A DNA stretch of 44,249 nucleotides. Source: an uncultured Hyphomicrobiales bacterium (GTDB lineage Bacteria; Pseudomonadota; Alphaproteobacteria; Rhizobiales; Beijerinckiaceae). The DNA lies in NCBI GenBank assembly GCA_903851305.1, contig CAINNX010000155.1:1-44249 (forward strand), given 5' to 3'. The number at the start of each line of letters is the position of its first letter. Within the stretch, counting starts at the first letter, position 1. The notes beneath the pieces are model-generated. The model was given only the letters and a program-made list of their open reading frames with translations, had not been told where the DNA came from and searched no databases. The translations under genes and the position numbers were made by a program. Positions 1-44,249 of this stretch are shown piece by piece.

Positions 1-98
1 CAAAACCGTGCGCCCCTTCAAAGGGCTACAATAACTAGACACATGCGTGGTTATAAGAGGAAGTCCAGCCAGAAAAATAAGAATGTTCTTAAATATTC

Positions 99-126
99 AT
101 TTGGTTGCGCGCCCGAGCAACCAAAT
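99..126. repeat. Perfect 10-bp inverted repeat (stem-loop) in the leader region
   Basis: ATTTGGTTGC at 99-108 and its exact reverse complement GCAACCAAAT at 117-126 enclose an 8-nt GC-rich loop. No T-tract follows on the plus strand, so it is not a standard intrinsic terminator in that direction. It may be the 3' end of an upstream transcript or a protein-binding palindrome. The function is not known. Confidence 0.5.
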
Positions 127-146
127 CCTAAAAATAAACAAAATCC

Positions 147-188
147 AAAACGCCCCGTGAGTAAAAGCTTTAGGACGTTTTTTGTTTT
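147..188 (+). terminator. Probable rho-independent terminator upstream of the thi operon
   Basis: An imperfect stem pairs AAAACGCCC (147-155) with GGACGTTTT (173-181), with one C-A mismatch, and runs into a T-rich tail (178-188, TTTTTT-G-TTTT). The A-rich left arm means it could also work in the opposite direction. It would insulate the thi operon from whatever lies left of the window. Confidence 0.6.
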
Positions 189-298
189 GATGTGCTCGTT
201 GTCGCAGACCTAATCAGTATTGATAAGTATATTATTCGGGCTGTCATTGAGCTTTGACCTGCGATGGGGGCTTCCGCATTAGAGGTCTCGGGGGTTGA

Positions 299-324
299 CT
301 TGTTGGGTCTCCTCGCCCAACAAG
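299..324 (+). other. Perfect 9-bp hairpin directly upstream of the TPP aptamer
   Basis: CTTGTTGGG (299-307) is the exact reverse complement of CCCAACAAG (316-324), with an 8-nt loop. It ends six bases before the first riboswitch helix. If transcription starts further left, for instance from the weak TTGACC/CATTAG pair at 254-282, this stem would form the 5' end of the leader RNA. It could stabilise the leader or be an operator. This is direct observation; the role is inferred. Confidence 0.5.
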
Positions 325-329
325 AATGT

Positions 330-447
330 GTTCCAGGGAGATCCTCGACAAGAGGCTGAGAAACCGCTGGACAGTCTTTTTAACGAGATTGTCAGCGCGG
401 AAATCCTTCGAACCTGACCCGGTTAGCACCGGCGTAGGGATCGGAGC
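330..447 (+). promoter_or_regulatory. TPP riboswitch (THI element) controlling thiOSGE
   Basis: The universally conserved TPP aptamer cores are present: CTGAGA at 356-361, and GAACCTGA followed by CCGGTTAGCACCGG and GCGTAGGGA at about 410-440. P1 can form between 330-334 and 443-447, P2 between GGG 337-339 and TCC 404-406, and P3 between CCTC 343-346 and GAGG 352-355. Between CTGAGA and the P2 3' strand there is an extra stem-loop (364-400, about 12 bp, loop near 377-386), a known place for variable insertions in this family. Thiamine diphosphate binding normally switches expression off. A T-run at 476-481 precedes the thiO start, but I could not resolve a clear terminator or a ribosome-site sequestering helix. 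Confidence 0.93.
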
Positions 448-493
448 CTTTCTCGATACCTGCGACCGTTGCGCCTTTTTTGGCAGCTTTGGT

Positions 494-1723
494 ATGTATC
501 AGAACACCTCCATTGAAATCTTGGCTGGCCAGCGACTGTTTTCGCCTGAAGAGTTGCGCTCGACCACAGTGCCTGTGGTCGGACAAGACCTGCCCGTCCG
601 CGCGGATGTCATCATTGTGGGGGGTGGTATCATCGGCCTCTCGATTGCCTGGCGACTGGCGCTTCTGGGGCAAAAAGTTGTGGTGGTCGAAAAGGCCAGG
701 ATTGGCTCAGGTGCCAGCCTTGCAGCCACAGGCATGTTGGCAGCTGCCGCTGAATATGAGGCCGGTGGGGAGATCCTGATTGCATTTGCCCTTGAGAGCC
801 AGCGGCGCTGGGAGACCTTTGCGACTGAGCTAGAGCAGGGCTCAGGAATGGATTTGGATTTTGACAAGAGCGGGACACTTCTCGTCTCTTTGACGCGTGA
901 TGAAACAGCACGTCTACGAAGTCGTTTTGAAATGCAGGCTAAAGCGGGCCTGTCAGTGCAGTGGCTGAGCGGAGAGGCTGTGCGCGAGCTTGAGGGTGGG
1001 CTAAGGCCCTCCGTTAATGCTGGGATTTTTTGTCCGCTCGATTTTCAGATTGATCCTCGGCTTCTCATTCCAGCGCTTGAGAAGGCGGCGCGTGGGGCTG
1101 GTGTAGCGATTATTGAAGAAGCGTCAGTCGATAGTCTCGTGATGCAAGCAGGTGCTGTTGATGGCATTATTTCAGGGAAGCGTGAGTGTCGTGCACCTCT
1201 CGTCATTGTGACAACGGGTGCCGACGCTGGCCGCAGATCATTTCTTCCTCAATCACTTAAAATTCCAATTCGCCCCCTGCGCGGCCAGTCTATCTGCCTG
1301 CGTATACCTGAGAGACATCCTCCCTTGCTGCAGCACGTTATCTGGACGGAGCAGGTGCATATGGCCCAAAAATCAGGTGGTCGATTGATTGTAGGTGCGA
1401 CGGTCGAGGAAGCAGGCTTTAATCCTGATGTGACCGTTGGTGGCCTCTTTGCCCTGCTGGAGGCGTCGCGTCGCGCCTTGCCAGCACTCGAAGATATTGC
1501 GCTCGAGGCTGTCTGGTCTGGCTTTCGTCCAACATCACAGGATGATGCACCAATTCTCGGAGCCTCTGGAGTGCCCGGCTTGCTGCTGGCGGTTGGTCAC
1601 CATCGCAATGGCATTTTGCTGGCACCATCGACTGCCGATGCTCTTGTTGCTTACGCCTTAGGGCAAGACATCCCTCATTCTGCGGAGCCTCTAAACCTCC
1701 AACGTTTCGGAAGCGCATCATGA
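494..1723 (+). CDS. thiO: Glycine oxidase ThiO (thiazole synthesis)
   Basis: FAD-dependent oxidase of about 409 residues that converts glycine to iminoacetate (dehydroglycine) for thiazole formation in aerobic thiamine synthesis. The N-terminal Rossmann dinucleotide-binding motif is VIIVGGGIIGLSIAWRL, followed by an acidic-ended strand (VVVVEKARIGSGASLAATG). The C-terminal part carries the DAO-family pattern VWSGFRPTSQDDAPILG and GHHRNGILLAPSTA. The reading frame is open further upstream, but the ATG at 326 lies at the riboswitch edge and its product would be encoded by the aptamer, so the start at 494 is preferred although no strong ribosome site is visible. The stop overlaps the thiS start codon, indicating coupling. 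Controlled by the TPP riboswitch. Confidence 0.93.
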   Translation: MYQNTSIEILAGQRLFSPEELRSTTVPVVGQDLPVRADVIIVGGGIIGLSIAWRLALLGQKVVVVEKARIGSGASLAATGMLAAAAEYEAGGEILIAFALESQRRWETFATELEQGSGMDLDFDKSGTLLVSLTRDETARLRSRFEMQAKAGLSVQWLSGEAVRELEGGLRPSVNAGIFCPLDFQIDPRLLIPALEKAARGAGVAIIEEASVDSLVMQAGAVDGIISGKRECRAPLVIVTTGADAGRRSFLPQSLKIPIRPLRGQSICLRIPERHPPLLQHVIWTEQVHMAQKSGGRLIVGATVEEAGFNPDVTVGGLFALLEASRRALPALEDIALEAVWSGFRPTSQDDAPILGASGVPGLLLAVGHHRNGILLAPSTADALVAYALGQDIPHSAEPLNLQRFGSAS

Positions 1724-1932
1724 AGGTCTATCTCAATGGCAAGAATACTGATGTTGACTGCTTCACCATTCAGGATCTCTGGAACAGGGAGCAGGCCGAG
1801 CGTGAGCTCGATTCCTCAAGAGGATTTGCCATCGCCAGAAATGGCGCTCTCGTCCCAAAGCGTGAATGGTCAACAACATCCATTAACACCAACGATAAAA
1901 TAGAAATCGTGCGAGCGATGTCGGGAGGTTAA
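1720..1932 (+). CDS. thiS: Sulfur carrier protein ThiS
   Basis: A 70-residue ubiquitin-like sulfur carrier. It ends in the diagnostic diglycine (MSGG), which is adenylated and converted to a thiocarboxylate that donates sulfur to ThiG. The N-terminus ([13 protein letters not shown]) fits the first beta hairpin of the fold. ATGA overlap with thiO and a one-base gap to thiG place it firmly in the operon. The length is at the typical upper end for ThiS. No thiF is present in the window, so the activating enzyme must be elsewhere. Confidence 0.95.
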
Positions 1933-1933
1933 T

Positions 1934-2701
1934 ATGAAAGATGAATTTGTGATCGCTGGCGTGACCCTGAGCTCGCGTTTACTTCTCGGAACTGCTGGTT
2001 ATCCAAGCCAGAGAATTCTGCGTGACGCAGTTCAAGTGAGCGGATGTGAAGTGGTCACAGTCTCGATCCGACGAATTTCACTGGAAGGGCATGACACAGA
2101 TACCATTGACCTTCTTTCGAAATATCGATTATTGCCAAATACAGCGGGATGCGAAACAGCCCGTGACGCCATTCTCACAGCTGAACTTGCACGAGAGGCC
2201 CTGGAGACAAACTGGATCAAGCTGGAGGTGATTGGTGATCGGGAGACGCTTTATCCCGACACTAGTGAATTGCTGCAAGCCACAAGAAAACTCGTTGATA
2301 TGGGTTTCGTTGTTTTGCCTTATTGCAATGATGATCCGGTTTTGTGCATGCGGCTGGCAGATGCCGGGGCTGCAGCCGTCATGCCGATGGGCTCGATGAT
2401 CGGATCGGGGCTAGGCGTCGCCAATCCCGCAAACATCGAACATATTTGCAAGCGCTCACCGGTTCCTGTCATCGTAGATGCTGGTATCGGAACCGCATCA
2501 GATGCTGTGATTGCAATGGAGCTTGGCGCATCGGCCGTTTTGCTCAATACGGCAGTCGCCAAATCTGATGATCCTGTACTGATGGCGGGTGCTATGAAAC
2601 ATGCGGTGCAGTCCGGACGCTTGGCCTATCGAGCTGGGCGCATACCGCGGCGCGGGCGTGCAGAGCCCTCAAGCCCACAAATGGGATTGGTGGGTTCATG
2701 A
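1934..2701 (+). CDS. thiG: Thiazole synthase ThiG
   Basis: A 255-residue TIM-barrel enzyme that condenses deoxyxylulose 5-phosphate, dehydroglycine and ThiS thiocarboxylate into the thiazole phosphate. The Schiff-base lysine region reads [10 protein letters not shown], and the phosphate-binding and barrel-end motifs [14 protein letters not shown] and [14 protein letters not shown] are intact. The start follows a good ribosome site (GGGAGG) inside the end of thiS. It overlaps thiE by four bases. Length and motifs are normal for the family. Confidence 0.96.
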
Positions 2702-3345
2702 CGCTTCTGCCAAGCCCTCTTCTGATTGTTACAAATCGTCATCTCACTCATCGCGATTTGCTCGATGTGATTGATGAGGCTGTAAGTGCAGGTGCGGGCT
2801 GGGTCTGGTTTCGTGATAAGGATCTTGAGCGGGTAGAGCGATTTGAACTCGCGCGTCGAATTCAAAAGATGATTGGAAAACGAGCCGTTCTCAGCATCGG
2901 TGCAGATGTGGATTTGGCACGTGATGTGGGCGTGAGCTCAGTTCATCTTCCGATGTCGGCGGATGTTAAGGCAGTGCGCGCAAAGCTCGGAGCGGAAGCG
3001 CTAATTGGGGTATCCGCTCATTCACTCGCTGATGTGCTTGCAGCAAAAAGCCTCGGCGCGAATTATGTTACTCTGAGCCCTATCTTTGCGACACAAAGTA
3101 AGCCTGGTTATGGACCGGAAATTGGATTGTCAGCTTTGGCGGCGGCTGCTGCCCTCGATATCCATGTTATGGCGCTTGGGGGAGTTGAGCCAAAAAATAT
3201 TCTTGAAGTTATGTCGGCAGGCGCTTCAGGCGTTGCTCTTATGGGCGCCGCTATGCGGGGTGCTGATGTTGGCGCTAATATCCGAACTGTTCTGTTGGCA
3301 ATTCATGGAGCCAAGAGATGCGGACCCTCTTTTGGTTCCCGCTGA
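2698..3345 (+). CDS. thiE: Thiamine-phosphate synthase family protein (ThiE/TenI)
   Basis: A 215-residue TIM-barrel protein of the ThiE/TenI family, last gene of the operon. ThiE joins hydroxymethylpyrimidine diphosphate to thiazole phosphate; TenI is a thiazole tautomerase of the same fold. Visible motifs are [31 protein letters not shown] and VMALGG. The usual ThiE asparagine-aspartate motif (NDRxDLA) reads SIGADVDLA, and GxHLGQ reads SVHLPMS, which leans toward TenI. The operon position (thiOSGE) matches many alphaproteobacterial operons where this gene is called thiE. Family assignment is firm; the exact activity is not. Confidence 0.8.
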
Positions 3346-3639
3346 AAAATGTCGTTGTATATTCGAATTGGATCACCTCGTGGGGTCTAGCCAGACGGCG
3401 AGCATCTTTGATGTTCGTTTTGTCCGTGAAAAAAATTTATATTTATAATCCCGGCAGTTACTTGCGAAACAATTTGGAATTGATGCGCATTGTGGCGTCG
3501 AACCTATGCCGCTGCAATGTTTGATAGGCTTCCAAGGACGCGTCCGTCGGCATCAAAGATGCATGGTCCTCGCGCTGAACATTTTTTCGCTTCTATGATG
3601 TGCGCTTAGGGTTTGCGCCGCCGCACGATAGGCGATTCT
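3346..3639. other. Intergenic stretch between convergent thiE and GntR genes
   Basis: About 294 bases with no convincing gene. It contains a 12-bp inverted repeat, GCATCTTTGATG at 3402-3413 and CATCAAAGATGC at 3551-3562, about 137 bases apart. There is an AT-rich patch around 3428-3450. No U-tailed terminator hairpin for thiE was found. Base composition changes across it, from the moderate GC of the thi operon to the higher GC of the next module. Confidence 0.5.
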
Positions 3640-4455
3640 TCAGGGCGCCCCAGCCGCCCGATCGCGTTCGAGGGCTTGTAATACGTTCCGGAGAGCCGAC
3701 AAATGATTGGACCTGACGAGCGCAATTGCGAGATCGGCGTCGTGATCTTCAATGGCTTTCAGCAAACGCCTGTGGTCGTCCAGCGATCTCAGCAGTCGAT
3801 CGGGCTGCGCGAGGCTCAGCCTTCGAAGTGGAAGCGTCCGTAGCAGAAGAGATTCGACCACCCTCCTTGCCAAGCGATTACCGCCGATGCTTGTCATGTA
3901 ATCGTGGAGAACGACATTGCTCCACAGGAATGCCCGCAGGCTGTGCTTCGCGCGCTCCATGTCGTTGATCATCTGGCGCAATAAGATGATCTCGGTTTCA
4001 GATGCACGAGCGGCAATATGCGCTGCAGCCATCTCCAGCAGGCGGCTACGAAGTTCATATATTTCATGGACAAGATCGACGTCTGATGGCGCAACACGCG
4101 GCCTTCGACGTGGCGGCACCACAATCAGCCCCTGCGTTTCAAGGAGTAGCAAAGCCTCCCGGATTGGCGTGCGACTGGTCGAGAATCGTCGGGCGAGGTC
4201 CACCGTGTTGAGGTCGTCGCCGGGATGCCGAGCACCCTCGATGATCTCCGCGCCGATCTCTATGGCGATCTCGGCCACGAGCGATGGCCGGTCATGTTGT
4301 TGGGCGACCACCTGCCGGACAATCCGCCTCGACAATTCCATCGAGGTCGGGGCGTCGACGTCGATGGGTGCTAAAGTGTCGGCACTACAGGCAAGCCTAT
4401 GAAAGGCCTCCCTGATCGCGCTGTTGACCGTATCTCCACTTTCAATTCTAATCAT
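3640..4455 (-). CDS. GntR-family transcriptional regulator, FCD subfamily
   Basis: A 271-residue regulator. The winged helix-turn-helix is visible near residues 65-125 (AEIIEGARHPGDDLNTVDLA, then STSRTPIREALLLLETQGLI), followed by an all-helical FCD effector domain (VHEIYELRSRLLEMAAAHIA and LWSNVVLHDYMTSIGGNRLA). The frame is open upstream to about 4755, but those residues overlap the divergent monooxygenase gene and do not look like the family, so the start at 4455 is chosen. It is divergent from the LLM monooxygenase/ABC importer operon, with 73 bases between starts, and is its likely local regulator, probably sensing a small carboxylate. A candidate operator lies immediately in front of its start codon. 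Confidence 0.87.
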   Translation of the reverse strand: MIRIESGDTVNSAIREAFHRLACSADTLAPIDVDAPTSMELSRRIVRQVVAQQHDRPSLVAEIAIEIGAEIIEGARHPGDDLNTVDLARRFSTSRTPIREALLLLETQGLIVVPPRRRPRVAPSDVDLVHEIYELRSRLLEMAAAHIAARASETEIILLRQMINDMERAKHSLRAFLWSNVVLHDYMTSIGGNRLARRVVESLLLRTLPLRRLSLAQPDRLLRSLDDHRRLLKAIEDHDADLAIALVRSNHLSALRNVLQALERDRAAGAP

Positions 4456-4457
4456 TG

Positions 4458-4468
4458 TTGTATTACAC
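4458..4468. promoter_or_regulatory. Candidate GntR/FCD operator
   Basis: The sequence TTGTATTACAC contains the palindrome TGTA-T-TACA (4459-4467). It fits the general GT-N3-AC pattern of FadR/FCD-type GntR sites. It is three bases upstream of the GntR start codon in the divergent intergenic region, a position suited to autorepression and control of the 4529 operon. Family knowledge plus position; not proven. Confidence 0.45.
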
Positions 4469-4528
4469 CTGTCATTCCAGCTGGGTTCAAGTCCCCCATT
4501 CTGGTTTACGGCGCAAGAAAATCGTAGT

Positions 4529-5731
4529 ATGTCGACACTTGGTACATCGCTGCAAAAGCGAGGCCTGAGGGAGGCGGAATTGGCATCACAGGATATCTCG
4601 TCCAGTCTTCCGACCGGAGCAGGCACATCTGGACCCCGGCTGGACTTTGGTGACGTGCGTAACACCTTCCAGCTAGGGCTGTTTGGCATGAACTGCGAGG
4701 GCGGTCTCGCGGTGACTCGTGCTCCGGAACGTTGGCGCGCGACATGGGGGAACAACGTCGCTGCGGCGCTTCTGGCCGAACAGGCTGGTTTAGACTTTCT
4801 TTTGCCGATCGCCCGATGGCATGGCTATCGCGGCGCCTCGAATGCGCAAGGCAGCAGTTTCGAGACGATGGCATGGGCTGCGGGGCTGCTCGGCGTAACC
4901 AAGCGGATCACGCTATTTTCGACAATCCATGTCCCCTTCATCAATCCGGTCTTTGCTGCCAAGCAGGCGGTGACGATCCAAGCCATTGGTGGCGGCCGCT
5001 ACGGGCTCAACATTGTCGCTGGCGGCAATCAGCCAGAATTCGAGATGTTCGGCATCGAGCTTCTGGAGCACGACGTCCGCTACGCTTACGCCCAGGAATG
5101 GATCTCGACCGTCAAGCGGATCTGGGCGGAGAACGAGCCGTTCGATCTGGATGGCGACTTCTTCAAGTTGAAGCGTGTCGAGCTTGAACCCAAGCCGCAG
5201 GGCGGCAAGCGTCCGATCATCCTGAGCGCTGGTTCTTCCGGTGCGGGACGCGCATTCGCCATGGCCAATGCAGACAGCCTGTTCATGAACATCATCGCGC
5301 TCGAGACGCTGGCTGCGGAACTTGAAGGTCTCCGCGCGGGGTCGCCGGAACGACAGAAGGTGTTCGCCAGCGGTCACGTGATCTGTCGCGCCACCGCGAA
5401 GGAAGCCGCCGAATATCATCATTATATCGTTCATGAACAGGGCGACTGGGCTGCCGTCGATCATATTCTCGCAATCCGGCAGCACCAGAAGTCGATCCCC
5501 ATGGACAAACTCGTCAAGATGAAGGAGCGGCTGATTGGCGGCATCGGCACCTGGCCAATCATCGGCAGTCCTGACGAGGTCGTGGAGCAGTTCGCCACCT
5601 TGCACCGCGCCGGCATCGACGGCATGGCGCTCGGCTTCGTCGATTATATTTCGGAACTGCCGTTCTTCCGTGATGAAGTATTGCCGCGAATGGAGCGGGC
5701 GGGATTGCGCTTCGGTGCGCCAAAACTGTAA
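4529..5731 (+). CDS. LLM-class flavin-dependent monooxygenase (RutA/SfnG-like)
   Basis: A 400-residue luciferase-like monooxygenase that would use FMNH2 from a partner reductase and oxygen. Family signatures include FQLGLFGMNCEGG near the N-terminus, AEQAGLDFLLPIARWHGYRG, AIGGGRYGLNIVAGGNQPEF (phosphate/FMN region) and IILSAGSSGAGRAFA. The overall pattern is closest to pyrimidine monooxygenase RutA and dimethylsulfone monooxygenase SfnG. The open frame begins at 4424 in the GntR gene; the ATG at 4529 gives the normal family N-terminus. First gene of a six-gene importer/dehydrogenase operon, so its substrate is probably what the ABC system imports. No flavin reductase is encoded nearby. Substrate unknown. 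Confidence 0.85.
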   Translation: MSTLGTSLQKRGLREAELASQDISSSLPTGAGTSGPRLDFGDVRNTFQLGLFGMNCEGGLAVTRAPERWRATWGNNVAAALLAEQAGLDFLLPIARWHGYRGASNAQGSSFETMAWAAGLLGVTKRITLFSTIHVPFINPVFAAKQAVTIQAIGGGRYGLNIVAGGNQPEFEMFGIELLEHDVRYAYAQEWISTVKRIWAENEPFDLDGDFFKLKRVELEPKPQGGKRPIILSAGSSGAGRAFAMANADSLFMNIIALETLAAELEGLRAGSPERQKVFASGHVICRATAKEAAEYHHYIVHEQGDWAAVDHILAIRQHQKSIPMDKLVKMKERLIGGIGTWPIIGSPDEVVEQFATLHRAGIDGMALGFVDYISELPFFRDEVLPRMERAGLRFGAPKL

Positions 5732-5768
5732 CGGATTTTGTTGTCCACTTTGATCAGAGGGCTTGCAC

Positions 5769-6992
5769 ATGGTTGAGAAACGTTCGCAGACGCCGTCAGC
5801 AACCCGCCGCGGCCTCGTGCGCGGCGCTGGCCTTGTCACCGCAGGGTCGCTTGTTTCAGCTTTTCCGATGCCAGCGATCGCGCAGGTCACGAAGTCGCCG
5901 ATCCGGATCGGCTGTCTGAATGTCTATAACAAGGCCGGCGGCATCTACGGTCAGGCCATTTTCGAGGGCCTGCAGCTTTATCTCGATCAGGTCGGCGGGA
6001 AGATTGCCGGTCGGTCCGTTGAGCTGCTGCGTGAGGATGATGAGTTCAATCCGCAGGTCGCCTTGCAGAAGGCCCGCAAGCTTGTCGAGAGCGAAAAGAT
6101 CCAGATCCTCGCCGGCCCCTTGGGAAGTCATATTGCGGCGGCGATCGCGGCCTATATGAAAAAGGCCGGCACGCCCTGGATCGTCACCGGCGCAGGCTCG
6201 ACAGAGCTCACGAAGGGACGTCTGCCGCACATGTTTCGGGCCACCTTCTCCAACTGGCAGGTTGCCAGCACCATGGGCGCCTGGGCCGCAGCCAATCTCA
6301 AGCGCGAGGCCGCCGTCATCGCCTCCGATTATCTGGCTGGACATGACATCGCCGACGCCTTCCGCGACAGTTTCGTCAAGGGTGGCGGAAAGGTCGTCAA
6401 GGAGATCTTCACGCCGCCTGGGACGAATGATTTCAGCGCCTATATCTCCGACCTCGTGACCTCGCCCCCGCCGATGACCTATGTCTTCTACAGCGGCAGC
6501 GATGCGATCCGCTTCGTCAAGCAATATGATCAGTTCGGCCTCAAGGCGAAGTCCGACCTCATTGGCTTCCAGTCGACGCTCGATGCCGACACATTTTCGG
6601 GGCAGGGCGACAGTGCGCTGGGTGCGATATCCTCCAGCATCTATTGCGAAACGCTGGATACGCCTGAAAACAAAGCCTATGTCGATCTTTTCCGGGAAAA
6701 GAAAAAATCCTATCCGGGTGTCTTCGATGAAAGCGGCTACACCGCCATGCGCATCATCGACGATGCGGCCAAATTGATCGATGGCAACGTCGAGGATGAC
6801 GCTGCCTTCGCGGCCGCGCTCGCAAAGACCAACATCAAGGCACCACGTGGTCCCGTGTCATTCGATCAGGTCACGCATCAGGCGATCCAGAATGTCTACA
6901 TCCGGAAAGTTGAGAAGGTGGATGGCGTGCTGCGCAATGAACCGATTGCGACGGTGGCGAATGTCGGGGATTATCCCCCCAACAAGGCCTGA
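5769..6992 (+). CDS. livK: ABC transporter substrate-binding protein (LivK/HAAT family)
   Basis: A 407-residue type I periplasmic binding protein. It begins with a twin-arginine-like export signal (ATRRGLVRGAGLV, hydrophobic stretch, AIAQ cleavage region near residue 40). The mature start, SPIRIGCLNVYNKAGGIYGQ, is typical of branched-chain amino-acid/amide binders, as is ELLREDDEFNPQVALQKARK. The ATG at 5769 follows an AGAGGG ribosome site; a TTG two codons earlier is less likely. It sits 37 bases after the monooxygenase gene and before the permease genes. Ligand unknown; HAAT binders take amino acids, amides, urea and aromatic acids. Confidence 0.9.
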   Translation: MVEKRSQTPSATRRGLVRGAGLVTAGSLVSAFPMPAIAQVTKSPIRIGCLNVYNKAGGIYGQAIFEGLQLYLDQVGGKIAGRSVELLREDDEFNPQVALQKARKLVESEKIQILAGPLGSHIAAAIAAYMKKAGTPWIVTGAGSTELTKGRLPHMFRATFSNWQVASTMGAWAAANLKREAAVIASDYLAGHDIADAFRDSFVKGGGKVVKEIFTPPGTNDFSAYISDLVTSPPPMTYVFYSGSDAIRFVKQYDQFGLKAKSDLIGFQSTLDADTFSGQGDSALGAISSSIYCETLDTPENKAYVDLFREKKKSYPGVFDESGYTAMRIIDDAAKLIDGNVEDDAAFAAALAKTNIKAPRGPVSFDQVTHQAIQNVYIRKVEKVDGVLRNEPIATVANVGDYPPNKA

Positions 6993-7011
6993 CGGCGCGC
7001 GCGGCTGAGAC

Positions 7012-7881
7012 ATGGATCTGTTTCTCACACAATTGCTGAACGGGCTCGTCTATAGCGTGCTCCTGTTCCTTGTCTCAGCTGGCCTCGCCCTGATTTTCGG
7101 CTTGCTGGGAATCGTGAACCTCGCGCATGGATCGTTCTTCATGCTCGGTGGCTTCGTCGCCTTGTCGGTGACGGCGGCGACCGGCAGCTTCTGGCTTGCC
7201 ATGCTGCTGGCGCCGATTCCGGTCATGGCGGTCGCCGGACTGATCGAGGTGGTCTTTCTGCGACGACTTTACGCGCGCAGCCAGCTTGATCAGGTCCTTC
7301 TGACATTCGGACTGTCTTTCATCCTGACTGACGTGACCGAGACCATCTGGGGCAAGGGCCTTTCCAGCTTGCAGGAGCCGCAAGGCCTGCGCGAAGGTGT
7401 CTCCATTCTCGGCAATGTCTTCCCGGCCTATCGTCTGGCGCTGCTCGCCTTCGGTTTCATCTGCGCATTTGCGATCTGGCTCGTGCTTGAACGCACGCGA
7501 GCAGGGTCCATGGTTCGTGCAGGCGTCGATGATGCGCGTACCGCCATGGGTATTGGATTGAATGTACCAGCCCTGCGCACCGCCACTTTTGCAATCGGCG
7601 GCGGACTGGCCGCGCTTGCTGGCGTTGTCGCAGGTCCGCTGCTCGGCGTCTTTTCCGGCATCGATGTCGAAGTCCTGATCCCGGCGTTCATCGTCGTCGC
7701 CATCGGCGGCCTTGGCAGCCTGCGCGGCGCCCTGATTGGCAGTCTGGTCATCGGGTTCGCCGATACGCTCGGCAAAGCCTATATTCCGGGCGTGTCCATG
7801 TTCCTGATCTATTTCGCGATGATCGGCATTCTCCTGGTCCGGCCCTACGGCCTGTTCGGCCAAGATCCGGCAGGAGGCTAG
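7012..7881 (+). CDS. livH: ABC transporter permease, LivH type
   Basis: A 289-residue inner-membrane protein with about eight hydrophobic segments. Family motifs are LNGLVYSVLLFLVSAGLALI at the N-terminus, GIVNLAHGSFFMLGGFVA and the cytoplasmic EAA-like loop GALIGSLVIGFADTLGKAY, with AFIVVAIGGLGSLRGALIG before it. It forms the translocation pore with the LivM-type partner. It begins 19 bases after the binding-protein gene and abuts livM with no gap. Confidence 0.93.
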   Translation: MDLFLTQLLNGLVYSVLLFLVSAGLALIFGLLGIVNLAHGSFFMLGGFVALSVTAATGSFWLAMLLAPIPVMAVAGLIEVVFLRRLYARSQLDQVLLTFGLSFILTDVTETIWGKGLSSLQEPQGLREGVSILGNVFPAYRLALLAFGFICAFAIWLVLERTRAGSMVRAGVDDARTAMGIGLNVPALRTATFAIGGGLAALAGVVAGPLLGVFSGIDVEVLIPAFIVVAIGGLGSLRGALIGSLVIGFADTLGKAYIPGVSMFLIYFAMIGILLVRPYGLFGQDPAGG

Positions 7882-8853
7882 ATGACATCCATGATATTGC
7901 CTCCGAAACAGCCTGCAGCGCGCCGCTTTGTATTTGTTGCCATGGTGCTGGCCTGTGTCGTGCTGTCGCCGCTGGCCGTCCTCAGCGGTTATGGGCTCGA
8001 TGTCATTACCGAGATCATGATTTTTGCGATCGTGGCGGTGAGCCTGAACCTCATTCTGGGCTATGGCGGCATGGTGTCATTCGGTCATGCGGCTTTCTTC
8101 GGCCTTGGTGCCTATGCGACCGTGCTCATCTCGACACGATATGATGTCAGTCCCTGGCTTGGGCTTGCCGGGGGCGTGGGGACGGCCACGGCTGCCGCCA
8201 TTGTGATTGGCGCCTTCTGCGTGCGCCTCGGTGGTGTCGGCTTTTTCATGATGAGCCTGGCCTTCGCGCAATTGCTGAACTCGGGCGCGATCAAATGGCG
8301 ACCGTTGACCGGCGGTTCGGACGGCGTCGGCGGATTGCTTCGTCCGGAACTTTTCGGGTTCGATCTGTCCGATGCGGGCCCGATGTATCTGTTCACGGCC
8401 GCCGGTCTTGTCGGCGTGCTGCTGTTCATGCGGATGGTGATCGCCTCACCTTTCGGACATGCGATGGTGGGAACCCGCGAGAGCAGCCTGCGCATGGATG
8501 CGATCGGCTACCAGACGCGCCGCATCCGCCTCGCTGCCTTCGCGGTTTCGGGCGCCATCGCTGGCTTGGGCGGTGCCTTATATGCCTTTTACAATGGCTT
8601 TGTTTCGCCCGACGCCCTCTCGTTTGGCATGTCGGGCATGATCCTTTTGATGGTGATCCTCGGGGGCAAGGGGTCGCTGCTGGGACCAGTCCTCGGCGCC
8701 GGTCTGTTCCTGTCCGTCAAGAACATTGTCAGCACACACACCTCCCACTGGCTGCTCATTGTCGGCTGTATTTTCGTGGCCTGCGTCATGGTCTGTCCGG
8801 ACGGCATTCTCGGTTTTGGCAAAAGGCTTTTCCGATCAGGTGAGCGACGCTGA
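7882..8853 (+). CDS. livM: ABC transporter permease, LivM type
   Basis: A 323-residue polytopic membrane protein. The signature AIVAVSLNLILGYGGMVSFG (roughly residues 50-70) is followed by HAAFFGLGAYATVL, and the conserved loop MILLMVILGGKGSLLGPVLG is near the C-terminus. Partner of the preceding LivH-type permease. It starts directly after the livH stop and shares one base with livG (TGATG). Confidence 0.93.
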   Translation: MTSMILPPKQPAARRFVFVAMVLACVVLSPLAVLSGYGLDVITEIMIFAIVAVSLNLILGYGGMVSFGHAAFFGLGAYATVLISTRYDVSPWLGLAGGVGTATAAAIVIGAFCVRLGGVGFFMMSLAFAQLLNSGAIKWRPLTGGSDGVGGLLRPELFGFDLSDAGPMYLFTAAGLVGVLLFMRMVIASPFGHAMVGTRESSLRMDAIGYQTRRIRLAAFAVSGAIAGLGGALYAFYNGFVSPDALSFGMSGMILLMVILGGKGSLLGPVLGAGLFLSVKNIVSTHTSHWLLIVGCIFVACVMVCPDGILGFGKRLFRSGERR

Positions 8854-9590
8854 TGCTGCGGCTTGAAAACATCTCCAAGGCTTTTGGAAGCCTCGTCGTG
8901 TCCAATTCCGTGACGCTCGACGTCACTGCGGGTCAGCGTCACACCATCATCGGCCCGAACGGCGCGGGCAAGACGACGCTGATCAACCAGATCGGCGGCC
9001 AGCTCTCCCCCGATAGCGGCAAGATCTTCCTGCATGGCCAAGAGATCACGCGACTTTCCGCCCCCCTGCGGGCGCGCGCTGGTCTCGCCCGCACATTTCA
9101 AAAAAACACCTTGTTTCAGGCGCTGTCTGTGTTCGAAAACGTGCGGCTCGGCGCGCAGGCGGCGCATGGCCGGACTTACGATCTCTTTCGCAGCTGGCGC
9201 AGTGACACGGGAGTCCTGGCGCAGGCAGAGCAGGCGATCGAGCAGATGAACCTTGGACGGATCGCGGCGCAGCCTGTCGGCAAATTGTCCTACGGAGATC
9301 TTCGCCAAGTTGAAGTCGCCGTCGCGCTCGCCACCAGCCCCACGGTTTTGCTGCTTGACGAACCGACGTCTGGACTGTCGCCGAGCGAGACCGCGCAGAT
9401 GATCGATGTCCTTCGCGCGCTGCCGCGCGAGATCAGCATCCTGATGATCGAACATGACATGGAGGTCGTGTTCTCGATCGCCGACCACATCACCGTCCTC
9501 TATTATGGTGAAGTGATCGCCAGCGGCGCGCCACGCAACGTCGCGGATGATCCCCGTGTGCAGGAAGTCTATCTCGGAGCTCCGCAATGA
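8853..9590 (+). CDS. livG: ABC transporter ATP-binding protein, LivG type
   Basis: A 245-residue ATPase. Walker A reads GPNGAGKTT, the signature region is LSYGDLRQVEVAVALA (LSYG in place of LSGG), and Walker B reads VLLLDEPTSGLS, followed by the switch histidine in ILMIEHDMEVV. ARAGLARTFQKNTLFQALSV is the LivG-type Q-loop. It energises import together with the LivF-type partner. It overlaps livF by four bases. Confidence 0.94.
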   Translation: MLRLENISKAFGSLVVSNSVTLDVTAGQRHTIIGPNGAGKTTLINQIGGQLSPDSGKIFLHGQEITRLSAPLRARAGLARTFQKNTLFQALSVFENVRLGAQAAHGRTYDLFRSWRSDTGVLAQAEQAIEQMNLGRIAAQPVGKLSYGDLRQVEVAVALATSPTVLLLDEPTSGLSPSETAQMIDVLRALPREISILMIEHDMEVVFSIADHITVLYYGEVIASGAPRNVADDPRVQEVYLGAPQ

Positions 9591-10285
9591 GTCTCGTTGT
9601 CGAGAAGCTCAATGCCTTTTATGGGGCGAGCCATATTCTGCACAACGTTTCGCTCCATGTCGGCGAAGGAGAGATCGTTTCGCTTCTGGGTCGAAACGGC
9701 GCGGGCAAAACCACGACGCTCCTGTCGGTGATGGGATATCTTGCGCCGCGGCCCGGCAGCATCCGGTTTCAGGGCCGCGAAATCGGCGGACTGGCGCCCC
9801 ACCGCGTGTCGCGTCTCGGCCTAGGCTTTGTGCCGCAGGAGCGTGGCATTTTCAAAAGCCTGACGGTCGAGGAGAACCTTTTGGTGGCGGCCCGCCCGGG
9901 CAAGGCCGCGCGCTGGTCCCTTCCGGACGTCTATCGCATGTTTCCCCGTCTTGAGGAGCGACGCGCGTTCCGCGGCACCAAGTTGTCGGGCGGCGAACAG
10001 CAGATGCTCTCGATTGCGCGGGCTTTGCTGCTCAATCCACAATTCCTGATTCTCGACGAACCCTCCGAGGGGCTGGCTCCGCTGATCGTCCAGGACATTA
10101 TGGCCATCATCCGCAGCGTCCGCGATGCTGGCGTGGCCGTGCTCATCATCGAGCAGAACATCAGGGTCGCGCTCGCCATCGCCGACCGCCATTACATCCT
10201 GAACAAGGGCGCGGTGACCTTTCGGGGATCCAGCGACATGTTGCAGGCCAACCCGGGCCTTCTGCGCGAGCAGCTTGCCCTGTGA
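9587..10285 (+). CDS. livF: ABC transporter ATP-binding protein, LivF type
   Basis: A 232-residue ATPase. Walker A is GRNGAGKTTTLLSVMG, the signature is LSGGEQQMLSIARALL and Walker B is FLILDEPSEGLAP, with IIEQNIRVAL as the H-loop equivalent seen in LivF (Gln-Asn in place of His-Asp). The Q-loop region LGLGFVPQERGIFKSLTVEE is typical. It completes a full HAAT importer (binder, two permeases, two ATPases). Confidence 0.94.
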   Translation: MSLVVEKLNAFYGASHILHNVSLHVGEGEIVSLLGRNGAGKTTTLLSVMGYLAPRPGSIRFQGREIGGLAPHRVSRLGLGFVPQERGIFKSLTVEENLLVAARPGKAARWSLPDVYRMFPRLEERRAFRGTKLSGGEQQMLSIARALLLNPQFLILDEPSEGLAPLIVQDIMAIIRSVRDAGVAVLIIEQNIRVALAIADRHYILNKGAVTFRGSSDMLQANPGLLREQLAL

Positions 10286-10319
10286 CTCAAACGACGCGCG
10301 CTTGAACGCAACAGCGAGA

Positions 10320-11183
10320 ATGACGATGACGGATGAAAACAAAAAGACAATCGGCCTTGTCGGCATTGGCCGCATGGGTCTGGCGATCACGAAACATCTG
10401 ACGCACCATGGCTACAAGACCATCGTCAATGACCTCGACGCGGGCCAGTGCGATGCCGCAGCCAGGGACCATGGCTCGCGCGTGGCCGGAACGCCTGCCG
10501 AAGTGGGTGCTGCGGCGCGCTTTGTTATTATTGCCGTCGGCTTCGATGACGAGGCCACGCAGGTTGTGCTTGGCCCGGGAGGCCTGATCGAGACCATGCC
10601 TACTGGTTCGATTGTCGCCGTTTCATCGACCTGCACGCCCGACCACGTCAAATGGCTCGCGAAAAAACTTGCCGTGAAAGGAATCCGTCTCGCCGACGCG
10701 CCGATCTGCCGTGGCGCCAAGGCCGCGGACGAGGGCACGATGCTGACGCTTGTCGGCGCGTCGGAGGAGGTTTTCGCGATCCTCGATCCCGTCTATCGAA
10801 CCTTTAGCTCACAGGTCGTGTTGCTCGGCGATGTAGGTGCCGGCCAGTTCGGCAAGTCGATGAACAATTTCCTGCTGTGGGTAAATGGCATCGCCCTGAT
10901 CGAGGCCGGTCGTCTCAGCGAGGCGAATGGCGTGGATCTGGTTCGTTTGCGCGACGCCCTGCTTCTCGGCTCCGGAGCCTCGGACGCCTTGCAGAACTGG
11001 GAGAATGTTTCCTTCATTTGGGCGCTGAAGGACATGCAGATCGTCAGCAAGATCGCGGATTCCGTCGGGCTCTCTATGCCTGTCGCCGGGGCGATCAAGG
11101 AACTCGTCAAGGATGGCTTGCGCATCAAGCAGCAGAACCCTCCCGACTGGACGGGACGCCTTTCGAAGACCAAGGCTCCTTGA
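10320..11183 (+). CDS. NAD(P)-dependent beta-hydroxyacid dehydrogenase family protein
   Basis: A 287-residue protein of the 3-hydroxyisobutyrate/6-phosphogluconate dehydrogenase superfamily. It has an N-terminal Rossmann motif, GLVGIGRMGLAITKHL, and the catalytic-lysine region GDVGAGQFGKSMNNFLLWVN. The substrate loop is DAPICRGAKAADEGTM, whereas classic members read DAPVSGG, so the substrate may differ from simple hydroxyisobutyrate or tartronate semialdehyde. The ATG at 10326 is an alternative start with better spacing to GCGAG. It lies 34 bases after livF and is probably the last gene of the operon, reducing or oxidising a product of the imported compound. Confidence 0.85.
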   Translation: MTMTDENKKTIGLVGIGRMGLAITKHLTHHGYKTIVNDLDAGQCDAAARDHGSRVAGTPAEVGAAARFVIIAVGFDDEATQVVLGPGGLIETMPTGSIVAVSSTCTPDHVKWLAKKLAVKGIRLADAPICRGAKAADEGTMLTLVGASEEVFAILDPVYRTFSSQVVLLGDVGAGQFGKSMNNFLLWVNGIALIEAGRLSEANGVDLVRLRDALLLGSGASDALQNWENVSFIWALKDMQIVSKIADSVGLSMPVAGAIKELVKDGLRIKQQNPPDWTGRLSKTKAP

Positions 11184-11660
11184 TGCAAGCTGGGGCCGTA
11201 GGTCCCGTGTCCGAAAGAGCTTCAGAGCGCCCCTGATCAAGGGACGTTTTCGTTTCACGCCTCCAAATGGCAGTGGCTAAACTGGCGGACAAACCCGGCG
11301 AGTAGCCGAATGCCTTGATGGAACTGGTAGGAAAGGTGTCGAGCGATTTGCAAGCCACCATTCTCGCCCGGATCAAGTTGTTTGCGGAGTGGATCCGCAG
11401 TTTTAGGGAAACATCACTGTCGGCGATGTTCAGGGAAACCATAGCTTCGAATCTCGAGGGGGCGGACAAAATCGAGCCCCTGACGACGCTCCCTTTGACC
11501 GCACGTGTTCGTGAGATCAGGTGCTCGGAGAGACCTTGAGGCAGTGCGCGTTTATTTGGGATAGACATGGTTCCTGCTCGTTGGCGAGCGATGCGTAGCA
11601 GTGATGTGCGTTCGGTAAAGGTGGCTGCAGGTCCCCGCAGCCAACATTCCAAAAAAAGTC
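11184..11660. other. Non-coding or cryptic intergenic stretch
   Basis: About 480 bases between the dehydrogenase gene and the terminator, with no recognisable gene. An open frame on the minus strand (about 11125-11652, containing an ATG at about 11568) could encode up to 175 residues, but it runs into the 3' end of the dehydrogenase gene on the other strand and resembles no family I know. A hairpin GGCTGC (11623-11628)/GCAGCC (11637-11642) is present without a T-tract. It may contain a decayed gene; nothing can be asserted. Confidence 0.4.
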
Positions 11661-11664
11661 AAAA

Positions 11665-11705
11665 TTAAAAAAATAAGAAAACCTCTCAATCAGAGAGGCT
11701 TTTGT
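11665..11705 (-). terminator. Bidirectional intrinsic terminator
   Basis: CCTCTC (11682-11687) and GAGAGG (11693-11698) form a stem with a 5-base loop. On the minus strand it is followed by a strong U-tract (complement of 11665-11681), ending the UbiD/molybdenum-hydroxylase/TTT operon. On the plus strand a weaker T-rich tail (11699-11710) follows. Confidence 0.8.
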
Positions 11706-11784
11706 GTTTGCGGACGCTCGCGCTTTTGTGTCAGCGACAGATCCCAATTTGATGCTTGCTGTGTAGTCCGAAGGGAACTTCAAT

Positions 11785-12858
11785 TTACTCGGCAATCGAC
11801 TCTATCAGAAGCTTCTTGATCTCCAGTGTCACCTTGCCCATCAGATCCAGCACGCGTTCGACTTCTGCAGCCGATGCCATATCCGGCTTTTCCTGATTGA
11901 TGCGTTCATATTCTTCGAGATAAGCGGCATCTTTGCGCAAAGCTTCAAATCCTTGCCGTAGAGCGGATACGGCTTCCGGCGGAGAGCCGGTCGGCAGGAA
12001 AAACCCGCGCTGCAATTTTGTTGCAATATTGTTCACCTGCAACAAAGCCTCATAGCGCACGCCGGAGGGTTCTTTACCGAAAGCCTTCTTATAGACGACG
12101 CTATAGGCTTCGATCCCTTGCGCATCCAGCGCAGGATTGCCCGACGGTTTTCCATCATCGCCGATGACATCATAATACCAGAGCGGCATGCCGATGCCTG
12201 GCGTAATAATATTGGGAATGACCTGCGTGCGATAAGCAGGCAGCGAGCTCGCTGTCATATTGATCTCGTTCTGGATAAACGCCTTGTTGAGGTCACCAGC
12301 AGTCGGAAAGCCTGTTACGGGTTTGTAGGGTACGTTCATCACTTCGAGTGCGAGACGAAGCCGCGTATCATGCGAGGCTGCTTTGCTATAGCCACCGGTA
12401 AACATGCGTGTCGCCTTGCCGATGTCGGCGGGTACGACGAGGCCGGGCGGGGAATCCTTGCGCGCATAGGCAATTGTCCAGCCGCGCCACCCGCCGATGG
12501 CCACATAGGCTTTTTCAAGCCGGATTTTCAGCGTCGGCGCATCGACCAGAGGCTCTACGGGGCTCACAGTAAAAAAGCCGCCGGTCATGCCATCAGCTTT
12601 TGAATTGATATTGAGACCCAACATATTCATTCCGAGCGCGCCGCCTGCACCCGGGATATTCTGGATGATAATGGTCGGTTGGCCCGGAATATGGCGGGTA
12701 ATATGGCGCGTCATAATGCGCGCATCCGTGTCGACATTGCCGCCCGCGCCGTAATTGACGATCACCGAAATCGTTTTGCCTTCATAAAAAGGCGTTTGCG
12801 CAAATGCCGGTGCGAGAGACAGGCAAAGCCCGCCAAGAATTGAAAGACCGCGACGCAT
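11785..12858 (-). CDS. TTT-type (Bug family) solute-binding protein
   Basis: A 357-residue exported receptor. The start at 12858 follows an AAGGGAGA ribosome site and gives a classic Sec signal (MRRGLSILGGLCLSLAPAFA, then QTPFYEGKT). Mature motifs of the tripartite tricarboxylate transporter receptor family are ISVIVNYGAGGNVDTDARI, HIPGQPTIIIQNIPGAGG and VPYKPVTGFPTAGDLN. Such periplasmic proteins bind carboxylates, usually through their carboxyl group. It is the last gene of the leftward UbiD/molybdenum-hydroxylase operon, suggesting that it delivers that pathway's substrate. No TctA/TctB membrane partner is in the window. Confidence 0.87.
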   Translation of the reverse strand: MRRGLSILGGLCLSLAPAFAQTPFYEGKTISVIVNYGAGGNVDTDARIMTRHITRHIPGQPTIIIQNIPGAGGALGMNMLGLNINSKADGMTGGFFTVSPVEPLVDAPTLKIRLEKAYVAIGGWRGWTIAYARKDSPPGLVVPADIGKATRMFTGGYSKAASHDTRLRLALEVMNVPYKPVTGFPTAGDLNKAFIQNEINMTASSLPAYRTQVIPNIITPGIGMPLWYYDVIGDDGKPSGNPALDAQGIEAYSVVYKKAFGKEPSGVRYEALLQVNNIATKLQRGFFLPTGSPPEAVSALRQGFEALRKDAAYLEEYERINQEKPDMASAAEVERVLDLMGKVTLEIKKLLIESIAE

Positions 12859-12887
12859 GATGTCTCCCTTATCGTGAATGCCAATTT

Positions 12888-14357
12888 TCAAGCAGGTGGT
12901 GTTTCGCCCTTCAGGAGCCAGCCGAATTTTTCCTGCGCACGACGCATCAATTCATGGCTCGGCGCATTGCTCGGCGGGAATTTATCCATCCAGTGATAGG
13001 GCTTGCAGGCATTGATAAGTGCAACTGAATGCGTCATGTCGCCCACCGCGCGCCGGTCCGGCGGTAGAGCCGGGTCGGCACCAGAATCCCATGATCCGCG
13101 GATGAACTGGATGGATTCAACAGGATCTGTGCGTGTCAGCATGGCCCAGAGGACATTGTCAAGATTGGTGACATCGACATCGTCATCGACCACGACAATA
13201 TATTTCGAGGCATAGGCGGAGGCGCCACATTGTGCTGCAATATGGGCCGCTTGCACGGCATGACCTGGATAGCGCTGTTTGATCGCAACCGCATGGAACA
13301 TGCGCGCGCCTCCGACTTCGTGACACCATACCTGACGCACATCCGGCACGCCGGCATTGGTCATATTCTGTTTGATCATTGCCGAGCGCATGACCGCGCG
13401 ATAGCGCGCCATTTCATCGGGTCCTGCACCCATCGGCGGCACACCGAGGAGAATCGGATCATTGCGGTGATAAATTGCCTTGATGTCGATGACCGGCATT
13501 TGCCGCGCACCGCCCGCATAATGGCCCGACCATTCACCGAACGGCCCCTCGGTCATCATTCGGTCCTTGTTGACATAGCCTTCGAGCACGACTTCGGCAT
13601 GGGCGGGGATGGGCAGGCCTGTCACTTTGCCGCGCACCATGGGCACTGGTTTGCCGCGCATGCCGCCCACCATATCCAGTTCGAATGTGCCGTAAGGCGC
13701 TTCGATGCCGCCGTAGAAAAAGGCGATCGGGTCGCCGCCAAGCACCATGACAATCGGCAGGGCTTCGCCTTTCTTCCAATACTTCTCGCGGTGTAGGAAA
13801 CCATGGTGACCGCGCGCCATGACAATGCCAACCGTGTTGCGGTCATGCACTTGCGCGCGATAGGCGCCCGCATTAAGCCAGTCTTCTTCCGGATCACGGG
13901 TGATGCTGTAGGTGCCGGTCCCGATATAGCGGCCACCATCTTTCTCGTGCCAGACAGGCGCGGGAAATTTCGTCACATCCACCGCATCGCCGGTGAGGAT
14001 GTTTTCAAAGATCGGACCGTCTTCGACCATGACATGGGGAATGCTTTTCGGATTTTCTAAATAAGCGCGGCGATAGGCATCGCTTAATTCCCACTTATTG
14101 AAATGGTCAGGAAAACCCAACGTCATATTGCGACGTTTCCCGGCAAACATATTGAGCAGAAGACGGAAGCCTTTCGGGCAGCCTGGAACTTCGTCAAAGA
14201 GAACGCAAGGCCCGTCTTCCGCACGCAGCACGGCTTCTGCCGCAAGGCCGATATCTTCTTGCCAGGAAGCGCCTTTCACATGGCGTAATTCGCCAAGTCT
14301 CTCGGTTGCGGTCAGCCATTCGCGTAAATCATGATAGGCAATATGCGGTTCGGTCAT
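12888..14357 (-). CDS. UbiD-family prenylated-FMN decarboxylase
   Basis: A 489-residue (de)carboxylase of the UbiD family, which uses prenylated FMN made by a UbiX partner not found here. It shows the cofactor/metal-site stretch TYSITRDPEEDWLNAGAYRA and HDRNTVGIVMARGHHG, and the conserved acidic segment MMTEGPFGEWSGHYAG that carries catalytic glutamates, with SKYIVVVDDDVDVTNLDNVL toward the C-terminus. Start at 14357 behind AAAAGGAC. Known members act on hydroxybenzoates, phenylphosphate, furan- and pyrrole-carboxylates and polycyclic acids. Here it is linked to a molybdenum hydroxylase and hydrolase, which fits an aromatic or heteroaromatic acid. The substrate is unknown. Confidence 0.92.
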   Translation of the reverse strand: MTEPHIAYHDLREWLTATERLGELRHVKGASWQEDIGLAAEAVLRAEDGPCVLFDEVPGCPKGFRLLLNMFAGKRRNMTLGFPDHFNKWELSDAYRRAYLENPKSIPHVMVEDGPIFENILTGDAVDVTKFPAPVWHEKDGGRYIGTGTYSITRDPEEDWLNAGAYRAQVHDRNTVGIVMARGHHGFLHREKYWKKGEALPIVMVLGGDPIAFFYGGIEAPYGTFELDMVGGMRGKPVPMVRGKVTGLPIPAHAEVVLEGYVNKDRMMTEGPFGEWSGHYAGGARQMPVIDIKAIYHRNDPILLGVPPMGAGPDEMARYRAVMRSAMIKQNMTNAGVPDVRQVWCHEVGGARMFHAVAIKQRYPGHAVQAAHIAAQCGASAYASKYIVVVDDDVDVTNLDNVLWAMLTRTDPVESIQFIRGSWDSGADPALPPDRRAVGDMTHSVALINACKPYHWMDKFPPSNAPSHELMRRAQEKFGWLLKGETPPA

Positions 14358-14370
14358 TGCGGAGTCCTTT

Positions 14371-14859
14371 TCACAGCCGTTTGTCGGGCCGAGAGAGAGT
14401 TTCAAGCGCAGCATCCACCATGCCCTGATAGCCGGTGCAGCGGCACAGATTGCCTGAGAGCTTTTCGCGGATCATGTCTTCGTTGATCTCGGAGGGATCA
14501 GCGTTTTCGCGCAATTCGACAAGCGTCATCAATACGCCCGGGGTGCAGAAGCCGCATTGCAAAGCATGATGGCGCGAAAAAGCATCCTGCAAGGGGTCGA
14601 GTTTGCCGGCTGCATCTGCCAGGCTTTCGACTGTCCGCACGGATCTGCCATCGCATTGCACGGCAAGGATCAGGCAGGAGCGCACCGAGCGGCTGTCGAG
14701 CAAAATGGTGCAGGAGCCGCAAACGCCATGTTCGCAGCCCGTATGTGTGCCGGTGAGATGAAGGCGGTGGCGCAGAAAATCGGCGAGATTTTCGCGCACC
14801 GGCACCTTCAGCCTGTACTGTTTCCCGTTCACTTCGATTGTGATGATGCGCTCATCCAT
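14371..14859 (-). CDS. Molybdenum hydroxylase [2Fe-2S] small subunit (CoxS/XdhC-like)
   Basis: A 162-residue iron-sulfur subunit of a xanthine-dehydrogenase-family hydroxylase. The plant-type ferredoxin cysteines lie in GCEHGVCGSCTILLD, and the second cluster cysteines in CGFCTPG and LCRCTGYQ. It passes electrons from the molybdenum subunit to FAD. The open frame extends upstream, but the ATG at 14859 with GGAAAGGA in front gives the normal N-terminus and overlaps the FAD-subunit gene by eight bases. It precedes the UbiD gene by 13 bases. Confidence 0.94.
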   Translation of the reverse strand: MDERIITIEVNGKQYRLKVPVRENLADFLRHRLHLTGTHTGCEHGVCGSCTILLDSRSVRSCLILAVQCDGRSVRTVESLADAAGKLDPLQDAFSRHHALQCGFCTPGVLMTLVELRENADPSEINEDMIREKLSGNLCRCTGYQGMVDAALETLSRPDKRL

Positions 14860-15706
14860 GGCGCAAAATCCTTTCCAGAACCTCGCGCAGGAGACAGGCT
14901 GCCAGATGCCGCTTGTAATCTGCATCATGATGCAGATCACTTTCTGCTGGCATTTGCGCAGCTTCTTGCGCCAATTTATCGATCAATGCAGGGCTCAGCT
15001 TCTGGCTCGTTGCAAACATTTCCAGCCTGTCGGCGCGCGCCTGAATGGTGCCGAGGCCCGCAAAAGCCATGCGCGCTTCTGTGATGGTTTCTCCAGCAAA
15101 GCGCAAATGCGTCGCGACGGCTACAACAGCAAAGTCACCCGAACGGCGGGCATATTCGCGAAAGCCGTGACGCGTGTCGGGATCACAAATAGGCAGGTCG
15201 ATATGGGTGAGAATTTCATCTTCTGCGAGCGATGTCGTCAGCGGCGCAACGGCAAAATCGCGGAAATTCATGATGCGCGTCCCGCGTCGGCTTGCAATAT
15301 AGAGCTGCGCGTCAAGCAGGGCGCAGACGAGCGGAATTTCGGAAGCCGGATCGAGATGGCACAGGCTGCCACCGACAGTGCCGCGATTACGGGTCTGCTG
15401 GTGACCGATATGGGCAATGGCGTCGGCCAGTACCGGACAATTTTCCTTGATGACAGGCGAGGCAAGTGCATCGGCTTGTCGCACCATGGCGCCGATCTGC
15501 ACAATTCCATCGCGCAGATTGATGCTGTCGAGTCCGTCGATTTTTTCGATGTCGACGAGATGTTGCGGCATGGCGACGCGGAAGTTCATCATCGGCATCA
15601 ACGATTGTCCGCCGGCTATGATGCGTGCATCGGGAAGATCGGCAAGGAGCGTCAGCAATTCGGCCATGGTCTCGGGCCGGTGATAGCCAAAGCCGGCGGC
15701 TTTCAT
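14852..15706 (-). CDS. Molybdenum hydroxylase FAD-binding subunit (CoxM-like)
   Basis: A 284-residue FAD subunit. It has both FAD-contact motifs, AGGQSLMPMMNFR near residue 32 and RGTVGGSLCHLDPASEIP near residue 108. The C-terminal CO-dehydrogenase flavoprotein domain contains EYARRSGDFAVVAVATHL. It overlaps the catalytic subunit gene by four bases (ATGA) and the iron-sulfur subunit gene by eight, so the three subunits are translationally coupled. Electron acceptor unknown. Confidence 0.94.
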   Translation of the reverse strand: MKAAGFGYHRPETMAELLTLLADLPDARIIAGGQSLMPMMNFRVAMPQHLVDIEKIDGLDSINLRDGIVQIGAMVRQADALASPVIKENCPVLADAIAHIGHQQTRNRGTVGGSLCHLDPASEIPLVCALLDAQLYIASRRGTRIMNFRDFAVAPLTTSLAEDEILTHIDLPICDPDTRHGFREYARRSGDFAVVAVATHLRFAGETITEARMAFAGLGTIQARADRLEMFATSQKLSPALIDKLAQEAAQMPAESDLHHDADYKRHLAACLLREVLERILRHG

Positions 15707-18042
15707 GGCGAGCCTCCGGCCTGTGCTTTGCGAATCAGTTTCTGCAATCTCTGCGGTGTGACAGGCAATTGGTTGATTTCGATCTTCAACGGTGCGAGCG
15801 CATCTTCAATCGCCGAGACAATGGCAGCCGGCGCACCGATCGTGCCGCTTTCGGCCGCACCTTTGACACCGAGCGGATTGAGCGGCGTCGGCGATTCCAT
15901 ATGGTGGATTTCTATACGCGGCACATCATGGGCGGTCGGCAGAAGATAATCTGCCAGACTGACGGTGAGAGGCTGTCCCTGCGCATCATGACGAATCCAT
16001 TCGAAAAGTGTGGCGCTGATGCCATGCACGACACCGCCGAGCACCTGTCCTTCGACAATCTGCGGATTGATCATATTGCCGCAATCATGAACGATGACAT
16101 AGCGTGTAATTTTGATGTGGCCGGTGCGAATATCGACTTCGACTTCCGCCAGATGCGTGCCGTTGGTGTAGGTGATGGCCGGCGGCTCGAAATCAACGGC
16201 AGCAAAGAGCCCGGGCTTCATGCCGCCAGGTAAAGCAAAGCCCGCATTGCCGCTGAGGGTTTTGGCAATCTCGCCAAAGCTCTTCTTCATGGAGGCAACG
16301 CCTTTCACCTGCACAAAGCTGTCCCGCAATTCGAGGTCATCGGCAGAGACTTCGAGAAGATGGGCGGCGGTCTGTTTGATCTTTTGTGCAATTTCAAGCG
16401 AGGCCGCATGCAGGGCATTGCCCGCCGTGACAGTCTGGCGGCTGGCATAGGCGCCAAGGCCCATGGCAATCGCATGTGTATCGCCGCACGTGACGTCAAT
16501 GACCTCGGGGCGTACGCCCAGAACTTTTGCCGCAATATGCGCAAGCATGGTTGATGTGCCCTGCCCCTGCGAGGCTGCACCGCTGGCGACCAAAATTTTT
16601 CCCGACGGCCCGATGCGCAGCGAGGCTGTTTCGAACGGGCCGCGCCCAGTGCCTTCCACATAATTGGAGAGACCGAGGCCAATCCATCGGCCCTTTTCGC
16701 GCGCTGCTTTCTGGCGTGCCAGAAAATCATGCCAGCCGGCCGCCTCCAATGCGCGCCGCTGGCATTCGGGATAATCGCCGCTGTCATAGGTCATCGGCAG
16801 TCCGTCGCGCGTCAGCACTTGCGTGACATAGGGAAGCGCATCGGCGGGGATCAGGTTGCGTCGGCGGATCTCATCGCGACCGATGCCCAGTTTGGCTGCC
16901 ATGCGGTCGAGCAGGCGCTCCATGACAAAAGTGCCTTGCGGACGACCAGCGCCGCGCGTCGATGTGGTCGGCGTTTTATTGGTTAGGCATAGCGAAACGT
17001 CGAGTTTGTAGGTAGGCAGAATATAGGGGCCGATCAGATTGGTCGTCGAATTCTGCGGCAGCTGGATGCCCGATGGCGTGCAGGCGCCGTGGTCATGCAA
17101 TAGCGTGCCGCGAATACCGAGCAAGCGGCCGTCTGCATCGAACGCGCCTTCGACATCCCAATATTGATCGCGTTCCTGATTGGTCGAGATAAAATTCTCG
17201 TAACGGTCTTCGATCCATTTCAGCGGCTTTTGCAAAAGCAACGCTGCCGCACTGACGGCGACTTCTTCCGCATAGACGGGGCCTTTCGGGCCAAAGCCGC
17301 CACCGACATCAGGCGCGATCACGCGGATCTGGTTTTCATTGAGGCCCAAAGTGGTAACCAGCACACGCTTCACGCGGTGGGGCATTTGCGTGCTGTCCCA
17401 GACGGTCAAAACACCGTCAAGCGGATCGGGTCGCGCCAAAAGCCCGCGTCCTTCCATCGGAATGGCGCCCCCCTTGTGCAATTCGAAAGAGGCTGAAATC
17501 TTATGCGCGGCTTTTGCAAAAGCACTTTCGCAATCGCCATAGCCGATGGTCCAGCGGGCGACGCAATTATCCGGTTGGTCGAGGCGCGTGCGCGGACTGT
17601 CGGGCGAAAGACCCGCGCGGATCTCAGTGACCGCAGGCAAAATTTCGGCATCGATTTCGATGAGTGCTGCCGCATCTTCGGCAATGGCGCGCGTATCCGC
17701 GACCACCATGGCAATCGGCTCGCCGACATAACAGGCTTCATCTTTTACCAGAATACAAGGATCGACATGAAAGTGGATGGCGCTGGCGGGTGTTGCTGCC
17801 GGCAGACGCTCGCAGGTCAGAACCTCTTTCAGATCGGCCAGCGTCAGAACAGCATGCACACCGACAATTTTTTCGGCCGCGCTTTTGTCGATTTTTCCGA
17901 TCCGTGCATGCGCATAGGCGCTGCGCAAAAAAACAACATGCAAAAGATCAGGCACATCGAGATCATCGACAAAGCGACCCTGTCCGCGCAGCAGGCGCTC
18001 GTCTTCCAGCCGTGCATGTCCGGTTTTTCCGGCGTGCTGCAT
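15703..18042 (-). CDS. Molybdenum hydroxylase catalytic (Moco-binding) subunit
   Basis: A 779-residue aldehyde oxidase/xanthine dehydrogenase-type large subunit. It has the N-terminal a/b hammerhead domain (LLRGQGRFVDDLDVPDLLHV) and molybdopterin-contact motifs DVGGGFGPKGPVYAEE, TSTRGAGRPQGTFVMERLLD and ASGAASQGQGTSTMLA. The catalytic glutamate lies in GVKGAAESGTIGAPAAIVSA near the C-terminus. The active-site loop of true CO dehydrogenase (AYRCSFR) is replaced by TRGAGRP, so CO oxidation is ruled out. It probably hydroxylates an aromatic or heterocyclic ring or an aldehyde using water. Its start shares one base with the hydrolase stop. Confidence 0.93.
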   Translation of the reverse strand: MQHAGKTGHARLEDERLLRGQGRFVDDLDVPDLLHVVFLRSAYAHARIGKIDKSAAEKIVGVHAVLTLADLKEVLTCERLPAATPASAIHFHVDPCILVKDEACYVGEPIAMVVADTRAIAEDAAALIEIDAEILPAVTEIRAGLSPDSPRTRLDQPDNCVARWTIGYGDCESAFAKAAHKISASFELHKGGAIPMEGRGLLARPDPLDGVLTVWDSTQMPHRVKRVLVTTLGLNENQIRVIAPDVGGGFGPKGPVYAEEVAVSAAALLLQKPLKWIEDRYENFISTNQERDQYWDVEGAFDADGRLLGIRGTLLHDHGACTPSGIQLPQNSTTNLIGPYILPTYKLDVSLCLTNKTPTTSTRGAGRPQGTFVMERLLDRMAAKLGIGRDEIRRRNLIPADALPYVTQVLTRDGLPMTYDSGDYPECQRRALEAAGWHDFLARQKAAREKGRWIGLGLSNYVEGTGRGPFETASLRIGPSGKILVASGAASQGQGTSTMLAHIAAKVLGVRPEVIDVTCGDTHAIAMGLGAYASRQTVTAGNALHAASLEIAQKIKQTAAHLLEVSADDLELRDSFVQVKGVASMKKSFGEIAKTLSGNAGFALPGGMKPGLFAAVDFEPPAITYTNGTHLAEVEVDIRTGHIKITRYVIVHDCGNMINPQIVEGQVLGGVVHGISATLFEWIRHDAQGQPLTVSLADYLLPTAHDVPRIEIHHMESPTPLNPLGVKGAAESGTIGAPAAIVSAIEDALAPLKIEINQLPVTPQRLQKLIRKAQAGGSP

Positions 18043-18944
18043 TAATGCCTACCCGTTTTCTGCGTTGGGTTACCCTGTGCGGGGAACCAGGCCGCAAGCC
18101 AGTCTTCGAGCACGCGATGCACGCGCTGGTTATGTTCGGCGAACATGAAATGATCTGTCTCGGCGAAGAGAAACAGATCGGTCGGTGATTCCGATTTTTT
18201 GAAGAGGCCAAGCGCCTGTTCGACCGGCGTTACGGAATCCGAAGTGGAATGCATCAGCAGAACAGGTCGCGGCGTAATCTGTCCGATAACATCTTCCGGA
18301 TTGAAATCGTGAATGCTCTGCGCCGTATCGGCCGTGAATGTCAGGATGGAGCCTTTCAGCACATGGGTGCGCAAGCCCTGCGGGATCGGCACAATGGCAT
18401 AGCGGTCCACCATTAACGGCTCGCCGGTTTTTTCGCGGTGGGCGCGACCGTCTACGAGCATTTTGGTGAAAGCCGCCCATTCGGCATCGCTTTTGTGCTG
18501 CCCGCGGAATTTGCGTGCGCCATGGCCGAAACCTGAAGCTGAAACAACAGCGCCGACGCGCTGATCAATACCGGCAGTGTAAACAGAAATGGCAGCCCCG
18601 AAACTCGAGCCCAGCATACCGATCTTGTCGCCTTGAACATGTTCATGCTGCGCGAGAAAGGTCAGCGCATTGCGCGCATCGGCGACTTGTTCCTGCATGA
18701 TGAGATGGCCGCGCGGGCCCCCGCTCTGCCCGCATCCGCGCTGGTCGTAGCGCAGTGTCACATAGCCGAGTTTTTCCAGAATGGCGCAGGGCGCCAAAAC
18801 ATTGCCTGCTGAACTCGTGCTGCCGAAGCCATGCATGACAATGAAAGCCGGTCTTTTTTGGCCTGCCTTCAGTCCGTCCGGCACGCGGATTGTGCCAATC
18901 AGTTCCACACCATTTGATTGGAAGGCAATTGCTGTCTCGCTCAT
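18042..18944 (-). CDS. Alpha/beta hydrolase (serine hydrolase)
   Basis: A 300-residue alpha/beta hydrolase. The oxyanion region is FIVMHGFGSTSSAGNVLAP, the nucleophile elbow is GMLGSSFGAAISVY (Ser in GSSFG), the acid lies near LLMHSTSDSVTPVEQA, and the catalytic histidine is in AETDHFMFAEHNQ. It is the first gene of the operon, with an AAAGGA ribosome site. An ATGC-N7-GCAT palindrome lies about 40 bases upstream. In context it could open a ring amide, lactone or other ester formed after hydroxylation. No signal peptide is seen, so it is probably cytoplasmic. Confidence 0.87.
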   Translation of the reverse strand: MSETAIAFQSNGVELIGTIRVPDGLKAGQKRPAFIVMHGFGSTSSAGNVLAPCAILEKLGYVTLRYDQRGCGQSGGPRGHLIMQEQVADARNALTFLAQHEHVQGDKIGMLGSSFGAAISVYTAGIDQRVGAVVSASGFGHGARKFRGQHKSDAEWAAFTKMLVDGRAHREKTGEPLMVDRYAIVPIPQGLRTHVLKGSILTFTADTAQSIHDFNPEDVIGQITPRPVLLMHSTSDSVTPVEQALGLFKKSESPTDLFLFAETDHFMFAEHNQRVHRVLEDWLAAWFPAQGNPTQKTGRH

Positions 18945-18984
18945 CAATGTCAGTCCTTTTGGGTGCCGGTCGCGCTTGTCTTCT

Positions 18985-19001
18985 TATGCATGTTCAGCAT
19001 A
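18985..19001. promoter_or_regulatory. Probable LysR operator, copy 1 (hydrolase operon)
   Basis: The palindrome TATGC-N7-GCATA matches the T-N11-A geometry of LysR-type binding sites. It is 41 bases upstream of the hydrolase start. Near-identical palindromes occur at 20039-20055 and 21198-21212. Confidence 0.7.
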
Positions 19002-19022
19002 GGACGGTCCGCAGAAGGCCGG

Positions 19023-19997
19023 TTATGCAAAACCGGCCTCTGCCATGCGTTTCATGTGTCCGGCATTTGATTTGGGTATCGCGAGTGCAGGCTTGTCGAG
19101 CAGTAAATCCAGCAGATAGCGGATCTCGGTGCTCATCTCGCCATAGGCAAGGAAAAAGCCGACGGTGCGATGCTGGAAACTCCAGTCCCCACTCAATGCA
19201 CACATCGTGCCGGCGGCAAGATCGCCTTCCACACTGCGCAGCGGCAAAATGGCAAGATAATCTGATTCCAGAACCAGATTGCGTGTGGCGCCGGGCGAGG
19301 ATGTTTCTACAGAGGCGCCTGGAAAGACAGCGCCTGCCCTACAAAAATCATCACTGACACGGCGATAGAGATCGGTGTCAGAGCGCGGCAAAACCCAGCG
19401 ATATTGCGCCAGATCACGCAAACCATGTTTGCTGCGGCGTGTCAGGGGATGCGCAGCGCGCACGACCACCCGCAAATCCAGATCAAAGCAGGGCTTGAGA
19501 AGAAGATCTTCTTCCTGCATTTGATAAGGAAAAGTCGAGAGAACAAGGTCAAGTTCCTGCAGTCGCAGTCGCGCAATCAGATCGGGGCGTGAGCCTTCGA
19601 CAAGGCGGACTGTGAGTTTGGGAAATCGCTTTTGCAAAGCGTGCAACGCGGGTGCGAGGAAGAAGCTTTCAACCAGCGGCGTCGCGCCTAGTCGCAATGG
19701 TTTTGGGCTGAGCGCAAGCAAAGTTTCCAGCGTGTCTTGCAGGCCCTTTAATTGCTTCTGGATGGCGACAGCGTGGACGAGGGCAATCTCGCCGGCCTGT
19801 GTCAGGCGTACCCCGCGTGCGGAGCGTTCGAACAAGGCCGCACCGATGTCTGCTTCAAGTGCGGCGAGTGAACGAGTCAGCGAGGATTGCGAAATATGCA
19901 GTGCCTCCGCAGCCTTGTTGATGCTGCGGTGTTCGGCAATGGCAATCAATTGGAACAGCCCGGGTATACGCCGGCTGAGACGTTGGATGCTTCCCAT
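19023..19997 (-). CDS. LysR-family transcriptional regulator
   Basis: A 324-residue regulator. The N-terminal winged helix-turn-helix is clear (RSINKAAEALHISQSSLTRS, then LFERSARGVRLTQAG). The C-terminal half is a periplasmic-binding-like effector domain (LRLGATPLVESFFLAPAL, then LVLSTFPYQMQEEDL). The start at 19997 follows GGGAGGGG; the open frame upstream lacks family resemblance. It sits between the two units it probably controls, and an operator-like palindrome lies 42 bases upstream of its own start, suggesting autoregulation. The effector is probably the imported acid or an intermediate. Confidence 0.93.
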   Translation of the reverse strand: MGSIQRLSRRIPGLFQLIAIAEHRSINKAAEALHISQSSLTRSLAALEADIGAALFERSARGVRLTQAGEIALVHAVAIQKQLKGLQDTLETLLALSPKPLRLGATPLVESFFLAPALHALQKRFPKLTVRLVEGSRPDLIARLRLQELDLVLSTFPYQMQEEDLLLKPCFDLDLRVVVRAAHPLTRRSKHGLRDLAQYRWVLPRSDTDLYRRVSDDFCRAGAVFPGASVETSSPGATRNLVLESDYLAILPLRSVEGDLAAGTMCALSGDWSFQHRTVGFFLAYGEMSTEIRYLLDLLLDKPALAIPKSNAGHMKRMAEAGFA

Positions 19998-20038
19998 ATC
20001 CCCTCCCTGCGCCGGTCTTGGCCGACTTTGAGGGAGAT

Positions 20039-20055
20039 TATGCATCCTCTGCATA
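20039..20055. promoter_or_regulatory. Probable LysR operator, copy 2 (lysR promoter)
   Basis: TATGC-N7-GCATA again, 42 bases upstream of the LysR start codon. The arms are identical to those of copy 1 and the distance to the following start is almost identical. Confidence 0.7.
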
Positions 20056-20072
20056 GGGATGCAAAGGGTCTG

Positions 20073-21119
20073 TTATTTGGGGACGGGTGCCTCGCCCGGG
20101 TCCATCACCGCTTTGGCCTGTTCGATCAGGACCGGCGGCGTGTTGAGCACTTCAATCACTTCCGTTTCGAGTTCAGCGCCCGTGCGGTAGGGCAGGTCGA
20201 GGCCGAGCTTCACCGCGTCAACCAGATAATCCTTGTCTTCCATAGTGGCGACAAAGGCGGCACGCAGAGCTTTCAGGCGGTCTGCCGGCACATCGGGCGG
20301 TGCAAGATAGGGGCGGCCGGCATTGGTCGGCGAGGAAATAAAGCGCAGGATTTGCTTTTGCTGCTCGTTCTGGCCGAGCTCTTCCATCAGCGGTACGTTT
20401 TCAAGTCCTTTCTCACGTTTGGGGCCGACTTGTGTGAGAATCGTGATGGTTTTTTTCTCTAGCCATTCGGGGCGTTCCTGCAAGAGCGCGCGCCAACTAC
20501 GCCCGCCCATGCCTTCCACTTCGCCGCGTTCAATCGCCATGTCGATTTCAGGATAGCCCTGATAGCCGGCGATCAATTTGAATTTTGTACCGATGATCTG
20601 GTTCAGCGCATTGGCATAGATGAATGTGCCGGAGCCGACACCGGTTGCGCCCAGAACGATTTCACGCTTCTGCATGTCGGCGATGGATTTGATGCCTGAA
20701 CGTGCGGTCACATAGACAGTCAAATTGCTTTGGCCGATGGCGCCGATCCAACTGAAACGGCGCGCATCATACATGGCGCCGGCACCGCCGACGGCCTGAT
20801 GAACGGCAATGCTGTTGACGAGTGTTGCAAAAGTCGTCCCGTCTTTTGGCGCCTGGCTGTAGAGATAATTGGTCGCGCGCATATGTCCGCCACCTGGCAT
20901 GTTGCGCACAACAAGCGTCGGGTTGCCCGGAATATGTTTGGGCATGAACTGGATGAGAACACGGGCCGCCACATCATAAGGCCCACCGGCAGCTGTCGAG
21001 GCGATCACGCTGATCGTTTTGCCACGGAAGAATTCGGCCGGCGTCTCGGCTTTGAGACTTTGGCTCGAGCAGGTCAGCAGGGCTGTTATCGTCCAGGAGA
21101 GCCTGAAAATTCCGCGCAT
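20073..21119 (-). CDS. TTT-type (Bug family) solute-binding protein
   Basis: A 348-residue exported receptor. The start at 21119 has a GAGGAG ribosome site and opens a Sec signal (MRGIFRLSWTITALLTCSSQ, then LKAETPAEFF). Mature motifs are GKTISVIASTAAGGPYDVAA, HIPGNPTLVVRNMPGGGHMR and LIAGYQGYPEIDMAIERGEV. It lies upstream of lysR on the same strand and opposite the ornithine-cyclodeaminase-family gene, with an operator-like palindrome between them. This suggests LysR control and a carboxylate ligand related to that of the 11785 receptor. No membrane partners are nearby. Confidence 0.86.
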   Translation of the reverse strand: MRGIFRLSWTITALLTCSSQSLKAETPAEFFRGKTISVIASTAAGGPYDVAARVLIQFMPKHIPGNPTLVVRNMPGGGHMRATNYLYSQAPKDGTTFATLVNSIAVHQAVGGAGAMYDARRFSWIGAIGQSNLTVYVTARSGIKSIADMQKREIVLGATGVGSGTFIYANALNQIIGTKFKLIAGYQGYPEIDMAIERGEVEGMGGRSWRALLQERPEWLEKKTITILTQVGPKREKGLENVPLMEELGQNEQQKQILRFISSPTNAGRPYLAPPDVPADRLKALRAAFVATMEDKDYLVDAVKLGLDLPYRTGAELETEVIEVLNTPPVLIEQAKAVMDPGEAPVPK

Positions 21120-21197
21120 GACCAGCTCCTCAGAATTCTTTTCCTTATAGATAACATGCGGTGTCGGGGCCTCAGCAATGCCTTCTTTGGTCTGGTC

Positions 21198-21212
21198 ATG
21201 CAGTATCTGCAT
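21198..21212. promoter_or_regulatory. Probable LysR operator, copy 3 (divergent promoter)
   Basis: ATGC-N7-GCAT, embedded in the longer perfect palindrome ATGCAG-TAT-CTGCAT. It lies in the divergent region between the TTT receptor (start 21119) and the OCD-family gene (start 21354). A half-conserved fourth site, TATGC-N7-GCGAA, is at 21238-21254. Confidence 0.6.
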
Positions 21213-21353
21213 GGGCGTGGGCATCTCCATCCCGCGATATGCTGCGTCTGCGAAGGGTGCGGATGAGCCTGCGGTTGTCAGCTTCCGGTGATTTCCTTAT
21301 GGCTTTGGACATTGGCGCTGCTGCCGGCGTCTGGGGTGGGGACAGGTTTGCAC

Positions 21354-22256
21354 ATGCCGATTTATATCGACGAAGCCCGTGTACGCGATGCACTCGGCAT
21401 TGATGTGGTGATTGCAGCTTTGCGCAAAGCTTTTTTAGCGCAGGCGCAAGGGAGTGTCGTCAATCTGCCGCGCAGCCGTGCAAAGCTGCTTGGCAATTCA
21501 ATGAATATTACGGCGGCAAGTGATGCCGCGAGCGACCGCTATGCAGTGAAAATTTACGGTAGTGGCAATTTCCATATCCATCTTTATGACCGCACGCAGG
21601 GACTTCTGGCGATTTGCGAGGCAGATTGGCTCGGACAATTGCGCACCGGTGCCGCCAATGGTCTGGCGGCAAGTCTGATGGCGCGACCGCAATCGCGGGT
21701 CGTCGGATTGATCGGCGCAGGTCGCCAAGCCATTGCACAATTGCTCGCATTGGAGGCGCTCGGCCTGATGGAAGAGGTCAGCGTCTATGCCCGTCGGCGC
21801 GACAAGCTTGCCGAGTTTTGTGAGCGGATGGGCAAGCGCCTCAGGGCCGACATCCGCATGGCGGATAGCGTGGAGAAGGCGGTGGTGCGGGCAGATATTG
21901 TTGTGACAGCAACCAATGCCTTGAATTTTGTGGTGCCCCGCGCAGCGGTGCGCGCAGGCACGCATATCAATGGTGTGGGGGCCAATGCAGCCAATCGCAT
22001 GGAGATTGATCCTGTATTGGTTGATGTCTGTGCGTTGATCGTGACAGACGATATCGATCAGGCGCGGGGCGAGGCCGGTGAATTTCTGGCGTTGGGAGAA
22101 AAATTTGATTGGTCGCGAGTGCGCCCGCTCTGCGATCTGGTGGCGTCCGGAACATCGGACCGGTCGGACAAAGATATCACTTTCTACAAATCGCTTGGAG
22201 CGGGAATTGAAGATCTGGCAGCCGCATCGGCTCTCTATGATGTGCTGACAGGGTGA
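21354..22256 (+). CDS. Ornithine cyclodeaminase/mu-crystallin family protein
   Basis: A 300-residue NAD(P)-binding enzyme. The nucleotide motif is VVGLIGAGRQAIAQLLALEA (roughly residues 120-139), with DIVVTATNALNFVVPRAAVR, HINGVGANAANRMEIDP and VTDDIDQARGEAGEFL further along, all family hallmarks. Members deaminate ornithine to proline or act as ketimine reductases and amino-acid dehydrogenases. Start at 21354 gives the family N-terminus (MPIYIDEARVRDAL). It is divergent from a TTT receptor and probably in the same LysR regulon, so it may process an amino- or imino-acid intermediate of a nitrogen-containing substrate. The precise reaction is unknown. Confidence 0.88.
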   Translation: MPIYIDEARVRDALGIDVVIAALRKAFLAQAQGSVVNLPRSRAKLLGNSMNITAASDAASDRYAVKIYGSGNFHIHLYDRTQGLLAICEADWLGQLRTGAANGLAASLMARPQSRVVGLIGAGRQAIAQLLALEALGLMEEVSVYARRRDKLAEFCERMGKRLRADIRMADSVEKAVVRADIVVTATNALNFVVPRAAVRAGTHINGVGANAANRMEIDPVLVDVCALIVTDDIDQARGEAGEFLALGEKFDWSRVRPLCDLVASGTSDRSDKDITFYKSLGAGIEDLAAASALYDVLTG

Positions 22257-22311
22257 TCAAAATTCACTCGGTTAAGATTTGACTCATTTGCGTTCTTGGT
22301 CTGCTGGCCAG

Positions 22312-23301
22312 TTAAATATTATCTTCACCCCGACGTCGACCTTGCGAGACAGGTAAAAATAACTCTGCCGACTTCATATGAGTGGATGTAATTCCTTGTT
22401 GATGCAAATAACCTGTGAGCATGTTGATATTACTCTGATTGATGTCGCTAAGCCCATATTCCCAAGGGTCATGACCTAAGATTGCACGTTGTCTCTCCCA
22501 AGCACCGCGATACCATGCCAAAGGTACAATGCGAGGGTTTTCCATGCGCTTCATGGCGAGATCTTTGGCGCGTTCAAAAGCTTTGAAAAGATTGATTGTC
22601 ACCCAAGGATGTTTTTCGATAATTTTAGGTTTAATGCACAAAACATGCATAATCGGAAATACGCCTGTCTTGCGGAAAAAGCCTTCTTCTTCGGCGTCGT
22701 AATTTTCGAAGAGGCGCCCGACATTGGGGTGCCCTGCCAAGAAACATTTTGGAAACGCACCTGCAAACATGGCGTCGATTTCGCCATCAGCGAGCATATC
22801 ATCGAGTGATTTATAAGAATCTGGAATCTTGGTCACTTTGAATTTATGGGTGAGTTGAAAATCAACATCTTCATCGCGTTCAGTGACCCATTCAACCTGG
22901 TCAGATGGGATGCCATATTCATTTTCCAAAATACCACGACACCAGACGCCAGCCGTAATTTGAAATGATTTCACGCCTATGCGTTTGCCAATCAGATCTT
23001 TGGGGTGGAAAATACTTTTTGTTTTATTGATAAAGATAAAGCCATGACGAAAACGACGATGAAGAAAAACAGGCAAAGCCGCCAATGGGCGCTGCTGTGC
23101 CACGCCTGTAATAAAAGCAGAAGCTGAACATTCAGCCACGTCAAAATCACCATTTCGCAAAAAGCGCCAATGGCGTGTTGTAGAATCCATCTGGGTCAGA
23201 ACATTCAGTTCAATTCCGTCTGCTTTGACCTCGCCTTCTTTTATCGCACGAATAATTTCGTAGTCGCCGCAAGCCAAAGTCAGTGCCAGTTTTCCGGCCA
23301 T
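22312..23301 (-). CDS. 4,5-dihydroxyphthalate decarboxylase-like protein (NMT1/THI5 fold), paralogue 1
   Basis: A 329-residue protein with no signal peptide, resembling 4,5-dihydroxyphthalate decarboxylase and other type II periplasmic-binding-fold proteins. Diagnostic blocks are LTLACGDYEIIRAIKEGEV, DFDVAECSASAFITG, LPVFLHRRFRHGFIFINKT, GKRIGVKSFQITAGVWCRGI, DDMLADGEIDAMFAGAFP and FFRKTGVFPIMHVLCIK. A second paralogue is at 41261. The family contains true decarboxylases (EC 4.1.1.55) and many unassigned homologues annotated as ABC binding proteins; lack of export supports an enzyme or intracellular sensor. It converges on the OCD-family gene and is divergent from a TTT receptor. Confidence 0.82.
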   Translation of the reverse strand: MAGKLALTLACGDYEIIRAIKEGEVKADGIELNVLTQMDSTTRHWRFLRNGDFDVAECSASAFITGVAQQRPLAALPVFLHRRFRHGFIFINKTKSIFHPKDLIGKRIGVKSFQITAGVWCRGILENEYGIPSDQVEWVTERDEDVDFQLTHKFKVTKIPDSYKSLDDMLADGEIDAMFAGAFPKCFLAGHPNVGRLFENYDAEEEGFFRKTGVFPIMHVLCIKPKIIEKHPWVTINLFKAFERAKDLAMKRMENPRIVPLAWYRGAWERQRAILGHDPWEYGLSDINQSNINMLTGYLHQQGITSTHMKSAELFLPVSQGRRRGEDNI

Positions 23302-23473
23302 CGTATTTTCCTCGCCGCGGCTTACTGAGCTTCTTCAACATAAGTCTTTCTGCTCTGATCAAATGTGTCAATACATAGAGGTAATAGCCTTATTTCCTTT
23401 TGACGAATTTTAGAAAAAAGGAGCAAGATATTGTCGGGCTGCCAAGGTTGTGCGGCGCGAAACGGGGGCACTC

Positions 23474-24508
23474 ATGCGAAAGACAATGGATGCCATATGT
23501 CAGCTGGTGTTGGGCTTGACAGCAGCTTCCGGCTTCTCATCTCAGGTTCTAGCTGCTGATTATTATGCCGGTAAAACGATTGATGTCATTGTGGGTGGGG
23601 CACCAAGTGGTGGGATTGACCTTTATGCCCGTGGCGTTGCGCGTCATTTTGGCAATCATATTCCAGGCTCACCAAATTTCGTTGTCAAAAATATGCCTGG
23701 TGCAAGTGGCGTACGCGCCATGCAGCAGGTCTATTCGGTCATGCCAAGCAATGGGCAGACGATTGCGGCCATTACACCGGGCGCTATTGTTGCGCCGTTG
23801 ATCGATGAAAAAGCTGATCGATCTGTAGACCCCGCAAAACTAATCTATCTTGGAACAACCAATGCCGGCGTGGGCATTTGTGCGACTATGGATACATCCA
23901 CTACGAAGACATTCGAGGACGCCTTGGTTCGCAAGACAATTATGGGTGCTCAGGGCCCTGGCGCCGTCTCATATGATTTCGCCTATTTGGTCCAAAATGT
24001 AACCGGCGCAAAATTCAATATTGTCACGGGCTACAATGGATCGACGCATTTTTTGCTTGCGATGGAGAGGAGCGAAATTGACGGAATTTGTGGCTGGAAT
24101 TGGTCGAGCGCAAAATCACAAAAGGCAGATTGGATTCGCGATAAAAAGATTAACATTATCTTGCAGACGGGCGTTGAAGAAGATGAGGAATTGGCGCGAA
24201 TGGGTGTTCCGTCAATTTGGAAATATGCCTCCGATGCAGAAAGTCGAAAGGTCGCCCAATTCATCCTTGCACAAAAAGGGTTCGAGAGGCCTCTGGTCGT
24301 CGGGCCACAGACACCGCAAAATCTGGTCAACATTCTCCGGAGCGCATTTGATTCGACTATGAAAGACCCACAGTTCCAAGCTGATATGGAAAAAGGTGGC
24401 CTTGATATTGCGCCTGCGAGCGGTGGGCATGTTCAGAAACTCGTTGAAGCATTTTATGCAACACCAAAAGAAATTATCGCCAAGGGTCGCGCTGCAATTC
24501 GGCCCTAG
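23474..24508 (+). CDS. TTT-type (Bug family) solute-binding protein
   Basis: A 344-residue exported receptor. Start at 23474 with GGGGG six bases upstream; a GTG at 23450 is possible. The signal peptide is MRKTMDAICQLVLGLTAASG, with cleavage near VLAADYY. Mature motifs are GKTIDVIVGGAPSGGIDLYA, HIPGSPNFVVKNMPGASGVR and IVTGYNGSTHFLLAMERSEI. It is divergent from the dihydroxyphthalate-decarboxylase-like gene and followed 48 bases later by a second binding-fold gene. A carboxylate ligand is likely. Confidence 0.87.
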   Translation: MRKTMDAICQLVLGLTAASGFSSQVLAADYYAGKTIDVIVGGAPSGGIDLYARGVARHFGNHIPGSPNFVVKNMPGASGVRAMQQVYSVMPSNGQTIAAITPGAIVAPLIDEKADRSVDPAKLIYLGTTNAGVGICATMDTSTTKTFEDALVRKTIMGAQGPGAVSYDFAYLVQNVTGAKFNIVTGYNGSTHFLLAMERSEIDGICGWNWSSAKSQKADWIRDKKINIILQTGVEEDEELARMGVPSIWKYASDAESRKVAQFILAQKGFERPLVVGPQTPQNLVNILRSAFDSTMKDPQFQADMEKGGLDIAPASGGHVQKLVEAFYATPKEIIAKGRAAIRP

Positions 24509-24556
24509 TTAAAATTCGGCAGTTATAAGTTCGTCAAACTGAATGAGGGACTAGTT

Positions 24557-25258
24557 TTGCTAGAAAAGCGGATCCGAATTTTTACAGGTGGCGCGCCATC
24601 GCATGTTCTTGAGCAATTGGTGCCAGCTTTTGAGCGCGAAACAGGATGTGCCGTTGATATGGTAGTAAAGATTGTTGCCGATATTCAAAAACAAGTTTTA
24701 TCAGGCGACCATCCGGATGTAATTCTACTTCCTCAAAGGCTCATAGATGATATTGAAGAAACAGTCGAAACGTGTGTTGACGGGCGTGCCGCATTGGCAC
24801 GTGTTGGAATAGGTCTTGTAACAAAAAGTGGGAGAGCCCTGACGGATTTCACAGACCTCTCAGGCTTGAAAAAGCTTCTGCTGGAAGCGAGACATGTTGT
24901 CGTTGCTGATCCAAGAACGCCCACAGGGCGTCATTTAGCTTTTGTTTTTGAAAAACTCGGCATCACCAAACAGCTTAGTGACAAGCTAATCCATAAGGGG
25001 GCCATCCATGGTGGCGGCACTTTGGTCGCCACGGGCGAAGCTGATTTTGGTTTGTTTTTAGTTAGCGAGGTACAGCATTTGGAGGGCTTACAGCTTGCAG
25101 GCTTTTTGCCCACTTCAGTCCAAAATTATATTGTTTATTGCTCATCCGTTCCGACCTCTTCAAATTATACGAAAGAAGCCATTCAGTTTGTCCAATTTTT
25201 GAAATCACCGTTTCACCATAATCTGTGGCGAGTAAATGGTTTCGAGCCCGAAGCTTAA
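24557..25258 (+). CDS. Signal-less extracellular-binding-fold protein (ModA-like)
   Basis: A 233-residue protein of the type II periplasmic-binding superfamily, related to molybdate-type binders (RIFTGGAPSHVLEQLVPAFE, then DVILLPQRLIDD, VVVADPRTPTGRHLAFVFEK and GEADFGLFLVSEVQHLEG). The TTG start is supported by GAGGGA seven bases upstream. There is no signal peptide, so it is probably cytoplasmic, unlike transport receptors. It follows the TTT receptor and converges on the enoyl-CoA hydratase gene with ten bases between. It may be an intracellular sensor or an enzyme. The start choice and role are uncertain. Confidence 0.75.
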   Translation: MLEKRIRIFTGGAPSHVLEQLVPAFERETGCAVDMVVKIVADIQKQVLSGDHPDVILLPQRLIDDIEETVETCVDGRAALARVGIGLVTKSGRALTDFTDLSGLKKLLLEARHVVVADPRTPTGRHLAFVFEKLGITKQLSDKLIHKGAIHGGGTLVATGEADFGLFLVSEVQHLEGLQLAGFLPTSVQNYIVYCSSVPTSSNYTKEAIQFVQFLKSPFHHNLWRVNGFEPEA

Positions 25259-25268
25259 AATCAAGGGC

Positions 25269-26045
25269 TCACTTGTTTTGAAAGCGCGGTGCACGCTTTT
25301 CGATAAAAGCTTGCATACCTTCTTTCTGATCTTGTGTTGCAAATAATGAATGTAGTGCACGGCGTTCAAAAAGAAGGCCTTCGGATAAAAGGGATTCATA
25401 GCTGCGATTAATTGCCTCCTTGGCAAGACACAGGCTTGGCAAAGACATATTTGAAATAATATGAGCGACTTTCAGAGTTTCACTCATTAAGTCGACCGTT
25501 GGGACAACGCGCGTTATAAGCCCTGCTGAAAAAGCTTCCTGTGCATCCATCATCCGTCCCGTTAGTATCAATTCCATAGCACGCGCCTTGCCGATCGCAC
25601 GAGTCAGGCGTTGGGTGCCTCCTAACCCTGGAATGGCGCCAATTTTAATTTCGGGCTGACCAAAGCGTGCATTTTCAGCGGCAAATACCATGTCGCATTG
25701 CATTGCAAGTTCACAACCACCCCCCAGAGCAAAGCCGGAAACAGCAGCAATAGTTGGTTTTCGCATTCGTGCAATTACGTTCCAATTTTCCGTAAAATCA
25801 TCTTTGAAAGCATCTGCAAAACTTTTATCAGCCATTTCTTTGATATCGGCACCCGCCGCAAAAGCTTTATCCGAACCTGAAATAATCAGGCAAGAGAGAT
25901 TTGAATCGGCTTCAACAGCACGCACAGCGTGCTGTAATTCTTCAATCAAGTTTTGATTGAGTGCATTGAGTGCTTCTGGCCGGTTGAAGCGAATGATCGC
26001 AACCCGTTCATTGGTTTCAAACAAAATACTTTTGAAAGACATCAT
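25269..26045 (-). CDS. Enoyl-CoA hydratase
   Basis: A 258-residue crotonase-fold hydratase. Oxyanion-hole motifs are [12 protein letters not shown] and [12 protein letters not shown], and both catalytic glutamates are present (in GGGCEL and [15 protein letters not shown]). It adds water to trans-2-enoyl-CoA. Start at 26045 follows an AGGG and lies just past the stop of the upstream fusion gene, so it is the last gene of the leftward pimC-pimD-pimF operon. The hydratase function overlaps that of the N-terminal domain of the fusion, which suggests a distinct chain length or ring substrate. Confidence 0.9.
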
Positions 26046-26046
26046 T

Positions 26047-28128
26047 TTAAAGCCCTGGATGAAGCCATTTGAGGTCAGCTTTTTTGAATCGATGTCCAAT
26101 GGATAGAGCCAAAATCTCAGTCCAGTATGTAAGTTTATCTTCGGGCTCGTGTTGGGCCCAAAATAATGGGCCACCTATATGGGTTGGAAAACCATAACCA
26201 GTGACCATGACAAGGTCTACATCTGAAGCACGCTCTGCAATGCCTTCCGATAAAAGCAAAGCCGCTTCATTAATGATCGAAATCAGTGCCCGGTTCACGA
26301 TTTCGTCTGCCGGAATGGATCTCCGCTCAAAACCCTTGCGGCGCGATGCATCTTCAATCACATCCTTCACCCATGGATCTGCGACGCCGCGTCTTGTGCC
26401 GTCAGGATAGGTATACCAACCTTTGCCAGCTTTTAGCCCGACGCGCCCGGCTTCACACAAGCGATCCAAAATATCCGAATAGCGTTCTTGCGGATCACGT
26501 GTGGCTGCCTGACGCTGACGTGTACGCCAAGCAATATCGAGTCCAGATAAATCGGCCACAGCAAAAGGACCCATGGCAAAGCCAAAATCTGTCAGAGCTG
26601 CATCGACCTCGAATGGAAGTGCACCTTCTTCCAGCATAAATTCGCATTGCTTGCGATAGGCGGAATAAATTCGATTGCCGATGAAACCCTCGCAGACACG
26701 GGCGACAACCGGCGTCTTACGAATCTTGCGGGCAATATCCATGGCTGTGGCGAGCGTCGATAAGGATGTATCTTGTGTCCTTACAATTTCGAGAAGCTTC
26801 ATAATATGAGCGGGTGCGAAGAAATGCAGACCTATCACATTTTGTGGTCTAGATGTGACGCTTGCTAGACGATTGAGATCTAAATAGGAGGTATTCGAGG
26901 CTAGAATCGCACTCGGCTTTACTTTGTGATCAAGCTCTCGCATCAGTGTCGTTTTGACGTCAAAATCTTCAAAGACCGCTTCGATCACTAGGTCTGCTTG
27001 CCTGACCTCGTCAAAATGGCAAGTGGTGCTTAGATGGACCAGATTTTCTTCAACTTTTTTTGCTGTCTGCCGACCCGATGCAAGATTGCGTTCATAAATT
27101 GCACGAATACGGGCTGATCCTTGATCAAGTGATACTTCATCGCGCTCAATCAGCGTGACTGGAAATCCTGCATCCAAGAAGCAAACGGCAATGCCCGCTC
27201 CCATTGTGCCGCCACCAATAACACAGGTCTGCGTGATTTGAAGTGGCTGGATAGACTCAATTCCAGGTATGCGCGTGGCTTCACGTTCTGCGAAAAATAA
27301 GTGCCGACGTGCACTGGCGTCATAGCCATGTCGTAATTTTTGAAATGTTGCACGTTCTTGGCTCAAGCCTTCATCGAAAGGCAAGGACTGGCTTAAAATG
27401 ATAGATTCAACAGCTGCGGTCACGGCAGGCGCATGCTCTGATTTCTTGCGCAGCTTTTCAACAATGGTATTGACCTCACTGTTGGACACTTGCTGATGAT
27501 CACGATCACGGAGGCGTTTTTTGCCTGAACTTTTGGCGCATTCAAGGGCAAAGTTTTTGGCTTCTGTTTTGAGCTCGGTCGTGCAGAGGCGGTCTATCAT
27601 ACCTAGGTCGACAGCCTCAGAGCCTTTGACCCGTTTGGCATTGCCGATAAGATCAAGTGCCTTAGCCGTACCAATCAGCCGCGGTAAACGCTGCGTACCG
27701 CCGGCGCCAGGGATCACGCCGAGCGAGACTTCTGGCAGACCGATTGAAGCCTGTGGTGTTGCCATGCGGGCATCGCAGGCCAGTGCCAGCTCGAAGCCAG
27801 CGCCTAAAGCTGCCCCATGAATTGCTGCAATAACTGGCTTATTCAAATTTTCAATCAATTGAATAATGGCGGGCATTTGCGGATCTAACAATGGCCCATC
27901 AAATTCCCGAATATCAGCGCCAGCCATGAAATTTTGTCCTTGCCCCATTATGACAACAGCTATGATGGAAGAGTCATGGGCGGATTCTTGTAAACCTTCA
28001 TACAAAGCTGCACGCAGTGCAGCTGAGCTGGCATTCACCGGGGGATGATTGAGGAGCAGAAAAGCTACCCCATCCTCACGTAAGATCGTGAGGAGATTGG
28101 CGGGTTTGTGCTCTTCTGCGCTGTTCAT
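26047..28128 (-). CDS. pimF: PimF-like enoyl-CoA hydratase/3-hydroxyacyl-CoA dehydrogenase fusion
   Basis: A 693-residue bifunctional beta-oxidation enzyme. The N-terminal crotonase domain (about 1-280) has [31 protein letters not shown] and [20 protein letters not shown] with both glutamates. The central NAD-binding domain begins [20 protein letters not shown] (about 295), with [18 protein letters not shown], and the C-terminal 3HCDH domain carries [20 protein letters not shown]. It hydrates enoyl-CoA and oxidises the 3-hydroxyacyl-CoA. The arrangement with pimC- and pimD-like genes matches the pimeloyl-CoA (dicarboxylic acid) operon of Rhodopseudomonas. The gene name is by similarity. Confidence 0.88.
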
Positions 28129-28144
28129 GACGATTCATCTGTCG

Positions 28145-29296
28145 TTATTCGAGTTCGAACAGGCCGGGTCCTGACGTCAGCAATTCAAGATGGTGATCTG
28201 CGTGGCCAAGGAATTGCTCAAGAAGAGTGAGCTTCTTAAAATAATGCCCAGCCTTAAATTCCATAGTGACGCCGATGCCACCAAACATTTGGACAGCTTC
28301 TTCTCCAATCAATTTGGCGGAGCGTCCGATTTGAACTTTTGCTGATGAAACGGCTTGCGCGATAGCTGTTTTATCATCTGTTTGACTCATCATAGCTGCA
28401 TACATGGCCATGCTCCGCGCTTGTTCAAGCGCAATATACATGTCGGCGGCACGATGTTGTAGGGCTTGGAAATTTCCGATCGGGACGCCAAATTGCTTGC
28501 GTTGTTTTAGGTAATCGACCGTCATCTGATGCAATTCAGACATCACACCAACCGCTTCAGCACAGACAGCTGCAAGAGTTTCATATTCAGCAGATTGCAA
28601 GATTCGAAACCCATCGTCCACACAGCCAATCAGGGCTGAATGGGGCACTAAAACACTGTTGATTTGAATGTCGGATGCTCTTTGTCCATCATGTAAAGCA
28701 TATGATTGGATATTAATATTTGTGGCGCGCGGATCGACTGCAAAAAGAGTTATGCCCTTCGCATCAGAAGGAGCGCCACTGGTGCGTGCCGAGATGATCA
28801 GTAGATCAGCGGAGTCACCATGCAAGACACAGGATTTATGTCCGCTGATCTGCCAGAGATCACCAGAGCGGACTGCTTGCGTCCCGACGCGAGAAGGGCT
28901 TCCAAAAGTACCTCTTTCGGTATGTGCAAGACTTACGATCAGGCTGCCATCGATGACTTTTGTAGAAATGCTTTCATGTTGCTCAGTAGATGCCGCACGA
29001 CGTAGAATACCGCCAGCCATGACAATCGTCGATAAATAAGGCTCAAGAGTGATATGGCGGCCCAGCTGCTCCATCACAATCATCGTATCGACGGGTGTCC
29101 CATCAAGGCCACCACTTTCACTTGTGAAAGGCAATGCAAGCAGGCCGATTTCAGCAAATTGCGCCCAGATTTCACGGCTCCACCCAGGTGTTGCTGCTTC
29201 ATATTTCCAACGGTGATCAAACGCATAAGATCTTTGCAGCAGCCTCACCAGGCTATCTTGCATCATTCTTTGTTCATCAGAGAGTGAGAAGTCCAC
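28145..29296 (-). CDS. pimD: Acyl-CoA dehydrogenase, PimD-like small subunit
   Basis: A 383-residue acyl-CoA dehydrogenase-fold protein with a GTG start three bases after the pimC stop. It opens MDFSLSDEQRMMQDSLVRLL and has QRKQFGVPIGNFQALQHRAA and EAVQMFGGIGVTMEFKAGHY. The usual FAD-contact stretch is degenerate, and the C-terminal catalytic-type EGT motif is absent (LLEQFLGHADHH), as in the small subunits of paired dehydrogenases such as pimeloyl-CoA dehydrogenase. It probably works as a heteromer with the 29300 protein. No thiolase is encoded in this operon. Confidence 0.86.
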   Translation of the reverse strand: MDFSLSDEQRMMQDSLVRLLQRSYAFDHRWKYEAATPGWSREIWAQFAEIGLLALPFTSESGGLDGTPVDTMIVMEQLGRHITLEPYLSTIVMAGGILRRAASTEQHESISTKVIDGSLIVSLAHTERGTFGSPSRVGTQAVRSGDLWQISGHKSCVLHGDSADLLIISARTSGAPSDAKGITLFAVDPRATNINIQSYALHDGQRASDIQINSVLVPHSALIGCVDDGFRILQSAEYETLAAVCAEAVGVMSELHQMTVDYLKQRKQFGVPIGNFQALQHRAADMYIALEQARSMAMYAAMMSQTDDKTAIAQAVSSAKVQIGRSAKLIGEEAVQMFGGIGVTMEFKAGHYFKKLTLLEQFLGHADHHLELLTSGPGLFELE

Positions 29297-29299
29297 GCG

Positions 29300-30469
29300 T
29301 CAAAGCCCCAGAATTGATTTTGCGATGATTGTCTTTTGAATCTCGTTAGAGCCACCAAAAATAGACACTTTTCGCCAATTGAAATAATTGGCGGTGATCA
29401 TGCTGGACCAATCGTCAAAGGCATCATCCTGGCGGCGCAGGGCGTCCGGCCCTAGTATCTGAACAAGCAAATTGCTGGTTGCCTGCTGTAGTTCAGAACC
29501 TTTGACTTTGAGAATGGAAGAGGCAGGATCAGGCGCACCATGCGATTGGCCTTCAGCTGAAAGCACCCGTAATTGCGTGATTTCAAGAGCTTTGAGCTCA
29601 ACTTCAAGGGCGGCTAGCTTGGTTCGAAAACCGTCATGTTCCAGCAAGGGTCGGCCTTGGTATGGGGTGCGAGCGGCCAATTCGCGCGCACGCTGCAGTC
29701 GCTCTTTTGAGACACCCAAACGGGCGAGATTGACGCGTTCCGCACTCAGCAGAAATTTTGCATAATCCCAGCCTTTATTCTCTTCCCCGACCAGATTTTC
29801 GGATGGCACTTTTACATTATCAAAAAATACTTCATTGACTTCGTGCCCGCCATCAATCGTCTGGATGGGGCGAACTGTGATGCCTGGTGTTTTCATATCA
29901 ATGAGCAAGAATGAAATGCCCATTTGTTTTTTGACTGTAGGGTCTGTGCGCACAAGGCAAAAAATCCAATCCGCATATTGCGCATAGGACGTCCATGTCT
30001 TCTGGCCATTGACGATGTAATAATCTCCCTCGCGTCGCGCATTGGTTTTGAGCGAAGCTAGGTCAGAACCGGCGTCGGGTTCAGAAAAGCCCTGACACCA
30101 CCAATCATCCGAATTGGCAATGCGAGGCAAGAAGCGCTTCTTTTGGTACTCAGAACCAAATTCGATAATAACGGGTCCGACCATATAGACGCTGAACGAA
30201 AGTGGTCGCGGGGCGGGTGCCAGCTGCAATTCTTCGGTAAAAATGGATTGCTTGATAGGGCTCCAACCTGCGCCGCCCCACTCGACGGGCCAATGAGGCA
30301 CGCCCCATCCCTTTTTATTGAGAATGCGCTGCCATTCGATGACATGATCGCGGATCAAATAGCCGCCACGTAACATGCCCTGCTTCATCTCTTCGGTCAG
30401 ATTGTCGGCAATAAAAGCGCGAACTTCTTCCCGGAAGGCGATTTCATCAGCGTTGAATTGCAGTTCCAT
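29300..30469 (-). CDS. pimC: Acyl-CoA dehydrogenase, PimC-like large subunit
   Basis: A 389-residue FAD-dependent acyl-CoA dehydrogenase. It opens LQFNADEIAFREEVRAFIAD and has NKKGWGVPHWPVEWGGAGW, DDWWCQGFSEPDAGSDLASL (FAD contact), TVRPIQTIDGGHEVNEVFFD and KVSIFGGSNEIQKTIIAKSI. These blocks closely match large subunits of pimeloyl-CoA dehydrogenase as I recall them. It introduces the alpha-beta double bond in (dicarboxylyl-)CoA thioesters. First gene of a four-gene leftward operon, divergent from the ThDP-enzyme gene. A 19-bp box shared with the CoA-transferase promoter lies at 30575-30593. Confidence 0.9.
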   Translation of the reverse strand: MELQFNADEIAFREEVRAFIADNLTEEMKQGMLRGGYLIRDHVIEWQRILNKKGWGVPHWPVEWGGAGWSPIKQSIFTEELQLAPAPRPLSFSVYMVGPVIIEFGSEYQKKRFLPRIANSDDWWCQGFSEPDAGSDLASLKTNARREGDYYIVNGQKTWTSYAQYADWIFCLVRTDPTVKKQMGISFLLIDMKTPGITVRPIQTIDGGHEVNEVFFDNVKVPSENLVGEENKGWDYAKFLLSAERVNLARLGVSKERLQRARELAARTPYQGRPLLEHDGFRTKLAALEVELKALEITQLRVLSAEGQSHGAPDPASSILKVKGSELQQATSNLLVQILGPDALRRQDDAFDDWSSMITANYFNWRKVSIFGGSNEIQKTIIAKSILGL

Positions 30470-30574
30470 ATCTAGCCTTCAACCATCGCGACGCTGGCGC
30501 GGCAACCAGGCTGGCGGCTTGATGCGCGCGCGTTCTTACTAGCGTAGCTGGAAAGGTTAGGGGGGTAAGCAGAA

Positions 30575-30593
30575 TTGTCAATAGCTTTTCATA
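30575..30593 (-). promoter_or_regulatory. Shared 19-bp box, copy 1, upstream of pimC
   Basis: Plus-strand TTGTCAATAGCTTTTCATA matches 17 of 19 positions of the segment at 39520-39538. On the minus strand it contains TTGACA, a consensus -35, pointing at the leftward pimC gene. The fitting -10 is weak, so an activator or overlapping operator is possible. Confidence 0.6.
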
Positions 30594-30623
30594 ATTATGG
30601 CTTTGAAACGGCTATTTCGTCGC

Positions 30624-30653
30624 TTGTAAACTGACAATATGTTGATGTATAAT
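30624..30653 (+). promoter_or_regulatory. Sigma-70-type promoter of the ThDP-enzyme operon
   Basis: TTGTAA (30624-30629), an 18-base spacer and a perfect TATAAT (30648-30653) read toward the gene at 30722. A small palindrome TTGCA-GT-TGCAA (30653-30664) overlaps the end of the -10 and could hold a repressor. The same CGCTTGTAAA string recurs at 39542-39551. Confidence 0.65.
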
Positions 30654-30721
30654 TGCAGTTGCAAGTCGGCTGAGGCTGAGCGAGCATAAGTCATAAGAAC
30701 AAAGAATAGCGGGAAACAAGC

Positions 30722-32446
30722 ATGGTCGACAGCAAGTCCGCAGGCAAGCCTGTTCCCGGGGGACGGGACAAGATCGCGGCAGAGGCCTTTCTTCAATCGC
30801 TCCAAGAATGTGGAGTGGATTATCTGTTCGCTAATCCCGGCACAGATTTTCCGCCTGTGGTTGAAGCTTACGGGCGCGCAGCAAGAAGAAATGCGAAAGT
30901 TCCTCAACCGCTCGTCGTACCCCATGAAAATCTGGCTGTGGCCATGGCACATGGTGCCTATGCAATGACAGGTCGCATGCAGGCTGTGATGCTCCATGTG
31001 AATGTCGGTACTGCGAATGCCATCAATAATATCTTGAATATGAGCCGTGACCGGATTCCGCTGATGCTGATTGCTGGGCGCACGCCGATTATGGAGAAAG
31101 ATGCTTTCGGCAGCCGCAATAGACCCGTTCATTGGGGTCAAGAAATGTTTGATCAGGCCTCAATGCTGCGTGAGGCTGTCAAGTGGGACTATGAATTGCG
31201 CGCACCTGAACAGGCCTCTGATGTGGTCTGCCGCGCGCATGAGGTATCGATGACAAGTCCGCGCGGTCCGGTCTATCTGACTTTGCCGCGTGAGCCTTTG
31301 TCTGCACCTGTGCCAGAAGATTTTATGTCATCTTCTCCGCGCGCGATCCCCACGCGTCCGTATCCAGATGCTATGGCCATTCAACAGCTTTCTGAATGGG
31401 TCGCAAAAGCGCATTTTCCCATCATTATAACCACTTCTAGTGGTGCTGATGCCATGCCAGCTTTGGCGCATTTGGCAGAACATTTCGCCATTCCAGTTGT
31501 CACGCATCGGCAGCTGATGGTCTGCTTGCCATCAAGCCATCCTATGCATGCAGGCTATGATCCGGCAGCGCTTATGGCAAAAGCTGATCTGATCATCGAG
31601 CTTGAATGTGATGTACCTTATATCCCCAATGTACAGGGGGCTCCACAGCGAAACACAAAGATCGTCGCCATTGGCGAAGATCCCGCATTTGTGCGTTATC
31701 CGATGCGCAATTTCCAGACGGATATGGCGATCACGGCAAGTGCTGCAAGCGCAATTGAGGCACTCAACATCTCTCTTGATGGTCAATTATTTGATGCAGT
31801 TGCCATGCAAGAGCGTCGTAGCTGGGTGGAAGAATTTAAGGCCAATAGAAAAACCACTTTGGAAAAAGCCGCGAAGCCTAACGGTGAGCAGATCACCCTA
31901 GCCTATCTGAGCCGCGTGATTGGGGAGGTTTTGGGTGATGATGCAGTGATTTTCAATGAATATTCCTTGTCGCAAGATCATTGTCCACGAGAGAAGCCAA
32001 ACACTTATTTTGGATTGAGTTCGGCGGGCGGTCTTGGTTGGGGCCTTGGAGCGGCACTTGGCGCGAAACTGGCTGCACCTGAAAAACTGGTTGCTGCGGT
32101 GGTGGGTGATGGATCTTACCTGTTCTCAAATCCAATGGTCGCGCATTGGACGGCAGATGCGCATAAATTGCCTTTTTTAACTATTATCATCAATAATTCA
32201 CGTTATGGCGCGGTGCGCACAGCCACGCTCTCCATGTTCAAAGATGGTGTTGCGGGCGAGGATGACGGACGTTTCATGTCCGACTTGGATCCGAGTCCGC
32301 AATTTGAAGTGGCTGCAATGGCGCAGGGCGCGCATGGTGTGCGTGTTTCTGATGCGGCAGAGCTTGCAAAGATTTTGCAGCAGGCGCGCGACATCGTCGT
32401 GAAAGAGCATCGGCAAGCGGTTGTGAATGTCATCTGTCCCTATTGA
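30722..32446 (+). CDS. Thiamine-diphosphate-dependent enzyme (acetolactate synthase-like), paralogue 1
   Basis: A 574-residue ThDP enzyme of the acetolactate synthase/benzoylformate decarboxylase superfamily. The ThDP-activating glutamate is E69 in VVPHENLAVAMAHG; the central domain runs about 220-370; the Mg/ThDP motif begins GDGSYLFSNP (about 462) and ends INN about 27 residues later. It catalyses cleavage or ligation next to a carbonyl: 2-oxoacid decarboxylation, carboligation, or 1,2-dione ring hydrolysis as in IolD or cyclohexane-1,2-dione hydrolase. It is followed by RidA, aldehyde dehydrogenase and SDR genes, which fits aldehyde production. A paralogue is at 42252. The exact reaction cannot be assigned. 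Confidence 0.87.
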   Translation: MVDSKSAGKPVPGGRDKIAAEAFLQSLQECGVDYLFANPGTDFPPVVEAYGRAARRNAKVPQPLVVPHENLAVAMAHGAYAMTGRMQAVMLHVNVGTANAINNILNMSRDRIPLMLIAGRTPIMEKDAFGSRNRPVHWGQEMFDQASMLREAVKWDYELRAPEQASDVVCRAHEVSMTSPRGPVYLTLPREPLSAPVPEDFMSSSPRAIPTRPYPDAMAIQQLSEWVAKAHFPIIITTSSGADAMPALAHLAEHFAIPVVTHRQLMVCLPSSHPMHAGYDPAALMAKADLIIELECDVPYIPNVQGAPQRNTKIVAIGEDPAFVRYPMRNFQTDMAITASAASAIEALNISLDGQLFDAVAMQERRSWVEEFKANRKTTLEKAAKPNGEQITLAYLSRVIGEVLGDDAVIFNEYSLSQDHCPREKPNTYFGLSSAGGLGWGLGAALGAKLAAPEKLVAAVVGDGSYLFSNPMVAHWTADAHKLPFLTIIINNSRYGAVRTATLSMFKDGVAGEDDGRFMSDLDPSPQFEVAAMAQGAHGVRVSDAAELAKILQQARDIVVKEHRQAVVNVICPY

Positions 32447-32464
32447 GCCAACGAAGAGGCGAAA

Positions 32465-32845
32465 ATGAAACGGCAGGCAATTTATATCAGCCAGTTTCAG
32501 CATCAAAATCCGATTCCGAACGCTGCTCGTTTGGGGTCGGTCATCGCATCAGGACTTATTCGTGGTGTAGATCCCAAGACCCATGAATTTCCTGCTGATA
32601 TGGCGCAGCAATGCGCCTATATGTTTGACAATATTCGAGCCACTGTTGAGGCTGCAGGGGCGACAATTGATGCAATCGTCAAGGTCACGTTTTGGATGGA
32701 GCAGATGAATCGTGCGTCCATTAATGTCGAATGGACTAAAATGTTTCCAGATGAGGCGACCCGTCCGGCACGACAGATCATGCTTTCTCCAATGGAGCCA
32801 CATGTTCTTGTTCAATGTGACTTTCTCGCTGTTGTCAGCGAATAG
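32465..32845 (+). CDS. RidA (YjgF/YER057c/UK114) family protein
   Basis: A 126-residue Rid-family protein. RidA deaminates reactive enamine/imine intermediates; other subgroups have unassigned roles in catabolic operons. The substrate-binding arginine lies in ATRPARQIMLSP, but the C-terminal acid of true RidA (VEIEAIA-like) is replaced by VQCDFLAVV, so it is probably a non-RidA subgroup. It follows the ThDP gene by 18 bases, with a GAGGCG ribosome site, and precedes the aldehyde dehydrogenase by 15 bases. Confidence 0.85.
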   Translation: MKRQAIYISQFQHQNPIPNAARLGSVIASGLIRGVDPKTHEFPADMAQQCAYMFDNIRATVEAAGATIDAIVKVTFWMEQMNRASINVEWTKMFPDEATRPARQIMLSPMEPHVLVQCDFLAVVSE

Positions 32846-32860
32846 GGAGACGTGACGCCG

Positions 32861-34291
32861 ATGTATTCTGATCTTGCACTGCTGATCGGAGGAGAATGGC
32901 GCGCAAAGGGCGATGCTGGCTGCTCAGAACCCGTGATCAATCCAGCTGATGGCAGAATACTTGCCAATCTGCCCCATGCCGGTGCCCGTGATTTAAGCGA
33001 TTCTGTTGTTGCCGCAACCGATGGCATGCGTGTCTGGCAAAAAATTTCAGCCTATGAGCGTGCAAACATCATGCATCGCGCAGCCGATTTGTTTCGCACT
33101 CGCCTCGATTCCATTGCCCGGATTATTGTGCAAGAGCAAGGTAAGGTCCTGAATGAAGCCATGATCGAGGCTGCAATGGCAGCTGATGTTATCGATTGGT
33201 ATGCCGAGGAAGGTCGTCGGGCGTATGGACGCATCGTGCCTGGCCGCGTGGCTGGTGTCCGGCAAATGGTGGTGCATGAACCGGTTGGCATTGTAGCTGC
33301 TTTTACACCTTGGAATTTTCCTGTGGTCACCCCGGCACGCAAAATTGCAGGTGCGTTAGGCGCAGGATGCTCGATCATCATCAAGGCATCTGAAGAAACT
33401 CCAGGCGCCTGTGTTGAAATGGCCCGCTGCTTTATGGAGGCGGGATTGCCTGCAGGTGTTCTTAATCTGGTGTTTGGCGTGCCTGCTGAGGTCTCAGAAA
33501 AATTGCTTGCGCGACCAGAGATTCGCAAAATCTCGTTCACGGGTTCGGTGGGTGTTGGAAAACATCTTGCGAAAATGGCTACCCGAACCATGAAACGCAG
33601 CACGATGGAGCTTGGCGGACATTCCCCTGTTGTAGTTTTTGATGATGTAAACCCTGAGCAAGTCGCAGATATGATTGCGGCTTACAAATTCCGCAATGCC
33701 GGTCAGGTCTGCATTTCACCAACCCGTTTCTACGTCCAAGAAGGCGTCTACGCGCGTTTCCTTGAGCGATTTAGCGCATATGCTAAAGGCTTGCGGCTGG
33801 GCAATGGACTTGAAGCCTCCACGACCATGGGACCACTCGCCAATCCCCGTCGACTGGATGCAATGGATATGTTCGTAAAGGATGCCCTCGAACAGGGTGG
33901 TAAAATCCGTGCGGGCGGTAAAAGGTATGGCAATGAGGGTTTTTATTATGAGCCCACCATTGTGACCGATGTGCCGGATCACTCTCTGATAATGACGGAA
34001 GAGCCTTTTGGTCCGATAGCACCAATCGTAACCTTCAAAACTTTTGATGAAGTGGTTGAGCGCGCTAATTCTCTTGAATTTGGTCTTGCCGCTTATGCAT
34101 TCACCACATCAATCGCGCGGGCTACCGCGATTGGAGATGCGCTACAGACTGGGATGGTTGGAATTAATTCTGTAGCTATTTCTACGCCTGAAACCCCATT
34201 CGGCGGGATTAAACATTCAGGCCATGGCAGTGAAGGCGGGATTGAGGGGCTAGAGGCCTATCTCAATGTGAAGTTTATTTCCCAGGCCTAA
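32861..34291 (+). CDS. NAD(P)-dependent aldehyde dehydrogenase (succinate-semialdehyde type)
   Basis: A 476-residue aldehyde dehydrogenase. The signature TPWNFPVVTPARKIAGALGAG is near residue 145, the glutamate motif is MELGGHSPVVVFDD, and the catalytic cysteine is in NAGQVCISPTRFYV. TEEPFGPIAPIVTF and SPTRF fit the succinate/glutarate-semialdehyde branch. An earlier GTG at 32852 is too close to the AGGGAGA ribosome site, so the ATG at 32861 is used. It oxidises an aldehyde, probably the product of the upstream ThDP enzyme, to the acid. Confidence 0.92.
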   Translation: MYSDLALLIGGEWRAKGDAGCSEPVINPADGRILANLPHAGARDLSDSVVAATDGMRVWQKISAYERANIMHRAADLFRTRLDSIARIIVQEQGKVLNEAMIEAAMAADVIDWYAEEGRRAYGRIVPGRVAGVRQMVVHEPVGIVAAFTPWNFPVVTPARKIAGALGAGCSIIIKASEETPGACVEMARCFMEAGLPAGVLNLVFGVPAEVSEKLLARPEIRKISFTGSVGVGKHLAKMATRTMKRSTMELGGHSPVVVFDDVNPEQVADMIAAYKFRNAGQVCISPTRFYVQEGVYARFLERFSAYAKGLRLGNGLEASTTMGPLANPRRLDAMDMFVKDALEQGGKIRAGGKRYGNEGFYYEPTIVTDVPDHSLIMTEEPFGPIAPIVTFKTFDEVVERANSLEFGLAAYAFTTSIARATAIGDALQTGMVGINSVAISTPETPFGGIKHSGHGSEGGIEGLEAYLNVKFISQA

Positions 34292-34327
34292 TGAGCGGAT
34301 AATAAAATCAAAGGATTGGAGCGGAAT

Positions 34328-35113
34328 ATGGTTGAGATGCGGATGGATGGACGTTGTGCCTTGATAACTGGTGGCAGCAAGGGCGTTGGCTTTGCTGCGG
34401 CTAAGAACTTCATCCGTGCTGGAGCCCATGTTGCCATTGTCGCGCGTCGTGAGGATGTCCTCGCAGAAGCCCGCCAGGAGCTTGAAAAAGAAGGTCGCGG
34501 TAAAATCGTCACCATTGCGGCTGATGTTTCATCTGCTGCCGATTGCGCACGTGCCTTTGAAGCAGCTGAAAAAGCATTGGGGCAGGTCGATGTCTTGCTA
34601 AACAATGTAGGCTCGCACAATGCTAAGCCGTTTGAGACGATTACTGACGAACAATGGGAAGCAGATCTTGATGTGAAGCTCTTCTCGGCGATTCGTTTCT
34701 CGCGCGCCGCTTGGCCTGGCATGAAAAGCCGGAAATGGGGACGTATTATTAATACGCTGAGCAGCGGCGCTAAATGGCCGCGTGTTGGTAGCGCGCCATC
34801 ATCTGTTACGCGTGCCGCTGGTATGGCGCTGACCAAGGTTATGGCGAATGATGGAGCCGCTCACAATATTCTCGTGAATGCTGTGATTGTTGGTCTGTTG
34901 CAAACAGACCAATGGGTGCGCGCCCATGCCGCAGAAAATAAAGGGCGTACTTATGAGGAATATATTGATGAAATGGCGCAGCGCATCCCGATGAAGCGCG
35001 TCGGTACCGCCGAAGAATTTGCTAATATGATGCTGTTTCTGGCCTCAGACGCTGGAAGCTATGTCACCGGAACAGCGATCAACGTGGATGGTGGCTTCTG
35101 CCCAGTCGTCTAA
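34328..35113 (+). CDS. SDR-family protein with an altered catalytic tetrad
   Basis: A 261-residue short-chain dehydrogenase/reductase-fold protein. The nucleotide motif is LITGGSKGVGFAAAKNF (about 12-28), with NNVG at 92-95 and INTLSSGAK (Ser 145/146). The expected YxxxK reads S158-S-V-T-R162, and the helix Asn position reads Lys 117, so three of the four tetrad residues differ. The C-terminus (VTGTAINVDGGFCPVV) is normal. It may have another activity or rely on an unusual mechanism. Start at 34328 with GGAG upstream. Last gene of the ThDP-RidA-ALDH-SDR operon. Confidence 0.87.
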   Translation: MVEMRMDGRCALITGGSKGVGFAAAKNFIRAGAHVAIVARREDVLAEARQELEKEGRGKIVTIAADVSSAADCARAFEAAEKALGQVDVLLNNVGSHNAKPFETITDEQWEADLDVKLFSAIRFSRAAWPGMKSRKWGRIINTLSSGAKWPRVGSAPSSVTRAAGMALTKVMANDGAAHNILVNAVIVGLLQTDQWVRAHAAENKGRTYEEYIDEMAQRIPMKRVGTAEEFANMMLFLASDAGSYVTGTAINVDGGFCPVV

Positions 35114-35121
35114 TTTTGTTT

Positions 35122-35155
35122 CGCTCTGATCAGACTATTGTGTCTGTTCAGAGCG
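35122..35155. other. Long hairpin between convergent genes
   Basis: CGCTCTGA (35122-35129) pairs with TCAGAGCG (35148-35155), and CAGAC (35131-35135) with GTCTG (35142-35146), leaving a 6-base loop. The stop of the leftward gene at 35148 lies within the stem. There is no U-tract on either strand, so it is probably a 3'-end structure that stops or protects convergent transcripts. Confidence 0.5.
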
Positions 35156-36047
35156 TCACATGTCCTGCCTCGCGTGCCATATGAGCGGGGATATTGAGCC
35201 CTAAAAGATCTACAGTTGTGTCGTTAATCAGGAAGTCAAATTCCGTTGGCTCTGCAATCGGGAGCTCAGATGGTTTTTGTCCCGCCAAAATTTTTGCGGC
35301 TAGTTTTGCGGCCTCGCTATAATTGACACGTAATGGCGCGCCATAAGCGATTGTGCAGCCAGCCTCCGCATATTCACGGCGCACTGATACGGTCGCCAAA
35401 TCATGTTGGAGAGAGAGTCTTGCCAGCTCCACTCGTTTGGCGAAGAACATTGCGCCTGGTGAGACAACAAAGCCCCCAATTTGATCCCGCGACATCTCCG
35501 CCAAAACAGAATCCATATCATCTGGCGTCGGAAGCCAGTAATCACTCACGCTGATACCGAGTTTGCGAGCTGCCGCGATTGTCTCGGCAACAGCTAGGGG
35601 TGAAGATGGGTTCGCCCGATCAGCCAAAATGGCAAGCCCGCGGCCTGGTTTTACAATATCGCGTAACAGGGCGAGGCGATGCTCGCTAATGCCGGCTGGC
35701 AGATCGCTGATGCCAGTGATATTGGTTTGTGCTGGCTTTGTTTCATCTGATAATTGCGTGCCTAGGCTAACGCCTGTTGCCATTACGATGGGGATGGTCG
35801 TAGTAGCAGCAATAGCAGCAGATGCTGCGGGTGTGCCCGCAGTAACAATCAGATCATACCTGTCTGCAACAAATTTTTCTGCACCTAGGCGAAGGCGTTC
35901 TTTGTGCCCATCTGCCCAAATATATTCAACTTTGAGATTTAGGTCCTTTTGAAAACCATCTTTTGTGAGCTGATTGAAAAAGATATCCCAATAGGCTAGA
36001 CGGTCCGCGTCTGCAGAAGCCATTTCAAGAATGCCGAGACGTACCAT
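35148..36047 (-). CDS. ABC substrate-binding-like protein (TrpX/PF04392 type), no signal peptide
   Basis: A 299-residue type I binding-fold protein of the family that includes TrpX-like binders. Motifs are ERLRLGAEKFVADRYDLIVT, AGTPAASAAIAATTTIPIVM, EHRLALLRDIVKPGRGLAIL and a C-terminal LINDTTVDLLGLNIPAHM. Start at 36047 behind GGAGG; the next upstream ATG (36062) adds only five residues. Typical members are exported, but no signal is visible here, so it may act inside the cell. It lies downstream of a TTT receptor on the same strand, converging with the SDR gene. No permease partner is present. Confidence 0.78.
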   Translation of the reverse strand: MVRLGILEMASADADRLAYWDIFFNQLTKDGFQKDLNLKVEYIWADGHKERLRLGAEKFVADRYDLIVTAGTPAASAAIAATTTIPIVMATGVSLGTQLSDETKPAQTNITGISDLPAGISEHRLALLRDIVKPGRGLAILADRANPSSPLAVAETIAAARKLGISVSDYWLPTPDDMDSVLAEMSRDQIGGFVVSPGAMFFAKRVELARLSLQHDLATVSVRREYAEAGCTIAYGAPLRVNYSEAAKLAAKILAGQKPSELPIAEPTEFDFLINDTTVDLLGLNIPAHMAREAGHVTL

Positions 36048-36091
36048 CAAGATGGCCTCCATGATTTACATTTTTATGTTTTAAAGTTCTA

Positions 36092-37114
36092 TCAATCAGG
36101 AACTTCAATTTTCGCCTTTTGCGCAATATCTGTCCACATTTTGATTTCTTGGGCAATGATCTTGGCAAAGTCTTCAGGTGAAGCGCTGCTTGCTGTGAGG
36201 CCTTGCTTTGACATGACAGCCTTCACATCGTCCCGGGCTAGAATGTCCTGAACGCCCTTGTTTAATTGATCAATGATGGGCTTTGGCGTGCCGGGAGGGG
36301 CGAGCAAACCAATCCACTGGCGCGCCTGGAAATCCGGAAAACCAGCTTCGGCTGATGTGGGGACGTTGGGCAATTCGGGTTCGCGAATAATGTTGCCGGT
36401 TGCCAAAACACGCAGAGCGCCTGCTTCAACTTGGGGCAATGATGCGGCGGGTGAGATCAGCGTAATATGCGCTTCTCCATTCACAGTGGCCATGACGGCA
36501 GGCGGCCCGCCTGGATAGGGCACGTGCTGCATTTGAATTCCGGCTTGGCTGCTCCACAATTCAAAAAGCAGATGCGCGTGGCTGGCAATTCCTGTTGTCG
36601 CATAGAAGTATTTTTTGGGTTCAGCCTTGGCAAGGGCTACAAATTCTTTGAGAGTTGTTGCCTTGACTGTCGGATTGACGAGAAAAAGTTGCGAGCTAAG
36701 ACCCAAAATACTTACAGGCTCGAGTTTGCGGATTTGCCCTACTGTCGGGCGTAAAGCTGCATTGATTGAATAAGTGGTCGTCACAAAAAGCAAGGTATGA
36801 CCATCAGCCGGAGCATTGACCACGGCGTTTGCGCCTACGATACCGCTCGCGCCGGGACGATTTTCAATCAGGAAGGGTTTTCCAAAGGCTCTTTCAAAAT
36901 GCGGCTGCATAACCCGGCCTATAATGTCGGCAATGCCTCCAGGAGGTAAAGGTACGACAAGTTTCACAGGACGATCGGGGAAAGTTGCGAGCGCAGGAGA
37001 GCCTAGGTTCATTAAAGCTAAAATTGTAGCGATACAAAGTTTTCCGAGACGCTGACGCAACATCTCCACGATGTGGGGCACCATGCTTGGCGCCGGATTC
37101 CGAAATGCTCCCAT
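36092..37114 (-). CDS. TTT-type (Bug family) solute-binding protein
   Basis: A 340-residue exported receptor. The start at 37114 has a GGGGGG ribosome site; a signal peptide with a late hydrophobic core (LGKLCIATILALMNLGSPAL) precedes ATFPDRPVKLVVPLPPGGIA, the classic Bug start. Further motifs are PFLIENRPGASGIVGANAVV and HVPYPGGPPAVMATVNGEAH. This is a canonical Bug protein, more typical than the three others in the window. Divergent from the marR gene and followed by the TrpX-like gene. Confidence 0.9.
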   Translation of the reverse strand: MGAFRNPAPSMVPHIVEMLRQRLGKLCIATILALMNLGSPALATFPDRPVKLVVPLPPGGIADIIGRVMQPHFERAFGKPFLIENRPGASGIVGANAVVNAPADGHTLLFVTTTYSINAALRPTVGQIRKLEPVSILGLSSQLFLVNPTVKATTLKEFVALAKAEPKKYFYATTGIASHAHLLFELWSSQAGIQMQHVPYPGGPPAVMATVNGEAHITLISPAASLPQVEAGALRVLATGNIIREPELPNVPTSAEAGFPDFQARQWIGLLAPPGTPKPIIDQLNKGVQDILARDDVKAVMSKQGLTASSASPEDFAKIIAQEIKMWTDIAQKAKIEVPD

Positions 37115-37159
37115 AGCCAACCCCCCATATGAAAACCAATTATTTTTTTATTTTATGAC

Positions 37160-37189
37160 AACATATTGAAGTTTCTTTGCGGGTGTCAA
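37160..37189 (-). promoter_or_regulatory. Sigma-70-type promoter of the TTT receptor gene
   Basis: On the minus strand TTGACA (complement of 37184-37189), an 18-base spacer and TATGTT (complement of 37160-37165) read toward the receptor gene at 37114. It lies in the region shared with the divergent marR gene. Confidence 0.55.
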
Positions 37190-37284
37190 GCGGCAGCTAT
37201 TCTCCTCTCTTATAATTGTCACTTGTTGGGAAATGATGCTATGCAAACAAACGAGTGTTCTATGATGAGCTTTTTTGAGCAGAT

Positions 37285-37776
37285 ATGAAAAAAATAGCGC
37301 AGAGAATTGTCGCTCCCAAAGCGCAACTTGATTCTGATTTGAACGGGATCAACAACCGAATTTTCTTTCGTTTGTTTCAGCTTGGTAATGTTCTCCAGCG
37401 GCAGGCCACCAAAGAGCTTGGTGTCAGCACTGTACAATGGGCTACCCTTGGCGCTTTGTCGCGGCAGCGTGTGACAGAGGGCATGTCGCTCGGTGAATTG
37501 TCAGACTATTTGCGTGTCAGCCGTCAGAACCTTGATGGTGTTTTGAAGCGCTTAGAGCGGGATGGGCATATTGCGAGACTGACCAATGATAATGATCGCC
37601 GCGCACGTTTTATCAAACTTACGCCGGGAGGGCGTAAATTCTGGGCTGTTTTGCAACCTAAAATCTATGAATTTTATCGCCAAGCCATGGTGCAGTTTCG
37701 TTTTGACGATAGTGTCTCATTTGTTCACTATCTGAATAATTTGCAAGCTGGCCTGCAGGATATAGATCTATCTTAA
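37285..37776 (+). CDS. MarR-family transcriptional regulator
   Basis: A 163-residue winged-helix regulator. The DNA-binding core is VQWATLGALSRQ, then MSLGELSDYLRVSRQNLDGV and LERDGHIARLTNDNDRRARF (the wing). MarR proteins usually repress divergent catabolic operons and are released by aromatic acids or CoA thioesters. It is divergent from the TTT receptor, and the neighbouring operons (CoA-transferase, Pim-like, ThDP) are its probable targets. Confidence 0.92.
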   Translation: MKKIAQRIVAPKAQLDSDLNGINNRIFFRLFQLGNVLQRQATKELGVSTVQWATLGALSRQRVTEGMSLGELSDYLRVSRQNLDGVLKRLERDGHIARLTNDNDRRARFIKLTPGGRKFWAVLQPKIYEFYRQAMVQFRFDDSVSFVHYLNNLQAGLQDIDLS

Positions 37777-38241
37777 TCAGCTGAGATCAGGATTACCGGC
37801 CATCATGCGCACAGCACGATAGGTTATGGCCATTTTATCTTTGCCAACAATCATGACATTATTCTGTGACGTGACGATTCCGCGATTACCCTTGCTTGTT
37901 GGGCGCACGCTTGTGATCTCAACCTCGCCGTAGATTGTGTCGCCGGCAAAGACAGGATTGAGAACCTTTTTCTCGACTTCAAGAAGAGCGAGTCCTGTTG
38001 TTTGCATAGTTGCCTGGCAAAGCAGGCCCTCAATCATTGTGTAAACACAGGCTGCAGGCGCCACACGCCCTTTGATAACACCATGATCTTGAAATGTCAG
38101 ATCGGTGAAAAGAGTTTCCAGCATCCCAGTGACACTTATGAAATTAACAATATCCGTCTCCGTAATGGTTCTGTTGAGTGTCTTGAAACGGTCTCCAACT
38201 TTTAGATCGTGCCAATAAAATCCAATCCCAACAGTTCTCAT
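37777..38241 (-). CDS. MaoC-like (hotdog-fold) dehydratase
   Basis: A 154-residue hotdog-fold protein of the MaoC/R-hydratase family (HDLKVGDRFKTLNRTITETD, then GRVAPAACVYTMIEGLL and LNPVFAGDTIYGEVEITSVR). It probably hydrates or dehydrates a CoA thioester. Start chosen at 38241 because AGAAGAGA precedes it; an ATG at 38256 overlaps the stop of the CoA-transferase gene (ATGA) and would add five residues. Second gene of a leftward pair with the CaiB gene and convergent with marR. Confidence 0.85.
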   Translation of the reverse strand: MRTVGIGFYWHDLKVGDRFKTLNRTITETDIVNFISVTGMLETLFTDLTFQDHGVIKGRVAPAACVYTMIEGLLCQATMQTTGLALLEVEKKVLNPVFAGDTIYGEVEITSVRPTSKGNRGIVTSQNNVMIVGKDKMAITYRAVRMMAGNPDLS

Positions 38242-38252
38242 AATCTCTTCTC

Positions 38253-39443
38253 TCATTTGTATTGTGAATGGCTTACTGCCACTAAATTCGCAATTTCATC
38301 TTCTGATAAACCTATTTCAGCAAAGATTTCTGGTCCATGTTCACCAAATTTGGGTGGCATGCGTGGCTTGTCAATCTGGTTTTCACTAAACCTTAAAGGC
38401 AAATTGGTCATAAAAAACTCGCCCTCGGTCGGATGGAAAGATTTTTCGAATAGATTAACCGCTTTCAAATGGGGGTCATTGAAGACATCGTCCAATGTTG
38501 AAATGCGTCCGCAGGGGATATCAAGTTTCTCGAAGATTTGGAGCCACTCTTCGGTCGACTTGCCCTGCAGCGATTCACCGGCGAGTTGGTAAAGTTCTGA
38601 AATGTTTTGGCTGCGAGCTGCCAGATTGATGAAGCGCGGATCGTTGATCAATTCTGCCCTACCGATTTCAGTCCAGAATTTACGCCACTGCGGATCTGTA
38701 TAGGCCAGCATGCAAATATAGCCGTCTTTAGTCTTATAGGGCCGACGCCAAGGTGCGAGCAGGCGTGAATAACCTAGCTCGCCCTGTTCATCAAAAGTTC
38801 GGCCGTAAAGATGTTCAACAAATACAAAAAATACCATGGTTTCAAACATAGGTACTTCGACAAATTGCCCTTTCCCGGTACGCTCCCGCGCAAATAATGC
38901 TGATGTCACCGCATTGGAAGCAGCTAATGCACATGTCTTGTCGGCAATGATCAAGGGTACATAGCGCGGCTCGCCGGATATGCTGGTCATCAAAGAGGCT
39001 GCCCCGCATTGGCCCTGGATCACATCATCATAGGCGGGCTTGCCACTATAGGGGCCTTCAGACAGATAACCGTGGAGGCCTACATAAACGATTTTAGGGT
39101 GTTTCTTTAGAACCTCTGTATAGGAAAAACCAAGCCCGATCATTTTCTCTGGGCGCATTGAATGAATAAAGACGTCAGCCGTCTCGATCAGTTTCCATAA
39201 GGCATCCTTGCCCTCGGGTGTTTTTAAGTCAAGTACCACGGACCGCTTGTTGCGGTTCAGGCTCATGAAGAGGGCCGCCATATCTTTGGAGCGTGCAGGG
39301 CCGGTGAAGCGTGTCGTGTCACCTTCGGGGCTTTCGACCTTGATAATGTCCGCGCCAAGATCTCCTAAAATCTGTGTTGCTAATGGACCAAACACAACCG
39401 ATGTGAGGTCGACAACGCGGACACCTGACAATGGACCTGACAT
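38253..39443 (-). CDS. CaiB/BaiF family CoA-transferase
   Basis: A 396-residue class III CoA-transferase. It opens GVRVVDLTSVVFGPLATQIL and has DLGADIIKVESPEGDTTR, NRNKRSVVLDLKTPEGKDAL and KPAYDDVIQGQCGAASL, which carries the aspartate that forms the acyl-CoA anhydride intermediate. C-terminal GRISTLDDVFNDPHL is typical. It moves CoA from a donor thioester to the pathway acid. Transcribed leftward with maoC; its upstream region holds copy 2 of the 19-bp box and is shared with the divergent SDR operon. Donor and acceptor are unknown. Confidence 0.93.
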   Translation of the reverse strand: MSGPLSGVRVVDLTSVVFGPLATQILGDLGADIIKVESPEGDTTRFTGPARSKDMAALFMSLNRNKRSVVLDLKTPEGKDALWKLIETADVFIHSMRPEKMIGLGFSYTEVLKKHPKIVYVGLHGYLSEGPYSGKPAYDDVIQGQCGAASLMTSISGEPRYVPLIIADKTCALAASNAVTSALFARERTGKGQFVEVPMFETMVFFVFVEHLYGRTFDEQGELGYSRLLAPWRRPYKTKDGYICMLAYTDPQWRKFWTEIGRAELINDPRFINLAARSQNISELYQLAGESLQGKSTEEWLQIFEKLDIPCGRISTLDDVFNDPHLKAVNLFEKSFHPTEGEFFMTNLPLRFSENQIDKPRMPPKFGEHGPEIFAEIGLSEDEIANLVAVSHSQYK

Positions 39444-39519
39444 AAAGAGCTCTCCCCCGGACCCTTTAAGATTTTATTGATCTTAGGCCCTTGGCGAGGT
39501 CACACCAACGGGCGCTAAC

Positions 39520-39538
39520 TTGTCAATAGGTTTCCATA
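39520..39538 (-). promoter_or_regulatory. Shared 19-bp box, copy 2, upstream of the CoA-transferase gene
   Basis: TTGTCAATAGGTTTCCATA, 17/19 identical to 30575-30593. Again the minus strand has a consensus -35 (TTGACA) facing a leftward catabolic gene. CGCTTGTAAA follows at 39542-39551, as it does downstream of copy 1. Confidence 0.6.
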
Positions 39539-39563
39539 TACCGCTTGTAAATACCCAGATCAC

Positions 39564-39603
39564 ATGTCAATTTATGTCAAATCATTGCGATAATTTTCGC
39601 AAT
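39564..39603. promoter_or_regulatory. Tandem repeat and palindrome in the SDR-operon promoter region
   Basis: ATGTCAA occurs twice at exactly one helical turn (39564-39570 and 39574-39580). It is followed by a perfect palindrome with 7-bp arms, ATTGCGA (39584-39590) and TCGCAAT (39597-39603), whose centre contains the -10-like GATAAT (39589-39594). This layout suits a repressor site over the promoter of the rightward operon at 39662. Confidence 0.5.
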
Positions 39604-39661
39604 ACACATTCGGTCTTGGCGGGGCGTGCCTTGCCATTCAGGTTTTCAGATTGGGCTTTCA

Positions 39662-40414
39662 ATGCGTGGACTTGTTGGTAAGCGTGTCATTATCACTGGG
39701 GGCGCTAGCGGGATCGGTCGCGTGACGGTCTTGCGATTGGTTGATGAGGGATGCTCAGTCGGCATTTTTGATCTTGATGAACAAGGCGCTGAGCAAACCC
39801 GAAGCTTGTGTGGGGCGAAAGCGTCTCAGGTGAGCATTTATAAGGTCGATATTTCGGATTATGCATCCGTTAAAAAAGCCGCAGATTTGTTTGAGGGGGC
39901 GGTTGGCCCCATTGAGCTCCTCGCCAATGTTGCGGGCTGGGATTTGGCAAAGCCTTTCCTTGAGAGTGACCTCGAGCTCTGGAACAAGATCATCGCGATT
40001 AATCTTTATGGGCCACTTAATGTTCAGCATGTCATTGCGAAAGGCATGGCAGAACGCAAGTTTGGGCGCATTGTCAATGTTGCGTCTGATGCTGGTCGCG
40101 TTGGCTCGTCTGGCGAAGCGGTGTATTCTGCATGTAAGGGCGGTATTGCAGCCTTCTCCAAAACATTAGCACGCGAGCTTGCAAAAAGTGGTGTTAGCGT
40201 CAATGTCGTCGCGCCAGGCCCTACAGATACGCCTTTATTTCGTTCATTTGCAGATCAAAAGCTTATGGATGCTTTGGCGCGCGCGATTCCAATGGGTCGT
40301 CTTGGCCAGCCTGATGATTGCGTCGGGCTGATTGTCTTTTTTCTGAGTGACGATGCAGCATTTATGACCGGGCAGACGGTGAGCGTTTCCGGCGGGCTTA
40401 CAATGCATGGCTAA
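39662..40414 (+). CDS. Short-chain dehydrogenase/reductase (BadH/FabG-like)
   Basis: A 250-residue SDR with an intact tetrad: N114, S142, Y155 and K159 (in AVYSACKGG). The nucleotide motif is IITGGASGIGRVTVLRL and D37 suggests NAD(H). The opening MRGLVGKRVIITGG and general pattern resemble 2-hydroxycyclohexanecarboxyl-CoA dehydrogenase (BadH) and FabG-like proteins. It probably oxidises a hydroxyacyl- or hydroxycycloalkyl-CoA. First gene of a rightward four-gene operon. Confidence 0.9.
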   Translation: MRGLVGKRVIITGGASGIGRVTVLRLVDEGCSVGIFDLDEQGAEQTRSLCGAKASQVSIYKVDISDYASVKKAADLFEGAVGPIELLANVAGWDLAKPFLESDLELWNKIIAINLYGPLNVQHVIAKGMAERKFGRIVNVASDAGRVGSSGEAVYSACKGGIAAFSKTLARELAKSGVSVNVVAPGPTDTPLFRSFADQKLMDALARAIPMGRLGQPDDCVGLIVFFLSDDAAFMTGQTVSVSGGLTMHG

Positions 40415-40438
40415 ATTTGTGGATTGGAGAGTTTGGGA

Positions 40439-41251
40439 ATGAGTGCACCGTCCCGGTATCAGGCGTATCAGCGGCTACGAATTGAAGTTGCTGCACCAAA
40501 AGTGCTCCGGATCATTATGGATAATGGCAAAATGAATTCTGCCGACCATGTGATGCATGATGAGCTTGCGCGTATCTGGCGCGATATTGATCAGGACCCT
40601 GATGTGAATGTGGCCATTCTGACGGGTGCGGGAAAAGTATTTTCGGCAGGCGGCGACTTTGGGATGATTCAGGATTTGATCAATGATCCTGAAGCGCGGT
40701 TGAAGGGATGGCGTGAGGCAAAAGATATTGTCTACAATCTCATCAATTGCTCAAAACCCATTGTTACAGCCATGCGTGGCGTTTCAGTTGGCGCGGGCCT
40801 TGTTTGTGGTCTGCTGGGTGATATTTCCATTGCCACCAAAGATTGCGTGATCGTTGATGGGCATACCCGTCTAGGCGTTGCCGCAGGAGATCACGCGGCA
40901 ATCGTCTGGCCGCTTCTTTGTGGTCTAGCGAAAGCTAAATATTATTTGCTGTTATGCGATCGCTTAACTGGCGCAGAGGCAGAGAAAATCGGGCTCATTA
41001 GTCTTGCTGTTGAAGATTCAGAATTGGATGAAAAAGCGCTGGAAGTTGCAACGCGCCTTGCTGCGGGCGCACAAAGCGCTATTCGTTTGACGAAATATAG
41101 TCTAAACAATTGGTTACGCCAGGCAGGCCCAACTTTTGATGCGTCTCTGGCGCTAGAGTTTTTGGGCTTTGCGAGCAATGATGTGAAGGAAGGCCTATCT
41201 TCACTGATGGAAAAAAGACAACCTACTTTTGACCCTCAGTCTCCCGTATGA
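40439..41251 (+). CDS. Crotonase-fold protein lacking the hydratase glutamates
   Basis: A 270-residue enoyl-CoA hydratase/isomerase superfamily member. The oxyanion-hole motifs KVFSAGGDFGMI (about 66-77) and RGVSVGAGLVCG (about 113-124) are present. The two usual catalytic glutamates are missing: GGxEL reads GAGLV and the PE motif reads HTRLG (142-146), followed by AAGDHAAIVWP with an aspartate at 151. Hydratase activity is therefore unlikely; an isomerase, hydrolase or C-C-bond hydrolase using D151 is possible. Start at 40439 with GGAGAG upstream. It lies between an SDR and a decarboxylase-like gene. Confidence 0.86.
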   Translation: MSAPSRYQAYQRLRIEVAAPKVLRIIMDNGKMNSADHVMHDELARIWRDIDQDPDVNVAILTGAGKVFSAGGDFGMIQDLINDPEARLKGWREAKDIVYNLINCSKPIVTAMRGVSVGAGLVCGLLGDISIATKDCVIVDGHTRLGVAAGDHAAIVWPLLCGLAKAKYYLLLCDRLTGAEAEKIGLISLAVEDSELDEKALEVATRLAAGAQSAIRLTKYSLNNWLRQAGPTFDASLALEFLGFASNDVKEGLSSLMEKRQPTFDPQSPV

Positions 41252-41260
41252 GGTGAGTTT

Positions 41261-42235
41261 ATGACGAATGTGCCAATGACTTTTGCTTGTGGCCTTTATG
41301 ATCGAGCGGTTGCCTTGGCAACAGGAGCTGTCAAGCCGGAAGGAATAGACCTTACATTCGTGAATATTGATTCTCCGCGCGAGATTTTTGATCGCATGTC
41401 TTCGACTCAAGAATTTGATGCGAGTGAATATTCGAGTTCTGAATTCATATCACGCTATGCTGCTGGTGAATGCCCTTTTGTCGCCATACCGATTTTTCCG
41501 TCACGTTCATTCCGTCATGGTTTTATTGTCGTCAATCGTCGCTTTGTAAAAAATCCGAAAGACCTTTCTGGCAAACGCATTGGGCTGCCGATGTATACTA
41601 TGACGGCATCGATTTTTATCAAAGGTCTGTTGCAGCACGAATATGGTGTCGACCTGTCGCAGGTTGAGTGGGTCGAAGGGCAAATTAACGGCGGCGATAA
41701 ACATGGTGCGCCAACCACCATGCCATTGGTGGGGCCCGTTCACATCACGCAGAATGGAAGCGGAAAATCTTTGAGCCAATTGCTCGAAGAGGGTGAAATT
41801 CATGCAGTGATCGGAACTGGTTTTCCTGAAGCTTTGGGCCGTAATCCCGATATTGTGCGCCTCTTCCCAGATCATCGAAGAGTCGAGCGAGAATATTTTC
41901 AGCGCACCGGGATTTTCCCGATCATGCATTTGGTGGCGATTCAAAAGACTCTTTATGAAAAACATCCTTTTATCGCCAAAAGCCTCTTTCAGGCGCTCGA
42001 TCAATCAAAGAAAATTGCCTTGAGCAAAATGCGAGCCGTCGTCTCGCTGCGATATATGTTGCCTTGGATGCAGGAAGATATCGCCGAAGTTGATGAACTT
42101 TTTGATGGCGATCCGTTTCCCTATGGACTGGATGCAAACCGAAAAACATTGAACGCACTTGTTCAATATTTGGAAGATCAACATCTCATCTCAAAGCCCG
42201 TCAAGCTCGACGATATTTTTGTTGCGACGAAATGA
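41261..42235 (+). CDS. 4,5-dihydroxyphthalate decarboxylase-like protein (NMT1/THI5 fold), paralogue 2
   Basis: A 324-residue protein without a signal peptide, paralogous to the 22312 protein. Shared blocks are MTFACGLYDRAVALATGAV, EFDASEYSSSEFISRYAAGE, IPIFPSRSFRHGFIVVNR, GKRIGLPMYTMTASIFIKGL, SQLLEEGEIHAVIGTGFP and YFQRTGIFPIMHLVAIQ. It is closer than paralogue 1 to dihydroxyphthalate decarboxylases as I recall them. A good ribosome site (GAGGTGAG) precedes it. It is 16 bases upstream of the second ThDP-enzyme gene, so the two probably act in sequence on one substrate. Confidence 0.85.
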   Translation: MTNVPMTFACGLYDRAVALATGAVKPEGIDLTFVNIDSPREIFDRMSSTQEFDASEYSSSEFISRYAAGECPFVAIPIFPSRSFRHGFIVVNRRFVKNPKDLSGKRIGLPMYTMTASIFIKGLLQHEYGVDLSQVEWVEGQINGGDKHGAPTTMPLVGPVHITQNGSGKSLSQLLEEGEIHAVIGTGFPEALGRNPDIVRLFPDHRRVEREYFQRTGIFPIMHLVAIQKTLYEKHPFIAKSLFQALDQSKKIALSKMRAVVSLRYMLPWMQEDIAEVDELFDGDPFPYGLDANRKTLNALVQYLEDQHLISKPVKLDDIFVATK

Positions 42236-42251
42236 GTATGCGGAGCACGAC

Positions 42252-43949
42252 ATGACAACTCCAGAAATCACCGCCGAAGCCTATCTCCGCCGTCTCGCCG
42301 AACGCGGTGTCGAGCATGTGTTCGTCAATCCGGGAACTGATTTTGCGCCGATTGTTGAAGCTCTGTCGAAAAAAAATGGCGTCGCATATCCTAAATTCGT
42401 GATTGTACCGCATGAAAACGTGGCCATGTCTATGGCGCATGGTTATTACCGCACGAGTGGTAAGCCGCCTGTCGTAATGGTGCATGTGACTGTCGGCACT
42501 GCCAATACTTTGTGCGGCGTCATAAATGCCTCGCGCGATAATATCCCGCTGCTCCTCGCAGCAGGGCGAACGCCAATTACCAATTCCGATCATATTGCCT
42601 CTCGCAACAGCCATATTCACTGGGGCCAAGAAGCCTATGATCAAGGCGGAATGCTGCGTGAATTTGTGAAATGGGATTATGAATTACGTCATGGTCAGCC
42701 TGTGTCATCTATTGTTGACCGCGCCCTTGATGTTGCCATGACCGAACCACGCGGACCGGTTTATCTTACCCTTCCACGCGAGGTTCTTGCCGATCCGGCC
42801 ATTTCGCCACGTCGTGAAGAGTATCGCTCTCTTGGAGCAACCGCGCCTCATCCAGATCCAATCATGATCTCTGATTTGGCTCATTCAATTTCCAAAGCCA
42901 GTTTTCCGTTGATCATTACCAGCAATGTAGGTCGAGATCGTCGCGCCTACGATGCGCTTCAGGATTTGGCTGAATCATTTGCAATTCCAGTCGTGCAAAG
43001 TGTTCCCAATGAATTAAACATGCCTACGGAACATTCAATGCATATTGGCTATGATATTGGTGGGGTTCTTCCGCGCGCAGATCTTGTGATTGTGCTCGAC
43101 GCGGCAGTGCCATGGATTCCCAAGGCCACTTTGCCTGCGAAACAAGCGAGGATTATTCACATATCTTCCGATCCACTTGTGCTGACTGTTCCGTTTCGTG
43201 ATTTTGAATCCGATGCTTTTATCACCGCCACACCAGCTTCTGCATTGCAGGCGCTTATCATTGAGTTGAATGCGCTCAAGTCTGGCATGCAATCAGCTAT
43301 TTCGTCGCGCCGAACTGCTGTGGCCACCAGAAAAGCTGAGATCGACCAGAAAAGAAAGACGCTGCTGGAAAAGGGCAAAAGCCAAACCCCGATTGATTCG
43401 GCGTGGCTCAGTGCCTGCGTGAATGCCGCTAAGCATAAGGACGCGATTATCGTCAATGAACTGGGTCTGAACGTTGCTCATCTTAATATGGGGACTTATG
43501 GCTCCTATATTGGCGGCAATATGTCTGGCGGTTTGGGTTTCGGATTAGGCGCTGCGCTGGGTGCAAAGCTTGCCGCACCCGATCGGGAAGTCATCGCTGT
43601 CGTGGGTGATGGCAGCTATATGTTTGGTAATCCGCTCCCCTATCATTTTGTCGCGCGCGCGGAGAAGTTGCCTACATTGACCATTGTAGCCAACAATCAT
43701 GCGTGGCATGCGGTACGTAATGCCACATTGTCAGTCTATCCGGACGGAATTGCTGCCAAGACCAATATCATGCCTCTCACCAGCCTTGATCCGTCACCCA
43801 ACTTTGAGAAGATGATGGATGTATGCGGCGGATATGGTGCCAGCGTGGAGCGACCGGAAGATTTGCCTGCCGCTCTTGATAAAGCTTTGGCAATTGTGCG
43901 CAGCGGCACTCCTGCGTTGTTGAATGTGCATACGCAAGGGCGGCATTGA
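42252..43949 (+). CDS. Thiamine-diphosphate-dependent enzyme (acetolactate synthase-like), paralogue 2
   Basis: A 565-residue ThDP enzyme paralogous to the 30722 protein. E55 in VIVPHENVAMSMAHG is the cofactor-activating glutamate, and the Mg/ThDP motif starts GDGSYMFGNP at about 452 and ends ANN. GTDF(A/P)P near the N-terminus and RTPI-(11 residues)-HWGQE are shared with paralogue 1, including the active-site loop, so the two probably perform related chemistry. The open frame extends to 42159, but the ATG at 42252 with CGGAGC gives the family N-terminus. Last gene of the SDR-crotonase-decarboxylase-ThDP operon. Substrate unknown. Confidence 0.87.
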   Translation: MTTPEITAEAYLRRLAERGVEHVFVNPGTDFAPIVEALSKKNGVAYPKFVIVPHENVAMSMAHGYYRTSGKPPVVMVHVTVGTANTLCGVINASRDNIPLLLAAGRTPITNSDHIASRNSHIHWGQEAYDQGGMLREFVKWDYELRHGQPVSSIVDRALDVAMTEPRGPVYLTLPREVLADPAISPRREEYRSLGATAPHPDPIMISDLAHSISKASFPLIITSNVGRDRRAYDALQDLAESFAIPVVQSVPNELNMPTEHSMHIGYDIGGVLPRADLVIVLDAAVPWIPKATLPAKQARIIHISSDPLVLTVPFRDFESDAFITATPASALQALIIELNALKSGMQSAISSRRTAVATRKAEIDQKRKTLLEKGKSQTPIDSAWLSACVNAAKHKDAIIVNELGLNVAHLNMGTYGSYIGGNMSGGLGFGLGAALGAKLAAPDREVIAVVGDGSYMFGNPLPYHFVARAEKLPTLTIVANNHAWHAVRNATLSVYPDGIAAKTNIMPLTSLDPSPNFEKMMDVCGGYGASVERPEDLPAALDKALAIVRSGTPALLNVHTQGRH

Positions 43950-44017
43950 GAATGGTCTGCTACCTATCAGACAAATTATGGGCAGGTTAAAATCCGGCTC
44001 AGAATTTATCGCTTTTT

Positions 44018-44249
44018 CTAATCCGGTATTCTCTCCGAAATTATCGCAATGATCCGCTTTTCGAATGCGATCTCGTCTTCGATAATTTCTTTGTATTTCT
44101 TGTTCTTCGGGTCCTTCAGCTCGGCTTCGCAAATTTTGATGGCTTCGTGTGCGGCCTCCCTCCTTTTGTTGCGCTTTTCCCACATCAGCTTCTCTTCTTT
44201 TGTGAATGGGCCTGTTATCCGCACTTGTCCAGTTGCGAGATCGATTTGG
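44018..44249 (-). CDS. Partial unidentified charged protein (5' end beyond the window)
   Basis: The frame ends at 44018 and stays open to the window edge, reading QIDLATGQVRITGPFTKEEK at its visible start, so the gene is cut by the right border. A GTG at 44224 is a possible but less likely start. The product is very rich in Lys, Glu and Arg (about 76 visible residues), probably helical or coiled-coil, and ends IISERIPD. I do not recognise it. It converges on the ThDP-enzyme gene. Confidence 0.55.
   Translation of the reverse strand, partial: QIDLATGQVRITGPFTKEEKLMWEKRNKRREAAHEAIKICEAELKDPKNKKYKEIIEDEIAFEKRIIAIISERIPD

Follow-up and report, generated by a model that had tools for sequence, protein, structure and literature searches.

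The window analysed here, a 44,249-nucleotide stretch of DNA from an uncultured freshwater Hyphomicrobiales bacterium, carries on its minus strand a block of six closely packed genes (18944 to 11785). We read them as a single transcription unit devoted to degrading a ring carboxylic acid, with an N-heteroaromatic acid as the likeliest substrate. We put the probability of this reading at roughly 0.45. The gene block is real and conserved. Our searches of open-licence papers brought up no characterised operon that has these genes together, in line with the sequence-only reading, which had matched the set to no characterised pathway. What is established here is the families to which the genes belong, the catalytic residues, and an order of genes that is conserved in relatives; the substrate and the order of the steps are what we infer from them, with an N-heteroaromatic acid as the best guess.

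A packed six-gene block

Recomputing the reading frames gave the same coordinates and gene names as the sequence-only reading. Neighbouring genes overlap by 1, 4 and 8 bases or are separated by 13 and 29 bases. The first gene, hyd (18042 to 18944), encodes a 300-residue alpha/beta hydrolase (Pfam Hydrolase_4, 3.6e-17). It is followed by the genes of a molybdenum hydroxylase: moL (15703 to 18042) for the large subunit (779 residues; MoCoBD_1/2 and Ald_Xan_dh_C in Pfam), fad (14852 to 15706) for the FAD subunit (284 residues; FAD_binding_5 3e-49, CO_deh_flav_C 6.7e-18, with an AGGQS motif at 31) and fes (14371 to 14859) for the 2Fe-2S subunit (162 residues; Fer2_2 4.3e-27, Fer2 1.1e-10). The last two genes are ubiD (12888 to 14357), for a 489-residue protein of the UbiD decarboxylase family (Pfam UbiD, 4.2e-63), and bug1 (11785 to 12858), for a 357-residue protein assigned by profile comparison as a divergent periplasmic receptor of the Bug/TctC type. 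Pfam backs five of the six genes, the exception being bug1. The 29-base gap between ubiD and bug1 presumes that bug1 starts at the ATG at 12858; a start at the TTG at 12891 would give a 4-base overlap with ubiD instead. The packing of the genes suggests that all six are co-transcribed as a single unit. Pfam detected no CoA-ligase, CoA-transferase, thioesterase or UbiX gene among the six.

The terminator proposed earlier for the end of the operon is present as a minus-strand hairpin of 10 pairs with a T-rich tail (11702 to 11678), 82 bases past the end of bug1. Shuffled sequence gave 14.4 ± 4.2 terminator-like sites and the scan that located the hairpin returned 16, so that it draws its support from its position and not from the count. 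Just upstream of hyd on the same strand lie a LysR-type regulator gene, lysR (19023 to 20054; Pfam HTH_1 and LysR_substrate), and a second TctC-like receptor gene, bug2 (20073 to 21230), whose TctC match of 2.6e-5 is under Pfam's cut-off. The next gene, of the ornithine cyclodeaminase/mu-crystallin family by Pfam (21288 to 22256), is divergent, on the plus strand.

The UbiD decarboxylase

Besides its UbiD domain, the ubiD product has R167, E270 and E275, which are invariant across 16 aligned sequences; a Glu-Arg-Glu/Asp network of this kind is described as a feature of the UbiD family (PMC5818171). By family, the protein is predicted to be a prFMN-dependent decarboxylase. It scores 247.2 bits against the general NCBIfam subfamily, barely above the cut-off of 244.85, and lies under the cut-offs of the six named NCBIfam families listed alongside. 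UbiX has one match in the whole genome, on another contig and outside the operon.

The closest solved structure by sequence is 7PDA (3e-102), by its entry title the phenazine 1-carboxylic acid decarboxylase PhdA of Mycobacterium (Mycolicibacterium) fortuitum, with HudA next (2.5e-53); HmfF matches at 4e-38 and the phthaloyl-CoA decarboxylase 8oz5 at 3e-15. Identity to PhdA is 36% in the structure alignment and 38.9% by BLAST, the latter over the aligned part of the identical protein from locus L004. On sequence alone this ranking lowered pyrrole carboxylate, the HudA type of substrate, as a candidate. Structural comparison gives nearly equal scores for HudA and PhdA (Z of 40.2 and 39.1) against an AlphaFold model built from 15 rows, whose pLDDT is 72.8 and low at 410–464.

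In a tree of 25 UbiD rows, built after dropping three long rows present in an earlier tree, PhdA and a Streptomyces protein 82% identical to it grouped together at 100/100, while the window UbiD fell in a separate group of 19 rows (100/99) and hence outside the PhdA clade. One sequence from locus L007 (L007_7892) joined the PhdA pair at 92/86, a join flagged as long-branch. The window UbiD thus appears to belong to a branch that is close to PhdA yet distinct from it, in which we found no characterised member. A relative at 57% identity lies within the plasmid-2 phthalate island of Aromatoleum EbN1, whose phthaloyl-CoA decarboxylase is given as WP_011255033 (PMC8988006), and one at 54% lies in another genome (G267) with CoA-transferase, UbiX-type and UbiD-like genes nearby. 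Two UbiDs at similar distance (L037 and L024) had no phthalate-type gene group in the stretches fetched, which were partly annotated.

The molybdenum hydroxylase

The presence of large, FAD and 2Fe-2S subunits together with the catalytic glutamate (E731, equivalent to KdhL E748) places the enzyme among the XDH/Qor/Kdh-type hydroxylases. The best PDB matches of moL were 1t3q (9e-145), 8uem (6e-144) and 7dqx (2e-143), and its bit scores for quinoline oxidoreductase (487), CO dehydrogenase (484) and Kdh (483) were tied. The active site was compared using the Kdh reference residues and CO dehydrogenase loop given in PMC8305194. Y532 of moL stands at the position of Kdh W551 and corresponds to Qor Y545, the glutamate of the Kdh amine clamp (E345) is replaced by I326, and the active-site loop reads STRGAG (361–366). 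The same loop is found in loci L004, L005, L010 and L017, with SSRGAG in L007. Form I CO dehydrogenase was rejected since STRGAG stands in place of the loop AYRCSF, and nicotine degradation proper was rejected since the amine clamp is not conserved.

Hydrolase and receptor

The hydrolase has a GSSFG motif and a putative S114/D236/H265 triad. Its best PDB match is 7qjm (1.7e-44), and an MHETase-like enzyme, 9pjb, matches at 1.2e-25; the 2,6-dihydroxypseudooxynicotine hydrolase 2jbw is absent from the 44 PDB matches found for it at E 0.001. We describe it as a generic alpha/beta hydrolase, which may act on a C-C, ester or lactone bond.

One route open to such a hydrolase is carbocyclic: hyd would cleave an aromatic, phthalate-like ester, the UbiD enzyme would decarboxylate the resulting acid, and the Mo enzyme would serve a later or other step. 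The MHETase-like enzymes among the best matches of hyd speak for this route, as do the UbiD relatives in the EbN1 island and in G267, and TphC is a receptor of the TTT (tripartite tricarboxylate transporter) type for terephthalate (PMC8556258). However, the solved phthaloyl-CoA decarboxylase is remote from the window UbiD and the operon has neither a CoA-transferase nor a CoA-ligase gene, and the phthaloyl-CoA pathway was lowered as a candidate. The known substrates of this Mo-hydroxylase family are N-heterocycles, aldehydes, CO or thioesters, and its members are not known to attack plain benzene rings, which also counts against a carbocyclic substrate. We regard this route as unlikely.

A second alternative is an O-heterocyclic (furan or pyran) route without CoA, in which the UbiD enzyme would decarboxylate, the Mo enzyme would form a lactone and hyd, as a lactonase, would open the ring. 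The hydrolase has a weak similarity to the NCBIfam UilS lactonase (92.8 bits, far under the cut-off of 400). The known furan route includes a Mo-dependent furoyl-CoA dehydrogenase and the UbiD-type HmfF, and lactone hydrolysis has no assigned gene there; this route also uses HmfD, which is a 2-furoyl-CoA synthetase, and HmfE, for which a thioesterase role is proposed (PMC6678421). No HmfD- or HmfE-type gene is present among the six, however, and the window UbiD is much nearer to PhdA than to HmfF. We consider the O-heterocyclic route improbable. The furoate pathway was lowered as a candidate for the same reasons, and the earlier suggestion of furoate or pyrrole carboxylate finds no support here, in the case of pyrrole on sequence grounds; what stands of that suggestion is the catabolism of a ring acid by an operon of Mo-hydroxylase, UbiD and hydrolase genes.

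For the receptor bug1, Pfam and NCBIfam gave nothing at E 0.001. A profile built from four sequences matched the TctC/Bug-type PDB chains 4x9t (8.5e-7) and 2dvz (7.3e-6), these matches covering about 50 to 80 residues near the start of the protein, and could be aligned, at 99.8% probability, to a TctC-type set along 308 columns. On this profile evidence bug1 is a predicted TTT (Bug/TctC) type receptor; its AlphaFold model (four rows) had a pLDDT of 47 and was unusable. No TTT permease was found among the 10 window proteins scanned with Pfam. The earlier idea that the receptor is dedicated to the pathway is plausible, but adjacency is a weak argument by itself in a genome with 64 TctC-type and 5 TctA permease matches.

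Conservation of the block

Close relatives of the UbiD turned up at 15 loci when one genome from each of 84,980 species was scanned by pattern. At a stringent cut-off few genomes of the order had this UbiD (3 of 397, the window's own included); a UbiD was present in 16 of 61 genomes sampled from the order. Examination of the gene neighbourhoods, the check proposed with the sequence-only reading, showed that the block recurs. Locus L004, in a Beijerinckiaceae MAG from a lake, carries it at 98.5% DNA identity over window positions 11609–24357. Locus L005, in a Rhizobiales MAG, retains the order bug2-lysR-hyd-moL-ubiD-bug1 at 73–90% protein identity, shares the 1-base overlap of hyd and moL, and has a counterpart of the ornithine cyclodeaminase family gene at 62.5%. 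It has no fad or fes between moL and ubiD; its moL is intact, with the stop 63 bases before the ubiD ATG. The conservation of order in L005 is more than chance.

The pairing of UbiD and Mo-hydroxylase was seen in three more genomes. In L010 and L017, ubiD-moL-fes is present with no fad match, and in L007 a moL of the same clade lies 6.8 kb away with no fad or fes match. L017 also has a homologue of 2jbw (1.9e-37), divergent from ubiD-moL-fes and 166 bases off, and L010 has a 2jbw-like hydrolase, cut by the contig end, 1.4 kb away. A Mo large subunit of at least 60% identity within 7 kb of ubiD was found at 5 of the 15 loci; as L004 comes from nearly the same organism as the window, these amount to four independent loci. 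When whole genomes were searched, a Mo-subunit match at E 1e-135 was present in all 15, and one of at least 60% identity in 5.

The gene met most constantly beside ubiD encodes a solute-binding protein; it lies within 250 bases at 12 of the 15 loci, and an alpha/beta hydrolase (four queries) lies within 5 kb at 9. At six of the seven Xanthobacteraceae loci (L006, L008, L009, L011, L012 and L018) ubiD adjoins an NMT1-type binding protein gene, the Pfam call resting on L009 and the other five proteins being 83–86% identical to that of L009. An FrsA-like hydrolase lies within 5 kb at five of these six loci; L018 is cut inside ubiD. At four Devosia/Bradyrhizobiaceae loci a TctC-type receptor gene adjoins ubiD.

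These counts also suit a third alternative, that there is no single pathway: UbiD and the receptor would be the true unit, and the Mo enzyme and hydrolase would be passengers of a mosaic catabolic island. Solute-binding genes accompany ubiD more often than the Mo subunit does, fad and fes are missing in L005, and the L005 genome has two further copies of the moL clade with no ubiD match in the stretches fetched. Moreover, the 15 UbiD-carrying genomes hold 239 UbiD and 426 MoCoBD_1 matches, so that neighbours could arise by chance. A listed Mo subunit lay within 10 kb of 12 of 135 other listed UbiDs, one of the 12 being in the L007 locus itself; this count was made by eye from 150 listed of the 239 UbiD and 150 listed of the 426 MoCoBD_1 matches, after removing 15 clade members by coordinates. 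With about 6 expected by chance, as roughly estimated from density with no account taken of contig ends, it is a weak sign that the two families lie together more often than chance in general. The translational overlaps running from hyd through moL and fad to fes stand against the mosaic explanation, as does the phylogeny described below, and we hold it to be quite unlikely.

Trees and origin of the stretch

The UbiD clade (14 rows) had support of 100/100. Within it, the Mo-linked UbiDs (L004, L005, L007, L010 and L017) occupy both sub-branches, and their Mo subunits form one clade (100/99; seven rows, including the two extra copies of the L005 genome) that sits beside copies from Devosia/Bradyrhizobiaceae genomes. 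A single moL clade joined to both UbiD sub-branches fits an old pairing followed by later losses, which is the simplest reading of the trees; independent gains may also have produced it.

The operon lies on a GC-richer stretch (54–62% G+C between 4 and 22 kb; the sequence ahead of it has about 53%, that after it 46–52%) and was probably acquired. The flank at 3663–11190, with a luciferase-like monooxygenase, a branched-chain-type ABC transporter and an NAD-binding dehydrogenase, shares 93% DNA identity with one contig from the L005 genome, against 76–78% for the operon and L005. In the L004 genome this flank was not found as a block, though the operon is present. These differing histories make the operon and the transporter flank look like separately acquired pieces, although a chimeric contig may also be the source of the mismatch. 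Thiamine genes lie about 100 kb from the operon on the same contig in L004.

Proposed pathway

In the N-heteroaromatic reading, the Bug-type receptor would capture the acid in the periplasm, and the MoL-FAD-FeS enzyme would place a water-derived hydroxyl on an electron-poor ring carbon beside the ring nitrogen. The UbiD enzyme, with prenylated FMN supplied through the single UbiX encoded elsewhere in the genome, would strip a ring carboxyl, and the alpha/beta hydrolase would cleave a C-C (acyl-ring) or lactone bond by hydrolysis. The LysR protein would control the unit. Hydroxylation next to the ring nitrogen, decarboxylation and cleavage are proposed because the nearest solved UbiD relative and the Mo relatives (tied with CO dehydrogenase) act on N-heteroaromatic rings, and because of the gene arrangement on plasmid pAO1. 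Since a solute-binding protein gene is the most constant neighbour of ubiD, the UbiD enzyme may work on the acid as imported or on a product formed early from it.

Several observations favour an N-heteroaromatic substrate: the packed one-strand order kept in L005 and L004; the match of E731 and Y532 of moL to Kdh and Qor residues, with STRGAG in place of the CO dehydrogenase loop; the 2,6-dihydroxypseudooxynicotine (DHPON)-type hydrolase by ubiD-moL in L017 and its cut copy in L010; the recurrence of hydrolase and solute-binding genes by ubiD, with UbiX once in the genome; and, among TTT receptors, the binding of nicotinate by Bug27 (PMC8556258). Against it are the lack of a 2jbw match for hyd, the replacement of the Kdh amine clamp by I326, the structural tie of HudA and PhdA and the fact that neither a UbiX nor a PhdC-like gene was seen in the operon; fad matches are also wanting in L007, L010 and L017. 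The rival explanations are kept alive by the L005 block without fad and fes, the 10 of 15 loci with no moL of at least 60% identity, the differing hydrolase subfamilies, the tie of Mo scores and the UbiD relatives in or near phthalate-type groups. The fuller proposal, that an undescribed route for N-heteroaromatic carboxylates combines a UbiD branch near PhdA with a Mo-hydroxylase and a C-C hydrolase in an old, repeatedly reshuffled Rhizobiales module, is doubtful, and we offer it tentatively.

The substrate is known for few UbiD branches. Here gene order links one branch with a receptor, a Mo-hydroxylase and a hydrolase. This narrows the substrate of the branch to ring acids, a set open to screening, and the solute-binding gene at ubiD in most of the related loci offers a ligand-first route to it. 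If correct, the reading shows how uncultured Rhizobiales of lake and soil may turn over N-ring acids such as alkaloid, quinoline or phenazine-like compounds.

Comparison with known systems

The EbN1 plasmid 2 phthalate island resembles the window in containing the 57%-identical UbiD. It differs in having CoA transferases, a PhtDa-type UbiD, UbiX and a TRAP transporter, with no Mo-hydroxylase annotated in the 31 kb examined. The hmf system (HmfABC and HmfFG) likewise unites a Mo-dehydrogenase and a UbiD decarboxylase within one pathway; its CoA synthetase, thioesterase and UbiX are absent from the six genes of the window, whose UbiD is not HmfF-like. QorLMS (1T3Q) is the top match of moL and shares the tyrosine at the Y545 position, but its loop is AYRGVG where the window has STRGAG, and its score is tied with those of CO dehydrogenase and Kdh.

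On the nicotine plasmid pAO1, the gene of the Mo-hydroxylase Kdh (6-hydroxypseudooxynicotine dehydrogenase) adjoins that of the 2,6-dihydroxypseudooxynicotine C-C hydrolase (PMC6122326). The window shares with this module a three-subunit Mo-hydroxylase beside an alpha/beta hydrolase gene, as well as the catalytic glutamate. It differs in having I326 for E345, in the nearest relatives of its hydrolase and in the added UbiD; among the related loci, a 2jbw homologue was seen only in L017 and, cut off, in L010. Finally, PhdA is the nearest solved UbiD by sequence, and R167, E270 and E275 of the window protein align with identical PhdA residues. The phdA gene is described in a three-gene operon with the prenyltransferase gene phdB and phdC (PMC13040415). 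The window operon differs from phdABC in that Pfam found neither UbiX (phdB) nor the maturase phdC among its six genes, and in that it adds genes for a Mo-hydroxylase, a hydrolase and a receptor.

Regions flanking the operon

On one side of the hydroxylase–decarboxylase operon, the stretch at 3663-11190 carries a luciferase-like monooxygenase, a branched-chain-type ABC transporter and an NAD-binding dehydrogenase. The top NCBIfam matches of the monooxygenase were SfnG and RutA, both below cut-off. This stretch shared 93% DNA identity with a contig of another Rhizobiales MAG (G398:C641, locus L080); the search of G397, the near-identical genome, did not recover it as a block. It was probably acquired by recent transfer. 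At the start of the window, a TPP riboswitch (326-458; 54.8 bits against a gathering score of 54.3) lies where a DAO-family gene begins, and the two ORFs that follow this gene resemble thiG and thiE when judged by eye.

On the other side, 26047-43949 encodes an acyl-CoA dehydrogenase closest to PimD and an SDR closest to BadH (both below cut-off), together with an enoyl-CoA hydratase/hydroxyacyl-CoA dehydrogenase, a CoA-transferase and two thiamine-diphosphate enzymes (NF006203, above cut-off). Judged by its gene content, this would be a second catabolic region of the window, of acyl-CoA type. The proteins at 22312-23301 and 41261-42235 are related and fall in one cluster, with no Pfam match at 1e-5 and no NCBIfam match at 1e-15. 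Such proteins often bear the annotation 4,5-dihydroxyphthalate decarboxylase.

UbiD, Mo-hydroxylase and receptor genes elsewhere

UbiD has undergone a large expansion in the 15 genomes chosen for carrying close UbiD relatives (G397-G411), with 239 matches in total and 3 to 32 in each. In the window's own genome, 64 TctC-type receptor matches stood against 5 TctA permease matches, and the majority of receptors are therefore without a permease of their own.

In the Rhizobiales MAG locus L005, intact moL and ubiD lie just 63 bases apart (L005:9917-9979), with no FAD or 2Fe-2S subunit gene at this locus. Two further moL-clade copies in that genome are accompanied by fad (at L055, cut by the contig end, and at L060), the L060 copy also by fes.

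A second UbiD of the window's own genome (contig C116, L035 1306-5927), 29% to the window UbiD, adjoins a Mo-hydroxylase large subunit (35%) and a 2Fe-2S subunit (46%). The genome of the relative locus L017 holds a further island (L092, G410:C23, 181-17381) with UbiD (42%), a Mo subunit (51%), a luciferase-like match (25%) and TctC-type receptors; it also encodes a protein homologous, at 57%, to the one from window 22312-23301. Within the plasmid phthalate island of Aromatoleum EbN1, a UbiD of 57% identity to that of the window (L019:15001-16431) is adjoined by ABC-transporter and porin genes.
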